A stretch of 64,000 bases of DNA from Pseudalkalibacillus berkeleyi (GTDB taxonomy: Bacteria > Bacillota > Bacilli > Bacillales > Fictibacillaceae). How positions within the stretch are numbered: position 1 is the first letter of the stretch; each line of letters opens with the position of its first letter. The stretch spans positions 1,736,001 to 1,800,000 of the forward strand of contig NZ_JAKIJS010000001.1 of the NCBI RefSeq assembly GCF_021608225.1. The letters are read 5' to 3'. Shown here one piece after another: positions 1-64,000 of this stretch. Both the position numbers and the translations under genes were made by a program. The notes under the pieces are model-generated. The model was given only the letters and a program-made list of their open reading frames with translations, was not told where the DNA came from and did not search any database.

Positions 1-412
1 GGATCCCATGAATTCTTGGTCCATAGGCAATGTTTTCATAGATCGATTTAGGAAACGGATTCGGTTTTTGGAAAACCATCCCTACTTGTGTTCTTAATTC
101 TTCCACTTTATATTTCGGTTCAAAAATATTTCGCTCTTTGTAACTGATCGCTCCTGATACTTTTACAATCGGAATCGTTTCTACCATACGGTTTAACGTT
201 TTTATGAATGTTGATTTTCCGCACCCTGATGGTCCAATGATCGCTGTTACTTGTTTTTCAGGAATCTGAAGATTGACATCTTTTAGTGCATGATCTTCAC
301 CGTACCAAAGGTTCAGCTGGTCTACACCATACACTGTCTTTGCAGGTTCTTTCGCTTCGTTTTCCACTTTATTTACTGGAGCACTTTTGCGCTCATCGAC
401 TACTGTTTTCAT
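1..412 (-). CDS. pstB: PstB, phosphate ABC transporter ATPase (3' part beyond window)
   Basis: Energises high-affinity phosphate uptake as the cytoplasmic ATPase of the PstSCAB system. Only the first 137 codons are present; the gene runs off the left edge. The reading frame shows Walker [10 protein letters not shown] near residue 40 and the Q-loop segment VFQKPNPFP near residue 120, both typical of PstB. The first ~25 residues are a charged extension before the ABC domain. The ATG at 412 follows GAGGAGG with good spacing. It lies 37 bp after pstA and is the last visible gene of the pst operon. Identification is firm because of family motifs and position. Confidence 0.95.
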
Positions 413-449
413 TAAAGAAACCTCCTCAATTTATCATCAACGCGCTAAA

Positions 450-1328
450 TTAGTATCGCTTCTGAAATTTGTTTCTTATTATGACTGCGATTGAGTTTAA
501 AATAATTAGCATGACAAGTAACACGAGAATACCTGATGCTGCGAGTTCTTGGAATTCTGCTTGTGGTCGGGACACCCAGTTATAAATTTGAATCGGCATA
601 ACCGTAAATCCTGAATAAACACTCTCAGGTAAGAATGCGATAAAAGTTAACGCACCAATCATGATAAGAGGTGCTGTTTCACCAATCGCACGCGAAAAGG
701 CTAAAATAGATCCCGTTAAAATACCTGGAACTGCAGCCGGTAGTACAACTCTTCTGATTGTCTGCCACTTGGTAGCTCCCATCGCAAAGGATGCGTCCCT
801 CAACTCTTGTGGAACAGATCGAATCGCTTCTTGAGCGGCTACTACTATAACAGGTAAAATTAACAAGCTTAACGTATATCCACCAGCTAACACACTTCTG
901 CCCATTTCAAGTAACCGAACAAATATCGTAAGACCTAGCAAACCAAATACGATAGAAGGAACACCTGCTAAATTTGAAATGTTGATTTGAATGAGTTTCG
1001 TAAATTTATTTTTTGGTGCATATTCTTCTAAATAAATCGCCGTTCCTACCCCTAGGATAAAGGATACGGGTGCTGTTACAGCCATGACCCATAAAGTCCC
1101 GACGATCGCTGCTTTAATTCCAGCCTTTTCAGGGAATCGAGAGGCGAAATTCATGAAAAATTCCGGAGTAATGTAACCGATCCCTTGTGTGACGATTCGA
1201 TAAATCAAAATCCCTAATACGACAAGTCCAAATAATGTAGCCATTAACAGAATCGCTCGCTGTACATTGTTCATAATGAGTCGGGAGGTCATTTTCTTTT
1301 CGACGGTTTCTTGATTGATTAACTTCAT
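450..1328 (-). CDS. pstA: PstA, phosphate ABC transporter permease
   Basis: One of two membrane subunits forming the phosphate channel. About six hydrophobic segments are visible, with the cytoplasmic EAA-type loop (QEAIRSVPQELRDASFAMGA, then RAIGETAPL) in the second half, which contacts PstB. The ATG at 1328 is chosen because AGGGAGG lies just upstream and because it leaves one base after the pstC stop. A longer frame to 1370 would overlap pstC and lacks a ribosome site. Length (292 aa) is normal for the family. Translation is probably coupled to pstC. Confidence 0.95.
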   Translation of the reverse strand: MKLINQETVEKKMTSRLIMNNVQRAILLMATLFGLVVLGILIYRIVTQGIGYITPEFFMNFASRFPEKAGIKAAIVGTLWVMAVTAPVSFILGVGTAIYLEEYAPKNKFTKLIQINISNLAGVPSIVFGLLGLTIFVRLLEMGRSVLAGGYTLSLLILPVIVVAAQEAIRSVPQELRDASFAMGATKWQTIRRVVLPAAVPGILTGSILAFSRAIGETAPLIMIGALTFIAFLPESVYSGFTVMPIQIYNWVSRPQAEFQELAASGILVLLVMLIILNSIAVIIRNKFQKRY

Positions 1329-1329
1329 C

Positions 1330-2280
1330 TTAGTAAACCTCCCTGAAACGTTTTGAGATATATTGAGCAAGTAAATTCATAATAAGTGTAAAGACGAACA
1401 AGGTCATCCCTACTGCATAAATACTGTAATAAATGGTTGTTCCATATCCAGCATCACCTAGACTGACTTGAACGATATAAGCTGTCATCGTTTGAATGGA
1501 TTCAGTAGGATCTAACGTTGCTTTAGGCGATGAACCCGCTGCTACTGCGACAATCATCGTTTCACCGATTGCTCTAGAGATTCCTAATACAACAGATGCG
1601 ATAATTCCTGACATCGCTGCTGGTAAAACAATTTTAGTTGCAACTTCAAACTTTGTAGCACCCATCGCGTATGCACCATCTCGAATCGAGTTTGGTACTG
1701 AGTTCATTGCATCCTCAGAAAGTGATGCAATCATCGGAATGATCATGATCCCTACAACAAGTCCAGCACTAAGTGCGTTGTAAATCATTACTCCGTCTAT
1801 AAAAGTTCTGAGAATAGGTGTAACGAAAGTTAGTGCAAAGAATCCGTATACGATTGTTGGTATTCCTGCTAATACTTCAAGGACTGGTTTAATGATTTGC
1901 CTCGTTCTTTGGGATGCATATTCACTTAAGTAAATCGCAGAGCCTATCCCAATTGGAACAGCTACAATCATCGCAATCCCTGTAATCAATAACGTTCCAG
2001 CAACTAGAGGCCAAATCCCATAACTTGCATCTTCGCCTGTATAGAATGGTAGCCATTCCTTACTCGTAATGAATTCTATAAATGGCACTCTATTGAAGAA
2101 AGTGAATGTTTCTACAAGCAATGTAAAAACAATCCCTATAGTTGTTAAAATCGAAATGATACCACAGAACAATAAAAAATATGGCACAAGTTTTTCAATA
2201 ATTTGAGTGCTAGAACCTTTACGTTTGTTATGTCGGATCATTTCACTCACAGAACGATTTTCTTTATTTGACAATCCCAT
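1330..2280 (-). CDS. pstC: PstC, phosphate ABC transporter permease
   Basis: Second membrane subunit of the phosphate transporter, partner of PstA. The 316-residue protein has a short charged N-terminus, about six membrane segments, and the conserved EAA loop (DAMNSVPNSIRDGAYAMGAT, RAIGETMIVAVAAG). The ATG at 2280 follows GGGAGGC at 7-nt spacing; an upstream in-frame GTG at 2298 has no site. It follows pstS after a ~100-bp gap holding an inverted repeat that may reduce read-through. Identification is secure from motifs and operon context. Confidence 0.95.
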   Translation of the reverse strand: MGLSNKENRSVSEMIRHNKRKGSSTQIIEKLVPYFLLFCGIISILTTIGIVFTLLVETFTFFNRVPFIEFITSKEWLPFYTGEDASYGIWPLVAGTLLITGIAMIVAVPIGIGSAIYLSEYASQRTRQIIKPVLEVLAGIPTIVYGFFALTFVTPILRTFIDGVMIYNALSAGLVVGIMIIPMIASLSEDAMNSVPNSIRDGAYAMGATKFEVATKIVLPAAMSGIIASVVLGISRAIGETMIVAVAAGSSPKATLDPTESIQTMTAYIVQVSLGDAGYGTTIYYSIYAVGMTLFVFTLIMNLLAQYISKRFREVY

Positions 2281-2311
2281 ATTGTTTGCCTCCCTCACAT
2301 CACAACAAAAC

Positions 2312-2349
2312 GGGATAAGTTGAGATCATTGAAGGATCTCACCCATCCC
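2312..2349 (-). terminator. Attenuating hairpin between pstS and pstC
   Basis: An inverted repeat lies between the two genes: arms TGAGATC/GATCTCA inside outer arms GGGAT/ATCCC, followed on the minus strand by GTTTTGTTG. The T-tract is weak, so partial termination is likely. This would let the binding protein PstS be made in excess over the membrane subunits, a common arrangement in binding-protein operons. The effect is inferred. Confidence 0.55.
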
Positions 2350-2383
2350 AATTTTGTAAAACAAATCAACTAATCTCTCTCAG

Positions 2384-3352
2384 TTATTTACCTGCAACTT
2401 CTTTCATTTTCTTCAGTTGCTCTTCATATTTTTCTTTCGGTAAAGCTACATATCCAACTTCTTTCGCATATGATCCAGAGTTTTCAAGTGCGAATTTCAC
2501 ATAGTCATATACTGCATCGTTGTTCTTGATTGATTCATGTTTAACGTATGTGAAAAGTGGACGAGAAAGTGGGTTGTATTCACCTGACTGAATCGTATCA
2601 GCAGTTGGTTTAACTGCTTTACCTTCTTCGTTTTCAATTGGAACGACTTTTAAGTTATCTTTGTTTTCAAGGTAGTATGCATAGCCAAAGAACGAAATTC
2701 CACCTTTAGATCCAGTAACACCTTGAACTAGAACGTTATCGTTCTCAGAAAGCTGAGCGTCTTTACGGATTCCTTTTTCATGCAAAATTTCTTCATTAAA
2801 ATAGTCAAACGTACCTGAATCTGTACCAGGAGCGAATACTTGAATTTCTTCCTCAGGCCAACTTTCTCGAACATCTGCCCAAGTTTTCACTTCACTACCA
2901 CGTTTGAAGATTTTGTTTAGTTCTTCTACAGTTAATTTATCTACAAAATCGTTTTCTTTATTTACAACTACAGAAAGACCGTCATAAGCAAGTGTTAGTT
3001 CCGTAAATTCGATACCATTGTCTTCTGCAAGCTTCTTCTCTTCTTCTTTAATCGGACGGCTTGCGTTACTAAGGTCTGTTTCACCTTTTGTAAACTTCTC
3101 GAATCCACCGCCAGATCCTGAAACACCTACAGGCGCTTTAATGTTAGGATTTTCAGCATTGAACTCTTCTGAAACAGCTTCCATGATTGGGAATACAGTA
3201 GATGATCCGTCGATCTTAACACTTCCACTTGTTTGACCCTCTCCACCTTCTGCACCTGTTCCGCCTTCTCCATTTCCATTACCACAAGCTGAAGCTACAA
3301 CTAGTAGTGCAGCGAGTACAAGGAATAGTGAACTCTTTTTGAATGCTTTCAT
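2384..3352 (-). CDS. pstS: PstS, phosphate-binding lipoprotein
   Basis: Extracytoplasmic phosphate receptor that hands phosphate to PstCA. Residues 1-22 form a lipoprotein signal peptide ending in the lipobox ASAC, giving a lipid-anchored Cys23. A Gly/Glu-rich linker follows, then the type II solute-binding fold with the phosphate-contact segments DGSSTVFPI, GVSGSGGGFEKF and PGTDSGTF. Length 322 is normal. The ATG has a GGGGGAT ribosome site. It is first in the pst operon, behind a good PhoP box, so it should be induced by phosphate starvation. Confidence 0.97.
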   Translation of the reverse strand: MKAFKKSSLFLVLAALLVVASACGNGNGEGGTGAEGGEGQTSGSVKIDGSSTVFPIMEAVSEEFNAENPNIKAPVGVSGSGGGFEKFTKGETDLSNASRPIKEEEKKLAEDNGIEFTELTLAYDGLSVVVNKENDFVDKLTVEELNKIFKRGSEVKTWADVRESWPEEEIQVFAPGTDSGTFDYFNEEILHEKGIRKDAQLSENDNVLVQGVTGSKGGISFFGYAYYLENKDNLKVVPIENEEGKAVKPTADTIQSGEYNPLSRPLFTYVKHESIKNNDAVYDYVKFALENSGSYAKEVGYVALPKEKYEEQLKKMKEVAGK

Positions 3353-3444
3353 TACGAAATCCCCCTGTTTTTTTGTAGTTGGGTAAGAAATAGAGCCGTA
3401 TGATATCTCTCCATTTCAATTGGGCAATTGCCCTTACAATGCAC

Positions 3445-3498
3445 ATCTTATCGATTAGTTATTAAGTGTGTATAAATGGATTGTTAAGGTTTTGTAAA
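3445..3498 (-). promoter_or_regulatory. PhoP box and promoter of the pst operon
   Basis: Read on the minus strand, four hexamers TTTACA, TTAACA, TTTATA and TTAATA occur at exact 11-bp steps (3498 down to 3460), each separated by 5 bp. This matches the known Bacillus PhoP box of repeated TTAACA-like units with N5 spacers. A -10-like TAAGAT lies 9 bp further (3450-3445), with no good -35, as expected for an activator-dependent promoter. The start point should lie about 80 bp before the pstS ATG. Confidence 0.88.
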
Positions 3499-3716
3499 GA
3501 TGAAAGTTTTAAATGCAAATAAACCCCTATTTTCTTCAAAACCAGCACTAAAACTGTCTATAATGCCACATAGAGTTGATTTTCTGGAAGCTCTATGTCA
3601 TTTTTGCTTTAATAAGGAATGAACTACTTGAAATTCATTCCCTGTTTGCGGGCGAACCGCAAGCCCCTAACGTTGTAGAGCTTATGAATTTCATCTCATT
3701 TTCAACTTAATAAAGC
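3499..3716. other. Intergenic stretch upstream of the pst promoter
   Basis: No gene is seen here. It holds two small inverted repeats, GGAATGAA...TTCATTCC near 3620 and TTGCGG...CCGCAA near 3648. Neither has a T-tract. It may simply be spacer between the pbpA terminator and the Pho box. Confidence 0.4.
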
Positions 3717-3751
3717 ACAAAAAAAACCAAGTAGAAGAACTCTACTTGGTT
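3717..3751 (-). terminator. Intrinsic terminator of pbpA
   Basis: Perfect 11-bp arms AACCAAGTAGA/TCTACTTGGTT with a 5-nt loop, followed on the minus strand by a run of T. It lies 16 bp after the pbpA stop and separates pbpA from the pst operon. Confidence 0.9.
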
Positions 3752-3766
3752 TTGTTATTAGTTATA

Positions 3767-5830
3767 TCATCTTTCTTCTTTATTGTTATTTTCACGTTCT
3801 TTTTCATTTTTTTGATTGGGTTGGTCTAATAGGTTTTCTTGATGCCCTTCTTTCTTAATATCAAAGTATGCATCCAAGATTTCACGACCAATTTTATTGT
3901 TTATGCCACCTTCCTCTGCATATGGGCTTACAACCGCGAATGCAACTTCCGGATTGTCAGAAGGTGCATATCCAACCAATGTCAAAATATAAGAATCACC
4001 ATCATATTGGGCTGTTCCTGTTTTCCCAGCTGCCGTATATCCCTCTGTATTTCGGAAGTAGTAACTTGCAGTTCCTTCTTTCGTATTCATTACAGACCAA
4101 AGTCCTTGTTTTACTCGGTCAATCCACTCTTGCTTCATATCAATTCGATTCAATACTTTTGGCTCAAATGTATAAATACTTTCTCCGGGATTCTCTGCAC
4201 GCGCACTTGGACTTCTAATTTCTTTCATTAAATGAGGTTGCATACGGTATCCGTTGTTGGCGATCGTAGAAATGTACTGCACCATTTGCATCGGTGTATA
4301 CGTATCAAATTGTCCAATACCCATATCCATTAGGTTACCAAGCGCTTTGACTCCCCCATTGTATCCATCATCTTCATAAGGTAAGTCAATACCAGTCGGC
4401 ACACCTAATCCAAATTGGTTGAAGTAATAACGCATCGTTTCAAAAGCCTGTTGAGGTTTGGTGAAACCTTTCTTCTCACTGTAGTCATATCCTGCCATCA
4501 TCATAGCGATCCGGAACATATAAACGTTTGACGACTTTTGAAGGGCTTCAATATCGTTTACATAACCCATGTTTTTATAAGATTTCTTAATTTTAGTTCC
4601 TGGTAATTTGAGTGGCGTATCGTAAAGCACTGTACCTGGTTCAATGACGCCTGTTTGAAAACCTGTTAAAACGGTTGCTGCTTTAACAGTTGAACCCATC
4701 GGATATTGATTATAGACATTTCCAAAAGGTGCATCTTTAAATTTTCCACCCTCTAATTTTTTGCCGACCATTGAATATATTTCGCCCGTTTTCGGGTTCA
4801 TCATTACGACATAAGAGCTTTTCAGTTGATTATTTTCTGTATACTCTCTTCTAGCATCTAATATTTGTCGCTCAACAATTTCTTCCACTCTCTTCTGAAG
4901 CTCCATATCAATCGTTAGAACAATATCCTTACCTCGACTACCTTTTAATTCTTCAGGCTTTCCGACAGGATTACCAGACTTATCGGTAACATAATTGATT
5001 TTTGTTTTCGTTCCTCGTAATACGGACTCATATTGTTCTTCAAGGAAACTCGTACCAACTAAATCATTACGGTCTCTACCTTCGAGTACATATCCACTAA
5101 TCAATTCCTTCGGGATTTGACCGACTTTCCCAAAGATGGATTGCAGGGTATCCTTATACGGGTATGTACGTCGAGCATCGGGCTTAATATCAATGGTTCC
5201 ATTGAATTCATCAAGATTCTCACTGATCACAGCTATTTCTTTAGAGGTAGCTCCAATTTTCACACGTTGAGGTGTTAATGCGTATCCTCTTATCATTTCA
5301 CGCCAAATCGCTGCTATCTCTTCCTCTTCTTCAGACAAGTTAATATCTTCAGCATCCAAACGATCGATGACCAGGTTGTATTGTTCCTTATCGCTCAGCG
5401 TCTCTAATTCCTTTTGTGTGAGTAATTTCTTGTATATTTTTTGAGCATTCACTTTATACGAGAGGTAGAAATCCTTCGTTTCTCTTTCCGTAAGTTGATC
5501 TGTGTCCTTTTCGATATACTTTGATAGTTTCTTCGCAATATCATAAATCTCTTCTTGTTTTGTATTATTAGTCCGAGTAAATGTTACGGAAAATACAGGT
5601 TCATTATCCACCACTACTCTCCCATGGGTGTCGAACATTTTACCACGAGGCGCATCAAGTTTAGCCGTTATATTTTCAGTCCGTTCTGCTTCTGCTTGAA
5701 AGGATGTTCCATGAACAATTTGAACGACACCTAACCTTAAAATTAAGGTTGTAAACAATAAAAAAACCGCTAAAAACAGGATGTTCAAGCGTAAAGGAAC
5801 ATGTGTCTTCTTTCTGTTTCTCTCGACCAT
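3767..5830 (-). CDS. pbpA: Class B penicillin-binding protein 2A (transpeptidase)
   Basis: Cross-links peptidoglycan at the outer face of the membrane during rod elongation. It has a short cytoplasmic tail, one membrane anchor (about residues 15-37), a PBP dimer domain, and a transpeptidase domain with all three catalytic motifs: S380-T-V-K, S433-S-N and K603-T-G. The C-terminal tail is charged and Asn/Lys/Glu-rich. The ATG at 5830 (687 aa) follows GGGGAG; a longer frame to 5869 has no site. B. subtilis pbpA also sits beside pstS, which supports the symbol. Confidence 0.92.
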
Positions 5831-5938
5831 GTATACATCTCCCCAAAAATATGTAGAATAGACACCCAAATAGGTGCCTGTATAAGCATAAATTGCTTTT
5901 ATATTGTATCGTATTCATATATCAAAAAAAAGTCTAAG

Positions 5939-7204
5939 TTATACATTTGATCCGTTTTCGTTCGAAAGTATTAACTCGTTGTTTTCATCCTTGTTTTCAA
6001 ATTTTATTTTCCGTACACAGAAATAAATTAAAGAATGCCCAATCCCAACAATCGGTAGTAAATATGGAATACTTGTCTTTTCATCAAAAATTGTGATGGC
6101 AATAATGAATAAACAGATCGAAGTTATTCTCCCATAGTTTAAATACAATTCTCTAACAACAATATACTCTATCCGCATTTCCCTTGCTTTCCAACTACGA
6201 CCAATCACATCATACGTTAACGAAACGTAAGGAACGAGAAGTATTGGGTATGCGATTGAGATGATCACACCATAAGTAATGAGCTTCGCAAAGGTTAGTT
6301 CGAAAAGAATTAAACTTAATGCAGCGTACAAAATGATGCCACCAAATAATATTGCTTTTTTTCTGTGCTCTGACTTAATAAATCTCGTTGCAACATAATA
6401 GGCTAAAAACGAAACGGCAGAATTAATCAATCCAAACGTTCCTAATGCCAATTCACTATTAGTCGTGATAAATACCCAAACGACGATAACAAATAAAAAG
6501 GTTCCTTCCCTAAGTCCTTGAAAATAATGGGCATACAAAATACCTTTCCAATTTGCATTTCGCTTTCGTTCTTTTATAATTCTTACAAAAGAATAAACCC
6601 CTTCAGCAGATCTACGATTTAGCATAAAGCTCATGATCACAGCTGCAAAGAATAACGTTAGTGAGATTGCAAAGATGGTCTTATAACCGACCAACTTATC
6701 CATTCTTGTTATGATCCAACCAGCTAAAAATGGTCCTACCATCCCGGCAAATGAGGTTAATAACCCAAGAAATCCGTTAAAAAAATCTCTCGTATCAGGC
6801 TCAGTAATTTCAAAGGTCAACACATTAAACGCAAGCCAGTAAAACCCCATACCGATGCCCAGCAGTGCTCCAAGTAAAATTAAAAATTGTTCTGCATGAA
6901 CGCCAAGTAACAATACGGTCAGATAAAAGACCGCTAAACTGATTACGCCAAGCCTAAGCACGATAACGCGATCAATTCTTTTCGCTAATCGACCTGCAAT
7001 AATAAAGGTTATCGGTTGAAAGATCACGATAGACAGATTGTAAATGGCAATATCGATGAATTTACCCGATTGTTTCCATAGAAACACATTAACAAAGGTA
7101 TTAGACAAAGCTATGCTGAGTGCATATAGTCCACCTATGATTAAAAGCATTAAGAGGTCTTTCGTTATTTCAATGTTTCCGATCATCTTTTTCAATGCAT
7201 TCAT
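5939..7204 (-). CDS. yqgE: MFS transporter, YqgE-like
   Basis: Twelve-segment major facilitator family protein of ~421 residues with unknown substrate. Hydrophobic segments alternate along the whole length, and a charged loop (residues ~205-220, KERKRNANWKG) sits at the middle, as in MFS proteins. The tail is charged and cytoplasmic. Two adjacent ATGs occur; the second (7204) has better spacing (7 nt) from GGGGAG. In B. subtilis yqgE lies between sodA and pbpA; here two giant genes intervene. Function is not recognisable beyond the family. Confidence 0.8.
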   Translation of the reverse strand: MNALKKMIGNIEITKDLLMLLIIGGLYALSIALSNTFVNVFLWKQSGKFIDIAIYNLSIVIFQPITFIIAGRLAKRIDRVIVLRLGVISLAVFYLTVLLLGVHAEQFLILLGALLGIGMGFYWLAFNVLTFEITEPDTRDFFNGFLGLLTSFAGMVGPFLAGWIITRMDKLVGYKTIFAISLTLFFAAVIMSFMLNRRSAEGVYSFVRIIKERKRNANWKGILYAHYFQGLREGTFLFVIVVWVFITTNSELALGTFGLINSAVSFLAYYVATRFIKSEHRKKAILFGGIILYAALSLILFELTFAKLITYGVIISIAYPILLVPYVSLTYDVIGRSWKAREMRIEYIVVRELYLNYGRITSICLFIIAITIFDEKTSIPYLLPIVGIGHSLIYFCVRKIKFENKDENNELILSNENGSNV

Positions 7205-7373
7205 CATTTGTCTCCCCTTTACTCAATTCTAGTTTTCCTTAAAGCCTTCTCACTATTCCATAAGTATTTAGATCATCATCAAATACTCGTCCGACAAAGT
7301 GAGATCAAATTGAGCAAAGCCTATACACACCAACAAATAGATTCACCACATCAGCAAGAAATTTCTGTTACAA

Positions 7374-7424
7374 ATAAAAAAGTAGCTGTCCAGAAGGTTA
7401 GTGACGACCTTTAGACAGCTACTT
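7374..7424 (-). terminator. Terminator of giant gene A
   Basis: 11-bp arms AAGTAGCTGTC/GACAGCTACTT with an inner AAGGT/ACCTT stem, followed on the minus strand by a T-run. It lies 40 bp past the stop of the giant gene. Confidence 0.9.
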
Positions 7425-7464
7425 GTAAAACAATGATACTTGGTTTTGACTGATTTAACATGCA

Positions 7465-10400
7465 TTAACTTACTGGGACTAATTTATAGCATTTCATATC
7501 GACTAAAAGTATTTTTGTTTCATTTGATCTATTTTTGTAAGAGAAGGTAGCACAACATGTTTTCTCATCTTCACAAAGTAAAGTGAAGATCGTTGCTTTT
7601 GTACCTCCATTGATTGATATTGGTTCACCTGTTTTACAATCGATTAATATATATTGATTTGGTCCCACAGGCGTTGGTCCATTTCCATCTAGAGCATAAT
7701 CCCTTGTTAATGTTTCACCTTGATTTAAGAAAATCGGATCCACAACCGTTTCATATCCTGTTGCAGAAACGAGAACCGTATACTCACCTTCAGCCAACCC
7801 AGTGATGGAGTAACGTCCATCCGGATTAGTTGTACCCTCTGCTACTATCTCATTGTTTCTTCTTAGCGCTATCGTTGCACCACTGATTGCATCACCTGAG
7901 TTAGCATCAAATACAGTTCCTTCAAGAGTAGCTGGATCAATGACCCCTAGAACAAAGTTTATTGTTAAGTTGCTGTTTGGTGGTACGTCCACTACTTTTA
8001 CATCTGGCTTAAACCCTGGTAGTGATGCAATGAAGGTTAGAGTCTCCCCAGGTATAGAACCAATTACATATTCACCCTCTCTACTTGTGACGCCAAGGTT
8101 CAAAAGTAATCCGTCTGCATTGTATACCCTCACACTAACGTCATTTAGAGGATTTCCTTTTGTATCGGTTACATTCCCACGGACAGTGGATGGATCACTG
8201 GTCAACAAGAAATTAATGGTTGTCGATTCTCCTGCTATAATCCTTAATTCCTTAGCTTCTGAATCACACCCCAAAGCAAGTGCCCGGATTGAATAGGTTC
8301 CTGGAGCAAGGCTTGTGATCAAATAATTACCTGTTTCATCAGTAAGCGTATTGGCTGTGATCACACCATTTTCATCCGTAACGATGATCGATACACCAGA
8401 GACAAACTTATCTGTTCTTCCGTCTTTCACACGTCCATTTACTGATCCCGTATCTCTAGTTAATGCAAAGTTAACAATTTCAGTTTGAAGAGGTTCCGCT
8501 GTAAAGTTTTTCGCATCAGATTGATACGTTTCACTTTTAACCGTAACAGTATACTCACCTGGATCAAATCCTTGGAACATATACTTTCCAGATGTATCTG
8601 TTTGTGTTCGTTGAAGAATCGTTCCACTTGATGCAATAAGCCTTACGACCACGTTTCTAATCCCTAACCCAGTTACAGCATCTGTCACTTGACCCTTTAC
8701 ACTAGACGGAAGTGGAAATAGCCCGAGGTTTTGTACTGTAGTTTGGTTAGGGAAAATTTGAATCGATGCTTGATCACTCCCCAAACCACCTCCATAAGCT
8801 AAAACCGTATAGATTGCAGGCGTCAATCCTTCGAACAAATATTCACCATTATTGTTCGTTATAGTGGAAGCTAGCAGTTCTCCATCTGGACTTAACCACC
8901 TTAACTGAACGATAGCCCCCGAAACAGCTTCCCCTGTCACTTGGTTGGTTACAATACCGCTCAAACTACCTGTGACAGGTGTTAATTCAAAGTTTAAAGT
9001 GGTTCTTTCATCACTGGTTACAATTGCCCCAGCAATCTTTGTTCCATAATCAGGATGACTGCTTGCCAGTTCATATACACCAGGACCTAAATCCATTACT
9101 AAATAACGACCATCTGCTTGCGAAAGTACAGTTACAAGTGTAGATTCATCTCCTCCAAGTACTTGCACCACGGCATCGGAAATCGGTTCTCCAGTTTCCT
9201 GATCCGTAATTACTCCTTCAATACTTCCAGGATTTGGTGTTAACCGAATAACCCGTTCAACAGTTTCATTCGGTTCAACCATGATGGTTACTGACTTTGT
9301 TCCGAATCCTTCTCTCGAAACCATTACAGATAAGGTTCCCGTTGGAAGGTTGTCGACATTGAAACGACCATCCTCGTTCGAAATACTCGTGGTTAATAAT
9401 TTGTTGGCCGCGTCTTTTATATTGATTGAAGCTCCCGCAATTCCTACCAATGTGTCCATATTAATGACCTGACCAATCAAGTTGCCCGATTCTCGGAAAA
9501 GGGTAATGTCCAATTCCTCCGTACCTCCACCAACAACAGTAACGGGAACTACTTTTGATTGGAATCCTTCAGCACTTATACTGATGAGATATTGACCAGG
9601 ACTCAAACTCAAGAAACTGAACTCGCTTTGTGGCGAAGCGATAGTGGATTGTAAGAGCAATCCCTGCTGGTCAAGTAACCTTACGCCAATTACTAAACCT
9701 TGAAGTCTGTTACCTTCTTCGTCCCTAAGGATACCGAATACTGAACCAGCAGATCTTGATAAAGTGATATTGACATTGGTCAATTCACCAGTTTTAACAA
9801 TTCCTCCTGCTGTTTGTTTGGCATATTCATTTTTCGTGACAGATACCGTATAGCTCCCAGCTGCCAATCGGTCGACAAAATAGTTGCCTAACGTATTCGT
9901 CGCTGTCGTCGCAATTACCAATCCATTCGTATCTAGGATGTTAACATTAGCACCTACTATTGGATCACCTGTCTCCCGATCGGTTACTTTACCGAAAATT
10001 GTTCCAGGGCTTACCCGAAGTACGAAATTTACCACCTTTATTTCATTTGCAACTAAAGTGACCCCTGATGATTGGGATGCAACATCTGGTGCGGCTACAC
10101 GAATTGAATACGTTCCTGGGCGTAGATTTCCAATCGAATAAAATCCTTCTGCGTTCACTGCACTTGTTCCGATTACTACACCATTACTATCAATGATCTT
10201 AATAACCGCATTCTTGAATGGAGTTCCATCAGTTCCCAGGACAGTCCCAGAAACACCTGATGATTCACTTATCAAGGAAAGATTTGTGGTCGTTGTTTGG
10301 TTTGCTAATACCGTACTACCAGTAGAATTTTCAGTGTACCCAACTGCGTTCACTACAATCGTATACGTACCAGGTACAAGTCCTGTAATTGTATACTCTC

Positions 10401-13400
10401 CTAATCCGTCCGTTAACGCCATTGCAATGGGCACAATATCCTGTGCTGAAAATACAAGGACCTCTGCTCCAACGAGTCTTGTTGCCGTTTCGGCGTCCGT
10501 TATCGTTCCGGATATTGAACCAGGATTAGGTTCTAAGCCGAAGTTTACAATCGTCGTTTCATCAGAGACAACCAATACACCAACCTCTTGCGTTTGGAAT
10601 TCAGAATTGCTGGTGACTATTCTGAACTGCAATGGGGCGAGTCCGGTAAATTGATAGAAACCATTTGCATCTGTATTTGTAGAAAACACCAAAATCCCAT
10701 CTACGTTAAAGATTTCTATTAGTATTCCTGATAATGGTGTGCCTGTATTTGAGTTAGAAATTGTACCTTCAATCGTACCTGGATTTGGTACCAATTTAAC
10801 ATCTACTGTCTCCGTTTGATTCGATTCTACAATGGTTGTCGCCTCTGCAGCTCCAAACCGATCGGCTGAAGCTACAATCGTATACGTACCAGGAGCTAAT
10901 GTCGCTACGGTGTATTCACCATTTGAGTCTGTTAATGTTGTCGCAACAATCGGACCACTTGGGGACAGCGAACGGACCGCAATTGTGGCTCCTATAATCG
11001 GGTCACCCGTATTGAAATTCGTAATTCGACCTTGAACGATTCCAGGCTCAGGAGAGAGTGCAAAACTAAGGGTTGTCGTTTCATTTGGTAAAATCGTAAA
11101 GCTCGCCGTCCTAGACGTATAATTATCAGCTGCTACAACCGCTGTGTAATCGCCTGGGCTTAACCCTTGGGTTAGAAACTGTCCAGAACCATCAGAAGTA
11201 ATCGTTGCAATTTGAGCGCCATTTTTATCAATTAGAATGACCGCCCCAGAAATCGCATTCCCTGTGTCTATATCTGAAATAAAACCTGTGAGGAAACCTA
11301 AACTTTCGGTTAATCCAATATTCGCAGTGGTTGTTTCGTTAGGTCCAACAACTGCTGTAACAGCATTTGCTCCAAAATCATCCGCAACGGCACTAATGTT
11401 CACTGTTCCAGGAGGTATGTTATTCGCCTCATACTCACCATTTATACCTGAAATTGTTGTTGTAATTGGAATTCCTTCCGCAGTAGTGAATGTAAGAACG
11501 GCTCCGTTTATACCATCTGAAGTAGATGTGTTAAAAACTCTACCAGTAATCGTGCCCGGAAGTAACGAGAGTGGGATCGTAACCGTTTCTGTTTCATTCG
11601 CGATAACAGTAGCATTTACTGAATTTGCAGCAAAATTGGTAGCCGTAGCATTAATCAAATATTGACCAGGTTGTAGTCCTAGAATTGAGAATGTCCCATC
11701 ATTACTCGCAACAAGTGTTTGGAGAAGCGCTCCACTTTCATCAAATAATTTAATCCCTATATTATCACCGGTTATCGGATCTCCATTTTCATCAACAACT
11801 ATTCCGGCAATATCTCCAATCGTACTCGTCAGAGTGATGTTAGCTACAGAACTAAGGTTACTTACTACCATTACACCTACAAAGTTTGTTGAGAAATCTG
11901 GAGCTGTAGCGACAACTGTATAAGATGCCGGCGCAATTCCTTCAACAAGGTATTCACCGAATTCATTCGTTGTCGTCGATCTGATCTGGAGGTTATCCGC
12001 ATTACGTATGATGATGGTAGCACCTGAAATCGGATCCCCGTCTGTATCGATTATAGTCCCCACAATTGCACCAGGATCAGGTAGGAGGACGAAGTTTGCA
12101 TCCGTAACTGTTTCACCTGGTTCTAGTGTGACACCCCCTGTTGCCGTAGAGAAATCTTGCGCATTAACGACAATGGAAAATGATCCAGGAGGGAGGTTGC
12201 TTAATACATATTGACCATTTTGATCCGTTCCACCCGTATTCAAAATCGTACCATTCATATCTATTATTTGGATTGTCGCGTTCGTCACCGGTATGCCTGA
12301 AGGATCAGTAACAACACCGCTAACTTCCGCTGGATTAGGTTCCATTTCAAGTGTTACAGATGTTGTTTCATCCGATACAACTGAAGCTCCAACGGTTGAA
12401 GTCTGATAATTCGGTGCTGAAGCAGTCAGAATATATTGGCCTGGTTGTAGGTTATTAAATTGGAAATCCCCATTTGTATCTGCAAGCGTTGAAGCAATCG
12501 GAATACCGTCAGATGTACTTAAAGTAACTAAAGTATCATTAACGACTGGCGTGATCGATCCTGAGATTGTACCAGGATTGCTTACCAAGCTTTGATCAAC
12601 GACTGTTGTTTCATTTGATTGAACGATCGCACCTGTAGAACGTGATTGAAACCCTTCAGCGATTGATGTGACCGTATAGTTCCCTGGAGCTAAACCATTG
12701 AACTCGTAATTTCCATTCGTATCTGTCAAAACAGTGCCTACTATGAAGCCAGTATCATCGACAATAGTGATGGAAACATTCGGTAGTGCGTTCCCGCTCG
12801 TATCGGTAATCGTCCCTATAATTGCCCCAGGTTCTGGAGTCAATGTGACATTGACCTCAGTCACTTCGCCGGGTAATAGCTTTGCAGTTGCTGAGTTCGT
12901 TTGAAAATCTGGTGCACTGGCAAGGATTCCATACGTTCCTGGCTCAAGATTGTTCACTTCATACTGACCGTTTAAATCTGTAAATGTCGACGTCACGACA
13001 TTTCCAAATGAATCAACAATTTTGACCTCAATCATTGTGTCAGTTATTGGTAACCCTGTATCAGCATTAATAATTGTTCCTGTGACACTGGCTGGATTTG
13101 CAACTAATGTGAAGTCCGTTATCGTGGTCTGTCCAGATTGGATGATTGCACCTTTTCGTTGACTCTGAAAATCCTCAGCTTGTGCGAGAACTGAATAGTC
13201 TCCAGGAGCTAATCCAAGCGCTGTATAATTCCCTTGATTATTCGTCACAACTTGAATGATATTCGCACCTGTCCTTAGGTCCTTAATTGTGATGACCGCA
13301 CCTTGAATGGGATCGCCTGATGAAGTACTTACTGTACCAGTCAAGATACCTGGGTTAGGGGTTAAAGTGACATTGGCAGTGGTGATTTCATTCGCTAGTA

Positions 13401-15681
13401 CCGATGCGCCAACGGTTTCCGTTCCAAAATTCTCTTTAGAAACACTTACTGTGTAGGCTCCAGGTGTTAGGTTGTTGATCGTATAGCTTCCATTGCCACC
13501 TGTTGAGGTTGATGCGATGAGTATATTATTTGAGAAAATTTCTACCAATGCACCAGATATAGGATTTGAACCTGTGTCTGTTACTGTACCGGAAATCGCA
13601 CCTACAAGTTGATCCAATGCTACATTCAAGGTCGTCGTTTGATTGGGTTCAATTTTTGTGCCAATATTTTTAGATCCATAACCTTCCGCGATGAATGTGA
13701 CAGTATAAGAACCAGGCGCTAATCTTGTGAACGTGTAGTCCCCACTTGCATCTGTTATCGTCGTACCAACCGTGACTCCATTTCCATTCGTTACTTGTAC
13801 TGTTGTATTGGGTAGTGGATCACCTGTCTCAGAATCTGTAACTTTACCAGTTAATGTACCAGGATTAGGTTTCAATTCGACATTAAGTGTTTCTGTCTCT
13901 CCCGCCGATAAATTAAATCCAAGTACTTCTGTCATGAAGAGTTCTTTACTGACTCTCAGTTTATAATCACCTGGAGCAAGATCATCCACGACATACTCCC
14001 CTGAAGCATTTGTTGTCGTTTGGGTGACCACTGAATCTGCAGTATTCAATATTTCTACAAGTGCGCCACTAATGAGCGAACCTTCTGAAGTTACAACACC
14101 TTGAACTGTACCCGGATTTGGCTCTAGGACGAAGTTAACCGTTGAGGCATCATTCGCTTCTACTTTTACACCTTTTGTAGCTGATTGAAAGTTTGTAGCC
14201 GTTACCGTAATAGAATACTGCCCGGGTCTTACAGATGGAAACGAATATGCTCCAGTAGGATCTGTGGTCGTGTCAGCTACAACATTTCCAGCTGTATCAA
14301 CTAATCTTACAGTGGCATTATTAATTGCTCCGCCACCAGAGTTCGTAACTGTACCATTGATACTTCCTGGCAACTCTGTCAAAAAGGCATCTTTCCTAGT
14401 AATTTCACCTGATAAAATCGTAACAGATTGTATATTTGTAATGTAATCTATCTTGGAATATTCGATCGTATAGGTTCCTGGCGCTATGCCAGTAAGACTG
14501 TATTCTCCATTTAAATTGGTTGTTGTCGTCGCTATGGTTGTTGCTCCATCTTTCAACTCAACATTGACATCTGATAGAGGGAATCCAGTTGTATGATCTT
14601 TTACAATCCCAACAACTCCACCGTTAGCAACAACATTCACATTAGTTATTACTGTGTCAGGGCGTAATGCTTTCCCAGTTTCACCGTCCGTTCCATTAAC
14701 AGTGGCAGTTTCTAAAGTTCTTTCACCTGCTGTGTTAAAAAATCCACTCATTTCAAAATCTAAGACAGCAGTTGCACCTGGTGCTAGTTTCCCAATCTCC
14801 CAACTTAGCGTTTTCGTTTGTTGGTTGAATGTTGGGTGACCTATTGAGGAACTTATAATTGAAAATGTGTTGAGAATATCGAATGAAATAACATCCTTCA
14901 GACTTACAGTCGTTGCTTTGCTTTTCCCCGTATTTTCAACGATCAATCGAGCTGTATATTCTGCTTCCGTACCTGCAGAAACGGATGTAGGGCCGCTTAA
15001 GATGATTTTTCTTAAATCGAGTTTCGCTCTAACATCTGTATCATCTGGAGAAATGGGATCTGAAAAAGCATTTGAAAATTGAAATCCTTCACTCGTACGC
15101 AAAGAGTCTTTATTGTAATTATTAGAGTTCGTAGAAGTAAATGAAATCAACTGCAAAGGTGTATCTACATTAATACCCAGAAAGTCGAATAGAACACTAG
15201 CTGGAATGAAGAAGTCTAAAAACACATTATCATTGTTACCAAATCGTGTATTAGCAGGTATCACTCTAGCAATATCGAAATTAATAATCGGTTTTGAATA
15301 ATTGGGAGCACCTCTACCATTGGTACCTTCCGCTGGGTCGTTCCATGAGTTAACCTCTTGAATTGTATTTTCTATTAAATTGAGTCGGCCACTATTTCCG
15401 TCAACCGATAACATCCATTGGTAGGTGCCAGGTGCCCCGCCTGTATTGAATAGAACCCCCCACGCAAAATTTCGGAAGCCCGTTTTTTGGTTGTTCCTTG
15501 GGTCAGCTTGTAATCGTAATCGAAAATAGACATTCGTCCCATCATATGCCATTGAAAAGGATGGATTCGACTGGTTACCTACGAGGTCTACTGATGTAGG
15601 CGATTCATCTCCTGTCACATCGAAATAAAATCCCGATCCTAATGGTATCGATGTATATTCATTATCATTTGGAAAAGTCAC
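7465..15681 (-). CDS. Giant multi-repeat protein A: N-terminal domain, DUF11-like domain, 27 carboxypeptidase-regulatory-like repeats, Cys-rich tail
   Basis: 2738 residues, no signal peptide, membrane segment, LPXTG or SLH motif. Residues ~1-225 form a β-rich domain of unknown family (possibly DOMON/CBM9-like), ~225-350 a DUF11-like domain (GPTSVSAGTEAEYTARLIVE). Then come 27 tandem units of ~85 residues with the pattern G-x-I-x-G-x-V-x-D...TG-P-I-x-G-A...T-d-x-x-G-x-Y...L-x-P-G-x-Y...L-x-P-n-P, i.e. carboxypeptidase regulatory-like β-sandwiches. The last ~65 residues hold five cysteines (DCKTG, LLCEDEKTCC, DMKCY). The start is GTG at 15681, 5 nt after AAAGGAGGAGG. It is the tandem paralogue of the next gene. 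Function is unknown; an extended fibre or adhesin, perhaps on the spore, is inferred. Confidence 0.85.
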   Translation of the reverse strand: MTFPNDNEYTSIPLGSGFYFDVTGDESPTSVDLVGNQSNPSFSMAYDGTNVYFRLRLQADPRNNQKTGFRNFAWGVLFNTGGAPGTYQWMLSVDGNSGRLNLIENTIQEVNSWNDPAEGTNGRGAPNYSKPIINFDIARVIPANTRFGNNDNVFLDFFIPASVLFDFLGINVDTPLQLISFTSTNSNNYNKDSLRTSEGFQFSNAFSDPISPDDTDVRAKLDLRKIILSGPTSVSAGTEAEYTARLIVENTGKSKATTVSLKDVISFDILNTFSIISSSIGHPTFNQQTKTLSWEIGKLAPGATAVLDFEMSGFFNTAGERTLETATVNGTDGETGKALRPDTVITNVNVVANGGVVGIVKDHTTGFPLSDVNVELKDGATTIATTTTNLNGEYSLTGIAPGTYTIEYSKIDYITNIQSVTILSGEITRKDAFLTELPGSINGTVTNSGGGAINNATVRLVDTAGNVVADTTTDPTGAYSFPSVRPGQYSITVTATNFQSATKGVKVEANDASTVNFVLEPNPGTVQGVVTSEGSLISGALVEILNTADSVVTQTTTNASGEYVVDDLAPGDYKLRVSKELFMTEVLGFNLSAGETETLNVELKPNPGTLTGKVTDSETGDPLPNTTVQVTNGNGVTVGTTITDASGDYTFTRLAPGSYTVTFIAEGYGSKNIGTKIEPNQTTTLNVALDQLVGAISGTVTDTGSNPISGALVEIFSNNILIASTSTGGNGSYTINNLTPGAYTVSVSKENFGTETVGASVLANEITTANVTLTPNPGILTGTVSTSSGDPIQGAVITIKDLRTGANIIQVVTNNQGNYTALGLAPGDYSVLAQAEDFQSQRKGAIIQSGQTTITDFTLVANPASVTGTIINADTGLPITDTMIEVKIVDSFGNVVTSTFTDLNGQYEVNNLEPGTYGILASAPDFQTNSATAKLLPGEVTEVNVTLTPEPGAIIGTITDTSGNALPNVSITIVDDTGFIVGTVLTDTNGNYEFNGLAPGNYTVTSIAEGFQSRSTGAIVQSNETTVVDQSLVSNPGTISGSITPVVNDTLVTLSTSDGIPIASTLADTNGDFQFNNLQPGQYILTASAPNYQTSTVGASVVSDETTSVTLEMEPNPAEVSGVVTDPSGIPVTNATIQIIDMNGTILNTGGTDQNGQYVLSNLPPGSFSIVVNAQDFSTATGGVTLEPGETVTDANFVLLPDPGAIVGTIIDTDGDPISGATIIIRNADNLQIRSTTTNEFGEYLVEGIAPASYTVVATAPDFSTNFVGVMVVSNLSSVANITLTSTIGDIAGIVVDENGDPITGDNIGIKLFDESGALLQTLVASNDGTFSILGLQPGQYLINATATNFAANSVNATVIANETETVTIPLSLLPGTITGRVFNTSTSDGINGAVLTFTTAEGIPITTTISGINGEYEANNIPPGTVNISAVADDFGANAVTAVVGPNETTTANIGLTESLGFLTGFISDIDTGNAISGAVILIDKNGAQIATITSDGSGQFLTQGLSPGDYTAVVAADNYTSRTASFTILPNETTTLSFALSPEPGIVQGRITNFNTGDPIIGATIAVRSLSPSGPIVATTLTDSNGEYTVATLAPGTYTIVASADRFGAAEATTIVESNQTETVDVKLVPNPGTIEGTISNSNTGTPLSGILIEIFNVDGILVFSTNTDANGFYQFTGLAPLQFRIVTSNSEFQTQEVGVLVVSDETTIVNFGLEPNPGSISGTITDAETATRLVGAEVLVFSAQDIVPIAMALTDGLGEYTITGLVPGTYTIVVNAVGYTENSTGSTVLANQTTTTNLSLISESSGVSGTVLGTDGTPFKNAVIKIIDSNGVVIGTSAVNAEGFYSIGNLRPGTYSIRVAAPDVASQSSGVTLVANEIKVVNFVLRVSPGTIFGKVTDRETGDPIVGANVNILDTNGLVIATTATNTLGNYFVDRLAAGSYTVSVTKNEYAKQTAGGIVKTGELTNVNITLSRSAGSVFGILRDEEGNRLQGLVIGVRLLDQQGLLLQSTIASPQSEFSFLSLSPGQYLISISAEGFQSKVVPVTVVGGGTEELDITLFRESGNLIGQVINMDTLVGIAGASINIKDAANKLLTTSISNEDGRFNVDNLPTGTLSVMVSREGFGTKSVTIMVEPNETVERVIRLTPNPGSIEGVITDQETGEPISDAVVQVLGGDESTLVTVLSQADGRYLVMDLGPGVYELASSHPDYGTKIAGAIVTSDERTTLNFELTPVTGSLSGIVTNQVTGEAVSGAIVQLRWLSPDGELLASTITNNNGEYLFEGLTPAIYTVLAYGGGLGSDQASIQIFPNQTTVQNLGLFPLPSSVKGQVTDAVTGLGIRNVVVRLIASSGTILQRTQTDTSGKYMFQGFDPGEYTVTVKSETYQSDAKNFTAEPLQTEIVNFALTRDTGSVNGRVKDGRTDKFVSGVSIIVTDENGVITANTLTDETGNYLITSLAPGTYSIRALALGCDSEAKELRIIAGESTTINFLLTSDPSTVRGNVTDTKGNPLNDVSVRVYNADGLLLNLGVTSREGEYVIGSIPGETLTFIASLPGFKPDVKVVDVPPNSNLTINFVLGVIDPATLEGTVFDANSGDAISGATIALRRNNEIVAEGTTNPDGRYSITGLAEGEYTVLVSATGYETVVDPIFLNQGETLTRDYALDGNGPTPVGPNQYILIDCKTGEPISINGGTKATIFTLLCEDEKTCCATFSYKNRSNETKILLVDMKCYKLVPVS

Positions 15682-15707
15682 TTTTCCTCCTCCTTTATAT
15701 TCACTCC

Positions 15708-15780
15708 TTATAGTTGTATGTCCTATTAAGTCGAAGGTGTTGGTTGCAAGTCCTAATCATCTATAAAAATCCATATATGA
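15708..15780 (-). promoter_or_regulatory. Conserved upstream region of giant gene A with 33-bp-phased direct repeat
   Basis: Minus strand reads TCATATATGG (15780-15771), TAGGACTTGCAACCA (15755-15741), then TAGGACATACAACTATAA (15725-15708). The two TAGGAC-T-CAAC units start 33 bp apart. The same blocks with the same spacing stand before giant gene B. A conserved ACC lies 16 bp before CATACAACTA, close to the σK form AC-N16/17-CATA-N3-TA but with one extra base in the -10. Mother-cell expression in late sporulation is inferred. Confidence 0.5.
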
Positions 15781-15900
15781 CCATAAGCGAACAAGCCCTT
15801 TTTGCATTAATAAAGTAGAACGTACAGTAGTCCCGAATCCGTATTTCACTTTGAGAAAGTTAAGTGAGTAGTTAAACAACTTAGTCCATGTATCTGAGGC

Positions 15901-15935
15901 AAAAAAAAAAAACGAAGGGATCACTCCCATCGTTT
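15901..15935 (-). terminator. Terminator of giant gene B
   Basis: Minus strand: AAACGATGGGA, 4-nt loop, TCCCTTCGTTT and a run of 12 T. It lies directly after the stop of giant gene B, so the two giant genes are separate transcription units. Confidence 0.9.
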
Positions 15936-15943
15936 TAAAGAAA

Positions 15944-18900
15944 CTAATTTACTGGCACAAGCCTAAAACATTCTATACAGACTAGAAGAATTCTAATTTC
16001 ACCTCTTCTACTCTTATAGGAGAAGGTGCCACAACCCGTTTTCTCATCTACACAAAGTAATGTGAAAACAGTTGGTTTTGTACTTCCATCTAACATGAGA
16101 GGTTTACCGGTCTTACAATCAAACAATAAATATTGATTGGGTCTTACTGGTGTTGGAGGGGCAGTTTCTTCTAATGCGTAATTCTTTGTCAAAGTTTCTC
16201 CTTGGTCCAAGAAGATCGGATCAACAGCTGTCTCATAACCTTCCGCGGATACTAAAACTGTATACTCCCCTTCTGCTAATTCATTGATGGAATAACGTCC
16301 ATTCGTGTCTGTTAAGCCCTCTGCTACTATTACGTTATTTCTTCTAATCGCAATTGTCGCACCACTAATTCCATCACCTGTAGCTGCATCTGTAACAGTC
16401 CCTTGTAGTGAACCAGGATCACTGACGCCTAGAACAAAATTAATGATAAGATTACTATTCGGTGGTACGTCCACCACTTTTGTCTCTGGCGCAAACCCTG
16501 GTAAAGAAGCAGTAAAGGTCAATGTTTCCCCAGGAAGATAACCAATTACATATTCCCCCTCTCTACTTGTCACTCCCAAGTTCACAAGCAATCCATCAAC
16601 ATTGTATACTCTGATACTGACGTCATTAAGAGGATTTCCTTTTGTATCAGTTACATTCCCTCTGACAGTTGCAGGATCTGGGGTTAATAAGAAGTTAATG
16701 ATCGTTGTCTCTCCTGCAACGATGGTCATTCGCTTTGCATCTGAATCGCAACCTTCAGCTAGCGCTCTTATAGAATAAGTTCCAGGAGCTAGCCCTTTAA
16801 TCAAGTAATTTCCATTTTGATCAGTGAGGGTGTTCGCAATGAGAACTTCATTTTCATCTAACACAATGATGGAGACGCCGGAGACAAACGATTGCGTTGT
16901 TTCATCTTTCACTTTACCTGTAACAGATCCAAATGCACTTTCCAATTCAAAGTTTAGAATTTGTGTCCCGAGCGGTTCTGCTGTAAAGCTTTTGGCAAAG
17001 GATCCGTAATTTTCATTTCTCACAGCCACTGTATAATCCCCTGGGTCAAACCCCTGAATCATATAATTTCCAGAAGAGTCTGTCTCTGTCCGTTGAACAA
17101 TCGTACCACTTGAAGCGATGAGCCTGACAAACGTATGCTGTATTGGCATACCTGTATCGGCATCAGTTATCCGTCCTTTAACAGTGGAAGGTAGAGGAAA
17201 GATGCCAAGATTTTGTACAGTCCTTTGATTTGGACGAACTGTAATAGAAGCAATGTCGCTCCCAAAGCCGCCACCATATGCTACTACCGTATAAATAGCT
17301 GGTGTCAAACCCTCAAATAAATACTCGCCTTTTTCATTCGTCAAAGTCGAAGCAAGTTGCTCTCCATCTGGACTTAACCACCTCAATAGAACGTTAACAC
17401 CTGGTACCCTTTCTCCAGTCACCTGATTCGTTACAACTCCACTTAAACTTCCTGGGTCCAAAGGCAGCCTGAAGTCCAGTGTCGTCTTTTCATCACTTAC
17501 TACGATTGCTCCAGCAATCTTCGTTCCATAATTCTGACGGCTTACAGCTAATTCATACACACCAGGAGTCAAGTTCGTTAGAAGATACTTACCATCAGGT
17601 TGGGTCATGACAGTACTAAACAACGTAACGTCACCATTGAACAGTTGCACATTAGCACTTGAAATCGGCTGACCTGTACCCTCTTCTGTTACCGTACCTT
17701 CAATACTCCCTGGGTTCGGAGTCAGTCGAATAGTCGCTGCTACTGTTTCATTCGATTCAACCATAATACTTACAGACTTTGTTCCGAAACCTACCCTTGA
17801 GGCTGTTATAAATAAAGAACCTATAGGGAGGTTTTCAGCATTGAAGTTTCCATCCTCATTTGAAGTACTAGTCGTTACAAGATTGTTCGCTGAATCTTTC
17901 ACAATGATGGTTGCCCCTGCAATTCCAACTTCTGTGGATTCGTTCAATACTCGACCAATAACTTTTCCTGATTCCCTGAATAGGGTGATATCTAGTTCCT
18001 CTGTCTCTCCTCCAACTAGAGTCACGGGTACAACTTTGGTTTGGAATCCTTCTGCATTTATACTGATCAGGTATTGGCCGGGACTCAAGTTAAGAAAACT
18101 GAAATCACTATTTGGTGAAGCGACTATTGATTGTAAGAGTAGACCCTTGTTGTCAAGTAACCTGATTCCGGTCACTATTGATTCTAGCCTGTTTCCATCC
18201 TTATCCCGTAAAATACCGAATATCGATGCCATAGACTTAGATAAAGTTATATTGACATTTGTCAATTCGCCAGTATTAACGATTGCCCCTTTCGTTTGCT
18301 TAGCATAAGAGCTTTTTGTTACCGAAACTGTATAACTTCCTGCTGCCAATCGGTCGACAAAATAGTTGCCTAACGTATTCGTCGCTGTCGTCGCAATTAC
18401 CAATCCATTCGTATCCAGGATATTGACATTTGCTCCCACGATTGGTTCTCCAGTTGTCTGATCGGTAACTTTCCCAAATATCGTCCCAGGACTTACCCGA
18501 AGAACAAAATTCACTTCTCTCACTTCATTTGCTACTAAACTGATACCTGAAGATTGAGATGCAATATCTGGTGCAGCGACACGTATCGAGTACGTCCCTG
18601 GACTCAACCCACCAATTGAATAAAATCCATTAGCGTTCACTGCACTTGTACCAACAACTACTCCATTACTATCAATGATCTTAATAACCGCATTCTTAAA
18701 TGGTTTTCCGTCAGTACCAAGGACAGTCCCAGAAACGCCAGCAGACTCACTTATCAAGGATAAATTCGTGGTCGTTGTTTCGTTCGCTAATACCGTACTA
18801 CCAGTAGAATTTTCAGTATATCCAACTGCATTCACTACAATCGTATACGTACCAGGTACGAGTCCAGTTATTGTGTACTGTCCTAACCCGTCCGTTAGCG

Positions 18901-21900
18901 CTCTTGCAATGGGTACGATGTCTTGTGCTGAAAATACAAGGACCTCTGCACCAACGAGTCTTGTTGCCGTTTCGGCGTCTGTTATCGTCCCAGATATTGA
19001 ACCAGGATTAGGTTCTAAACCGAAGTTTACAATCGTCGTTTCATCAGAGACAACCAATACACCTACTTCTTCTGTTTGGAATTCTGGATTACTAGTCACA
19101 ACTCTAAATTGCAACGGGGGAAGCCCTGTAAATTGATAGAAACCATTTGCATCTGTATTTGTAGAAAACACCAAAATCCCATCTACGTTAAAGATTTCTA
19201 CTAGTATTCCTGATAATGGTGTGCCTGTATTCGAGTTAGAAATCGTCCCTTCGATTGCTCCTGGGTTAGGCACCAATTTAACATCTACTGTCTCCGTTTG
19301 ATTCGATTCTACAATGGTTGTCGCCTCTGCAGCTCCGAATCGGTTGGCTGATGCAACAATCGTATACGTACCAGGAGCTAATGTTGCTACGTTGTATTCC
19401 CCATTTGCACCCGTTATTGTAGTCGCAACAATTGGACCACTTGGGGACAACGAACGGACCGCAATTGTCGCTCCTATAATTGGATCCCCCGTATTGAAAT
19501 TCGTAATTCGACCTTGAACGATTCCAGGCTCAGGAGAGAGTGCAAAACTAAGGGTTGTCGTTTTATTTGGTAAAATCGTAAAGCTCGCCGTCCGAGACGT
19601 ATAATTATCAGCAGCTACAACCGCTGTGTAATCGCCTGGACTCAACCCTTGGGTTAAAAACTGTCCTGATCCATTAGACGTAATCGTTGCAATTTGAGCG
19701 CCATTTTTATCAATCAGAAGTACCGCCCCAGAAATCGCATTCCCTGTATTAATATCTGTAATATAACCTGTGAGAAAACCTAGACTTTCAGTCAATCCAA
19801 TATTCGCAGTGGTCGTTTCGTTAGGTCCCACAACCGCCGTGACAGCGTTAGCTCCGAAATCTTCTGCAACTGCGCTGATGTTGACAGTACCTGGTGGAAT
19901 GTTATTAGCTGTATAATCACCGTTCATACCGGTAATGGTGGTCGCGATTGGAATTCCTTCCGTGGTCGTGAGCGTAAGAACAGCTCCGCTTATACCATTT
20001 AATGTTGAGGTATTGAATACTCTTCCAGTTATCGTTCCTGGTAATAAGGATAGCGGTATCGTAATCGTTTCTGTTTCATTCGCAATAACAGTGACATACA
20101 CAGAATTAGCAGCATAGTTCGTAGCTCTAGCATTGATCAAATATTGACCAGGTTGTAGACCTAAAACTGAGAAGGTACCATCTACATTCGCAACAAGTGT
20201 TTGCAGAAGTGCACCACTATTATCAAAGATCTTAATGCCTGTATTGTCACCTGTAATCGGGTCACCATTTTCATCTACAACTGTACCCACAATATCTCCT
20301 ATCGTACTCGTCAATATAATGTTAGCTATAGAACTAAGGTTACTACTTACCATTACACCGACAAAATTTGTAGAGAAATCTGGTGCAGTAGCCACTACTG
20401 TATATGACGCTGGTGCAATTCCCTCAACAAGATATTCACCGAATTCATTCGTTGTCGTCGATCTAATTTGAAGGTTATCGGCAGTACGTATGATAATCGT
20501 TGCGCCTGAAATAGGGTCGCCGTCTGTATCGATAATGGTACCAACAATTGACCCAGGATCTGGTAGGAGGACGAAGTTTGCATCCGTAACTGTTTCACCT
20601 GGTTCTAATGTGACTCCTCCAGTTGCAGAAGAAAAGTCTTGTGCATTCACGACAATTGTAAATGAACCTGGAGGGAGATTACTTATCACATATTGCCCAC
20701 TTTGGTCCGATCCACCTGTCTGCAATACTGTTCCATTTTCATCTAAAACTTGAATTGTCGCATTCGTTATTGGTGAACCCGAATTATCAGTTATAAATCC
20801 GCTTACTTCTGCTGGATTTGGAATCATCGTAAGTGTAGCTGATGTTGTTTGATCAGATACAACAGTAGTTCCAACGGTAGAGGTTTGATAGTTTGGTGCT
20901 GAAGCAGTCAATATGAATTGTCCTGGTTGGAGGTTATTAAATTGGAAGTTCCCATTTGTATTTGTCAATGTAGAAGCAATTGGGATGCCATCAGAAGTAC
21001 TTAATGTAATTAAAGTATCCTCAACAACCGGACTGACCGTTCCTGAGATGGAGCCCGGATTACTAACCAAGCTTTGATCAACGACTGTGGTTTCATTGGA
21101 TTGGACAATTGCTCCTGTTGATAATGATTGAAAGCCTGCAGCAATGGATGTGATGGTATAGTTCCCTGGAGCCAGTCCGTTGAATACGTAGTTTCCATTC
21201 GTATCTGTCAAAACAGTGCCTACTATGAAGCCTGTATCATCGACAATGGTGATGGATACATTTGATAGCGGGTTCCCACCTGTGTCAGTAATCGTGCCGA
21301 TTATGGTACCTGGTTCCGGCGTTAAAGTCACATTTACATTTGTTAATTGGCCAGGTAGAAGTTTTACTGATGCGGAGTTCGTTTGGAAATTCGGCGCACT
21401 GGCAAGAATTCCATATATTCCTGGCATGAGGTTATTGACCTCATATTGTCCATTTAAATCTGTAAATGTAGATGTCACAACATTCCCGAATGTATCAACA
21501 ATTTTCACTTCGATCATGAGGTCTGTGATTGGTAATCCTGTAGTTGCGTTTATGATTGTACCTGTGACACTTGCAGGATTTGCAACTAATGTGAAGTCCG
21601 TTATCGTCGTTTGACCGGATTGGATGATTGCTCCTTTTCGTTGACTCTGGAAATCCTCAGCTTGCGCGAAGACAGAATAGTCTCCAGGAGCCAAACCAAG
21701 TGCTGTGTAATCCCCTTGATTATTCGTCACGACTTGAGTGATATTCGCACCTGTCCTTAGATCTTTAATTGTGATGACCGCACCTTGAATGGGATCGCCT
21801 GATGAAGTACTTACTGTACCAGTCAAGATACCTGGATTAGGGGTTAAAGTGACATTTGCAGTGGTGATTTCGTTCGCTAATACCGATGCGCCAACGGTTT

Positions 21901-24163
21901 CCGTTCCAAAATTCTCTTTAGAAACACTTACTGTATAGGCTCCAGGTGTGAGGTTATTGATAATATAGCTTCCATTGCCATCTGTTGAGGTTGATGCGAT
22001 GAGTATATGATTTGAGAAAATCTCTACCAAGGCACCAGATATAGGATTGGTACCTGTGTCGGTAACTGTACCAGAAACCGCTCCAACGAGTTGCTTCATT
22101 TCAACATTCAATGTAGTTGTTTGATTGGATTGTATTTTAGCACCTATAGATTGTGAACCATAACCTATCGCAATAAATGTAACAGTATAGGAACCAGGCG
22201 CTAATCTTGTGAGTGTATAGTCTCCGTTTATGTCTGTCATTGTTGTACCAACTGTGACTCCAGTTCCATTCGTTACTTGTACTGTTGTATTGGATAGTGG
22301 ATCACCTGTCTCAGAATCTGTAACTTTACCAGTCAGTGTTCCAGGATTAGGTTTCAATTCTACATTAAGTGTTTCTGTCTCTCCAGCTGATAAATTAAAT
22401 CCAAGTACTTCTGTCATGAAGAGTTCTTTACTGACTCTCAGTTTATAATCACCTGGAGCTAGATCATCCACGACATATTCTCCTGAAGCATTTGTTGTCG
22501 TTTGGGTGACCACTGAATCTGCAGTATTCAATATTTCTACAAGAGCGCCACTAATGAGCGAACCTTCTGAAGTAACTACACCTTGCACTGTACCGGGATT
22601 TGGTTCTAATACGAAATTAACAATAGATGTATTATTCGCGGTAACTTTAACGCCTTTAGTTGCAGATTGGAAGTTAGTTGCAGTCACTTGGATTGAATAC
22701 TGTCCTGCACTTATAGAAGGAAAAGAGTATGAACCCGCAATGTTGGTAGTTGTATCATCAACAATATTTCCAGAGGTGTCTACTAACAGGACAGTTGCAT
22801 TATTAATTGCTCCGCCACCAGAGTTCGTAACGGTACCATTTATACTTCCTGTTAGTTCAGTTAGGAAAACATCTTTTCGCGTGATGACCCCAGAGGTGAT
22901 TGAAACACTCTGAATGTTGGTAAGATAATTCACTTTTGAATATTCAATCGTATAGGACCCAGGTGGTATACCTGTAAGGGTGTATTTACCATTTGTATTT
23001 GTAGTAGTTGTCGCAATCGTCGTTGCACCATCTTTCAATTCAACAACGACTCCTGAAAGCGGGAACCCAGTCGATTGATCGTTCACGATCCCTACGACTC
23101 CACCATTTGCAACAACATTAATCTTGGTAGTTATAGAATCTGGACGTAAAGCTTTCCCAGTTTCACCGTCCGTTCCATTAACAGTGGCAGTTTCTAAAGT
23201 TCTTTCACCTGCTGTGTTAAAAAAACCACTCATTTCAAAATCTAAGACAGCGGTTGCACCTGGTGCTAGTTTCCCAATCTCCCAACTAAGCGTTTTCGTT
23301 TGATGATTGAAAGTTGGATGTCCCGTTGAAGTATTTGTGATAGAAAAAGTATTGAGTATATCAAACTGTATAACATCCTTTAAACTTACAGTCGTTGCAT
23401 TGCTTCTTCCCTTATTTTCAACGATTAATCGTGCTGTATATTCTGCTTCAGTACCAGCCGATACAGATGTAGGTCCACTTAATAAGACTTTTCTTAAATC
23501 CAATTTCGCCCTTACATCAGTATCTTCAATGGAAATCGGATCAGAAAACGCATCCTCGAACTGAAAGCCTTCACTTACACGCAAGGAGTCTCTATTATAT
23601 CTGTTAGAGTTCGTAGCCGTAAACGACACTAATTGCAATGGTGTTTCTTCTGTAATGTTCAAGAAGTCGAATAAAATTTTGGCGGGAATGAAGAAGTCTA
23701 GAAATACATTATCATCGTTCCCAAATCTTGTATTTGTGGGAGTCACTCTCGCAACATCGAAATTGATGATTGGTGTTGAGTAATTCGGTGCCCCTCTTCC
23801 GTTCGTTCCTTCAGCTCGGTCATTCCATGAGTTCACCTTTTCAATCGTGTTTTGAATAAGGTTCACCTGTTCTTTTCTTCCATCCACATTAAGCATCCAT
23901 TGGTAAGTACCTGCTTGACCGCCTGTATTAAAAAGAACTCCCCATGCATTATTCCTGAAACCTGTTTTTTGTCTATTTCTAGGATCTTCTCGCAATCGTA
24001 ATCGGAAATATACATTCGTTCCATCATAGGCCATTAAAAACGACGGATTCGACTGATCTCCAACTAAGTCCACCCTTTTGGGGGATATATCACCTGTAAC
24101 ATCAAAATAGAACCCCGCACCTAATGGTATCGAGGTATATTGAACATCATTTGGAAAAGTCAA
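15944..24163 (-). CDS. Giant multi-repeat protein B, paralogue of protein A
   Basis: 2739 residues with the same layout as protein A: N-terminal β-rich domain, DUF11-like domain, 27 carboxypeptidase-regulatory-like repeats in the same order, and a five-Cys tail (DCKTG, LLCVDEKTGC, VCIECF). The start is taken as TTG at 24163: AAAGGAGGAGG lies just before it and LTFPND aligns with MTFPND of protein A. A frame extended to a GTG at 24187 would put the ribosome site inside the gene. Identity with A is uneven: repeat 3 is identical at protein level, the last repeats differ clearly. No export signal is seen. Function is unknown. Confidence 0.85.
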   Translation of the reverse strand: MTFPNDVQYTSIPLGAGFYFDVTGDISPKRVDLVGDQSNPSFLMAYDGTNVYFRLRLREDPRNRQKTGFRNNAWGVLFNTGGQAGTYQWMLNVDGRKEQVNLIQNTIEKVNSWNDRAEGTNGRGAPNYSTPIINFDVARVTPTNTRFGNDDNVFLDFFIPAKILFDFLNITEETPLQLVSFTATNSNRYNRDSLRVSEGFQFEDAFSDPISIEDTDVRAKLDLRKVLLSGPTSVSAGTEAEYTARLIVENKGRSNATTVSLKDVIQFDILNTFSITNTSTGHPTFNHQTKTLSWEIGKLAPGATAVLDFEMSGFFNTAGERTLETATVNGTDGETGKALRPDSITTKINVVANGGVVGIVNDQSTGFPLSGVVVELKDGATTIATTTTNTNGKYTLTGIPPGSYTIEYSKVNYLTNIQSVSITSGVITRKDVFLTELTGSINGTVTNSGGGAINNATVLLVDTSGNIVDDTTTNIAGSYSFPSISAGQYSIQVTATNFQSATKGVKVTANNTSIVNFVLEPNPGTVQGVVTSEGSLISGALVEILNTADSVVTQTTTNASGEYVVDDLAPGDYKLRVSKELFMTEVLGFNLSAGETETLNVELKPNPGTLTGKVTDSETGDPLSNTTVQVTNGTGVTVGTTMTDINGDYTLTRLAPGSYTVTFIAIGYGSQSIGAKIQSNQTTTLNVEMKQLVGAVSGTVTDTGTNPISGALVEIFSNHILIASTSTDGNGSYIINNLTPGAYTVSVSKENFGTETVGASVLANEITTANVTLTPNPGILTGTVSTSSGDPIQGAVITIKDLRTGANITQVVTNNQGDYTALGLAPGDYSVFAQAEDFQSQRKGAIIQSGQTTITDFTLVANPASVTGTIINATTGLPITDLMIEVKIVDTFGNVVTSTFTDLNGQYEVNNLMPGIYGILASAPNFQTNSASVKLLPGQLTNVNVTLTPEPGTIIGTITDTGGNPLSNVSITIVDDTGFIVGTVLTDTNGNYVFNGLAPGNYTITSIAAGFQSLSTGAIVQSNETTVVDQSLVSNPGSISGTVSPVVEDTLITLSTSDGIPIASTLTNTNGNFQFNNLQPGQFILTASAPNYQTSTVGTTVVSDQTTSATLTMIPNPAEVSGFITDNSGSPITNATIQVLDENGTVLQTGGSDQSGQYVISNLPPGSFTIVVNAQDFSSATGGVTLEPGETVTDANFVLLPDPGSIVGTIIDTDGDPISGATIIIRTADNLQIRSTTTNEFGEYLVEGIAPASYTVVATAPDFSTNFVGVMVSSNLSSIANIILTSTIGDIVGTVVDENGDPITGDNTGIKIFDNSGALLQTLVANVDGTFSVLGLQPGQYLINARATNYAANSVYVTVIANETETITIPLSLLPGTITGRVFNTSTLNGISGAVLTLTTTEGIPIATTITGMNGDYTANNIPPGTVNISAVAEDFGANAVTAVVGPNETTTANIGLTESLGFLTGYITDINTGNAISGAVLLIDKNGAQIATITSNGSGQFLTQGLSPGDYTAVVAADNYTSRTASFTILPNKTTTLSFALSPEPGIVQGRITNFNTGDPIIGATIAVRSLSPSGPIVATTITGANGEYNVATLAPGTYTIVASANRFGAAEATTIVESNQTETVDVKLVPNPGAIEGTISNSNTGTPLSGILVEIFNVDGILVFSTNTDANGFYQFTGLPPLQFRVVTSNPEFQTEEVGVLVVSDETTIVNFGLEPNPGSISGTITDAETATRLVGAEVLVFSAQDIVPIARALTDGLGQYTITGLVPGTYTIVVNAVGYTENSTGSTVLANETTTTNLSLISESAGVSGTVLGTDGKPFKNAVIKIIDSNGVVVGTSAVNANGFYSIGGLSPGTYSIRVAAPDIASQSSGISLVANEVREVNFVLRVSPGTIFGKVTDQTTGEPIVGANVNILDTNGLVIATTATNTLGNYFVDRLAAGSYTVSVTKSSYAKQTKGAIVNTGELTNVNITLSKSMASIFGILRDKDGNRLESIVTGIRLLDNKGLLLQSIVASPNSDFSFLNLSPGQYLISINAEGFQTKVVPVTLVGGETEELDITLFRESGKVIGRVLNESTEVGIAGATIIVKDSANNLVTTSTSNEDGNFNAENLPIGSLFITASRVGFGTKSVSIMVESNETVAATIRLTPNPGSIEGTVTEEGTGQPISSANVQLFNGDVTLFSTVMTQPDGKYLLTNLTPGVYELAVSRQNYGTKIAGAIVVSDEKTTLDFRLPLDPGSLSGVVTNQVTGERVPGVNVLLRWLSPDGEQLASTLTNEKGEYLFEGLTPAIYTVVAYGGGFGSDIASITVRPNQRTVQNLGIFPLPSTVKGRITDADTGMPIQHTFVRLIASSGTIVQRTETDSSGNYMIQGFDPGDYTVAVRNENYGSFAKSFTAEPLGTQILNFELESAFGSVTGKVKDETTQSFVSGVSIIVLDENEVLIANTLTDQNGNYLIKGLAPGTYSIRALAEGCDSDAKRMTIVAGETTIINFLLTPDPATVRGNVTDTKGNPLNDVSIRVYNVDGLLVNLGVTSREGEYVIGYLPGETLTFTASLPGFAPETKVVDVPPNSNLIINFVLGVSDPGSLQGTVTDAATGDGISGATIAIRRNNVIVAEGLTDTNGRYSINELAEGEYTVLVSAEGYETAVDPIFLDQGETLTKNYALEETAPPTPVRPNQYLLFDCKTGKPLMLDGSTKPTVFTLLCVDEKTGCGTFSYKSRRGEIRILLVCIECFRLVPVN

Positions 24164-24190
24164 ACTTTCCTCCTCCTTTATAGTCACTAC

Positions 24191-24263
24191 TTATAGTTGT
24201 ATGTCCTACAGTAATAGAGGTGTTAGTTGCATGTCCTAACTATTCAATAAATTCCATATATGA
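24191..24263 (-). promoter_or_regulatory. Conserved upstream region of giant gene B
   Basis: Same elements as before gene A: TCATATATGG (24263-24254), TAGGACATGCAACTA (24238-24224) and TAGGACATACAACTATAA (24208-24191), with 33 bp between the repeat starts. The ACC to CATACAACTA distance is again 16 bp. Flanking bases have diverged while these blocks have not, suggesting function. The σK reading is inference. Confidence 0.5.
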
Positions 24264-24287
24264 CTATAAAGGTACAAGCCTGTTTAC

Positions 24288-24322
24288 AAAAAAAAGAACC
24301 ACGGGATGAATACCCGTGGTTC
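24288..24322 (-). terminator. Terminator of sodA
   Basis: Arms GAACCACGGG/CCCGTGGTTC with a 7-nt loop, followed on the minus strand by a run of T. It ends 12 bp after the sodA stop. Confidence 0.92.
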
Positions 24323-24334
24323 CTTAAAATAAAA

Positions 24335-24946
24335 TTATTTAGCTTCGTTATAACGCTTTTCAACTTCATCCCAGTTAACCACATTCCAGAATGCTGAAAT
24401 GTAATCAGGACGACGGTTTTGATAGTTCAGGTAATAAGCGTGCTCCCAAACGTCAAGTCCAAGGATAGGTGTTTTACCTTCCATTAACGGAGTGTCTTGG
24501 TTTGGCGTACTTGTAATTTCAAGTTCACCATTGTTCACAACTAGCCAAGCCCAACCAGAGCCAAATCGACCAGCTGCTGCTGCAGCGAAGTCTTCTTTAA
24601 ATTGGTCATAGCTACCAAACTTAGAGTTGATTTTGTCAGCTAATTCACCTGTAGGAGCTCCTCCACCATTCGGGCTAAGTACTTGCCAGAACAATGTGTG
24701 ATTGGCATGTCCTCCACCATTGTTACGGACAGCTGTGCGAATGTTCTCAGGTACAGCATCTAAATTGCTTACTAACGCTTCGATGCTTTTATCTTGTAAA
24801 TCCGCGTGCCCTTCAAGTGCACCATTAAGCTTTGTTACATATGCATTATGATGCTTACCGTGGTGGATTTTCATCGTTTCTTCGTCAATGTGTGGTTCAA
24901 GTGCGTTGAACTCATACGGAAGTGCAGGTAGTTCGTGTTTTGCCAA
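24335..24946 (-). CDS. sodA: Superoxide dismutase, Mn/Fe family
   Basis: Converts superoxide to hydrogen peroxide and oxygen in the cytoplasm. All four metal ligands are present: His28, His83, Asp165 and His169 (in DVWEHAYYL). The sequence has the Mn-type GGGHANH and GSGWAWLV segments. Length 203 is normal. The start is TTG at 24946, the only start well spaced from AGGAGGAG. It is monocistronic, with its own σA promoter and terminator. In B. subtilis sodA also sits beside yqgC and yqgE. Confidence 0.97.
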
Positions 24947-25008
24947 TTAAATCTCCTCCTTATAAAGGTATGTAATACAAAAGCACGATTTATGTGCCTC
25001 TAAGATTA

Positions 25009-25037
25009 ACAATATCAAATTTACCCGACTGATTCAA
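25009..25037 (-). promoter_or_regulatory. σA promoter of sodA
   Basis: Minus strand TTGAAT (25037-25032), 17-bp spacer, TATTGT (25014-25009). It is about 60 bp before the sodA start codon. A short GCAC/GTGC hairpin follows in the leader. Confidence 0.65.
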
Positions 25038-25108
25038 TTTTTAAACACTGAAAGATGATCCTGCAGGAGTGATATAGATGAGAATTTATTCAAAAATAGA
25101 GAATGCAC

Positions 25109-25267
25109 GGATTAGCGTCTTTTCATAACTTATTTGGAGGATTTTCGCTCGATATGTTGGGATTAGCCCTTTTTCACAACTTATTTGGAGGATTTTCGCT
25201 CGACTCGATATGTTGGGATTAACCCTTTTTCACAACTTATTGGGAGGATTTTCGCTCGATATGTGGT
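25109..25267. repeat. Three tandem copies of a ~51-bp sequence
   Basis: Units start at 25109 (51 bp), 25160 (56 bp) and 25216 (~52 bp), each containing GGATTA, then CTTATT(T/G)GGAGGATTTT, CGCTCGATATGT. The middle unit carries an extra CTCGA from a local slip. The block lies between the tRNA terminator and the sodA promoter and shows no open reading frame of note. Its role is unknown; it may be a small VNTR. Confidence 0.75.
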
Positions 25268-25321
25268 GGGAATCTAATTTCTTGTTAAAAGATATACTGA
25301 TTGTAAGAAATTTAGGCAAAT

Positions 25322-25348
25322 AAAAAAACCTCTTATATCAAAGAAGTT
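25322..25348 (-). terminator. Terminator of the tRNA operon
   Basis: Arms AACCTCTT/AAGAAGTT (one mismatch) with a 6-nt loop and a T-run on the minus strand, directly after tRNA-Phe. Confidence 0.7.
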
Positions 25349-25353
25349 TATAA

Positions 25354-25429
<76 letters not shown>

Positions 25430-25526
25430 AAATTATGTAATTTAACGTTGTAAGTTTTACCCCTTCGGGTACTCCATATGTTCATTGAGCAAGATGTCAT
25501 TTCGACGTAGTGCAATGAACTAAAAT

Positions 25527-25603
<77 letters not shown>

Positions 25604-25743
25604 CCGATATAAATGTTTACGGATGATGTTCACCCAATGATGGGATGATTGTACTGCATGTTCCTCGTCCAGATTTCAGAATGAGTACCAAGTAGCAGCT
25701 CAATCTGTACGCTGATGTTTATGCTACGTAGCTTATTCCTACG

Positions 25744-25763
25744 TGCTTCACCCCGCGTCGATA
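25744..25763 (-). pseudogene. Remnant of an initiator tRNA 5' end
   Basis: The + strand TGCTTCACCCCGCGTCGATA matches the 5' end of the nearby tRNA-fMet plus its flank (TGCTCCACCCCGCGCCGATA) with two changes. The rest of a tRNA is absent. It is probably the leftover of a duplicated and deleted gene, in a 212-bp spacer that is unusually long for such an operon. Confidence 0.55.
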
Positions 25764-25815
25764 ATACTATTCTAGATTGCTTCTCTCAATAGTTTGAGAA
25801 AGGCTTAAATGAAAA

Positions 25816-25908
25816 TGGAGGAGGTAGAGGGATTCGAACCCCCGCGGGCGGTTAAGCCCCTGGCGGTTTTCAAGACCGCTCCCTTCAGCCAGACTTGGGT
25901 ATACCTCC
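25816..25908 (-). tRNA. tRNA-Ser (TGA)
   Basis: 93 nt with a long variable arm, acceptor GGAGGTA/TACCTCC, anticodon loop CTTGAAA (TGA) and encoded CCA. The discriminator base is T where bacterial tRNA-Ser normally has G, which is odd. Confidence 0.95.
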
Positions 25909-25925
25909 GTGCTAAATTGGTTTAG

Positions 25926-26002
<77 letters not shown>

Positions 26003-26032
26003 AAAACGATATGTAGTTTTCTGTAATTTTAA

Positions 26033-26109
26033 TGGGGCGGCTGATGGGAATTGAACCCACGAATGCCGGAATCACAATCCGGTGCGTTAACCACTTCGCC
26101 ACAACCGCC
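26033..26109 (-). tRNA. tRNA-His (GTG)
   Basis: 77 nt including the extra 5' G typical of tRNA-His, paired with C73. Anticodon loop TTGTGAT (GTG). CCA is encoded. Confidence 0.96.
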
Positions 26110-26132
26110 ATGACTAGTTATTAAAATTAAGA

Positions 26133-26209
26133 TGGTAGCGGCGGAGGGGATCGAACCCCCGACCTCACGGGTATGAACCGTACGCTCTAGCCAGCTGAGC
26201 TACACCGCC
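26133..26209 (-). tRNA. Elongator tRNA-Met (CAT)
   Basis: 77 nt, acceptor GGCGGTG/CGCCGCT type, anticodon loop TTCATAC, encoded CCA. Only 1 nt separates it from tRNA-Asn upstream. Confidence 0.93.
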
Positions 26210-26210
26210 A

Positions 26211-26285
26211 TGGCTCCACAGGCAGGACTCGAACCTGCGACCGATCGGTTAACAGCCGATAGCTCTACCACTGAGCTACTGTGGA
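26211..26285 (-). tRNA. tRNA-Asn (GTT)
   Basis: 75 nt, acceptor TCCACAG/CTGTGGA, anticodon loop CTGTTAA (GTT), discriminator G, encoded CCA. First gene of the operon. Confidence 0.97.
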
Positions 26286-26311
26286 ATAATATAATTTTAA
26301 CGACAAGAATT

Positions 26312-26340
26312 AGAATAACACTTTAATTATGTATTGTCAA
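26312..26340 (-). promoter_or_regulatory. σA promoter of the tRNA operon
   Basis: Minus strand TTGACA (26340-26335), 17-bp spacer, TATTCT (26317-26312), 26 bp before the tRNA-Asn 5' end. The perfect -35 fits strong stable-RNA expression. Confidence 0.88.
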
Positions 26341-26365
26341 TCTGTTTTTTCAAAACCGAAAATGT

Positions 26366-26406
26366 AAAAACAGGGACAAGAAATAATATATCATGTTCTG
26401 TCCCTG
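26366..26406 (-). terminator. Terminator of the DUF456 gene
   Basis: 8-bp arms CAGGGACA/TGTCCCTG around a 20-nt AT-rich loop, followed by TTTTT on the minus strand, just after the stop. Confidence 0.85.
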
Positions 26407-26418
26407 CTTGCAATAATC

Positions 26419-26901
26419 TTATAAAACTTTTATTAAGAAATATATAACCATACCTGCTTGGATGATCAACTTAACGGTTGTTCCACCAATAAAGCCTAAC
26501 AATGAGCCGATACCAACTCTAACTGCTTGCTTAAAATCGCCTTTTTGATGTAAGAGTTCACCTACAATCGCACCTACAAATGGTCCAATCAATATACCGA
26601 TCACCGGAATTATGAATGGTCCAATTAAAAGCCCAATTGTACTACCCCATATTGCATATTTGCTTCCGCCTCTTTTTTTGACACCATAAAAATTGCTCGC
26701 ATAGTCAGTTACATAAAGAAGGATGACGAGTATGCCTTGAATGACCCAAAACACCCAGGTCAGTGGTCCGAAATCAAACATCCATCCATAGACGAAATAG
26801 CCTGCAATTAAAAAAATAGAGGAGGGAATGATCGGATAGATCAATCCCACAAATGCTAACACAAACAAGGTCGAAATTATGACCCAAGCTAATACAGTCA
26901 T
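26419..26901 (-). CDS. yqgC: DUF456 membrane protein, YqgC-like
   Basis: 160-residue integral membrane protein with about four to five hydrophobic segments and Gly/Pro-rich turns (GPFIIPVIGILIGPFVGA) typical of DUF456. The function of the family is not known. It begins one base after the end of the upstream Na/Pi cotransporter gene, so the two are cotranscribed. The position beside sodA matches B. subtilis yqgC. Confidence 0.85.
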   Translation of the reverse strand: MTVLAWVIISTLFVLAFVGLIYPIIPSSIFLIAGYFVYGWMFDFGPLTWVFWVIQGILVILLYVTDYASNFYGVKKRGGSKYAIWGSTIGLLIGPFIIPVIGILIGPFVGAIVGELLHQKGDFKQAVRVGIGSLLGFIGGTTVKLIIQAGMVIYFLIKVL

Positions 26902-26902
26902 T

Positions 26903-28534
26903 CTACTCTTCTTCTCCTAACACGTACTCGGCAATATTAGTTGCATGGTCACCAATACGTTCTAGGTTACTAATAATATCAACAAATACGATACCAGAAG
27001 CTCCTGTACACTTACCTTCATTCAAGCGAAGGATGTGTTGCTTACGAAGCGTTCTTTCCATTTTGTCGATCTTGTTTTCCATATCTACAACTTTTCTTGC
27101 TTTCTCTTTATCATTTTCGTCCATTGCGTGGAATGCTTCATCAATCGTTGACATTGTAAGTTCAAACATTTCATTAAGATCTTTCAATGCAGTCTCAGAC
27201 AAGTCCACTTTATGCGTCATTTGATAATCAACCAGTTCTACAATGTTCTCCATATGATCACCAATTCGCTCGATGTCACGTACAGAATCCATTAAGATTG
27301 AGTGTTGTTCTGAATCTTGAGCTGAAAGTGTATAAGAAGACAATTGAACTAAATAATCCGTAATCCTTTGGTCAAGATTATTGATGGCTTCTTCATACTG
27401 AGCAGCTTTTTCAGCGTTCTTTTTCGACTTCGTATCAAGATAAGTAAAGGTTTCATGTAATCCTTTCTTAGCGTAATCTGCCATCCGCAGGACTTCAAGT
27501 TTAGCTTGTCCGAGCGCTACTGCAGGCGAGCGTTCTAAGAAAATAGGATCTAAGTGTTTTGCTTTATATTCAATTTCTACATCATCACCTGGGACTAACT
27601 TCGTAACGATATAAGCTAATAATCCGATGAACGGAAATTGTATGGCTGTGTTAGCAAAGTTAAATGAACCATGTGCAAATGCAATTTGCATTTTATTGTT
27701 CAAGTCTAATGCTTCAGCCAAATATTCTACGTACGATGTAAATGGAACGAGCAGTAATAAGAATATGGCTGTACCTAACAAGTTGAAAATGACATGGGTT
27801 AGTGCTGCTCTTCTCGCAGCTACACTAGCACCAATTGCTGCTAATACGGCAGTAATCGTAGTTCCGATATTGTCACCAAACAGTACAGGTAATGCTGCAC
27901 CTAGAGTGACGGTTCCTTGAGAATACAGTTCCTGTAGGATTCCGATTGTCGCACTTGAACTCTGGACAATAACTGTAAATAGAGTTCCTACAACTACACC
28001 TAATATTGGATTATTTGACATATCAATCGTCAGTTGCTGGAAGGCTTCAAGAGAACGTAATGGCTTCATTCCAGAACCCATTAAATCCAATCCATAGAAT
28101 AGTGCACCGAATCCAAAGAACACTTGTCCAATGTATTTAATTTTCTTGGAGTTAAAGAAAAATAGTAGCAATGCACCAACAGCTAGAATTGGTAAGGCGT
28201 ATTCTTTAATTTCAATCCCGATAATGAAGGCTGTTACAGTTGTACCAATATTGGCCCCCATAATGACTCCGATTGCTTGTCGGAGGGTCATAAACCCTGC
28301 GTTCACAAGTCCAACAGTTAACACGGTCGTTCCAGAACTTGATTGAATCAAGATTGTAACAATAATACCTGCAAGTACACCCATGAACGGGTTTGATGTA
28401 AAACGATCTAGAATTTCCCTTAATCGATCACCCGCTGAGTTCTGAAGACCATCTCCCATGTATTTAATACCAAATAGGAAGATACCAAGTCCACCAATGA
28501 ATTCAAATATCATCTTTTGAATGTCTAAATCCAA
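26903..28534 (-). CDS. Na/Pi cotransporter family protein with C-terminal PhoU domain
   Basis: Likely sodium-coupled phosphate transporter in the membrane. Residues ~1-310 contain two inverted repeats of the Na/Pi family with the QSSSGTT and QSSSAT motifs. Residues ~340-540 form a helical PhoU-like domain (SVRDIERIGDHMENI and SNLERIGDHATNIAEY). The ATG nearest the conserved start (28513) and a TTG at 28543 have poor ribosome spacing. TTG at 28534 lies 9 nt after AGGGG and gives MDLDIQKMIFEFIGG, so it is preferred with moderate confidence. Together with pstSCAB it gives the window two phosphate uptake routes. Confidence 0.88.
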   Translation of the reverse strand: MDLDIQKMIFEFIGGLGIFLFGIKYMGDGLQNSAGDRLREILDRFTSNPFMGVLAGIIVTILIQSSSGTTVLTVGLVNAGFMTLRQAIGVIMGANIGTTVTAFIIGIEIKEYALPILAVGALLLFFFNSKKIKYIGQVFFGFGALFYGLDLMGSGMKPLRSLEAFQQLTIDMSNNPILGVVVGTLFTVIVQSSSATIGILQELYSQGTVTLGAALPVLFGDNIGTTITAVLAAIGASVAARRAALTHVIFNLLGTAIFLLLLVPFTSYVEYLAEALDLNNKMQIAFAHGSFNFANTAIQFPFIGLLAYIVTKLVPGDDVEIEYKAKHLDPIFLERSPAVALGQAKLEVLRMADYAKKGLHETFTYLDTKSKKNAEKAAQYEEAINNLDQRITDYLVQLSSYTLSAQDSEQHSILMDSVRDIERIGDHMENIVELVDYQMTHKVDLSETALKDLNEMFELTMSTIDEAFHAMDENDKEKARKVVDMENKIDKMERTLRKQHILRLNEGKCTGASGIVFVDIISNLERIGDHATNIAEYVLGEEE

Positions 28535-28688
28535 ATCATTCAACCCCTACGCTTAATTTTCGACATAATTTGCCCCATTCATTATTACCAACTTCATTAG
28601 GTTTGTAAAGACTTTTAACGTGATTTAATTTTTTTGTAATTAATTCATAGACCGATTATTTCCTCTCAATATCGATGCAACTTTTAGG

Positions 28689-28717
28689 TTGTCCGTATCG
28701 TAGAGTAAAGATACAAT
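28689..28717 (+). promoter_or_regulatory. σA promoter of the DUF1189 gene
   Basis: TTGTCC (28689-28694), 17-bp spacer, TACAAT (28712-28717), about 29 bp before the start codon. Confidence 0.65.
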
Positions 28718-28745
28718 GAATCTAGAGTATTTAAGGGGGAAAATC

Positions 28746-29528
28746 ATGAATATATTTAAGCAATTCACTGTAAGTTTCTACTCACCAAAAGACATGGCAG
28801 CCTTTCGTTTTCAGAAAATCGGTAAAACAATCGGCTATGTATTTATTATGATGTTGTTCGCGTTCATCTTCTTAGGAACGAATATGGGACTAATGATCTC
28901 TGGCTTTGTAAATAACTTTGAAACAGTAATCAATGATGAGCTACCTGCTTTTGAATTCAAAGATAAACAGATCACCTCTGATATTGATAAACCAATAATT
29001 TATGAAGACAAAGAACAAACATTTATATTTGATACGACTGGTCAGGTTACACGTGATGATCTTGACAAATATTCAGATGTGGTTGCAATCTTTCAGGATG
29101 AAACCTATATCATCACGAACTCATCTGTTGAAAAGTTAGATTACACAATGATGGGTGATATGAACTTTAATAAGGAAGACATAACAAACCTACTTGATGG
29201 AGCTAAGAGTTTGTTACCACTGATTATCAGTGTGGCAATTATTGCAGCCTATATATTCATGACTGCTCTTAAGTTCATCGGAATTACAGTTCTTGCACTT
29301 ATAGGTTTAATCGTAAAAAATGTGATGAAAAGAAAGAATATACCTTACCGTCAACTCTGGATTATGTCTGCATATGCAGTAACCCTTCCGACCATTCTAT
29401 TTGCGATTTTAGAGTCGCTCGGTATTATGTTTCCAGGACAACTCTTTATTTACTGGGCCGTTGCGGTCTTCATACTTTCAAGAATTGTAAAACATGTACC
29501 TGTTCCTAGAGTACCCGAGGACAAATAA
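28746..29528 (+). CDS. yqgB: DUF1189 membrane protein, YqgB-like
   Basis: 260 residues. There is one membrane segment near residues 30-55, an extracytoplasmic region of ~100 residues, then three to four membrane segments in the second half. The sequence FKQFTVSFYSPKDMAAFRFQKIG at the N-terminus is the DUF1189 signature. The ATG at 28746 follows AAGGGGGA; a longer frame to 28716 would start at an ATG with no ribosome site. Function is not known. B. subtilis yqgB lies in the same place. Confidence 0.85.
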   Translation: MNIFKQFTVSFYSPKDMAAFRFQKIGKTIGYVFIMMLFAFIFLGTNMGLMISGFVNNFETVINDELPAFEFKDKQITSDIDKPIIYEDKEQTFIFDTTGQVTRDDLDKYSDVVAIFQDETYIITNSSVEKLDYTMMGDMNFNKEDITNLLDGAKSLLPLIISVAIIAAYIFMTALKFIGITVLALIGLIVKNVMKRKNIPYRQLWIMSAYAVTLPTILFAILESLGIMFPGQLFIYWAVAVFILSRIVKHVPVPRVPEDK

Positions 29529-29550
29529 CCTAAACCACAAAATGAAATAA

Positions 29551-29600
29551 AAAGAGGGCTGACTATGCATGATCAACATGGCAGGTCAGCCCTCTTTCTT
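29551..29600. terminator. Bidirectional terminator between DUF1189 and DUF1002 genes
   Basis: 13-bp arms AAAGAGGGCTGAC/GTCAGCCCTCTTT with a 21-nt loop. A T-tract follows on the + strand and an A-tract precedes, so it can serve both convergent genes. Confidence 0.9.
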
Positions 29601-29643
29601 TTGATTCTTCGGTGATTGTATTCTTTTCTAAAGTAGTGTGTGT

Positions 29644-30510
29644 TTATTTAAACAGATTTTTTAATGCTTCAATTAAAGAAATAAAGAAGTCAAGAATGTT
29701 TCTGATTACGCTTTTCGTTTCCTCTTTATTCAGAAACTCACTAAGATTGTTTCTAACGTTTTCTAGATTACTTTTCACTTGATCCCAATCAATGTTCATA
29801 TCTTTCATCTTATTAAATAATGACACAAGTCCATTCAATTCTTCTTCCGTTAAATTGATACCAACTTCTTCGGCGACTCTTTTAATAAGTGCTCTTAAGT
29901 CTTCTTCAGTTTCAACAGGATTATCGGCTAGTTCTTGTTTGATTTTGGTCATCAATTCAGTAGCTTTGTCCGCACCTACTCGATCACCTAACTTAACCGT
30001 CTTCACCATTTCTTCGTTGGCAACTTGCTTTTTCTCTTCTGGTATCTTTATATCTGCTTTAACTTCATAGGCCTTAAGAATACCTGTTAATGCTGCAGTA
30101 CCTGAAACTTCAAATGGAGCTGTTACATAAATGTCTGCATCAGTAACGCCTGCTGTAGTAAGAGCGTTCGCATACATTTCTTCTGTTACCCAGTTGATAT
30201 TATTCGTTTCAACATTAAGTCCAGAGTCCTTCTCACCAATTGTGATCTTTGTAGAAGAAATGGCTTTAGAACCAATCTGAGCCTTTGAAATATATTCTCC
30301 AAGATATTGATGCTCTTCCTCATTCGTTACTGTGATGGTTTCAACATCCGCTGATACATCCATCTCTTTAAGCAAATCTTGCTTTTGTTGCTCAGTCAGG
30401 TCCTCTCCTAAAGTTACGATGTTGTCTCCTGGGGCAGCATCTGCTAATGCGACGCCCGGTATGATGAATACTGCTAAGAGTGCTAATACTAACCATTTTT
30501 TTATTTTCAT
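29644..30510 (-). CDS. DUF1002 secreted protein
   Basis: 288 residues beginning with a clear Sec signal peptide (MKIKKWLVLALLAVFIIPG, cleavage likely after ALA at ~23). The rest is the DUF1002 domain, seen in B. subtilis YpuA and relatives, ending in an amphipathic helix-rich stretch and a hydrophobic tail. The role is not established. The ATG follows AAAGGAG. It converges with the DUF1189 gene and is monocistronic. Confidence 0.85.
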   Translation of the reverse strand: MKIKKWLVLALLAVFIIPGVALADAAPGDNIVTLGEDLTEQQKQDLLKEMDVSADVETITVTNEEEHQYLGEYISKAQIGSKAISSTKITIGEKDSGLNVETNNINWVTEEMYANALTTAGVTDADIYVTAPFEVSGTAALTGILKAYEVKADIKIPEEKKQVANEEMVKTVKLGDRVGADKATELMTKIKQELADNPVETEEDLRALIKRVAEEVGINLTEEELNGLVSLFNKMKDMNIDWDQVKSNLENVRNNLSEFLNKEETKSVIRNILDFFISLIEALKNLFK

Positions 30511-30692
30511 AATTGTATTCTCCTTTAAGTAAGAATTCCTTATATCATACGTGTGTTCATAGATTTTCTGTAGGTCCTACCTTTATTTTACAAGCTATTT
30601 AGCCATATGACCAATATTTTCTATTATCTCGCATGAACAGTAGTGGACAAGCATATGTATGAGGTAAGTCGTAATATGCGGAGGCGAAGTTT

Positions 30693-31013
30693 ATGAAGAA
30701 GTTTAGCATTGCGTTTCTGGCATTTCTTTTGTTCTACAGTGTTTACTTTGATTTGAAGATTGGAACTTTACCTGCAAAAAACGATGCGATTCCAGTCAAT
30801 GCCGCTTATTCTGGAGAAATAAATGTACCAGCTTATAAAGAAGTCGTCGTTCAACCTGGTGATACAATGCTTACTATAATGGAAAGGGTCCATAATGGTT
30901 CCCTTCCTGTTTCAATAGATACGGCAGTGAAAAATTTTGAAGAATTGAACCCCGGAACATCAGCTCATGCAATCAAAGCTAATCAATCCTATCGCTTCCC
31001 TTTATTTCAATAG
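30693..31013 (+). CDS. yqfZ: LysM-domain exported protein, YqfZ-like
   Basis: 106 residues: signal peptide or membrane anchor at 5-20, then a LysM-type domain beginning VVVQPGDTMLTIMERVH and ending NQSYRFPLF. LysM domains bind peptidoglycan, so it should act at the cell wall or spore cortex. The ATG follows GGAGGCG. It stands just before ispG, as in B. subtilis. Its exact role is unknown. Confidence 0.8.
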   Translation: MKKFSIAFLAFLLFYSVYFDLKIGTLPAKNDAIPVNAAYSGEINVPAYKEVVVQPGDTMLTIMERVHNGSLPVSIDTAVKNFEELNPGTSAHAIKANQSYRFPLFQ

Positions 31014-31029
31014 CTCTGTTAGAGAATAC

Positions 31030-31221
31030 TGTTGATTTCTATTAGTAAAAGTGGATGAAGCATAATTCACGAGACTCCTCGAAAATGAAATTCGCATTTT
31101 CTCCGTGCGATATAACGCTGCCTAAGCGTTCCTTGTCCTGCAGGACTAGCGAACCAGGCGAGACCCAACAACTACCTTTTGAAAATGGTTCTAAATCGAG
31201 TGAATGTCTAAGAAATCAACA
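31030..31221. repeat. Interspersed palindromic-type element
   Basis: The 192-bp segment is bounded by the inverted termini TGTTGATTTCT and AGAAATCAACA. Inside are GAGACTCCTCG, TCCTGCAGGA and CAGGCGAGACCC, resembling the short GC-richer interspersed repeats with TGTTGATT ends found in many Bacillaceae genomes. No reading frame is evident. The copy number cannot be judged from one window. It fills most of the gap between the LysM gene and ispG. Confidence 0.6.
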
Positions 31222-31259
31222 ATAACATTTAACAAAGCCGTTTCAATAAATACATTTCC

Positions 31260-31289
31260 TTGCCAAAACCTTCAAATCATTGCTAAAAT
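31260..31289 (+). promoter_or_regulatory. σA promoter of ispG
   Basis: TTGCCA (31260-31265), 18-bp spacer, TAAAAT (31284-31289). A short AAGGA/TCCTT hairpin follows just ahead of the ribosome site. Confidence 0.6.
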
Positions 31290-31336
31290 GAAGTCGTTAA
31301 AGAAGGAATTATACGTCCTTAAAGGAGCGATAATAT

Positions 31337-32452
31337 ATGAGTGAAATAACTCACCGTACGAAAACAAGACCCGTCAAAGTCGGTAACTTAACGATTGGCG
31401 GAAACAATGAAGTCGTAGTACAAAGTATGACAACAACAAAAACACATGATGTAGAAGCAACTGTCGCAGAAATTTTACGATTAGAAGAAGCAGGCTGTCA
31501 GATTGTCCGAGTCGCATGTCCAGCGATGGAAGATGCTGAAGCCATTGCAGAAATTAAAAAGCGTATTAACATCCCTCTTGTAGTTGATATTCATTTCGAT
31601 TATAAGATGGCTCTAAAGGCAATCGAAGGCGGAGCAGATAAGATTAGAATTAACCCAGGTAACATTGGACGAAAAGAAAAAGTGGAAGCTGTTGTAAAAG
31701 CAGCTAAAGAAAAAGGCATTCCAATTCGAATTGGAGTCAATGCTGGATCTCTTGAAAAGAAGTTTCTAGAGAAATATGGATACCCAACAGCTGATGGAAT
31801 GGTAGAAAGTGCGTTAAGCCATATCAAAATCCTTGAGGATTTAGATTTCCATGACATTATCGTTTCCATGAAAGCCTCTGATGTCAACTTAGCTGTTGAA
31901 GCATATGAAAAAGCATCTAAAGCCTTCGACTATCCTTTGCATTTAGGTATTACGGAGTCAGGAACCCTCTTTGCTGGAACAGTTAAAAGTGCAGCTGGAC
32001 TAGGGATTATTCTTCACAAAGGGATCGGAAATACTGTCCGAATTTCATTAAGTGCAGATCCTGTTGAAGAAGTTAAGGTTGCAAGAGAATTACTAAAGAC
32101 ATTTGGTTTAGCATCGAATGCTGCAACACTCATTTCATGCCCTACATGTGGCCGAATTGAAATTGACCTCATTTCTATTGCGAACGAAGTCGAAGAATAT
32201 ATTTCAAATATTAAAGCGCCTTTAAAAGTTGCTGTACTTGGATGTGCGGTAAACGGTCCTGGTGAAGCGCGTGAAGCAGATATCGGTATTGCAGGTGCCC
32301 GCGGGGAAGGATTACTCTTCCGCCACGGAGAAATCATTAGAAAAATACCAGAGGATATCATGGTCGAGGAGCTCAAGAAGGAAGTCGACAAACTCGCTGA
32401 AGAATATCATGCAAAGAAAGCAAAAGAAGCAGAAGAAGCTGAAAAAGTTTAA
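31337..32452 (+). CDS. ispG: IspG, HMBPP synthase (4Fe-4S)
   Basis: Converts 2-C-methyl-D-erythritol 2,4-cyclodiphosphate to HMBPP, the next-to-last step of the MEP isoprenoid pathway. It has an N-terminal TIM-barrel domain ([16 protein letters not shown]) and a C-terminal domain with the cluster cysteines in SCPTCGR and [10 protein letters not shown]. Length 371 is normal; the tail is Lys/Glu/Ala-rich. AAAGGAG precedes the ATG. The pathway partner ispH is in the same window at 43911. Confidence 0.97.
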
Positions 32453-32458
32453 TTCATC

Positions 32459-32487
32459 AAAGCTGGCCTCAGGGTCAGCTTTTTTTG
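32459..32487 (+). terminator. Terminator of ispG
   Basis: AAAGCTG...CAGCTTT stem with an inner CC/GG pair, followed by a T-run, 6 bp after the stop. Confidence 0.9.
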
Positions 32488-32500
32488 TGGCTTTTTGCAT

Positions 32501-32532
32501 CAAAAAAAAAGAAGGCAGCTTCAACTGCCTTC
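32501..32532 (-). terminator. Terminator of the yqfX gene
   Basis: AGAAGGCAG/CTGCCTTCT arms with a 6-nt loop and nine T on the minus strand. Confidence 0.9.
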
Positions 32533-32538
32533 TAAATG

Positions 32539-32904
32539 TTAGAAGAATGGGACAAAGATTAGACTGACGACAATAGATGCTATTCCTAGCCCAATTGCCC
32601 AGTTTCCTGTTGTGCTTGCTCCTCGTCTTCTTGCAAAAAATCCAACGATGATCCCAGCGGCCCCTAACAATACAGGAAGGAAGAACAGTGATAGGACTGA
32701 AAGTGCAAGCGCGAAATACCCTACACCTCTACCCTCGTTCTGTTCATCTGAACCTTCTTCAAAATCACGGTCGCGATTCGTATTGTTTTCGTATCCGCGT
32801 TCTTGCTCTGGAAGAGGGAGTACCTCTGCAGCAGTTTCTTCCATAAAATCATTGTCGTACTCTCGGTGAGTTCTTTCTTCACGATCGTATCGATTATTTT
32901 CCAT
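32539..32904 (-). CDS. yqfX: DUF4190-like membrane protein, YqfX-like
   Basis: 121 residues: a ~60-residue acidic, Asn/Arg/Glu-rich cytoplasmic N-terminus, then two membrane segments separated by ARRRGASTTGNWAIGLG, the DUF4190 pattern. Function is unknown. The ATG is preceded by AGAGAGGGATCCTG, a weaker ribosome site. The position between ispG and zur matches B. subtilis yqfX. Confidence 0.75.
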   Translation of the reverse strand: MENNRYDREERTHREYDNDFMEETAAEVLPLPEQERGYENNTNRDRDFEEGSDEQNEGRGVGYFALALSVLSLFFLPVLLGAAGIIVGFFARRRGASTTGNWAIGLGIASIVVSLIFVPFF

Positions 32905-33067
32905 CAGGATCCCTCTCTTTCTTTAGAAAAGTTAAGGAGCCTTCTTATTATTCGCTATGGATACGCCGTTCATAATGACAATGATTACTAAACCTGTCTA
33001 TTGCAATGCGGTAAAATTTACATCGCATAAGATTTTCAGATGTCTTTGCTCATCAAACTGAATATCG

Positions 33068-33098
33068 AAAAAAGGATGATATCTAATATCATCCTTTT
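33068..33098 (-). terminator. Terminator of the DUF1540 gene
   Basis: 12-bp arms AAAGGATGATAT/ATATCATCCTTT with a 3-nt loop and T-run on the minus strand. Confidence 0.92.
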
Positions 33099-33104
33099 AA
33101 GAAA

Positions 33105-33317
33105 TTAATGTTTTGAACGAAAGGTGTGACAGCATGTTTCAGCATTATGTCTGGCTTGATCCTTATGCAAAGCATCTTCGATCAAGTTACCAGAGGCAGA
33201 CATATCATAATCTTCGTTTGCATGTTGGTCAACTTCAACTAATATCGAGTCAGCTTGACAGTTGTTCCCTTCGCCCCAATAAACACAGTTGGCTACATTA
33301 CATTTTACTGTTGGCAT
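33105..33317 (-). CDS. DUF1540 small cysteine-rich protein
   Basis: 70 residues with Cys at 6, 11, 20 and a late CC pair (ETCCHTF), the spacing of DUF1540. The cysteines may bind a metal; its location next to zur makes zinc a reasonable guess, but this is inference. A strong AAGGAGGAG ribosome site precedes the ATG. It has its own terminator. Confidence 0.8.
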   Translation of the reverse strand: MPTVKCNVANCVYWGEGNNCQADSILVEVDQHANEDYDMSASGNLIEDALHKDQARHNAETCCHTFRSKH

Positions 33318-33396
33318 AAGATCTCCTCCTTATCGGTTAGAGTGCCTCTTTCACCAACTTTTCATGAATGTATTGTATTGGCATTTAAATATATGG

Positions 33397-33801
33397 TCAA
33401 TGACATTCCTTGCAGTACCCGTAAATTTCAAACTTATGATCTGTAATCTGAAAATCATCTGATTCGATGTCGTTCATGGGACACGCCTTCACAGCACTTG
33501 TCTTGCCACAGGTAAGACATATCATATGGTGATGATGTCCTGGCATCATACAAGAATATCGAAATCTTTTCTCACCATCCAGTTCAGTCTCCTCAAGTAT
33601 TCCGAGTTCTGTAAATACAGATAAGTTTCTATAAATTGTATCGAAGCTAAGCCCTGAGAATGTTGGTTTTAAATACTCCAACACTTCCCTTGCCGTTAAG
33701 TAACGACGTTCGCTGGCAAATAGCTCCAAAAACAATTCTCGCTTACGAGTATATTTGTACCCATGATCCTTTAAGATTTTAAGTGCTTCAGAAACATTCA
33801 T
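33397..33801 (-). CDS. zur: Zur, zinc-responsive Fur-family repressor
   Basis: Represses zinc uptake genes when zinc is sufficient. 134 residues: winged helix at ~1-80 (GLSFDTIYRNLSVFTELGILEE), then the dimerisation domain with the sensor HHHHMICLTCG and structural-zinc cysteines (CLTCG, CKEC). Very similar in order and motifs to B. subtilis Zur. It overlaps znuB by 4 bp, so translation is coupled and Zur represses its own operon through the box before znuC. Confidence 0.93.
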   Translation of the reverse strand: MNVSEALKILKDHGYKYTRKRELFLELFASERRYLTAREVLEYLKPTFSGLSFDTIYRNLSVFTELGILEETELDGEKRFRYSCMMPGHHHHMICLTCGKTSAVKACPMNDIESDDFQITDHKFEIYGYCKECH

Positions 33802-34655
33802 TTCTTTCCCTCCACAGAACGAAATGCATATCTATATTTTTTCCAAATGATCACAAGTAATAAAATAAGTGCAGCGAATAGTACAATTGTTCCTCCTGGT
33901 GCTAAATCAAAATAATAGGCTGTGAAAAGACCAGCAATGACCGATGCTTCTCCAAACAAAATCGATATAAAAATCGTTTGTTTAAACCCTTTTGCAATCC
34001 GAATGCTTGCAGCAACAGGCAATGTGATTAAAGAAGATACGAGTAAGATCCCAACGATACGCATGGACGCCGCAATAACGAGTGCAACCATAACCATAAA
34101 TAAGAACTGTATAGACTTTGATCGGATTCCCGCAACCTGAGCTTGATCCTCATCAAATGAGAGCAGAAACAGTTCTTTATAAAACAATATGATTGCTGTT
34201 GTTACCACAATTAATATACCTAAGACCATCCACACGTCCGAAGCATCAACTGCAATGATACTTCCAAATAAATAATTGAATAAATCAGTGTTAAATCCAT
34301 TTGCTAATGAAATAAATATGACACTTAATCCAATCCCGACTGACAAAATGATAGGGATTGCCAGTTCTTGATAATGTTTGTACTCTCTTCTAAGTCGCTC
34401 AATAAGTACAGATCCCGTAACCGAAAAAGCCATCCCAAGATAGACCGGATTCAGCATTTTAAAAGCAGGGACTTGTTTGCTGACAAGTAAGCTTGCGGCT
34501 ATGCCTGCTAATGTGATGTGGGAAAGCGCGTCTGCTATTAACGCCTGCCTTCTTACTACAATAAAAACACCAAGTAAAGGTGCAAGAAATCCAATCATCA
34601 AGCCGACAAATGTTGCGTTACGAATAAAGTCATATTGTATAAAGTCCTCAATCAT
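33798..34655 (-). CDS. znuB: ZnuB, zinc ABC transporter permease
   Basis: 285-residue integral membrane protein of the ABC-3 metal permease family with about eight membrane segments (for example GLMIGFLAPLLGVFIVVRRQALIADALSH, typical of the family). It imports zinc with ZnuC. It lies 12 bp after znuC and overlaps zur by 4 bp. No solute-binding protein gene is in the cluster, so ZnuA must be encoded elsewhere. Confidence 0.92.
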   Translation of the reverse strand: MIEDFIQYDFIRNATFVGLMIGFLAPLLGVFIVVRRQALIADALSHITLAGIAASLLVSKQVPAFKMLNPVYLGMAFSVTGSVLIERLRREYKHYQELAIPIILSVGIGLSVIFISLANGFNTDLFNYLFGSIIAVDASDVWMVLGILIVVTTAIILFYKELFLLSFDEDQAQVAGIRSKSIQFLFMVMVALVIAASMRIVGILLVSSLITLPVAASIRIAKGFKQTIFISILFGEASVIAGLFTAYYFDLAPGGTIVLFAALILLLVIIWKKYRYAFRSVEGKK

Positions 34656-34667
34656 AATAAACTCCTC

Positions 34668-35429
34668 TTAATCATGGTGATGATGATCCATTGCATGCAC
34701 AGGGTGACCATAAAAAGCTGACAAGTCTCTGTTGTCCATTCTTTCATATTCAGTCGTGTTTCCGTGAAAGTGCAATTTCTTGTTCAAGCAAGCGACGTGG
34801 GTAACCAAGTTTGTAACTGGACCCATGTCATGCGTGACGAGCAATAAAGTGATTCCATATTGTTGATTTAATCGTTTCAACAATTCATAAAAGTCCTCAA
34901 CAGAAGAAGCATCTACTCCTACGGTTGGTTCATCAAGAATTAATAATTTAGGATCACTAACGAGTGCTCTTGCAATAAAAGCCCTTTGTTGCTGCCCACC
35001 AGACAACTCTCCAATATTCTGCTTTGCATACTCTTCTAGCCCGACGGTCTTAAGCGCTTCCCTCACACGTTTTTTATGTGCTTTGTTCATGAAATTGAAC
35101 ATGCCAATTTTACCGAATAACCCCATCGATACGACTTCAAATACAGTAGCAGGAAATCCAGTATTGAAGCTATTCGCTTTCTGGGAGACATATCCGATTT
35201 TGTTCCAGGCTTTAAATTTCCGTAAATTCACACCAAATAATTCGACCTGTCCTGTTTGTAAAGGATTAAGACCAAGTAATATTTTAATTAATGTAGATTT
35301 ACCTGATCCATTTGGACCTAGTAATGCTAGGAATGATCCTTCAGGCACTTCTAAATTTATATGTTCTAACACGTTCCGATCTTGGTAACTAAATGATACA
35401 TCTTTAATGGATACGACAGATGATTTCAT
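34668..35429 (-). CDS. znuC: ZnuC, zinc ABC transporter ATPase
   Basis: 253 residues with Walker A GPNGSGKST, Q-loop YVSQK, signature LSGGQQQR, Walker B LLILDEPTVG and the switch His in LVTHD. The C-terminus is His-rich (HAMDHHHHD), common in zinc transport ATPases. First gene of znuC-znuB-zur; the ATG follows AAAGGGGA. A Zur box covers the transcription start region. Confidence 0.93.
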   Translation of the reverse strand: MKSSVVSIKDVSFSYQDRNVLEHINLEVPEGSFLALLGPNGSGKSTLIKILLGLNPLQTGQVELFGVNLRKFKAWNKIGYVSQKANSFNTGFPATVFEVVSMGLFGKIGMFNFMNKAHKKRVREALKTVGLEEYAKQNIGELSGGQQQRAFIARALVSDPKLLILDEPTVGVDASSVEDFYELLKRLNQQYGITLLLVTHDMGPVTNLVTHVACLNKKLHFHGNTTEYERMDNRDLSAFYGHPVHAMDHHHHD

Positions 35430-35459
35430 CGTGATCCCCTTTCATTAATCTACCTTACA

Positions 35460-35474
35460 TAGGAATGATTACGA
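35460..35474 (-). promoter_or_regulatory. Zur box of the znuC operon
   Basis: Minus strand TCGTAATCATTCCTA matches the Zur operator TCGTAAT-N-ATTACGA at 12 of 14 fixed positions; the left half is perfect and extended by AAA. It lies just past the -10, where a repressor would block initiation. Confidence 0.85.
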
Positions 35475-35486
35475 TTTACTTTCACT

Positions 35487-35514
35487 AGTATATCCTACTC
35501 AATAATTTTGTAAA
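35487..35514 (-). promoter_or_regulatory. σA promoter of znuC-znuB-zur
   Basis: TTTACA (35514-35509), 16-bp spacer, TATACT (35492-35487). The Zur box begins 12 bp after the -10. Confidence 0.7.
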
Positions 35515-35523
35515 GTAAATTGA

Positions 35524-35561
35524 ATTAAAAAAAACTGACCACAATACCTTTTTGTGGTCAG
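35524..35561 (-). terminator. Terminator of the lytic transglycosylase gene
   Basis: 10-bp arms CTGACCACAA/TTGTGGTCAG with a T-run on the minus strand. Confidence 0.92.
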
Positions 35562-35578
35562 TACATTACCGGTAGCTT

Positions 35579-36301
35579 TTACTTATCACCTACGGCAATT
35601 AATTCTTGCTTTTCTGCTTTTTGTTGAATCTCTTTAGCATACCAGCTTTCTGCATGGCCTTCTTTTTGAATATATTTCTCAAGTCCATACATTCCTCTAT
35701 GATATGCGGTTAAAGCTTTATCCCAATCATCATATTTGGCATGAAGATAATCCAAATATACAATGGATAACTGAATCGCATAATATGGGTTAAATAACTG
35801 CTCTTTGCTTTCATATTCCATGCCTGCCATCTCTGCGATCCATGGTGCAGTATTTTCCATAAATTGAGCCATTCCATATGCTCGTCCATATTTCGTCTTC
35901 GGTCCTACTAAGGTTGGATCAAATTTGTTACCCGTTTCAACACGTAGTAGTTCATATACAATATAAGGGTCTACATCATTTCTTAACGATTCTGTTACTA
36001 GAAATTGTCCCCACTCTTCTTTAAACCTTCCGTCACTGTGCTTGTGAAATTGTTTAGCAAGCTTCTGCGCTTCTTTTCTGACGACAAAACCGCTGGCTTG
36101 AGGCTTTTTACTTTGGCGTTCTTTTTTATAAAACGAGACCATTTGTTGATAGTCCTTTTCTGACTCCAAAAGTAAAGTTTGTTCCTTCTTCTTCTCAAGC
36201 TTTTGCTTCAAAGTATGATTTTGTAAAAACGTATATGATAATGCCATGATTAATGACATAAAAGCACCAAAGAGAATGTATAAATGCTTTTTGTTTCGCA
36301 A
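35579..36301 (-). CDS. Membrane-anchored lytic transglycosylase (SLT domain)
   Basis: Cleaves the glycan strand of peptidoglycan. One membrane segment near residues 8-25, a charged coiled-coil-like stretch (~28-80), then an SLT domain with the catalytic Glu in LLRVETGNKFDP and the conserved GRAYGMAQFMENTAPW and AYHRGMYGLEKY. The start is placed at TTG 36301 (240 aa), 6 nt after GGGGTG; the open frame extends to another TTG at 36370 that has no ribosome site. No partner gene is adjacent. Confidence 0.8.
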   Translation of the reverse strand: MRNKKHLYILFGAFMSLIMALSYTFLQNHTLKQKLEKKKEQTLLLESEKDYQQMVSFYKKERQSKKPQASGFVVRKEAQKLAKQFHKHSDGRFKEEWGQFLVTESLRNDVDPYIVYELLRVETGNKFDPTLVGPKTKYGRAYGMAQFMENTAPWIAEMAGMEYESKEQLFNPYYAIQLSIVYLDYLHAKYDDWDKALTAYHRGMYGLEKYIQKEGHAESWYAKEIQQKAEKQELIAVGDK

Positions 36302-36415
36302 TGAAAACACCCCATTCACTTTTAGGTAGTTTGACACACGCCCTTCATCATAGATGAATGAGGTGAGCAAATCAAGTAAATGGGGTTAAGTAGCCATTAT
36401 TTTACAGTTCCTCCA

Positions 36416-37285
36416 TTAATGAATCTGTGATTTGAATTTCGCGCCTTTCGTTTCTTGGGTATTCATAATTGTAATGAATGCATTTTTATCGATATCATGA
36501 ACAATGTTTTTAAGTTTGGTTACTTCCAGCCTGGTGATTACAGCATAAATGACTTCTTTCTGAGCATCGGTATAACCACCTTTACCCATTAACTTAGTTG
36601 TACCACGTCCAAGCCTGTCTAGAATTGCACCAGATATTTCTTCATAGTGATCAGACACGATTAAAACGGCTTTCGTTTCATCTAGTCCTTGAATAACCGT
36701 ATCAATCGTTTTAAAGGCTATGTAATATGTAAGGATTGAATACATGGCTCTTTCTGGACCAAAAACAAATCCTGCCCAAGCAAATACAAATATATTCAAA
36801 AACATCACAATTTCCCCGATAGAAAATGGAATCTTTTTCGAGATTAGAATTCCGAAAATTTCTGTACCGTCTAGCGAACCCCCGTGTCGTATGACAAGAC
36901 CTACCCCGACACCGAGAACTAAACCTCCAAATACGGTCGCTAAAATCAATTCATTTGTAAATGGCTCTAAGCCATGAAGGAGAGGCTCAAATATAGCTAA
37001 ACTCAATATACCGACGAGAGAAGAAACAACAAATGTCTTTCCGATCTGCTTGTACCCTGAAAACATGAACGGCAAATTTAAAAGGATTACCAACACAGAA
37101 AAGCTGAGTGGAGAAAGATAATCCAGTATCAAGGAAACCCCGATAATGCCTCCATCAATAATTTTGTTCGGTATGAGAAATAGTTCAATCGAAACCGCTG
37201 CTAAACCAGCTCCAAGAATGATCATGACCAATCGGTAGATCAGATGTCCAATACTTTCTCTTTTATGTTGTTTTGGTTGTACCAT
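36416..37285 (-). CDS. yqfU: YitT-family membrane protein, YqfU-like
   Basis: 289 residues: five to six membrane segments (~20-190) of the YitT/DUF161 family with [15 protein letters not shown], then a cytoplasmic DUF2179 domain (~215-275, [24 protein letters not shown]). The substrate is not known. GAGGAGTG precedes the ATG. B. subtilis yqfU is in the same neighbourhood. Confidence 0.85.
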
Positions 37286-37333
37286 AGGTCACTCCTCGAA
37301 AATGTATTTGTATAGTTATTATATCATGCACAC

Positions 37334-37361
37334 TTGAAAGTCATGAAAAAATCGCTATAAT
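37334..37361 (+). promoter_or_regulatory. σA promoter of the purine permease gene
   Basis: TTGAAA (37334-37339), 16-bp spacer, TATAAT (37356-37361). The ~65-nt leader is too short and has no conserved core for a purine riboswitch. Confidence 0.75.
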
Positions 37362-37430
37362 TAACAATCGTGGTATATAAAATTATGCCATGGGTGGGAG
37401 AGGGTTATTTATTAGAAAGAAAGGTTTTTG

Positions 37431-38705
37431 ATGAAACAATTTATTGAAAATTGGTTTCGACTTTCCGTACATGGTACTTCAATTAAGCAGGAGCTAGTTG
37501 CTGGTATTACTTCTTTCTTCACAATTAGTTATATTATTATTGTCAATCCGCTCATTTTAGCGGATGCAGGTATTCCTTATTACGGAGCTCTTATGGCGAC
37601 GATTCTAGTCAGCATCATTTCGTGTCTCTTTATAGGAATATACGCTAATGCCCCGATCATTCTTTCCCCAGGGATGGGCGTTAATGCGTTTTTCACTTAT
37701 ACAATTGTGCAAGGAATGGGATTAACGTGGCAAGAAGGCCTAGGCGCAGTCGTTATGGCAGGTATTCTTTTTTGTATTGCTGCCTTTACACCTATCAAGT
37801 CACTTTTATCAAAGTCAGTTCCAGACTCCTTAAAGCATGGAATCACGGTTGGTATTGGTTTATTCCTTGCCTTCATCGGTCTACAAAAAGCTGGAATCGT
37901 TGAAAAGAGCCCAGATACATTTGTTAAATTAGGAGACTTAAGCGAACCATCCACTTTACTCGCATTACTAGGTTTCATAATTTGTCTAACCTTCTTTGTG
38001 AAGAAAATTAAGGGTGGGTTCATCCTATCTGTACTTTTGATTTCAGTGCTTGCGTATTTCTTGGACTTGACGCCACAAGCTCAACCAATGAAGGGAAATA
38101 CATCACTTCTCATTTTTGAAGCAGATTTGACTAGCTGGATCACGATGGATTTCTGGATTGCATCGTTTTCACTTGCACTGATCCTTATTGTAGAGAATAT
38201 GGGTTTACTGCACGGAATGCTCCCAAATGAAGACAAATTCGATCGTTCGTTCCAGTCTAGCGCTTTTTCAAGTGTGCTTTCCGGTATGTTTGGCACAAGT
38301 CCAACTATATCGACTGCTGAAAGTGCATCAGGAATAGCTGAAGGTGGTCGAACTGGACTTACAGCAATTGTTGCTGGATTACTGTTCATTCTATCAATCT
38401 TCGCAATCCCTGTACTCTCAGGAATTCCGGATGCTGCAATTGCACCAGTACTTATTGTAATTGGTGGCGTTATGATGCAGTCCATACAGTATATTCAATT
38501 AGACGATTTTACTGAAAGCTTTCCAGCTTTCATGATTATCGCATTGATTCCATTAACTTATAGTATTGTTGATGGTTTGGCTTTTGGATTTATTGTGTAC
38601 CCCATAATTAAAATGGCAATTGGACAATTCAAACAAGTGCCGAAAACAATGTATGTCATGGCATCCTTATTCATATTAAATTTCGTGTTCCACTTTTATA
38701 TGTAA
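37431..38705 (+). CDS. NCS2/AzgA-family purine permease
   Basis: Probable proton-coupled uptake of hypoxanthine, guanine or adenine. 424 residues, 12-14 membrane segments with the family marks GITSFFTISYIIIVNP, SPGMGVNAFFTYTIV, FGTSPTISTAESASGIAEGGRTGLTA. Closest in kind to B. subtilis PbuG/PbuO; the exact purine cannot be told. AAAGG sits 6 nt before the ATG at 37431. Confidence 0.88.
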   Translation: MKQFIENWFRLSVHGTSIKQELVAGITSFFTISYIIIVNPLILADAGIPYYGALMATILVSIISCLFIGIYANAPIILSPGMGVNAFFTYTIVQGMGLTWQEGLGAVVMAGILFCIAAFTPIKSLLSKSVPDSLKHGITVGIGLFLAFIGLQKAGIVEKSPDTFVKLGDLSEPSTLLALLGFIICLTFFVKKIKGGFILSVLLISVLAYFLDLTPQAQPMKGNTSLLIFEADLTSWITMDFWIASFSLALILIVENMGLLHGMLPNEDKFDRSFQSSAFSSVLSGMFGTSPTISTAESASGIAEGGRTGLTAIVAGLLFILSIFAIPVLSGIPDAAIAPVLIVIGGVMMQSIQYIQLDDFTESFPAFMIIALIPLTYSIVDGLAFGFIVYPIIKMAIGQFKQVPKTMYVMASLFILNFVFHFYM

Positions 38706-38731
38706 ATAGAAAAGCCTAAAAACATGCTTAC

Positions 38732-38762
38732 AAGAACAGCTGAGATTCAGCTGTTCTTTTTA
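38732..38762 (+). terminator. Terminator of the purine permease gene
   Basis: AAGAACAGCTGA/TCAGCTGTTCTT arms with a 3-nt loop and T-run on the + strand. Its right arm contains the stop codon of the convergent kinase gene. Confidence 0.88.
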
Positions 38763-40168
38763 TTGATTAAGGGTAAAGTGAATTTTATTGAAGTACCTTG
38801 GCCTAATTTACTTCTAATACAGAATTCTCCACCATGATCCTCAATGATCTTCTTACATAAAGCAATTCCAATGCCGTTTCCTTTTTCTTTCGTAGTGAAA
38901 AAAGGTTTACCAATTTGTTCGAGAATCGTCTCATTCATTCCTGGCCCTTGGTCTCTAAATATGACTTCGTAACAGGTTGAAGTCACAGACCCTGAAAGTT
39001 TGATAAAACGATTATTTTCTATGTTATGATACGCCTCAACGGAATTCCTTAATAAATTCAGAACGACCTGCTTAACCATAGATTCGTTCATCATACTGTA
39101 GAAATTACATTCTTCAACGTCATGTTCAAAATACACATTATGTAATAAGCATTCAGACTGTATGATATGGACCAATGATTTCACAATTAAATCGGGTCTC
39201 TCCTTCTGTTTGTGCATCTTTCTCCGTGATACAGATAAGAAATCCTCAATGATCTCATTCATCCTCGCTAATTCAGATAGTACCGTGTCATAATATTTAC
39301 TGAAATCTTTCGTTACTGAAGACAATTGAATAAACCCTTGTATGACCGACAAAGGATTACGCAATTCATGAGCAACCCCAGCAGCTAAATGCGATACTGA
39401 TTCCATCTGCTTTTTATATAACAATAAGTTCTCAAATCGTTGTTGGTGGGATCGATCGTACAACACAAAACGAATACTCTCATCAGACTCAAAGTACATG
39501 CCTTTTACCTGATAAAGAATATCATCTTCATAATAAAATCGTTCATTCACAATTTTTGTTGAGCGGATTTCTATTGTCATCTGTTGTATTTGAGATAACA
39601 ATGGGTGGAGAGCATTCAAATGGAGAAGATTTTGACCAATTAATTGATTTACTGATTCTAATTCGAAAAATAATTTCATCCGTTCATTACAGCAATCAAT
39701 TTCATTTGTCGAGGTAACCGTTAAAATGCCAATCTCTAGTTCTCGAAACATAAATTTTCGAAATTCATGTTCTTTCTCGTATTTCTGTTTATAGTCAAGC
39801 GATTTAATCTTTGTGCAATTTTGTACAGCGTTCTGTTGAACTTTACCTAAGAGTACTAATTCATCATTTAATAACTTTCCACGATATTCTACTGTAATCC
39901 AACCGCTTCTGGATGGGTGCGTAAGGGTTCGAATGGCTGAGCCTTCAATCGACAGCTCTTCTAAAAAAGAATAAGCTTTAGGTTGGTCCTCTTTCAAACA
40001 TAGATCATAGAAATTTACTGAACCTTCAATCATTATTTTCGATTGAGCAACTTTATTAGATTCTATAACGGACCCATTTGACTTCACAAGTAAATAAAGG
40101 TCATCTGTAAGGTCATTCATTATATGTTGAAAGGCTGCAAATGTATTGTCGGATTGACAGTATTGCAT
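38747..40168 (-). CDS. Soluble PAS sensor histidine kinase, sporulation-kinase type
   Basis: 473 residues with no membrane segment or signal peptide. Two PAS-like regions (~10-120 and ~145-245), a HisKA domain with the phospho-acceptor in AGVAHELRNPLSVIQGFIQL (His267), and a HATPase domain (NLLRNSVEAY, DQGPGM, GNGIGIALCKKIIEDHGG). The H-box strongly resembles KinA/KinB/KinE of the phosphorelay. No response regulator is adjacent, which fits a kinase feeding Spo0F. The ATG at 40168 follows AGGGGTG; an upstream in-frame ATG at 40192 does not have a site. Confidence 0.82.
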   Translation of the reverse strand: MQYCQSDNTFAAFQHIMNDLTDDLYLLVKSNGSVIESNKVAQSKIMIEGSVNFYDLCLKEDQPKAYSFLEELSIEGSAIRTLTHPSRSGWITVEYRGKLLNDELVLLGKVQQNAVQNCTKIKSLDYKQKYEKEHEFRKFMFRELEIGILTVTSTNEIDCCNERMKLFFELESVNQLIGQNLLHLNALHPLLSQIQQMTIEIRSTKIVNERFYYEDDILYQVKGMYFESDESIRFVLYDRSHQQRFENLLLYKKQMESVSHLAAGVAHELRNPLSVIQGFIQLSSVTKDFSKYYDTVLSELARMNEIIEDFLSVSRRKMHKQKERPDLIVKSLVHIIQSECLLHNVYFEHDVEECNFYSMMNESMVKQVVLNLLRNSVEAYHNIENNRFIKLSGSVTSTCYEVIFRDQGPGMNETILEQIGKPFFTTKEKGNGIGIALCKKIIEDHGGEFCIRSKLGQGTSIKFTLPLINKKNS

Positions 40169-40372
40169 AGTATGCACCCCTATACTTGACATAGTATTTT
40201 AATTATACTAAATAATCCTTCCAATACCTAGTGCAAGAACCAATAAATCCCTAGACATATCTCGTCAAAATACTACAAATGTAAAAGTTTTTCTCCCAAA
40301 GATTGTACCTAAACCATACAAGCACAGAATCAAACGCCTCTTCATAAATTATGCAAGAGGAGGGAACAAGAC

Positions 40373-40630
40373 ATGAATCCTTTTCTACAACAGATGATCA
40401 ACCATAAGCTGAATACGCTATCAGCAGAAGAATTGATTGCCCTAGGATCACAATACAATATTCAATTAACCGATGCGCAAGCTGCTCAAATCATTCGAAT
40501 ACTTAGACAAGAGAAAATTGATGTTTCAGATGTTAAGCAAAGAGATCGTATTATAAAAAGAATTGAAGCTGTTACTAGCCCTCAAGTTGCACAAACGATC
40601 CAAGTCATGTTCCAATCGATCTCAAGATAA
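40373..40630 (+). CDS. yqfT: DUF2624 protein, YqfT-like
   Basis: 85 residues, all helical, beginning MNPFLQQMINHKLNTLSAEEL; matches the DUF2624 pattern and the place of B. subtilis yqfT beside nfo. AAGAGGAGGG precedes the ATG. Function is not known. Confidence 0.85.
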   Translation: MNPFLQQMINHKLNTLSAEELIALGSQYNIQLTDAQAAQIIRILRQEKIDVSDVKQRDRIIKRIEAVTSPQVAQTIQVMFQSISR

Positions 40631-40652
40631 TGAATGCTTAACAAAAAACGGA

Positions 40653-40702
40653 GCTGTCTTGAAAGTTTGGTTCATTAAACTTTCTGACAGCACTATTTTT
40701 TA
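40653..40702 (+). terminator. Terminator of yqfT
   Basis: GCTGTC-TT-GAAAGTTT paired with AAACTTTC-T-GACAGC, then a T-run on the + strand. Confidence 0.88.
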
Positions 40703-40717
40703 GAATTACTATTTCAA

Positions 40718-40766
40718 ATAAAAACAAGACCAAGTAATTGTGCAGTTCGCACACTTCTTGGTCTTG
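40718..40766 (-). terminator. Terminator of nfo
   Basis: 10-bp arms CAAGACCAAG/CTTGGTCTTG around a 22-nt loop, T-run on the minus strand. Confidence 0.85.
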
Positions 40767-40772
40767 TATGAT

Positions 40773-41666
40773 TTAAGCTTGCATAATTTTTTCGAGTACA
40801 TTCTCATCAAATTCTTTTTGCTTTAACATTTCAATCTCAAATTTGTATGGAGGTTTTCTATCTTTCTTATCCTCACCTACATATGGGGTTTCGAGAATCT
40901 TAGGGATTTCCTTTAACTGTGGATGATGGATAACATAGTTTAAAGTTTTAAATCCAATCTTTCCAAAACCAATATTCTCATGCCGGTCTTTAGCAGCGCC
41001 TCTTTCATTTTTACTATCATTGATGTGTAATACTTTAAGGCGATCTAAACCGACGATCTTATCAAATTCATTTAACACGCCGTCAAAATCGTTTACTAAA
41101 TCATAACCAGCATCATGTGTATGACAAGTATCAAAACAAACGGATAATTTATCATTGTGCTTGACCCCATCAATAATTGCAGCTAATTCTTCGAAAGTTC
41201 TACCACATTCAGAACCTTTACCAGCCATAGTTTCTAGTGCAATTTGAACATTTTGATCCGCTGTTAGCACTTCATTTAATCCTTCAATGATCTTTTTGAT
41301 TCCTGCTTCTGCACCAGCTCCAACATGTGCGCCTGGATGTAATACGATTTGCTTTGCACCAATTGCGTCTGTTCGTTGTATTTCAGATGTCAGAAAATCC
41401 ACTCCGAGTTGAAATGTCGCTGGCTTCGTCGTATTGCCAATATTGATGATATACGGAGCATGAACAACGATTTCCTCAATACCGTTTTCTTTCATATGAG
41501 CCATTCCATTCTCGATATTAAGTTCTTCAATCGCTTTTCGACGAGTGTTTTGTGGCGCACCGGTATAGACCATAAATGTTGTTGCACCATATGAGGCAGC
41601 TTCCTCACTTGCGCCTAGCAACATTTTTTTGCCACTCATTGATACGTGAGATCCTAGTTTCAACAT
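40773..41666 (-). CDS. nfo: Endonuclease IV (AP endonuclease)
   Basis: Cuts DNA 5' to abasic sites in base excision repair. 297 residues with the zinc-ligand motifs of the family in order: [56 protein letters not shown] and LETPY. It lies 18 bp after cshB, forming a two-gene unit as in B. subtilis (yqfR-yqfS). B. subtilis Nfo acts in spore outgrowth. Confidence 0.96.
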
Positions 41667-41684
41667 CCTTTTTCCCCCTGAAAT

Positions 41685-42971
41685 CTATTTCTTTTTTCTT
41701 CTGTTGAATTTATTTTCTTGTTTTTGTTTAAATTGGAACTTCTTCTTATAGCCTGGTTTAACTTTCTTCGGTTTAGGTGTTGAGAAGCTTGTTGTATCTT
41801 TTTCAGCCTTCTTCTTTGGTTTAGGACGTTGAACATTCACCTGTACCCACTCGTCACCCTTCAATTCCTGGTGGTTAAAAGTTATGCCCTTCTTTTGAAG
41901 CTTCTCTAACTTGTCCATTTCGTCTCTTTCATATAAAACTGCAGCAATACCGCTCATACCTGCACGACCAGTTCTTCCCGAACGATGGATATAGTAATCT
42001 AAATCGGTAGGAATTTGATAATGAATAACATGACTGATTCCTTTTACATCGATCCCTCGAGCTGCGAGGTCAGTTGCTACGAGATATTGACATTCTGCGT
42101 TTGCGACACGTTTCATTACACTTTTTCTCGTTCTCGGCGGGAGATCACCGTGTAATTTATCGACATTCAAGCCTTCAGCCATCATTTTATCTGCTAATTC
42201 ATCGGCATCTTTTTTAGTATTAGCGAAAATAATCGCTAAGTAAGGGTTATATTTTTTTGCAACTTCAATCGTCAGTTGAATTCTATCTCGACTTTTTAAA
42301 GGAATAGCAAAATGTTCGATTTCACCTGGTGCAATTTCCTCAGGTTTTACGTGTACATGTTTAGGATTGTTCATATATTTACGTAAAAAAGGTTCGAGAT
42401 TTTCTGGAATTGTAGCCGAGAAAACCATCATCTGTAACTGATGCGCCATTCTAGATGCGATTTGATCGACATCCTCAATGAATCCCATATCTAGCATTTG
42501 GTCTGCTTCATCAACAACAAGCATGCTTGCACTGAAAATCGAAATACCTTCTTGCACGACTAAATCTTTAATTCTTCCTGGCGTTCCAATAATGATATGT
42601 GGTTCATTCTTCAATTGATCAACCATTCTTTTACGATCTGTTCCACCAACTACAGTCTTCACGACGATATTAGATTCTTCTACTAGCTTTTGCGCTTCGT
42701 CATATACTTGCCTTGCTAGTTCACGTGTTGGTGCTGTAATGACTGCTTGTACCTTTTTGACATCCGGATTAATCTTTTCAAGTATAGGCAGAAGAAAAGC
42801 TAACGTCTTACCAGATCCGGTTTGAGATTGACCAATAACGTCATTTCCTTTAATAATACTTGGAATTAACCGCTCTTGAATATCTGTTGGCCGATCAAAC
42901 GCCTGTCTTCTTATCGCTTCAAATAAAAACGGTTTTAGTTGAAACCGTTGTTCAAATACATTCTTATCCAT
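41685..42971 (-). CDS. cshB: DEAD-box RNA helicase CshB
   Basis: 428 residues with Q-motif (PTDIQERLIP), motif I (SQTGSGKT), Ia (PTRELA), GTPGR, DEAD (VVDEADQMLD), SAT, and the C-terminal motifs (ATDLAARGIDV, HRSGRTGRAG). The last ~50 residues are Lys-rich for RNA binding. Probably unwinds RNA at low temperature or in ribosome assembly. AAGGTGATATA precedes the ATG. Confidence 0.92.
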   Translation of the reverse strand: MDKNVFEQRFQLKPFLFEAIRRQAFDRPTDIQERLIPSIIKGNDVIGQSQTGSGKTLAFLLPILEKINPDVKKVQAVITAPTRELARQVYDEAQKLVEESNIVVKTVVGGTDRKRMVDQLKNEPHIIIGTPGRIKDLVVQEGISIFSASMLVVDEADQMLDMGFIEDVDQIASRMAHQLQMMVFSATIPENLEPFLRKYMNNPKHVHVKPEEIAPGEIEHFAIPLKSRDRIQLTIEVAKKYNPYLAIIFANTKKDADELADKMMAEGLNVDKLHGDLPPRTRKSVMKRVANAECQYLVATDLAARGIDVKGISHVIHYQIPTDLDYYIHRSGRTGRAGMSGIAAVLYERDEMDKLEKLQKKGITFNHQELKGDEWVQVNVQRPKPKKKAEKDTTSFSTPKPKKVKPGYKKKFQFKQKQENKFNRRKKK

Positions 42972-43221
42972 TTTATATCACCTTCATTTTTGATTCCCAA
43001 TTTGAATCTATGTCCAAAAGGGCGAGGTATCTGAAACACCTGCTCTTTCGAACAACCTCTTTAAGTATTATAGAGGAAATTACGTAATTTCGCTATCCAT
43101 TTGGGGATATACCCATTCTTTACATGGATGGACACCAAATATTGCAATTTCGCATATCTTGTTTATCAGAATAACCACTTTTGTATAAAGTTATTGAGAG
43201 TATATTGAAAGGAGCATCTTT

Positions 43222-43830
43222 ATGTACCGTATGCCTCCCGGTTTCGGTCCCCAAAGTATGGGACCCATTTCGCAATTCGGTCAAATGATGCCTTTTAGAG
43301 GGGGATTTCCCGCTGCTCGTTCAGCAGGTTTTTTGAGTCGATTTCTTTCACCAAATCCCGGTGCTGGTGGAGGACTCAACCTCATAGGTATGGTTGAAAA
43401 TGTGCAAAAAGTCATGAAAATGGCGGATACTGTAAGACCGATGATTCAACAATATGGACCCATGATCAAAAACTTCCCATCCATGTTGCAACTACTAAAA
43501 GAATATCAAAACTATTCTTCAGATTCTAGTTCTGACGAAGAATCTGAAACAGAAACTCAACCAGAGCAAAAAAAATCATCAACGACAAGCGGGAAGAAAA
43601 GCTCTTCCAGTGGAACGACCACTTCTGGTAAGAAAACATCTACATCTGGAAAGAAGAAGTCCACGGCCGGTAAGAAGACATCGAAGGCCTCTTCTGGAAG
43701 TCAAAAATCTTCTACTAGTGGAAAAACCATGATAAAGAAAACGACGATGAAAAAGAATGTTCCGAAAGTAAAGCAAATCAGCTCTGGTCCAAGTGATCAA
43801 CGCAACTCTGTACCTAAACTTTACATCTAA
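43222..43830 (+). CDS. yqfQ: YqfQ/VrrA-like low-complexity protein
   Basis: 202 residues: a Met/Gly/Pro/Phe-rich N-terminus, a conserved helical core (~45-95, GGLNLIGMVENVQKVMKMAD), an acidic patch, then a repetitive Ser/Thr/Gly/Lys tail with six SGKK/AGKK-type units. The layout fits YqfQ, a B. subtilis spore-coat-associated protein whose B. anthracis relative VrrA carries a known variable repeat. GAAAGGAG precedes the ATG. The position before ispH is conserved. A structural role in the spore is inferred. Confidence 0.8.
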   Translation: MYRMPPGFGPQSMGPISQFGQMMPFRGGFPAARSAGFLSRFLSPNPGAGGGLNLIGMVENVQKVMKMADTVRPMIQQYGPMIKNFPSMLQLLKEYQNYSSDSSSDEESETETQPEQKKSSTTSGKKSSSSGTTTSGKKTSTSGKKKSTAGKKTSKASSGSQKSSTSGKTMIKKTTMKKNVPKVKQISSGPSDQRNSVPKLYI

Positions 43831-43842
43831 CCTATGATTTAT

Positions 43843-43872
43843 TTGTCAATTGGATAGGTCCTCCTTTATAAT
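43843..43872 (+). promoter_or_regulatory. σA promoter of ispH
   Basis: TTGTCA (43843-43848), 18-bp spacer, TATAAT (43867-43872). The spacer and -10 form the left arm of a 14-bp inverted repeat whose right arm carries the ribosome site. Confidence 0.65.
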
Positions 43873-43904
43873 AATGCTATGAGCGCATGAATAAAGGAGG
43901 ACCT
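43856..43904 (+). promoter_or_regulatory. 14-bp perfect inverted repeat masking the ispH ribosome site
   Basis: AGGTCCTCCTTTAT (43856-43869) is the exact reverse complement of ATAAAGGAGGACCT (43891-43904), with a 21-nt loop. The right arm holds the AAAGGAGG of ispH. RNA started at the promoter here would lack the left arm; read-through RNA from yqfQ would fold and hide the site. Confidence 0.7.
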
Positions 43905-43910
43905 TTCTAT

Positions 43911-44858
43911 ATGAAGGTAATGAAGGTTTCACCGCGCGGTTATTGTTATGGCGTTGTCGACGCGATGGTGATCGCGAGGCAAGCTGCAAGTAATCCAGAT
44001 GTACCTAGACCAATCTACATTCTCGGTATGATTGTTCATAATAAACATGTTACAGATGCATTTGAAGAAGAAGGCATTATTACACTTGATGGACCTAACC
44101 GTTTAGAGATTTTAAAGCAAGTAAATGAAGGTACCGTAATTTTCACTGCACATGGTGTCTCTCCTGAAGTTAGAAGAGTTGCTAAAGAAAAAGGGCTTCA
44201 CACAATCGATGCAACGTGCCCTGACGTCACAGTGACTCATGATTTGATTTTGGAGAAGAAAGAACAAGGCTACCATGTTGCCTATATTGGAAAAAAAGGT
44301 CATCCCGAGCCAGAAGGCGCAATTGGGATTGCACCAGATATCGTTCATCTTATCGAGACTGAAGAGGACGTTTCGAATTTAGATATCCAAGCTGATCATA
44401 TACTGATTACAAACCAGACGACGATGAGTCAATGGGATGTGCAGCATTTAATTACAAAAATTCAAGAAAAGTATCCACAAGCAGAAGTCCATGAAGAAAT
44501 TTGCAAAGCAACACAAGTACGACAGGAAGCTGTTGCCGTGCAAGCTGTTGATGCTGACTTACTACTAGTGGTAGGAGATCCAAGGAGTAATAACTCTAAT
44601 CGACTCGCTCAAGTTTCATGGGAGATTGCAGGTACACCCTCTCACCGAATCGCTGATGTATCTGAAATACAGCTTGAATGGTTGGAAGGCATTGAAACAG
44701 TAGCTGTTACCGCGGGTGCGTCTACACCTACACCGATTACGAAAGAAGTCGTACTGTTCCTTGACCAATATGACCCGAACGATGAGTCAACATGGAAGAG
44801 AGAACGTAAGGTGAAATTGAATAAGATATTGCCTAAAGTTAAAATGGCAAAGAAATAA
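43911..44858 (+). CDS. ispH: IspH, HMBPP reductase (4Fe-4S)
   Basis: Last step of the MEP pathway, forming IPP and DMAPP from HMBPP. 315 residues with cluster cysteines in [22 protein letters not shown] and [11 protein letters not shown], and the active-site segments HGVSP and GHPEPEG. The ATG at 43911 gives the [14 protein letters not shown] start seen in relatives; the longer frame to 43887 would run through the ribosome site. In B. subtilis it is yqfP, in the same position. Confidence 0.96.
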
Positions 44859-44866
44859 GCACGATG

Positions 44867-44907
44867 CAGGGACAGTTCTTCTCGTTTCAGAAGACCTGTC
44901 CTTTTTT
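44867..44907 (+). terminator. Terminator of ispH
   Basis: Arms AGGGACAG and CTGTCCT plus inner TCTTCT/AGAAGA, followed by TTTTTT. Confidence 0.9.
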
Positions 44908-44923
44908 ATGTGATTTCTCGTGC

Positions 44924-44995
44924 TTTTCTAGATAATTTCGTTTTTTTCTAGATAATTTTCTGTTTTTCTAGATAAATCCTAATTTTTCTAGATAA
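44924..44995. repeat. Four copies of TTTTCTAGATAA at exact 20-bp steps
   Basis: The 12-mer occurs at 44924, 44944, 44964 and 44984; the 8 bases between copies vary but are AT-rich. It lies between the terminators of two convergent genes, so it is not in a promoter position. Purpose unknown: slipped-strand repeat or protein-binding array. Confidence 0.85.
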
Positions 44996-45093
44996 TGACC
45001 TCCGATTACATGTACATACCATAAAAACATCGCATTTCACCTTTCATTCACACAGAAAAACGGCGTTTCACAGCTCAATACACCTAAACATAA

Positions 45094-45123
45094 CAAAACG
45101 GGCCTCTTTTTTAGAGTGCCCGT
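45094..45123 (-). terminator. Terminator of the trmK-nif3 unit
   Basis: ACGGGC-A-CTC paired with GAG-G-CCCGT, then TTTTG on the minus strand. Confidence 0.75.
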
Positions 45124-45133
45124 CTCTTATATC

Positions 45134-46258
45134 TTACAAAAATGTAAATGGGTCCGTTTCAGCCTTCGAAAGGTACACCTCTGTATCCGAGTTTTTTGAT
45201 TTAAGCCAATCAGACAAAATGGATCCGACCCCATCAATCATAACCTTTTCAATGTTATGACCTGCATCAATAATCGCCATACCTTCCATCCATGCTTCAT
45301 GCGCAAAGTGATACTTTATGTCACCACTAATATAGACATCTGCACCTTTAAACATAGCATTACTGATAAAGTCGTTTCCTTCACCACCTGAAACAGCGAT
45401 TTTCTCAACTTTCTTATCCAGATCTCCGACGACTCTTAATCCTTGCAGATTGAATGTTTCTTTAAGTTGTTTAGCAAGTTCTCCTACAGTTACATCGTCT
45501 TTTGGCTTTCCTATTCGTCCAATTCCAAATGTTTTGCCCTTGTTATCAAGCTTAAGAATATCATACGCTACTTCTTCATATGGATGAGATTTCTGCATGG
45601 CTGACATCACATCTTTTTCAATGCTCATAGGAAATATCGTTTCAATTTTCACTTCGTTCACGTACTCCATTGTTCCCTGTTCACCGATATGAGGATTCGT
45701 CCCTTCATTAGGTAAAAATGTACCCGTTCCAGGTGTATTGAATGAACAATGACTATAGTTTCCGATAAAACCAGCACCTGCATCACCAAGTGCATTTCTA
45801 ACTGTATCGGCATGTGTCTCCGGAACAAATACGACAAGCTTTTTCAATTGATCTTCGACTCGATTCACAAGCACTTCCGTATTTGTCATTCCTATTTTAT
45901 CAGCTAATAAATCATTCACCCCCCCCACTGCAACATCGAGGTTAGTGTGCGCAGCGTACAACGTAATATCATGTTTCAACAATTTTTGAATCGTCCTGCC
46001 GTAAGACGTATCAGGATTAATTTTCTTTAACGGTTTAAAGATTAAAGGATGATGAGCAAAGATTAAATCAACACCCTCTCGAATCGCTTCGTCTATTACA
46101 GGTTCAATGACATCTAACGTTACCATAATTTTTTTGATGCGTTTTTGTAATGAACCCACTTGTAGTCCTATCGGATCCCAATCTTCAGCCATCCACTTAG
46201 GCGCTAATTGATCAATTCGCTGAATGACTTCCTGTACATGAACAAATTTGTTACTCAC
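45134..46258 (-). CDS. yqfO: Nif3-like dinuclear-metal protein, YqfO family
   Basis: 374 residues. Residues 1-130 and 245-374 form the Nif3 fold with metal-binding segments HHPLIFKP, AAHTNLD, SGDIKYHFAHEA and DAGHN. Between them is the CutA/PII-like insert (KLVVFVPETHADTVRNALG...SHPYEEVAYDI) typical of the Bacillus form. The biochemical role is not settled. It overlaps trmK by 4 bp. Confidence 0.92.
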   Translation of the reverse strand: MSNKFVHVQEVIQRIDQLAPKWMAEDWDPIGLQVGSLQKRIKKIMVTLDVIEPVIDEAIREGVDLIFAHHPLIFKPLKKINPDTSYGRTIQKLLKHDITLYAAHTNLDVAVGGVNDLLADKIGMTNTEVLVNRVEDQLKKLVVFVPETHADTVRNALGDAGAGFIGNYSHCSFNTPGTGTFLPNEGTNPHIGEQGTMEYVNEVKIETIFPMSIEKDVMSAMQKSHPYEEVAYDILKLDNKGKTFGIGRIGKPKDDVTVGELAKQLKETFNLQGLRVVGDLDKKVEKIAVSGGEGNDFISNAMFKGADVYISGDIKYHFAHEAWMEGMAIIDAGHNIEKVMIDGVGSILSDWLKSKNSDTEVYLSKAETDPFTFL

Positions 46259-46947
46259 TTTAACGCCTCCGATACAATTTGAATTTTCTTTAAAACATCC
46301 CTTTTCCTATCAATAATTTCCTCGGAAGGATTCGCTTGTTCAAGCTGATTAACGATTCGCTTCCAATTCATTTGCTCCCTCTCCCATTTCTTTATGAATG
46401 TTTCATTCTTTTCACGCATGAGAAATGGGCCAAGCAAGCGTTCTGCATCGCTTAATGGGTTAGTTGTTTCAGTCCGTTCCGCAACAAGTATCTCATAAAT
46501 CTTCTCATCTTCTTCTAAAATTGATTCTGTTATGAGTGCCCATCCGTTTGCTTCTAACCACTCTCGGATAAACTTCGCCCCCATATTGGGTTGCAAGATG
46601 AGACGGTGTACCTCTTCTAATCTTGCTTTTCCACGATTTAGAATATTACTGATTAGTTGACCACCCATACCCGCAATGACAACCACATTGACTTCATTTG
46701 GAGATACGACCTCTAGCCCATCCCCCAACCTTACTTCGATTTGATTTTCTAACCGAAGTGCTTTCACTTGTGATAAGGCTGAATCAAATGGTCCTTGATT
46801 TACTTCACCCGCAATAGCGGACTTAATTAGTCCATTTTGGACAGCATAGCAAGGAAGGTAGGCATGATCAGATCCTATATCTGCTATTACTGATTCAATC
46901 GGTATGTATGTTGTTACTTTCTTTAATCGTTCTGACAGTACTATCAT
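46255..46947 (-). CDS. trmK: TrmK, tRNA m1A22 methyltransferase
   Basis: Methylates N1 of adenine 22 in tRNA using SAM. About 230 residues: Rossmann domain with motif I VIADIGSDHAYLP, the NVVVIAGMGGQLI segment and LQPNMGAKFIREWL, then a helical C-terminal domain. The ATG at 46947 follows AGGTGAG by 7 nt; a GTG at 46959 overlaps the site and is less likely. Couples to nif3 downstream as in B. subtilis yqfN-yqfO. Confidence 0.93.
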   Translation of the reverse strand: MIVLSERLKKVTTYIPIESVIADIGSDHAYLPCYAVQNGLIKSAIAGEVNQGPFDSALSQVKALRLENQIEVRLGDGLEVVSPNEVNVVVIAGMGGQLISNILNRGKARLEEVHRLILQPNMGAKFIREWLEANGWALITESILEEDEKIYEILVAERTETTNPLSDAERLLGPFLMREKNETFIKKWEREQMNWKRIVNQLEQANPSEEIIDRKRDVLKKIQIVSEALK

Positions 46948-47080
46948 CGTTTCGCTCACCTATTCTATTGGTCTCTTGAAATCTAGTCCTTACTATAGCT
47001 TTTTTCACGCCTTCATTCAACTGTTTGCGAATGACCGTAAAATGTTTAAGCATCCTCATTGAAAGAATTGCCCTCATATA

Positions 47081-47122
47081 TAAAAAGGGCTCAACTACGT
47101 TATATAACGTCAGTCAGCCCTT
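47081..47122 (-). terminator. Terminator of cccA
   Basis: 18-bp imperfect arms (AAGGGCT...ACGTTA / TAACGT...AGCCCTT) and T-run on the minus strand. Confidence 0.88.
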
Positions 47123-47134
47123 CTTATTATCTGT

Positions 47135-47503
47135 TTAGTGCTCTTTCTTCTTTTCTTTACCTTCTTCTCCGCCGCCAACTAAGAATTCAGCAACTTTTTG
47201 TGCTTCTTCTGCACTTAATCCTTGGGCTGGCATTTGTCCTTTACCATTTTGGACAATATCAACAATCTCATCTGGTTTAAACTTTGAACCAGCATCTGTT
47301 AAAGCTGGACCAACGTTACCTTCTAGGTTTTGCCCGTGACAAGATGTACAGCTTTGTTGAACGATCTCCTCACCTGACTTCGTTTCGCCTCCGCCAGATG
47401 CTTTTTCTTTCGCTTCGTTAACGCCTACTGCAGACATAACTAGCATAATGGCAATACCGACAACAGCAGTAATGGCGAATGGAATCAATGGATTTCTTTT
47501 CAT
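47135..47503 (-). CDS. cccA: Cytochrome c-550, membrane-bound
   Basis: Small electron carrier on the outer face of the membrane. 122 residues: one N-terminal membrane anchor (~8-27), a Gly/Lys-rich linker, a class I cytochrome c domain with haem-binding CTSCHG and the axial Met in GKGQMPAQ, and a charged C-terminus ending KKKEH. AGGAGGATT precedes the ATG. In B. subtilis cccA likewise lies between sigA and yqfN. Confidence 0.92.
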   Translation of the reverse strand: MKRNPLIPFAITAVVGIAIMLVMSAVGVNEAKEKASGGGETKSGEEIVQQSCTSCHGQNLEGNVGPALTDAGSKFKPDEIVDIVQNGKGQMPAQGLSAEEAQKVAEFLVGGGEEGKEKKKEH

Positions 47504-47711
47504 CTCTAATCCTCCTTCTGATGCAGGTTATTCTCTGTTATTGTTTCCTACCTATGTAATAGTAAACAAGCCATTTACTATTTTACTTGAAAATCGATAG
47601 GAAGGAAAGTCTTAAACGATAGAGATGGTTCGATTGTCATGAATTGGACACGATTAACCGCCAGGACTGCTTATTTTCAAACAATAATAAATGATATAGG
47701 TAACTAAATAA

Positions 47712-49349
47712 TCAAACGACCTTATTCTCCTCTGACCATTTTACCGCCAGTTCACGTAACTTATATTTTTGAATTTTTCCGGAGGCTGTCATAGGGTACT
47801 CATCGACGATGAAAATATATTCTGGTATTTTGTGATGAGCGATTTTCCCTTCACAAAAAGAACGAATCTCCTCTGTCGTCAAGGAATCTCCTTCTCTTAC
47901 TTGTACACAAGCTGCGACTTTTTCACCATATTTTTCATCCGGCACTCCAATTACTTGCACGTCTAAAATAGAAGGATTCGTATAAAGGAATTCCTCAATT
48001 TCACGAGGATATACGTTTTCTCCTCCTCTAATGATCATATCTTTTAATCTCCCAGTAATTTTCACATAGCCTTCTTCATCCATTGTTGCTAAATCACCGG
48101 TATGCAACCAACCCTCAGAATCGATCGCTTTCGATGTTGCTTCTGGCATATTATAATAACCCTTCATAACGAGATATCCCCTCGTACAAAGTTCCCCCTG
48201 CACTCCAGCTTCAACTTCATCATTTGTGACTGGATCTACAATTTTCACTTCAGCAATTGGATGCTTCTTACCAACTGTCTCAACTCTACGTTCAAGTGGA
48301 TCATCCGTTCTAGTCTGTGTGATAACTGGAGAGGATTCCGTCTGGCCATAAGCAATTGTAATTTCATCCATCCCCATTAAGTTGATCACTTTTTTCATGA
48401 CTTCTATCGGACAAGGCGATCCAGCCATAATCCCTGTTCTTAATGTGGATAGATCGTAGTCATCGAAAGATTCGTGATTTAATTCTGAGATAAACATTGT
48501 CGGCACACCATGGAGGCCGGTACACTGCTCTTTCTCAACAGTCCAAAGTACAAGCTCCGGGTCGAACTGCACAATAGGTACCATTGTCGCACCAACAGAC
48601 ACAGCCGCCATTGTACCTAGCACACAACCAAAGCAATGGAAGAATGGGACAGGAATACACAATCGATCCTCTTCAGATAGGTTCATTGCATTCGCTACCT
48701 GAAAAGCATTATTAACGATGTTATAGTGCGTTAACATAACACCTTTCGGAAAACCTGTCGTACCACTCGTATACTGCATGTTAATAACATCATGCACGTC
48801 CAATTTGCTTTCTCTAATACTCAACTCCTCGTCTGATATATTTTCTCCAAGTGTAAGAAAGTGTTCCCATTCCAAGAAACCATCCGCTGATCCTTCTTCC
48901 ATGAATACGAGCTGCTTTAAGTTTGGCAATATATCTGATTCTACTTTACCATCACTCTTCGTTTCTCCTATGATTGAGCGGACGATTTCAACATATGAAC
49001 TATCTCTAAATCGATCCATCATAAACAATGTTGTCGTATCTGATTGTTTTAATAAATATTCTAGCTCACTCTGTTGGTAGTTCGTATTTACCGTCACAAG
49101 TACTGCTCCCATTCTTGCTGAGCCAAACTGTAACAATAACCATTCAAACCGGTTTGTGGACCAAGCGGCGATATGATCCCCTTTTTGAACGCCCATAGCC
49201 ATTAAAGATTTAGCGACTTGTCCTGTTAAATTGTAAAATGATTCATATGTATGGCGAATGCCTTCCTTGCTGTACACAACTGCTTCTTGGCTAGGAATCT
49301 TTTCTGACTTCTCCTTCAAAAGTTGACCAATTGTTTGCGTTAAATACAT
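47712..49349 (-). CDS. AMP-forming acyl-CoA synthetase
   Basis: Activates a fatty or related carboxylic acid to its CoA thioester using ATP. 545 residues with the AMP-binding P-loop YTSGTTGFPKGVMLTH, the IAYGQTESSPV motif, the hinge GRLKDMIIRGGENVYP and the catalytic Lys in PMTASGKIQKYKLRE. The family cannot give chain length. It follows an acyl-CoA dehydrogenase gene by 96 bp with a hairpin between, so the pair likely acts in β-oxidation, as the B. subtilis yngI/yngJ pair. CCGGAGGTG precedes the ATG. Confidence 0.88.
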   Translation of the reverse strand: MYLTQTIGQLLKEKSEKIPSQEAVVYSKEGIRHTYESFYNLTGQVAKSLMAMGVQKGDHIAAWSTNRFEWLLLQFGSARMGAVLVTVNTNYQQSELEYLLKQSDTTTLFMMDRFRDSSYVEIVRSIIGETKSDGKVESDILPNLKQLVFMEEGSADGFLEWEHFLTLGENISDEELSIRESKLDVHDVINMQYTSGTTGFPKGVMLTHYNIVNNAFQVANAMNLSEEDRLCIPVPFFHCFGCVLGTMAAVSVGATMVPIVQFDPELVLWTVEKEQCTGLHGVPTMFISELNHESFDDYDLSTLRTGIMAGSPCPIEVMKKVINLMGMDEITIAYGQTESSPVITQTRTDDPLERRVETVGKKHPIAEVKIVDPVTNDEVEAGVQGELCTRGYLVMKGYYNMPEATSKAIDSEGWLHTGDLATMDEEGYVKITGRLKDMIIRGGENVYPREIEEFLYTNPSILDVQVIGVPDEKYGEKVAACVQVREGDSLTTEEIRSFCEGKIAHHKIPEYIFIVDEYPMTASGKIQKYKLRELAVKWSEENKVV

Positions 49350-49403
49350 GACAGCACCTCCGGATTTTAAACAATCTAAATTATCTGACTTCTATAGTTA
49401 TTG

Positions 49404-49433
49404 AATAAGGGATTGAACATTCAATCCCTTATT
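49404..49433 (-). terminator. Perfect hairpin between acyl-CoA dehydrogenase and synthetase genes
   Basis: 14-bp arms AATAAGGGATTGAA/TTCAATCCCTTATT with a 2-nt loop. No good T-tract follows on the minus strand, so it may be an mRNA-processing or stabilising structure and only a weak terminator. Confidence 0.55.
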
Positions 49434-49445
49434 TCGTCTATTCAT

Positions 49446-50585
49446 TTAGCAACCAATTTCTCTTGCGATAACCATTCTTTGTACTTCCGAAGTACCTTCT
49501 CCGATTTCTAAAAGGCGACCATCACGATAGAATCTTTCAACGTGATAATCTTTCATGTAACCATAACCTCCATGAATTTGGATCGCTTCTGTACATACTT
49601 CCATACAGATCTCAGATGCATAAAGTTTAGCCATAGAAGCTTCTTTCGCAAATTTTCTACCTTGGTCTTTTAACCATGCTGCCTTATATACTTGTGTTCT
49701 TGCTAATTCAATTTTCATAGCCATATCTGCAAGCTTGAATTGTGTTGCTTGGAATTTAGATAGTGACTGTCCGAATTGTTTTCTCTCTTGTGCGTAAGCT
49801 AATGCCTTTTCATAGGCTGCTTGAGCAATACCGACTCCCATTGCTCCAATACCAATTCTTCCGCCGTCTAGCGTCATTAAGAACTGTCTGAAGCCATTAC
49901 CGCGTTTTCCAAGCATGTTTTCTTCTGGAATACGTACGTCTTCTAAAATGAGTTCTGTAGTATTAGAAGAATTCAAACCAAGCTTTTCATAGTTATCGAC
50001 GACTTTAAATCCAGGTGAATCAGTGTTTACGATGAAGGCAGTGATTTCTTTCTTACCTCCATCACGGTCAGTTATAGCAGTAAGTGCTAAATTCTTAGCA
50101 TAGCTTGCATTTGTAATGAAACATTTACTTCCATTAATGACCCACTCATCACCGTCTTTGACAGCTGTTGTTTCAGTTCCACCCGCATCTGAGCCAGCGT
50201 TCGGTTCCGTGAGACCAAAAGCACCCATCGACTCACCCGTACAGATTGGCGTTAAATATTTTTGCTTTTGTTCCTCTGTACCGAACATATGTAGAGGTGC
50301 TCCACCTAAGGAAATATGTGCAGAATATGTAATACCTGCAGATCCACAAGCTCTACTTAATTCTTCTACCACAATTGCGAAGCTAACTGCATCTGCGCCC
50401 CCTCCGCCGTATTCTTCGGGGAATGGCAGTCCCATTAAACCTAATTCTCCTAGCTTTTTATAGATCTCAACTGGAAATCGCTTTTCCTTATCTCGTTGCT
50501 CTGCTCCTGGTGCAACTTCCTCATCAGCGAATTCACGAATCATCTTCCAAATCATTTTCTGCTCGTCTGTTAAATCGAAATTCAT
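49446..50585 (-). CDS. Acyl-CoA dehydrogenase
   Basis: FAD enzyme that oxidises acyl-CoA to the 2-enoyl form. 379 residues: N-terminal helical domain, the flavin signature AFGLTEPNAGSDAGG, and C-terminal helices with QIHGGYGYMKDYHVERFYRD and the catalytic Glu region LEIGEGTSEVQRM. Substrate may be short-chain or branched-chain acyl-CoA. It has a σA promoter with a cre-like site over the start, suggesting repression by CcpA on sugar. Confidence 0.9.
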   Translation of the reverse strand: MNFDLTDEQKMIWKMIREFADEEVAPGAEQRDKEKRFPVEIYKKLGELGLMGLPFPEEYGGGGADAVSFAIVVEELSRACGSAGITYSAHISLGGAPLHMFGTEEQKQKYLTPICTGESMGAFGLTEPNAGSDAGGTETTAVKDGDEWVINGSKCFITNASYAKNLALTAITDRDGGKKEITAFIVNTDSPGFKVVDNYEKLGLNSSNTTELILEDVRIPEENMLGKRGNGFRQFLMTLDGGRIGIGAMGVGIAQAAYEKALAYAQERKQFGQSLSKFQATQFKLADMAMKIELARTQVYKAAWLKDQGRKFAKEASMAKLYASEICMEVCTEAIQIHGGYGYMKDYHVERFYRDGRLLEIGEGTSEVQRMVIAREIGC

Positions 50586-50619
50586 TTACTCCACTCCTGA
50601 CTGTTATGTTAAATTTCTC

Positions 50620-50633
50620 TGTATACGCTTACA
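50620..50633 (-). promoter_or_regulatory. cre-like CcpA site at the acyl-CoA dehydrogenase promoter
   Basis: Minus strand TGTAAGCGTATACA matches the cre form TGWAANCGNTNWCA with one mismatch. It starts 3 bp past the -10, over the transcription start, a usual place for carbon catabolite repression. Confidence 0.65.
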
Positions 50634-50636
50634 TCA

Positions 50637-50666
50637 ATTATACGTTTAAATGCAATAATTTTTCAA
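50637..50666 (-). promoter_or_regulatory. σA promoter of the acyl-CoA dehydrogenase gene
   Basis: TTGAAA (50666-50661), 18-bp spacer, TATAAT (50642-50637). Confidence 0.75.
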
Positions 50667-50819
50667 CTGTTAAAAAAAGTGCGAAAATATCGTTTATTTT
50701 TTGTTAATATCCTAAATTTTTCCGAACTTGGTTTGCAAATGAAACAAAATATAAGTAAAATAAATAACAAGAAGCTGAAAATAGTTCTAAACAACCGTTC
50801 CAAAACTTTATAATCACAT

Positions 50820-50849
50820 AAAAAAACACGGACCATAAATGATCCGTGT
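50820..50849 (-). terminator. Terminator of the dnaG-sigA operon
   Basis: ACACGGA/TCCGTGT arms with a 10-nt loop and T-run on the minus strand. Confidence 0.92.
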
Positions 50850-50860
50850 CTAAAGGTATA

Positions 50861-51985
50861 CTATTCTAAGAAATCTTTTAACCGTTTGCTACGGCTTGGA
50901 TGGCGAAGCTTACGAAGTGCTTTTGCTTCTATTTGACGAATTCGTTCACGGGTTACTCCGAACACTTTTCCTACTTCTTCAAGAGTGCGTGTTCGCCCGT
51001 CGTCTAATCCAAAGCGGAGTCGAAGAACATTCTCTTCTCGATCTGTTAATGTATCGAGTACATCTTCTAGCTGCTCTTTCAACAATTCATAAGCAGCTGC
51101 ATCTGACGGCGCTAGAGCATCCTGGTCTTCGATGAAATCTCCAAGGTGTGAATCATCTTCTTCACCGATTGGCGTCTCAAGTGAAACGGGCTCTTGAGCA
51201 ATTTTGAGAATTTCTCTAACCTTTTCTGGAGTAAGTTCCATTTCGTTTCCGATTTCTTCAGGAGTTGGTTCTCTACCGATATCTTGTAAAAGCTGTCGTT
51301 GTACACGAATAAGCTTATTAATCGTTTCAACCATGTGAACTGGAATACGAATTGTACGCGCTTGGTCAGCTATCGCACGAGTAATCGCCTGTCTAATCCA
51401 CCATGTTGCATACGTACTGAATTTGTATCCTTTACGATAGTCAAATTTCTCTACCGCTTTAATTAATCCCATATTTCCTTCTTGAATCAAGTCTAAGAAC
51501 AACATACCTCTACCTACATAACGCTTCGCAATACTGACTACGAGTCGTAAGTTAGCTTCAGCTAAACGACGTTTTGCTTCCTCATCACCTTGTTCGATCC
51601 TTTGAGCAAGACTTATTTCATCATCAGCGGATAATAAATCAACCCGACCAATTTCTTTCAAATACATACGGACTGGGTCATTGATTTTTACACCAGGAGG
51701 TACGCTTAAATCGTTTAAGTCAAACTCGTCATCCCCACTTTTAACTACCTCTTGAATGTTTGGGTCATCGCCTTCCTCATCTTCAACGATCTCAACACCT
51801 TGATCACCCAAATACTCATAAAATACATCCATTTGATCAGAATCTTGTTCAAATGGTGCAAGTTTATTAGTTATTTCATTATAAGTGAGAACGCCTCTTT
51901 TCTTTCCGAGTTCAACTAATTGTTCTTTTACTTGATCGATGGTCAATTCACCTTCCGCTTCTTGACGATTAGGTTTCTCAGCCAT
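50861..51985 (-). CDS. sigA: RNA polymerase primary sigma factor σA
   Basis: 374 residues. Region 1.1 at the N-terminus, region 1.2 ([11 protein letters not shown]), region 2 ([43 protein letters not shown]), region 3, and region 4 with the -35-binding helix-turn-helix ([26 protein letters not shown]). The ATG at 51985 follows AGGAGGGG; an earlier in-frame start at 52003 has no separate site. It lies 31 bp after dnaG. Confidence 0.98.
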
Positions 51986-52016
51986 GCGATCCCCTCCTTC
52001 CATACTTCTAACTCTG

Positions 52017-53831
52017 TTACTGACTCTTTAATGCCTTCTTCAAGTTCACGATTTCCATCGCGATCCGTGCCGCTTCAACCATATCCTGCTCACGCTCTGC
52101 ACGGTTCTTGTCTTTCTCTTTTTCTTGTATCTTAAGCAATTTAGGATATTTTTGAATTTGATGAACATAATCATATAATTCTTGATCTGAAATATCCTCA
52201 TTGATCGTAAGCATTGCCAATTCTGTAACGACCTGTTTCAGTCGTTGATCATCCACTCTTTCTAGAAACAAACTAATATCAGGTGTGTGACCCTCAGCAT
52301 AATAAGCATAGAGGTAGGCAGCAATCGCACTGTATTCATCAATGTTAAAAGCGCCACCAAGGAGTTCTTCGACCTTTTCTGCTATACTCACATCCTTTAG
52401 CATATGAGCTAATAATATTCGCTCCGCATTGTGGAATGCAGGTAAAAGGCGTGTAGATTGACCGATAAATTTCTTAGGGTTATTCTCCCTATTTCGACCA
52501 ACATTATCCTTATTCCTCTTCTGATTTACAAATGCTTGATATTGTTGTTGCTTCAATGCATCTAAAGAGAGATTGAATTCCTCCGCTAACTGCCTTAAAT
52601 AATGATCTCTTTCTACAGCTTTAGGGAGTTTTGCAATTTCATGTAATATCTCTTCGATATAGCGCATCCGTTCTCCTTCATCTTGAAGGTTTTTTCCTCT
52701 GCGCATGAATTGCATTTTAAATGCCATGACCGTTAAGCTTGCCCCTAATACATCCTGCTTAAAGCGTTCTCCGCCATAATTTTGGATATAGTCATCGGGG
52801 TCCAACCCTGGTGGCATTTGTGCGATCCTTACATTACAGTCCATTTTTTCAATATGTTCTGTAGCACGGAATGCAGCATTGATTCCAGCTTGATCAGAAT
52901 CATAACAAATGACTACTGTATTAACATTTCGACTCAAAAGCTTCGCCTGATCTTGGGTTAATGAAGTCCCTAGGGTAGCTACCGCATTTGTGATGCCTGC
53001 CTTCCATGCTGCAATTACATCTACATAGCCTTCAAAGAGAATCGCCTTATCATCTTTTCTCATGTCTGGCCTTGCCATATGATACCCGTATAAAGTTTTA
53101 CTTTTATGAAATATGCGTGTTTCGGGACTATTTAAGTATTTAGGTTCGCCATCCCCCATAATTCTTCCACCAAACGCAATGTTTTTCCCTTGTGTATCCC
53201 AAATAGGAAACATGATACGACTTCTGAACCGATCGTAGAATTTACGGTCAAATTCACGCTTAGCTAAAATGCCTGCTTCTTCCATCGTTTGAAGGGTAAA
53301 ATTACGTTTTTGCAGAAAGGACGTCGCAAAATCCCATGATTCCGGAGCAAAACCGATTTGAAAATGGTCAATCATTTCATCGGTAAACCCTCGATTATAT
53401 AGGTACTCTTTTGCTTTTTGCCCATATTCTGTATTTGTTAAACAATGATGATACAATCTGGCGAGTAATTCATGGCCTTCCTTCATGATTTCTTTTTCTT
53501 TTGTTGCATGATCATTTTGAGGTGAAGACGGTAATTGAGGTAGTTCAATATTCGTACGATCTGCTAAGTTCTTGATCGTCTCTATGAATGAAAAACCTTC
53601 AATTTCCATGAGAAAGGAAATTACGTTCCCACCCTTGCCACAGCCAAAACACCTATAGATCTGTTTTTCAGCAGATACAGAAAAGGATGGCGACTTCTCA
53701 TCGTGGAAAGGGCAAAGCCCAAAGTAATTTCGTCCTTGCTTCTTAAGTTGGACATATTCTCCCACTATTTCTAAGATGTCATTTGATTTTTGAATCCGTT
53801 CAATTGTTTCTTCAGGAATACGAGTTCCCAT
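52017..53831 (-). CDS. dnaG: DNA primase
   Basis: Makes RNA primers at the replication fork. 604 residues: CHC2 zinc finger ([20 protein letters not shown]), catalytic core, TOPRIM ([21 protein letters not shown]) and a C-terminal helicase-binding domain (~450-604). Part of yqxD-dnaG-sigA, the macromolecular synthesis operon of Bacillus. GGTGATAA gives a modest ribosome site. Confidence 0.97.
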
Positions 53832-53881
53832 TTTATCACCATTCTTTACTGATCTACCTTCTAAAAATCAAGATAAGGGAA

Positions 53882-54343
53882 TTACTCTCCGATATCAGAG
53901 AATAATTGATTAAAGCTGTTACTAAACCTTTCCGCATCTTCTTCAGTAAATGGGGGTGGACCTTTCGTCCGATGTCCCGACCTTCGAAGTTTGCTTGAAT
54001 AGTAACGAGATTGCAGCAATGATGGCATTTCTTCTTCACTGTAATGTTTCCCTCTAGGCGAGATCACATAAACCCCTTTTGATACGAGCAGGCTTGCTAA
54101 ACCATGATCTTGAGTGATCACGACATTTCCCTTAATGGATTGGTTGACGATGTACATATCAACCGATTCAGGCTCTGCATCAACAAGGATCCACTCAGCA
54201 TTTCGATATTGATCTGTGGCATGACTGTATGAAGCAATAAAAAAAACCTTGTACTCATAGAAATTCGAGATTTCAAGGATTGCCTTTTTTATTTGATTTG
54301 GACATGCATCTGCATCAACCAACACAATTCGAGTTTTCTTCAT
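53882..54343 (-). CDS. yqxD: YaiI/YqxD family protein (DUF188)
   Basis: 153 residues with VDADACPNQIKKAILEIS at the N-terminus and ITQDHGLASLLVSKGVYVISPRGKHY, the DUF188 marks of a PIN-like fold. Activity is not known. The ribosome site is weak (GAGAGGATG is too far from the ATG at 54343), so the start is less sure. First gene of the primase-sigma operon; the small antE frame of B. subtilis was not recognised. Confidence 0.85.
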   Translation of the reverse strand: MKKTRIVLVDADACPNQIKKAILEISNFYEYKVFFIASYSHATDQYRNAEWILVDAEPESVDMYIVNQSIKGNVVITQDHGLASLLVSKGVYVISPRGKHYSEEEMPSLLQSRYYSSKLRRSGHRTKGPPPFTEEDAERFSNSFNQLFSDIGE

Positions 54344-54486
54344 GTACTTGTATTTCTACATCCTCTCAATGATTCCTGCAAATTCATCAATGTTTTATAT
54401 TTCAGAATATTGTCGTATTCTTAACCATAGTATGTCCAGAATAACAAGATTCATAACTTGTCTTCTAGGATTGCACACAATAGGAT

Positions 54487-54515
54487 ATTATAACGTATTT
54501 AGTTGTCATTGACCA
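54487..54515 (-). promoter_or_regulatory. σA promoter of yqxD-dnaG-sigA
   Basis: TGGTCA (54515-54510), 17-bp spacer, perfect TATAAT (54492-54487), 144 bp before yqxD. The rest of the 54344-54647 gap holds only AT-rich spacer. Confidence 0.7.
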
Positions 54516-54649
54516 TTAAAAAGGGCTGCTTTTCTTTTTAATTCGACAAAAAATGCACATCTCCTTTATTTTAGGGTAGATATTTTTGTTTAACAAAAAA
54601 TCTGCCTTTAATTGGTTCATATATTGATTTCGTCAACAAAATAGGAAAA

Positions 54650-54685
54650 GAAGGGGCTGACAACGTATTTTCTGTCAACCCCTTC
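54650..54685 (-). terminator. Terminator of yqfL
   Basis: 13-bp arms GAAGGGGCTGACA/TGTCAACCCCTTC (one mismatch), followed by TTTTCC on the minus strand. Confidence 0.85.
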
Positions 54686-54718
54686 AATTTATGTTGCTGT
54701 TATTTAATGTATGCTGAA

Positions 54719-55537
54719 TTAATTTCTTTTTTTATGGATATTTAAAATATAATTTGCTGTTTCTTCCACAGCTTTGGTTGAGACATCTACCACTTTACAG
54801 TCTAATCGGTCAATGACATTATCAAAGTAGTTTAGTTCTTTTTTGATTCTGTCCATATTTGCGTAATTCGCATGATCATCTAGACCTAGAGCTTTTAATC
54901 TTTCCTTTCGAATATCATTTAGCTTTTCAGGACTAATTCTAAGACCATAGCATTTTGATTTCGAAACCTGAAACAATTCTTCTGGAGGCTCAACCTCAGG
55001 TACAATCGGAACATTCGCAACCTTAAGACGTTTCAAAGCAAGGTATTGAGAAAGTGGAGTTTTCGATGTTCTGGATACACCAACGAGTATAATATCTGCC
55101 TTCAAAATGCCTCTTGGATCTCTTCCATCATCATATTTAACGGCAAATTCTATCGCTTCTACTTTCCTGAAATACTCCTCATCAAGCTTATGAACAAGTC
55201 CAGGTTCATTCCTTGGTCCCTCTTTAAAGACAGATGCCATTTGGTTGATCATTGGTCCAACAATATCAACTGCTGGGACGCCTTCACTAGCTGCTTTTTC
55301 CATAAGATAGTCTTTTATTTCTGGTACAACTAACGTGTACCCAATGATGGCATGGTGATCCTTCGCTAATGCGACTACCTCATCAATTGTTGGTTTATCT
55401 TCAACGTATGGAACACGTCTAATTTCAATGTTTGTGGAGTTAAATTGACTAGATGCTGCTTTTACGACAAGCTCTGCAGTTTCGCCTACAGAGTCAGAAA
55501 CTACATATACAATTGGACGTTGCTTTTGATCCGCCAT
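54719..55537 (-). CDS. yqfL: Pyruvate,water/phosphate dikinase regulatory protein (DUF299)
   Basis: Bifunctional kinase and pyrophosphorylase that controls PEP synthase or pyruvate phosphate dikinase by ADP-dependent threonine phosphorylation. 272 residues with the P-loop-like [18 protein letters not shown] and N-terminal [15 protein letters not shown]. The ATG at 55537 follows AAGGAGG. It follows ccpN by 29 bp, as in B. subtilis, where both act in gluconeogenic control. Confidence 0.93.
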
Positions 55538-55566
55538 AGCTACCTCCTTACTATTCAACTTAGTTA

Positions 55567-56214
55567 TTATATGATGGCGTCTCCTGAGAAATCCACCAAA
55601 GCTTTTGTAATATTCGTCTTCGTAATTCTTCCAATTACTTCAAATGCATCCTCATCAGTTGAATTCTTAATAACTGGTAATGCATCAATTTGTTTATCAA
55701 TGAGTTTCTCAGCTACTTCAACTAGCAAGTCTTCTTTAGAACAAACTGTGATGTTGGGCATTCTCGTCATAATAATACTAACAGGGATTGAATTTAAGTC
55801 TTGATTCCCCATACTTGCCCTGAGTAAGTCTTTTCTAGATAAAACACCAGCAAGCTTTGAGTGTTTATTTACAACAAACAATGTCCCTACATCTTCTAAG
55901 AACATCGTACAAATTGCATCGTATACCGTTGCATCTTCCTGAACGAGAACGGGCATAGATAAATACTCTTTCACTTGAATTTGTCGAATTTTTTCTGTTA
56001 ATAGTTGTGCACTCGTTTTTCCAGTATAGAAATACCCTACTCTTGGACGTGCATCTAGATATCCTGACATTGTTAATATCGCAAGGTCTGGACGTAGTGT
56101 TGCTCTTGTTAGGTCTAAGCGGTCCGCAATCTGTTCACCAGTGATCGGTCCTAGATCCTTGACGATTTCTACAATCTTTTCTTGTCTCTTGTTAAGTTCT
56201 ATTGGTAACACCAC
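55567..56214 (-). CDS. ccpN: CcpN, repressor of gluconeogenic genes
   Basis: 215 residues: N-terminal winged helix-turn-helix (~8-65, [24 protein letters not shown]) and two CBS domains (~85-205) that sense adenine nucleotides. Represses gapB and pckA in B. subtilis. Start is one of two adjacent GTG codons (56214 or 56211); the ribosome site is weak. yqfL follows in the same unit. Confidence 0.92.
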
Positions 56215-56339
56215 CTTATTGCCTATATGCTATACTCTTTAGGATACATTATATCCTATTTCGATGATCAATAGGAAATAAATCAGTTTGATTGTGTAAT
56301 ATTCATCCTATTAGTACAACATATATCGAAGAATGTGAA

Positions 56340-56363
56340 AACGAAGACCTCTTTGGTCTTCGT
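56340..56363 (-). terminator. Terminator of glyQS
   Basis: AACGAAGACC/GGTCTTCGTT arms with a 4-nt loop, then TTTTC on the minus strand. Confidence 0.85.
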
Positions 56364-56386
56364 TCACTTAATTAGTTCAGGGATGT

Positions 56387-58468
56387 TCAGATTACTAATT
56401 GGTTGAAATCAGCAAAAGCTCTAATTACATTAGCCATTTGTTTCATTTGTGTTTGTCGATTGGCTCTTAAGTGATCTTCCTCGGCATTAACCATGGTATT
56501 TTCAAAATACTGATCAATTGCAGGTGGTAACTTCTTAAGCTTATTGTAAAGCATTTCTACATCATGACTCTGATGAATGCTTTGACACGCTTCATTTGCA
56601 TCTAAATATAGTTCATAAAGCGCTTTTTCCTCGCTGTTTTCAAACAGTTCTGGTTGAACTTCTTCAGATGATTCAGATACATTTTTGGATATGTTAAGAA
56701 TCCTTGTTAATGATTCATTCATTCCCTTAAATGATTCCTCTTGTAATGCATTTCCAAGAATTTCTGCACGTTTCACTAATAAATCTACCCGACCTATCTT
56801 TCCAGATAGTACCGCATCAATGACATCATAACGTACAGCTTGGTCCTGCAAGATGGTTTTCATTCGTATGTTGAAGAACTCAATCAGTTGGTGAAGGACC
56901 TTGTTTCGGTCATTTTTTAATTTTCCTGCTCGCTCATACTCATCTAATACTGCATTCAACAATTCTTCGACCGTTACTGGCCAACCTTTTTGCAATAGGA
57001 TTTGTAATACTCCAGCAGCTTGTCGTCTTAGTGCATAAGGATCCTGTGAACCAGTTGGAATAATCCCAATACCAAAACATCCTACAATTGTGTCTAACTT
57101 ATCTGAAACACTCAGTACCGAACCTACAACTGTTCCAGGTAAGTTGTCTCCAGAGTATCTTGGTTGATAATGCTCGTTAATAGCTGCAGCGATTAAATCA
57201 TCTTCACCGAACATTTTCGCATACTTTTCACCCATAACACCTTGAAGTTCTGGGAATTCATAAACCATTTGAGTGACAAGATCGAACTTAGAAATGGTTG
57301 CAGCACGACGTATAGCCTCTTTCGACTCTTGATCAAGCTGTAATAAAGCACTTGTACGCTCTGCATGAGCACTAATGCGAGATACCTTATTTGCAATCGT
57401 TCCTAGTTCCTCATGAAAGACGATTGATTTAAGACGTTCTAAGTATGTGTCTATCGATTTCTTCTTGTCTTCATTATAAAAGAATTGTGCATCTTTAAGT
57501 CTTGCACGAAGAACTTTTTCATTTCCTTTCGCTACGTTTTGAAGGTTATTGTGATCTCCATTACGTACTGCCACGAAATAGGGTTGTAATTCTCCATCTT
57601 TATTCTGCACAGGGAAGTATCTCTGGTGCTCTCTCATGGAAGTGATTAAGACTTCAGATGGCAATTCAAGAAACTCTTCATCAAATTTTCCGTGCAGGGC
57701 AGTTGGGTACTCCACAAGATTATTTACTTCTTCTAACAAGCCATCATCTATTGGAATAATCCAACCTTCTTCTTCTTGAAGGTTATGCAGTTGATTTTGT
57801 ATCGCTTCTTTTCGCTCATTTGAATCAGCAATGACAAATTGACCTAACAATTCGGTCGGATATTGTTCGGGGCTGTCAATTTCAATTTCTTCTCCTAGAA
57901 AACGATGTCCGAAAGTTTTGCGATCAGACTTTACTCCAGCTACTTCTAAATGCGGTACTTCTGATCCAAATAAGAATAAGATCCATTTAATTGGTCTTAC
58001 AAATTTGAATTCTTGATCACTCCACCTCATGTTTTTCGGAAAATGAAGGTTTTGGATGACTTGATCTAGTTGAGGAAGTATTTCCATTGTTGAAACACCA
58101 GATGTATGCTTATTCGCAAATACATACTCAGTGTTTTTCACTTCTTTAAAATACATATCCTCCGGGCTTACCCCTTGCCCTCTAGCAAATCCAAGAGCAG
58201 CCTTCGACCAATTTCCGTTTTCGTCGAGGGCGATCTTTCGAGCCGGACCTCTAAGCTCTTCAGCTTTATCTTCTTGTTGTTCTGAAACCTCTGTTACTTT
58301 TACCGCCAAACGACGTGGTGTTGAATAGGGGATGACTTCACCAAATGGGACACGATTTTCGGTAAACCATCCAGCAATCTTATCAGAAAGTTGATACATT
58401 GCATCCGTAACAAATCTTGCCGGCATTTCTTCTAATCCAATTTCTAACAAGATATCTTGCTTACTCAT
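56387..58468 (-). CDS. glyS: Glycyl-tRNA synthetase β subunit
   Basis: Partner of GlyQ in the α2β2 enzyme; binds tRNA-Gly. 693 residues with conserved [12 protein letters not shown] at the start, an HD-like segment, and a C-terminal anticodon-binding domain (DALR-like, ending [26 protein letters not shown]). Overlaps glyQ by 8 bp. Controlled by the upstream T-box. Confidence 0.97.
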
Positions 58469-59345
58469 GATTATTCGCCCCCTTTAGCATAGGAAATCCT
58501 AGTTGCTCTCTTTGTTCGTAATATGCTTTCGCACACTTCCTGGCGAGTTTCCTTACACGCCCGATATAACCTGTTCTTTCCGTTACTGAAATATCTCCTT
58601 TTGCATCCAATTGGTTGAATACGTGTGAACATTTCAGGACATAGTCATATCCTGGAAAGACAAGTTGCTCATCGATCGCACGTTCTGCTTCTTTTTCATA
58701 AATGTTAAACAAGTTAAATAGCATTTCTGAGTCAGACACTTCAAACGTATATTTAGAGTGCTCATACTCCGATTGGAAATAAAGGTCATGGTAGGTAATA
58801 CCTGAATGCCATTCCAGATCAAAGACATTCTCCTTATCCTGTATGTAAGACGCAAGTCTCTCAATTCCATAAGTAATCTCGACAGAAACGGGTTTCGCTT
58901 CTAATCCCCCTACTTGCTGGAAATACGTAAACTGCGTGATTTCCATACCATCCAACCAAACTTCCCATCCCAATCCTGATGCAGATAGTGTTGGCGCTTC
59001 CCAGTTATCCTCAACAAAACGAATGTCATGCTCTAAAGGATCTATACCAATTTCCTTTAAACTTTCAAGGTATAGCTCTTGAATATTATCTGGTGATGGT
59101 TTCATGACTACTTGAAACTGATGGTGTTGATATAAACGATTTGGGTTTTCACCATAACGTCCATCAACAGGTCTTCTTGATGGTTCAACATACGCGACGT
59201 TCCATGGCTCAGGACCTATGCTCCGCAAAAAGGTCATCGGGTTCATAGTGCCTGCACCTTTCTCAACGTCATAGGCTTGCATGACAAAGCACCCTTGGTC
59301 TGACCAATAACGCTGTAATGTAAGAATCATGTCTTGTAAATTCAT
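58461..59345 (-). CDS. glyQ: Glycyl-tRNA synthetase α subunit
   Basis: Catalytic class II subunit that makes glycyl-adenylate and charges tRNA-Gly. 294 residues with [21 protein letters not shown] (motif 2 region), [14 protein letters not shown] and [16 protein letters not shown] precedes the ATG. The leader upstream is a T-box riboswitch with a GGC specifier. Confidence 0.97.
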
Positions 59346-59390
59346 AACGCACCTCCGAATTTCATTTTTTCAGGTTTGATTTGGAAATAG

Positions 59391-59600
59391 AAAAAACTCT
59401 CGTTCCTATGTCCAAATCAGACATAGGGACGAGAGTTTACCCGCGGTTCCACCCTATTTGTCTTTAATCCGTCATGAATCAAAGACCACTTTATTAAAAT
59501 GCTCCAGAGCGCCATTCCTTACTTCTCATTCCCTAGCTCACACGATCCTAGGGTCGCTATAAATGAGGGGCGTAAGTACTCCTCTCTATCAACGCATAAG
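59391..59600 (-). promoter_or_regulatory. T-box riboswitch, glycine specifier GGC
   Basis: Leader of glyQS. The T-box AGGGTGGAACCGCGGG lies at 59455-59440. A terminator with arms AAACTCTCGT.../...ACGAGAGTTT and T-run spans 59438-59391. Stem I carries an AGTA bulge near 59580 and the 3' GAAT-GGC at ~59517-59511, giving GGC (Gly) as specifier. Uncharged tRNA-Gly should favour the antiterminator and allow glyQS expression. Confidence 0.92.
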
Positions 59601-59619
59601 TTTACGTATTGTTGAAAGT

Positions 59620-59648
59620 ATCATAATCGTTTTCAAATTGTTTGTCAA
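59620..59648 (-). promoter_or_regulatory. σA promoter of glyQS
   Basis: Perfect TTGACA (59648-59643), 17-bp spacer, TATGAT (59625-59620), only 3 bp past the recO stop. Confidence 0.88.
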
Positions 59649-59651
59649 CTT

Positions 59652-60395
59652 CTACTCAAATGCTTGGATTTGATCTAAAAATCGTTTCGACTTTAAACGA
59701 ATCCCTGAGTATTCATCTATATATGTTGTTAAAATTTGAGCGATCATCTCTTTCGTTTCCTTTTTTACTGATACATTTCCTAGTCGAGAAAGATCAATAT
59801 GATAAAAAAGATTTAGAAGCCTAGCTGTTTGTGAGCTTAGTGCCACTGCTCTTTCATCTGAAAAGCGACATTGTCCGCATAAAAAACCACCTTCAGAAAT
59901 CGAAAAGGAAAAATCACCTTCTTTACGTCCACAAAGTACACATCGATCAACTTGTGGTCCGATTCCGGCAAGCCTGAGCATTTTCATTTCAAAGATTGCC
60001 TTTAATACATCTGGGTCAATATCTTCCTCTAAATAAGTTAAAGAAAGGGATAGAAACTCAAATAATGCTGGGGAAGGTTTATGCTCATCCGTCACTTTAT
60101 CAAGTAACTCTACCATGTATGCCGCATAAGCAGTTTTAATAATATCTTGTTTAATACCTCGAAACGTGTTGATGATTTCGCCTTGGCTTAGACTGCCTAG
60201 ACCGCTTCCCTTTTGAATCAGAAAGTGAGCATGTGTGAAAAGTTGGGAAACAGAAGAGAGGCGACTTTTCGTTTTCTTCGCCCCTCTTGCCATCATACCC
60301 AATTTGCCAAAATCCTTTGTATAAACAGTCAATACTTTGTTCGATTCACCATAATCCGAAGTACGGATCACAATCGCTTCTGTTTTGATCAACAT
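59652..60395 (-). CDS. recO: RecO, recombination mediator
   Basis: Loads RecA and anneals strands in RecFOR repair. 247 residues: N-terminal OB fold (MLIKTEAIVIRTSDYGESNK), helical middle, zinc-binding cysteines (CVLCGRKEG, FLCGQC) and the conserved end RLKSKRFLDQIQAFE. The ATG at 60395 fits the MLxKxEAIV start of relatives; a TTG at 60410 is in frame but unlikely. Confidence 0.95.
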   Translation of the reverse strand: MLIKTEAIVIRTSDYGESNKVLTVYTKDFGKLGMMARGAKKTKSRLSSVSQLFTHAHFLIQKGSGLGSLSQGEIINTFRGIKQDIIKTAYAAYMVELLDKVTDEHKPSPALFEFLSLSLTYLEEDIDPDVLKAIFEMKMLRLAGIGPQVDRCVLCGRKEGDFSFSISEGGFLCGQCRFSDERAVALSSQTARLLNLFYHIDLSRLGNVSVKKETKEMIAQILTTYIDEYSGIRLKSKRFLDQIQAFE

Positions 60396-60428
60396 CTCCA
60401 TCACCGCCAAATTTCAGTGTAGGAGTAA

Positions 60429-60578
60429 TCAAAGCTCTGTTTCTATAAAATCGCTTTTCCTTTCTTCCACATTTAACAGGTTGTCCGATAACTCGTGGTC
60501 AGCCTCTAATTCCTTCCACAATAAATACGTATCAATGTCGCCTGTTTCGCAAAACAATTTCCAGGTAAAGTCCCTCAT
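60429..60578 (-). CDS. yqzL: YqzL-family small protein
   Basis: 49-residue frame starting MRDFTWKLFCETGDIDTYLLWKELE, matching the pattern of the short YqzL proteins found between recO and era in Bacillus. GGTGGAG lies 8 nt before the ATG. Function unknown. It is short enough to be missed by automatic gene finding. Confidence 0.85.
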   Translation of the reverse strand: MRDFTWKLFCETGDIDTYLLWKELEADHELSDNLLNVEERKSDFIETEL

Positions 60579-60697
60579 GGAATATCTCCACCTTTCGAAA
60601 GAAAAATTAGCAATCCTTAAGATTAGAATAACCTTGATTACACGATTTCATGTTATGGAATTTTTGACAATTTCACCGTTCCACCAATTCTAGTCCC

Positions 60698-62363
<1,666 letters not shown>

Positions 62364-62367
<4 letters not shown>

Positions 62368-62837
62368 GACCGATTCAGACCATAGGATTCCAAAATGACA
62401 TCTTGCCTTTCGAACATTACCTTTTCTTCTTTTTCATTCATATGATCATAACCTAATAAATGTAGGAAACCATGTACAGCTAGAAATCCTAACTCTCTGG
62501 AAAAAGAATGGTCATATTCTTCTGCTTGTTCCTTCGCTTTTTCAACAGATATGATGATATCACCTAATAGAACAGGGTTCTCATCACTCAAGAGTACTTC
62601 TTGCTCACCTTCTACTTCATCTTCTAAAGCAAAAGAAATGACATCTGTAGGTCGATCAATGTTTCTGTATTCTGCATTGATTTGTTGTATACGCTCATTC
62701 GACACAAATGTTACGGAAAGCTCTGATGTCTTTTCAAGCGCTTCTTCCTTTGCCGCATGAATAAGAAGCTTCTTGACCTCCTCAATCATACCCATATCAA
62801 GTTGTTCCGTTTCATCATGTACATCAATCGTTAACAT
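62364..62837 (-). CDS. ybeY: YbeY, rRNA maturation endoribonuclease
   Basis: Zinc protein needed for 16S rRNA 3' maturation and quality control. 157 residues with the metal motif HGFLHLLGYDH (three histidines) and RxIDRPTDVLSF-like NIDRPTDVISFAL. Start ATG overlaps the pgpH stop by 1 bp; AAGGTGAG lies in the pgpH end. Confidence 0.95.
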
Positions 62838-64000
62838 TACGCTTGACTCACCTTCTTTTTGTGTATTTCCTCAGGGTACTCAATTCGAGAGTGGAACATC
62901 CCATTTAACGTTTCACAAATACTAATTGTTACTGTTTCAAGTTCCTTCAGTGTAATCGAGCATTCATTAAATTGTCCATCTTCCAATCTGTCGGCAATAA
63001 TTTTTCGAACTAAGCTTTCAATCTTAGTTGGTGTCGGCTTTGGCATCGATCTTACCGCTGCCTCAACAGCATCAGAAATGCTAATAATCGCAATCTCTTT
63101 CGTTTGTGGTTTTGGTCCTGGGTAACGAAAATCTGATTCTTCAATTTGCTTATCAGATTGCTGCATCGCTTTATGATAGAAATACTTCAACAAGGTTGTA
63201 CCATGATGTTGTTCAGCGATATCAACAATCTCTGTTGGAAGGTTATAGTTCCTTAACAGTTCGGCACCATCATACGGATGTGCAATTATGATTGTTTTAC
63301 TTAACTGTGGCGATATTTTATCATGCGGATTTTCAATATTCATTTGATTCTCAATAAAAAAGTGAGGTCGCTTCGTTTTACCTAAGTCGTGATAATACGC
63401 CCCGACTCGAGCAAGCAAGCCATTTGCGCCAACCGCCTCACATGCTGATTCCGCTAAATTAGCCACAACAACACTATGATGGTATGTGCCAGGTGTTTCC
63501 ATTAACAATTTTCTTAATAGCGGATGATTTGGATTTGACAGTTCTATTAATTTCATTGAAGTTAATATACCAAAGCCAGCTTCTAGAAATGGTAATAACC
63601 CCAATGTCAAAACTGCTGAAATGAAACCAGAAAGAAGCGCAAATGAAACTTGCCAAATAATGCTCCACTTATCAAACTGTCCGTTTGTGAGCGCTAAAGT
63701 CAATAGAACAACCGCTGCATTTATGATTGAAACGTAAAGACCCGTCTTTAAAATATTGGATTTTACATTCCTTTTCCCAAGAAATACGATTCCAGCTAGT
63801 GAGCTAATTAAAATGTAAGTACCGTACGTGAAATTAAACGGACTTGTCGTATTCTCGTTAAAAATTAAACTCCCACAAATTGCAAAAACAATACTCGATA
63901 CAATGGCTGATTGTTCATCGATCAGCATTTTAATCATCATCGTACCTAACGCAACTGGCACGATGAAAGCGACACTTGGATAATAAATGCTTAACAAGCT
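62837..64000 (-). CDS. pgpH: PgpH, c-di-AMP phosphodiesterase (5' end beyond window)
   Basis: Membrane HD-domain protein that breaks down c-di-AMP. The C-terminal 387 residues are in the window, open to the right edge. About six hydrophobic segments (7TMR-HD type) come first, then the HD domain: H of GTYHHSVVVANLAE, YYHDLGKTKRP, and AEQHHGT. In B. subtilis this is yqfF, upstream of ybeY. Confidence 0.94.
   Translation of the reverse strand, partial: SLLSIYYPSVAFIVPVALGTMMIKMLIDEQSAIVSSIVFAICGSLIFNENTTSPFNFTYGTYILISSLAGIVFLGKRNVKSNILKTGLYVSIINAAVVLLTLALTNGQFDKWSIIWQVSFALLSGFISAVLTLGLLPFLEAGFGILTSMKLIELSNPNHPLLRKLLMETPGTYHHSVVVANLAESACEAVGANGLLARVGAYYHDLGKTKRPHFFIENQMNIENPHDKISPQLSKTIIIAHPYDGAELLRNYNLPTEIVDIAEQHHGTTLLKYFYHKAMQQSDKQIEESDFRYPGPKPQTKEIAIISISDAVEAAVRSMPKPTPTKIESLVRKIIADRLEDGQFNECSITLKELETVTISICETLNGMFHSRIEYPEEIHKKKVSQA

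Follow-up and report, generated by a model that had tools for sequence, protein, structure and literature searches.

The 64,000-nucleotide stretch of DNA analysed here (the window) contains two adjacent giant genes, both on the minus strand, each of which encodes a 27-repeat protein; the two proteins are 83.3% identical in an alignment with one gap. Gene A (15944..24163, minus strand) encodes 2,739 amino acids from a TTG start, before which lies the ribosome site AAAGGAGG. A mechanical open-reading-frame caller puts the start at GTG 24187, eight codons upstream; the start at 24163 adopted in the earlier note agrees with both the ribosome site and the paralogue and is retained here. Gene B (7465..15681, minus strand) encodes 2,738 amino acids from a GTG start and has the same ribosome site. 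The pair lies between genes that we take to be sodA (24335-24946) and a 422-residue MFS transporter (5939-7207). Among 67 related loci (about 60 of them distinct, with limited and often one-sided flanks), relatives of both neighbours were found only at L024. Upstream of sodA, a 56-base unit is repeated three times in tandem (25109-25264). The same genome holds a third paralogue about 0.4 Mb away (L035, G000:C1:1322331-1342330), which encodes 3,431 amino acids with 35 repeats and has an N-terminal domain and a tail of the same type as those of genes A and B.

The architecture that the earlier note had assigned to both genes, an N-terminal domain followed by a DUF11 domain, 27 repeats and a Cys-rich tail, is confirmed. 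In gene A, the N-terminal domain, predicted to adopt a CBM9/DOMON-like fold, spans residues 1-216 (23516..24163, minus strand) and is followed by a DUF11 domain at approximately residues 217-353 (23105..23515, minus strand; Pfam, E=9.8e-11). The 27 CarboxypepD_reg (transthyretin-like) repeats have a median spacing of 86 residues (16181..23104, minus strand), and the Cys-rich tail (15947..16153, minus strand) is homologous to small CotY/CotZ-like Cys-rich proteins. Gene B has the corresponding N-terminal domain (15034..15681, minus strand), a DUF11-type domain recognized by alignment with gene A (14623..15033, minus strand), 27 repeats (7699..14622, minus strand) and a Cys-rich tail (7468..7677, minus strand). 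Pfam marks 27 CarboxypepD_reg stretches per gene, and the same count was reached for each gene with an HMM derived from the repeats of gene A itself. Both tails are about 70 residues long, with five cysteines within the last 57 residues.

Inspection by eye of the leader of gene A (24164..24260, minus strand) revealed the ribosome site and a sequence block, with two GGAC..CAAC motifs, that is common to gene B; the same block is visible in the leader of gene B (15682..15780, minus strand). A terminator-like hairpin with a T run was also seen by eye between the genes, at about 15909-15935, where a pattern scan listed none.

Relatives and repeat number

The N-terminal domain is carried by 11 of 34 genomes of the family and by 34 of 397 genomes of the order (the latter including three weaker matches, G067, G075 and G048), in open frames of up to 7,162 amino acids, which supports the earlier view that the giants are accessory. 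A scan by pattern, with each species represented by one genome, yielded 55 loci in Alkalihalobacillus/Pseudalkalibacillus, Fictibacillus, Rossellomorea, Bacillus, Metabacillus, Priestia, Thalassobacillus, Halobacillus, Sediminibacillus, Ectobacillus, Scopulibacillus, Brevibacillus and Paenibacillus, as well as on one short contig binned as a cyanobacterium. All of the named genera are, we assume, spore-forming, so that the homologue search proposed in the earlier note places the named relatives in presumed spore formers, apart from that one contig. The contig in question (L132, 6.9 kb) was binned as Moorena; its giant homologue is Bacilli-like in protein sequence, the bin has no spoIVA match, and it is probably misbinned Bacilli DNA. 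Presence of spoIVA does not discriminate within the order: it was found in all 34 positive genomes and in 382 of the 397 overall (Fisher p=0.25).

A sample of the phylum gave four positives among 398 genomes: the window's own genome, G569, G708 and G750. G569, from another class, carries spoIVA and a signal-less mini-version of 372 residues with one repeat and a Cys-rich end (L210), which adjoins other Cys-rich genes. Neither G708 (77% complete) nor G750 (89% complete) has a spoIVA match, and the N-domain relative in G708 is remote and has a Sec-type start. A match at E=0.09 on another contig was rejected, as it lies out of frame within what we presume to be ksgA-yabG.

Repeats were counted in 51 complete giants, namely 45 of the 55 loci, the three of the window's own genome, and G028a, G005 and G016, with same-genome duplicates counted once; the five loci with open ends were excluded, as were five whose frames are broken or very short. 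There are 27 repeats in nine of these giants, 35 in ten, 23 in 15, 21 in three and 18 in 11, and the remaining three single giants have 30, 26 and 20. The repeat number is fixed by lineage (27, 35, 23, 21 or 18). Between Rossellomorea and Metabacillus, all 23 units pair at the same position, with 53-75% identity per unit. Among more distant 27-repeat genes, a unit has its best partner at its own position in 13 of 27 cases for gene A versus G006 and in 18 of 27 for gene A versus G029. Because repeat sequence drifts while repeat number stays, the data suggest that the length of the putative stalk is under selection. With the 3-4 nm per domain assumed in the earlier note, a 27-repeat stalk would measure about 80-110 nm, and the note's stalk of the order of 100 nm is plausible.

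The repeats are old: the units within gene A have diverged to a mean identity of 31.5% (maximum 47%), and TRF detected no tandem DNA repeats in gene A or gene B. Comparison of the two genes gave Ka/Ks = 0.105/0.922 = 0.11. Along the gene, Ks varies from 0.34 up to saturation, which suggests patchy gene conversion.

The N-terminal domain and the export signal

Residues 1-216 of gene A gave no Pfam match at E values up to 10. Structure prediction of this domain, proposed in the earlier note, returned a carbohydrate-module-like fold resembling CBM9/DOMON. The domain has 28 invariant columns over 34 sequences from many genera, and in the relatives the conserved block begins at residue 1, with M-x-F-P or close variants and an invariant proline at position 4. 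It is because this block opens at residue 1, and not from hydropathy, that the giants are considered to lack a signal peptide. With tails that end in a Cys domain, the earlier statement that neither a signal peptide nor a sorting motif is present therefore stands.

Hydropathy was dropped as a signal test because eight of the 55 giant loci overlap a Sec control. The best 11-residue stretch within the first 45 residues scored between 0.32 and 1.94 across the 55 loci, compared with 2.75 and 1.66 for two Sec-type controls; the eight loci exceed 1.5 and overlap the weaker control. Their high values stem from a TPVLVGG-type stretch within the N-domain, which is broken by glycines and a proline. At L105, L109, L114 and L119, an in-frame hydrophobic stretch was seen upstream at a distance of 9 to 30 codons, where the sequence is not conserved. 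In G028b (L034, G028:C1:601322-621321), an open frame of 2,770 residues, the N-domain match is remote, the start is of the Sec type and the C-terminus is of the LPKTG type; G028b is possibly a cell-surface cousin of the giants.

C-termini, spore-shell proteins and upstream motifs

The tail domain of genes A and B also ends the third giant of the genome, G028a and, in the 55-locus scan, each of the 13 loci from Alkalihalobacillus, Pseudalkalibacillus and Fictibacillus. With a profile of the tail, stand-alone Cys-rich proteins came up in six related genomes, of which G003, G014 and G015 lack a giant; with a profile of the small proteins, 24 of the 34 genomes of the family gave either such proteins or giant tails. 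Profile alignment with hhalign matched the tail to the small Cys-rich proteins with a probability of 98.6% (E=1.1e-15). Aligned directly with CotZ, the tail is collinear with the C-terminal half (probability 57.5%, E=1e-4; 0 of 60 shuffles scored as high). The small proteins align with PF10612 members over their whole length in global mode, with E=2.6e-6 for seven sequences (probability 76.6%, 0 of 60 shuffles) and E=2.1e-5 for fourteen (0 of 50 shuffles), the probabilities being 75-77% overall. Most of the 14 aligned small proteins have a C-x-C motif near the N-terminus like that of CotZ, which is absent from the giant tails. The gene fabI lies within 1.5 kb at 14 of 23 fetched small-protein loci and at 19 of 30 fetched PF10612 (CotZ-family) loci. 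None of 12 tails matched the Pfam CotZ model PF10612 at E values up to 10, and a search of the window's own genome for PF10612 was empty at E<=1. The hhalign probabilities for CotZ are moderate, and the link of the tail to CotZ is remote. Concerning the structure of the tail, a PDB sequence search was empty, and the top Foldseek matches of a tail model fit the repeat domain.

The window's own genome contains two small Cys-rich open reading frames of 92 and 96 residues, which were missed at E<=0.001 in a genome-wide profile search and surfaced in a scan of 21 local frames (E about 1e-7 and 1e-6). Together with a 406-residue BMQ_0737-domain protein, they surround a sugar cluster (L203, G000:C1:753500-773400) that comprises genes for a sulfotransferase, an ATP-sulfurylase, an APS kinase, a sulfate-type transporter, a UDP-GlcNAc 2-epimerase and glycosyltransferases, these genes being flanked by the small Cys-rich genes on one side and by the gene with the BMQ_0737 domain on the other. 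From its gene content, the cluster looks like one for synthesis of a sulphated spore glycan. In Scopulibacillus darangshiensis (L150, about 9071-10260), only a broken N-domain fragment remains, about 0.5 kb downstream of a CotY-like gene.

Other genera have a different C-terminus. At 13 loci of Rossellomorea, related Bacillus and Priestia abyssalis, it is Cys-rich and carries a K-V/L-Y-D-W motif. The L112 tail, the only one of the 13 run alone against NCBIfam, matched NF052457 ('BMQ_0737 family morphogenetic spore coat protein') with E=2.3e-17 and 63.8 bits, just under the cut-off of 71 bits, which the protein downstream of the Thalassobacillus giant passes (E=7.6e-59, 199.2 bits). Separate BMQ_0737-type genes lie downstream of giants in Metabacillus (two), Sediminibacillus and Thalassobacillus, at distances of about 44, 121 and 498 bases and, at L122, of 5.2 kb measured from the stop of a broken giant frame. 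The 13 tails and these four downstream proteins align with a probability of 97.3% (hhalign, E=2.1e-11). The giants of the window have no match to NF052457, which is itself present in all 34 family genomes. BMQ_0737 is reported to be an outermost-layer spore protein of B. megaterium (Priestia megaterium; PMC4656864). The giants are tied to spore-shell proteins because the BMQ_0737-type domain is fused to them in some genera and encoded next to them in others. The last 90 residues contain no cysteine in any of 11 complete Paenibacillus giants and one or two in each of three Brevibacillus giants. Since these tails lack a Cys-rich domain, such a domain cannot anchor them; the giants of these two genera could have another anchor or use the N-terminal domain as one.

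No exact sigma-K or sigma-E sites were found upstream of genes A and B; by eye, both have CATA-N4-TA, which exceeds the sigma-K -10 consensus by one base. The motif CATANNNTA, which we take to be the sigma-K -10 element, occurs between -90 and -18 in 11 of 58 giants versus 2 of 241 control genes, a difference for which a p value is not strict, as the stretch was picked after a look at 160 bases and the 58 upstream regions are kin sequences. In that first look, the motif was present in 13 of 58 (single-base-shuffle mean 5.0, maximum 12 in 200 shuffles). Out of ten other patterns tried, only CATA...AT fell below 0.05 (p=0.02), and the sigma-K -35 AC was not enriched (1 of 58 versus a shuffle mean of 0.7). 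The 35-repeat gene L035 has an exact CATANNNTA at -43. The GGACATA motif of the window is absent upstream of three shell-type genes checked in the same genome.

A proposed spore-surface stalk

The domain order, the lack of a signal, the tail homology, the genomic and fusion ties to coat proteins and the fixed repeat number are all directly supported. The earlier note had read the giants as a spore-surface fibre, mainly because they lack a signal peptide, and this reading gains independent support from the CotY/CotZ-like tail, the fusion or adjacency of BMQ_0737-type domains, the enrichment of the sigma-K -10 motif and the occurrence of relatives in presumed spore formers. We consider it probable that the giants are spore-surface stalk proteins with a shell-anchored tail, repeats of fixed length and a sugar-binding head. 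The mother cell would make them late in sporulation, without secretion. Their Cys-rich C-terminal domain would be built into, or dock on, the shell around the forespore, perhaps by lattice insertion, and the 27 transthyretin-like repeats would form a stalk of fixed length that may be visible as a fibre. The CBM9/DOMON-like domain at the N-terminus would then be the distal head, which may bind a polysaccharide, either a spore glycan or one from the environment, and which lysis of the mother cell would expose. The evidence seems evenly balanced on the broader proposal of a widespread, undescribed class of spore fibre that is made of a single polypeptide without secretion, has a length set by a genetically fixed repeat number (18 to 35 counted; frames to 7,162 amino acids) and is attached via the Cys-rich shell protein of the lineage, fused or co-operating. 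The predicted fold of the N-terminal domain and the lineage-fixed repeat number are new relative to the earlier note.

Judged by sequence, the giants are probably a family of spore-surface fibre proteins with its own anchor, and we keep them apart from CotY/CotZ, BclA, ENA and MSCRAMM proteins because the features that define these groups were tested for and do not apply. The Cys-rich crust and exosporium basal-layer proteins CotY, CotZ and ExsY (PF10612) are, at the profile level, collinear in their C-terminal half with the giant tail, which, in contrast, sits at the end of a repeat protein of 2.7-3.5 thousand residues and has no PF10612 match. The BMQ_0737 family appears as a C-terminal domain in Rossellomorea-type giants or in a downstream gene, whereas in the window's genome it is a separate protein. 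The BclA nap and ruffle proteins, which are not known to have a Sec signal, are spore-surface filaments with collagen-like repeats, whereas the repeats of the giants are transthyretin-like; a Gly-X-Y collagen tract is absent from them, the glycines (about 10% of residues) being spread through the CarboxypepD_reg repeats. SdrD and other MSCRAMM B-repeat adhesins share with the giants strings of prealbumin-like domains that form a stalk. These adhesins are Sec-exported and sortase-anchored; the giants have neither a Sec signal nor an LPxTG-type C-terminus, and the SdrD model scored 96.5 bits against gene B (cut-off 2500). An S-layer assignment was rejected, as the Kustd1514 model reached about 510 bits against a cut-off of 1400 and matched only the repeats. 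The ENA subunit domains DUF3992 and DUF4183 (S-, L- and F-ENA) gave no Pfam match in the gene A N-domain or in 12 tails at E values up to 10. The F-ENA anchor of Clostridium aceticum offers a precedent for attaching a fibre in this way: it contains DUF11 domains together with a CsxA-like domain, which is proposed to tether the fibre by inserting into the lattice (PMC11952670). DUF11 and proposed anchoring through a shell-protein-like domain are thus common to F-ENA anchors and giants, but the former hold a polymeric pilus of DUF4183 subunits, whereas one polypeptide is proposed to be anchor, stalk and head in the latter. The same study reports F-ENA ruffles of 85 nm and a 200-nm stalk (PMC11952670), and another describes Cys-rich shells in Clostridium that assemble by themselves within the mother cell and bear appendages (PMC7333573). 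A full-text literature search, outside which most subscription papers lie, gave no prior description of these giant proteins among the matches listed.

The chain might also run the other way, with the N-terminal domain as the spore-side anchor on a spore polysaccharide and the Cys-rich C-terminus facing outwards or cross-linking neighbours. Such an orientation would fit the deep conservation of the N-terminal domain (its 28 invariant columns) next to a C-terminus that varies by lineage, the predicted carbohydrate-module-like fold, the spore-type sugar cluster in the window's own genome, and the Paenibacillus and Brevibacillus giants. However, because the N-terminal domain was the means of finding members, its universality is due in part to the search, and the lineage-specific tails themselves resemble shell proteins, as expected of an anchor; we regard this orientation as rather unlikely. 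Cys-rich ends and shell-protein homology, with no tip or fibre seen, are also consistent with a coat or inter-coat matrix protein that forms no projecting fibre but an extensible, cross-linked layer spread flat inside the spore coat. This arrangement is unlikely in our view, as a fixed repeat number and a distinct globular end domain are more natural for a stalk.

Repeats of this type are usual in exported adhesins, and the remote relative G028b combines a Sec-type start with an LPKTG-type C-terminus. For the giants, which have neither signal nor sorting motif, export as a Sec- or sortase-dependent adhesin was rejected, and it is very improbable that they are adhesins of the vegetative cell surface that leave the cell by an unconventional route, since signal and anchor are missing and tails and neighbours are of spore-coat types. 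The patchy distribution in the family and the broken or very short frames at five of 55 related loci might indicate that the giants are selfish or intracellular repeat genes that play no part at the surface, but a Ka/Ks of 0.11 and a constant repeat number leave this only the slimmest chance.

If the spore-surface stalk reading is true, the giants, which range from Bacillus relatives to Paenibacillus and Brevibacillus, would represent a type of spore fibre distinct from both collagen-like filaments and polymeric pili, in which a single chain combines anchor, stalk and putative sugar-binding head. The swapping of C-terminal domains among lineages (CotY/CotZ-like, BMQ_0737-like, HYR plus Cys, or almost none) would provide a natural experiment on the anchoring of spore appendages, and, with the repeat number fixed, fibre length could be tested by altering the repeat count in a harmless soil species. 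In each genome, thousands of residues for which domain libraries offer no label beyond regulatory-like repeats would also gain a role.

What the first reader, a model, noticed from the sequence alone, without database searches (positions are those of the whole stretch)
7465..24163. Tandem pair of giant (2.7 kDa-residue scale) 27-repeat proteins without any export signal
Seen: two adjacent 8.2-kb genes, each with a unique N-terminal β-rich domain, a DUF11-like domain, 27 carboxypeptidase-regulatory-like repeats and a Cys-rich tail. Neither has a signal peptide, anchor or sorting motif, although such repeat domains are normally extracellular. Spore-surface proteins made in the mother cell also lack signal peptides. 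If each domain is 3-4 nm long, the stalk could be of the order of 100 nm. Inference: an undescribed spore-surface fibre or appendage. They interrupt the yqgE-sodA order known from B. subtilis, so they are accessory.
Basis: partly seen in the sequence, partly recalled or inferred. Interest (0 to 1): 0.9.

Follow-up and report, generated by a model that had tools for sequence, protein, structure and literature searches.

The report
Giant spore-surface fibre proteins
Two neighbouring giant genes probably encode long, fixed-length protein fibres that stick out from the surface of dormant bacterial spores, built like bacterial surface adhesins but attached through a spore-coat type of anchor instead of the usual export and cell-wall route.

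Summary
In detail: two adjacent minus-strand genes encode 2738- and 2739-residue proteins, each with its own N-terminal domain, an Ig-like domain, 27 CarboxypepD_reg repeats and a Cys-bearing tail, and with no signal peptide or sorting motif. A third paralogue (35 repeats) lies elsewhere in the genome. The N-domain has no Pfam or NCBIfam family. A pattern-based scan of 84,980 genomes found 67 loci, 66 in Bacillales genera known (recalled) to form spores, one on a probably contaminant contig. Upstream regions are enriched in sigma-K-type -10 elements, not sigma-A promoters. In relatives the C-terminus is fused to, or the gene lies beside a gene for, a BMQ_0737-type outer spore-coat domain; the window's own tail is a probable remote relative of CotY/CotZ/ExsY. 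Distant N-domain relatives carry Sec-like signals with LPXTG or SLH anchors at the C-terminus. Best reading: mother-cell-made spore-surface fibrillar adhesins, with a carbohydrate-binding-module-like N-terminal head, a stalk of lineage-fixed length, and a coat-type C-terminal anchor. There are no expression, proteomic or microscopy data, so location and orientation remain inferred. New variant of a known kind.

The parts
7465..15681 (-). Gene A: 2738-aa giant repeat protein (GTG start), about 285 kDa
   Evidence: 27 PF13620 stretches; mass
15944..24163 (-). Gene B: 2739-aa giant repeat protein (TTG start; the open frame reaches 24187), about 287 kDa
15034..15681 (-). N-terminal domain of A (about residues 1-216): beta-sandwich, carbohydrate-binding-module-like fold
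   Evidence: by alignment with the modelled domain of B
23516..24163 (-). [not shown]
14617..15033 (-). DUF11-like / Ig-like domain of A (about residues 217-355)
   Evidence: by alignment with B
23099..23515 (-). DUF11-like / Ig-like domain of B (about residues 217-355); predicted fold like integrin, AP2-mu and CLIPPER domains
   Evidence: model ends at residue 350
7666..14616 (-). Stalk of A: 27 CarboxypepD_reg repeats, first one at residue 356, spacing 81-88, plus a short linker
16145..23098 (-). Stalk of B: 27 CarboxypepD_reg repeats, in one-to-one order with A, plus a short linker
7468..7665 (-). C-terminal Cys-bearing tail of A; proposed coat anchor, remote CotY/CotZ/ExsY resemblance
15947..16144 (-). 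C-terminal Cys-bearing tail of B; proposed coat anchor
15682..15802 (-). Upstream region of A: ACACC-N15-CATACAACTATAAG and ribosome-binding site
   Evidence: counts as AC-N15..17-CATA; it does not fit CATANNNTA exactly
24164..24280 (-). Upstream region of B: ACACC-N15-CATACAACTATAAG and ribosome-binding site
24293..24325 (-). Terminator-like stem-loop (13 pairs plus T run) after sodA, separating it from gene B

Best explanation
A and B are spore-surface fibrillar adhesins. (1) They are made late in sporulation in the mother cell, so no export signal is needed (inferred from upstream elements and the absence of Sec signals). (2) The C-terminal Cys domain ties the chain into the outermost coat or exosporium; this module is a CotY/CotZ/ExsY-like domain in the window's lineage and a BMQ_0737-like domain or partner protein in others (inferred from homology and fusion). 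(3) The 27 transthyretin-like repeats form a stalk of roughly 100 nm if extended (inferred from a recalled domain size of 3.5-4 nm); repeat number and order are frozen within each lineage (shown). (4) The N-terminal beta-sandwich, similar in predicted fold to carbohydrate-binding modules, sits at the far tip and sticks the spore to polysaccharide surfaces or to other spores (inferred). A divergent form of the same head occurs in secreted, vegetative-type proteins with LPXTG or SLH anchors at the C-terminus, so the spore version looks like a head-and-stalk adhesin whose export and anchoring modules were exchanged for spore-coat ones.
For: Taxonomy: 67 loci found among 84,980 species, 66 in Bacillales genera known (recalled) to sporulate. 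In a class-wide sample 18 of 398 genomes match; all 16 strong matches (over 300 bits) also have SpoIVA, which 268 of 398 have. Promoter: CATANNNTA in 19 of 70 upstream regions against 8 of 250 control genes, CATA 57 of 70 against 91 of 250, sigma-A-type 0 of 70 against 12 of 250; averaged over 26 groups, 0 of 300 dinucleotide shuffles reach the observed rate of CATANNNTA, CATA or AC-N15..17-CATA. Coat link: the next gene on the same strand in Metabacillus, Thalassobacillus and Sediminibacillus is BMQ_0737 family, 3 of 3 tested of 4 such loci, E 8e-55 to 8e-59; the same domain is at the giant protein's C-terminus in 13 of 14 tested relatives with a Cys-rich end. BMQ_0737 is described among the outermost proteins of B. 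megaterium spores (PMC4656864, passages). Tail versus CotY/CotZ/ExsY profile: hhalign probability 84% trimmed and 91% untrimmed, 0 of 150 column shuffles reach its score. Orientation: three distant N-domain relatives have Sec-like signals and C-terminal LPKTG or SLH anchors. Fixed stalk length. Head fold.
Confidence: 0.62

Rival explanations
1. Spore-surface fibre with the opposite orientation: the N-terminal domain docks into the coat, as the N-terminus of BclA does (recalled), and the lineage-specific C-terminal domains are the exposed tips.
For: The C-terminal modules vary between lineages, as exposed tips might; most Paenibacillus-type members lack a Cys-rich C-terminal domain altogether.
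Against: The variable C-terminal modules themselves resemble spore-coat domains; the three secreted relatives carry their anchors at the C-terminus; Gram-positive fibrillar adhesins mostly keep adhesive domains N-terminal and anchors C-terminal (PMC8286594, abstract and passages).
Confidence: 0.2
2. A coat-internal or inter-layer structural linker, spanning the space between coat and exosporium, rather than an outward adhesin.
For: Fixed repeat number suits a spacer; Cys at the end; coat-type domains.
Against: The predicted head fold resembles carbohydrate-binding modules, and a divergent form of the head occurs on proteins with vegetative cell-wall anchors.
Confidence: 0.13
3. A vegetative protein: cytoplasmic, or exported by an unknown Sec-independent route, not linked to spores.
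For: No direct expression data; CarboxypepD_reg repeats are common in extracellular vegetative proteins (recalled).
Against: Sigma-K-like and not sigma-A-like upstream elements, coat-domain fusions in relatives, found almost only in spore formers.
Confidence: 0.05

Closest known systems
Fibrillar adhesins of Gram-positive bacteria (definition in PMC8286594)
   Same: Single long chain with a terminal head, a rod-like repeat stalk and an anchor at the other end; adhesive domain mostly N-terminal and anchor C-terminal.
   Different: No Sec signal and no LPXTG-type motif; spore-coat-like C-terminal modules; repeat number fixed within lineages. The find tool counted no word beginning with spore in that paper's main text.
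BMQ_0737 family morphogenetic spore coat protein (NCBIfam NF052457)
   Same: The domain is at the C-terminus of, or encoded next to, giant homologues in other genera.
   Different: The window's own tails do not match it; the window genome has a separate BMQ_0737 homologue elsewhere.
CotY/CotZ/ExsY crust and exosporium proteins (PF10612)
   Same: The tail aligns collinearly with the C-terminal half, including the Cys and the ITVDLxCF segment.
   Different: Below Pfam detection; the Cys-rich N-terminal half is absent; PF10612 itself was found in 0 of 34 genomes of the window's family.
Endospore appendages (ENA) and BclA-type collagen-like fibres
   Same: Long fibrous decorations of Bacillales spores.
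   Different: F-ENA are polymers of single protein subunits tethered by collagen-like proteins (PMC11952670, abstract and passages); here each chain is itself a fibre of about 27 domains with no collagen repeat.
Clostridium taeniosporum ribbon appendage proteins
   Same: DUF11 sequences and putative sigma-K promoters in a spore-appendage gene cluster (PMC5749712, passages).
   Different: Small proteins (the largest mentioned has 564 residues) in a multi-gene cluster; no CarboxypepD_reg stalk was mentioned in the passages seen.
CBM9 / CBM74-region / DOMON-like beta-sandwich domains
   Different: No sequence family match; binding residues and ligand untested; a middling Z alone shows no function.

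Membership tests
Fibrillar adhesin-like protein (PMC8286594) | Extracellular location | not testable with these tools
   No Sec signal seen; surface location would have to be by coat assembly.
Fibrillar adhesin-like protein (PMC8286594) | Adhesive region at a terminus | tested here: inconclusive
   N-domain with a predicted carbohydrate-binding-module-like fold; no binding shown.
Fibrillar adhesin-like protein (PMC8286594) | Stalk of repeated rod-like domains | tested here: met
   27 CarboxypepD_reg repeats at about 86-residue spacing; rigidity not tested.
Fibrillar adhesin-like protein (PMC8286594) | Known cell-surface anchor (usual, not obligatory) | tested here: not met
   No LPxTG-type motif in the last 60 residues of 64 of 64 family members including A, B and C; no SLH among the Pfam families shown for A and B (25 of 31 and 25 of 27).
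CotY/CotZ/ExsY (PF10612) | Match above Pfam's cut-off | tested here: not met
   No family for 7 of 7 tails of this type, the window's B among them.
CotY/CotZ/ExsY (PF10612) | Collinear profile similarity to the C-terminal core | tested here: met
   hhalign 83.6% trimmed, 91.4% untrimmed, 34.8% in global mode; score 33.5 against a shuffle maximum of 20.0 in 150; weaker with a shallow profile.
BMQ_0737 family (NF052457) | C-terminal match in the window's proteins | tested here: not met
   No match for the tails of A, B and C.
BMQ_0737 family (NF052457) | C-terminal match in giant homologues of other genera | tested here: met
   13 of 14 tested with a Cys-rich end, E 6.5e-13 to 5.8e-24, but only 1 above the 71-bit cut-off.
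BclA / collagen-like exosporium proteins | Collagen-like GXY repeats | tested here: not met
   No run of six GXY in A, B or C.
MSCRAMM / sortase-anchored adhesin | Sec signal and LPXTG | tested here: not met
   a distant relative in the same genus appears to have both.
CBM9-type carbohydrate-binding module | Fold and sugar-binding residues | tested here: inconclusive
   [not shown]
Endospore appendage (ENA) | Self-polymerising subunit with a connecting N-terminal peptide | not tested
   Architecture differs; polymerisation cannot be tested here.

The most novel reading that the evidence does not exclude
A previously undescribed class of spore-surface fibrillar adhesins in Bacillales: single-chain fibres of about 70-140 nm with a carbohydrate-binding-like tip, whose Sec signal and wall anchor were exchanged for mother-cell synthesis and lineage-specific coat anchors (CotZ-like, or BMQ_0737-like either fused or encoded next door), with stalk length locked at 18, 21, 23, 27 or 35 domains in different lineages as a molecular ruler.
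Probability: 0.5. Interest if true: 0.85.

Novelty: new variant of a known kind. Interest (0 to 1): 0.72.

Why it matters
Spore-surface adhesion is best known from the B. cereus group (recalled). If true, this adds a family of giant spore fibres spread over Fictibacillus, Pseudalkalibacillus, Guptibacillus, Rossellomorea, Metabacillus, Halobacillus, Brevibacillus, Paenibacillus and others, shows how a cell-wall adhesin design can be moved to the spore by exchanging its terminal modules, and offers a natural fixed-length protein ruler and a surface-display scaffold. It also gives the N-domain (no Pfam or NCBIfam family) and the Cys tail a testable role.

Tried and rejected
Considered and set aside: (a) A CotZ-type partner layer in the window's own genome: none found, 0 of 1 and 0 of 34 in the family. 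(b) Pfam, NCBIfam and PDB sequence matches for N-domain and tail: none convincing; ExsY itself has no convincing PDB sequence match, so the tail could not be compared with a solved CotZ-type structure. (c) Conserved gene neighbourhood across genera: neighbours mostly differ, except the downstream BMQ_0737 gene in four loci and synteny within lineages. (d) Shallow CotZ comparison without the intermediate sequence L095: only 19% probability, told against my reading. (e) PDB search with the whole N-terminal model: dominated by the Ig-like domain, so the N-domain was folded alone. (f) The sigma-70 scan of the region: 44 sites against 44.4 expected, uninformative. (g) A sigma-E pattern: 0 of 70 against 4 of 250 controls. 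(h) A small BMQ_0737 model of my own (4 sequences) was weak on the fused domains and called L047 positive, which NCBIfam did not; I used NCBIfam. (i) A printed description: two all-term searches returned 0 papers; the others listed only part of what they matched (14 of 14, 10 of 10, 15 of 783, 15 of 479, 10 of 2,425, 10 of 4,039, 8 of 21, 10 of 27) and no listed title was about this family. A description outside this open-access library or under another name is not excluded.

Full report
What is there. Two adjacent minus-strand genes encode giant proteins A (7465-15681, 2738 aa) and B (15944-24163, 2739 aa). Each has 27 CarboxypepD_reg stretches by Pfam and 27 by a model built from A's own repeats, spaced 80-88 residues apart and starting at residue 356. 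They are acidic (pI 4.15 and 4.33), 285 and 287 kDa, with no collagen repeat and no LPxTG-type motif in the last 60 residues. Five of the six Cys of each lie in the last 57 residues. A third paralogue C in the same genome has 35 repeats.

Surroundings. Upstream is sodA with its own terminator-like hairpin; downstream are an MFS transporter and a penicillin-binding protein. In a same-genus genome the same gene order holds one copy of the giant gene. Of 34 genomes of the family, 11 have the N-domain, so it is accessory. Between A and B identity is 0.86-0.94 in the first two thirds of the stalk but 0.79 in the N-domain and 0.69-0.74 in the last third, where A is as close or closer to a homologue in another species (0.80, 0.74, 0.74), except in the last segment (0.71 against 0.57). 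This looks like an older duplication partly homogenised by gene conversion, though the whole-length tree groups A with B.

Taxonomic limits. A protein search with residues 1-350 of B gave 68 proteins; 66 match over at least 95% of the query, the other two over 29-35%. Where a source names the organism, those 66 are Bacillales or Dethiobacter. The pattern-based scan of 84,980 genomes gave 67 loci: 66 in Bacillales genera (Fictibacillus, Alkalihalobacillus, Rossellomorea, Metabacillus, Halobacillus, Priestia, Brevibacillus, Marininema, Paenibacillus, Cohnella, Scopulibacillus and kin) and one 6.9-kb contig labelled as a cyanobacterial MAG, which I take for contamination (GC 0.364). That these genera form spores is recalled. 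In a class-wide sample 18 of 398 genomes match; all 16 strong ones have SpoIVA, which 268 of 398 have; of the two weak ones one has it and one has not. This is weak alone, because 12 of the 16 are one genus. The window's genome has SpoIVA.

No export signal. By eye, most database homologues begin directly with the head. At least three (P0011, P0017, P0018) have extra residues before it, in P0011 with a hydrophobic stretch; these are probably starts called too far upstream, which I did not check. Of 64 proteins over 1300 aa, 56 begin within a few residues with the motif [FYIV]P. The highest mean hydrophobicity of a 10-residue window in the first 45 residues has median 1.22 and maximum 1.95, against 1.99-3.01 in four Sec-signal controls, so the two ranges nearly touch. 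The AF2 model places the first residues inside the fold with high confidence. No dedicated signal-peptide predictor was available.

Promoters. Upstream of 70 starts, CATANNNTA occurs in 19 against 8 of 250 control genes from the same loci, CATA in 57 against 91, AC-N15..17-CATA in 19 against 15, the full AC-N15..17-CATANNNTA in 4 against 3, a sigma-A-type pattern in 0 against 12. Averaged over 26 groups to reduce redundancy, CATANNNTA is at 0.287 against 0.065 in shuffles, CATA 0.746 against 0.498, AC-N15..17-CATA 0.262 against 0.081, 0 of 300 shuffles reaching any of these; a stricter combination is reached by 14 of 300, and sigma-A is below its expectation. The sigma-K consensus is quoted in PMC5749712 (passages). 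A and B share ACACC-N15-CATACAACTATAAG, which fits the -35 AC and CATA but not the final TA at its exact place.

Coat-domain links. The next gene on the same strand after the giant gene in two Metabacillus loci, Thalassobacillus and Sediminibacillus encodes a Cys-rich protein; 3 of 3 tested belong to the NCBIfam BMQ_0737 morphogenetic spore coat family (E 8e-55, 1.1e-55, 7.6e-59). The same domain forms the C-terminus of the giant protein itself in 13 of 14 tested relatives from Rossellomorea, Halobacillus, Priestia and kin, chosen for Cys-rich ends (4 positive, 9 of 10, L047 negative in both), at E 6.5e-13 to 5.8e-24, only one over the curated cut-off. BMQ_0737 is described as among the outermost proteins of B. 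megaterium spores (PMC4656864, passages). The window's tails match neither BMQ_0737 nor any Pfam family, but the tail profile aligns collinearly to the C-terminal half of CotY/CotZ/ExsY: probability 84% with 15 sequences; 19% when one intermediate was dropped and columns trimmed (score 23.7, above the best of 200 column shuffles at 19.2 and barely above the best of 200 Cys-preserving shuffles at 23.4); 84% trimmed, 91% untrimmed and 35% in global mode with 104 sequences (score 33.5, shuffle maximum 20.0 in 150). I treat this as probable remote homology. PF10612 was found in 0 of 34 genomes of the window's family.

Frozen stalk. Of 70 proteins (67 loci and A, B, C), 64 were longer than 1300 aa and 58 of those complete. 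Repeat number: 18 in 20 of 21 Paenibacillus/Cohnella/Marininema proteins (one 17), 21 in 4 of 4 Brevibacillus, 23 in 15 of 15 Rossellomorea/Metabacillus/Thalassobacillus/Sediminibacillus and kin, 27 in 8 of 8 short proteins of the Fictibacillus/Pseudalkalibacillus/Guptibacillus group, 35 in 5 of 6 long ones of that group (one 36) and in one Halobacillus; three others have 20, 26 and 30. I compared repeats in 18 pairs. They correspond one to one in order within lineages: 27 of 27 (A to L005), 35 of 35 (C to L013), 23 of 23 (L019 to L027), 18 of 18 (L048 to L064). This falls off with distance: 19 of 27 (A to L008 and to L012, which also have 27), 10 of 27 (A to C), 11 of 27 (A to L019), 8 of 18 (L048 to L033), 6 of 21 (L033 to L019). 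Tandem-repeat adhesins often vary in copy number (recalled), so the constancy points to selection on length.

Verdict. Location on the spore is well supported by independent sequence evidence; the anchor at the C-terminus and the head at the tip are likelier than the reverse; ligand and fibre length are inference. None of the papers listed by my searches describes the family (open-access library, most lists capped).

Noticed in passing
G000:C1:1327.3-1337.6 kb (L004:5334-15626): Third paralogue C of 3431 aa with 35 repeats, in another genomic place, about 1.5 kb from an extracellular thermolysin-like protease gene.
   Followed up: partly
7465-24163: A and B show a gene-conversion-like identity pattern: 0.86-0.94 in the first two thirds of the stalk, 0.69-0.79 in the N-domain and the last third.
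   Followed up: partly
G235:C1:440304 and G216:C1:318035: Two genomes of the same order have an open frame of 6778 residues with the same N-domain, more than twice the length of the window's proteins.
   Followed up: no
L040 (6.9-kb contig labelled Moorena MAG): Bacillus-type giant gene on a short contig of a cyanobacterial genome bin, probably contamination.
   Followed up: partly
L100:2131-10434: Same-genus relative with a Sec-like signal, a divergent N-domain, a cadherin/Ig-like stalk and LPKTG: a possible vegetative counterpart of the spore proteins.
   Followed up: partly
DUF11-like domain of A, B and C (about residues 217-355): C has an LNVAT segment where A and B have LETAT; whether a Lys-Asn isopeptide bond (pattern recalled) can form in C but not in A and B was not tested.
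   Followed up: no
G000:C1:770639-771313 (L104): The window's genome has its own BMQ_0737 family protein (408-residue frame), a candidate binding partner of the tails.
   Followed up: no
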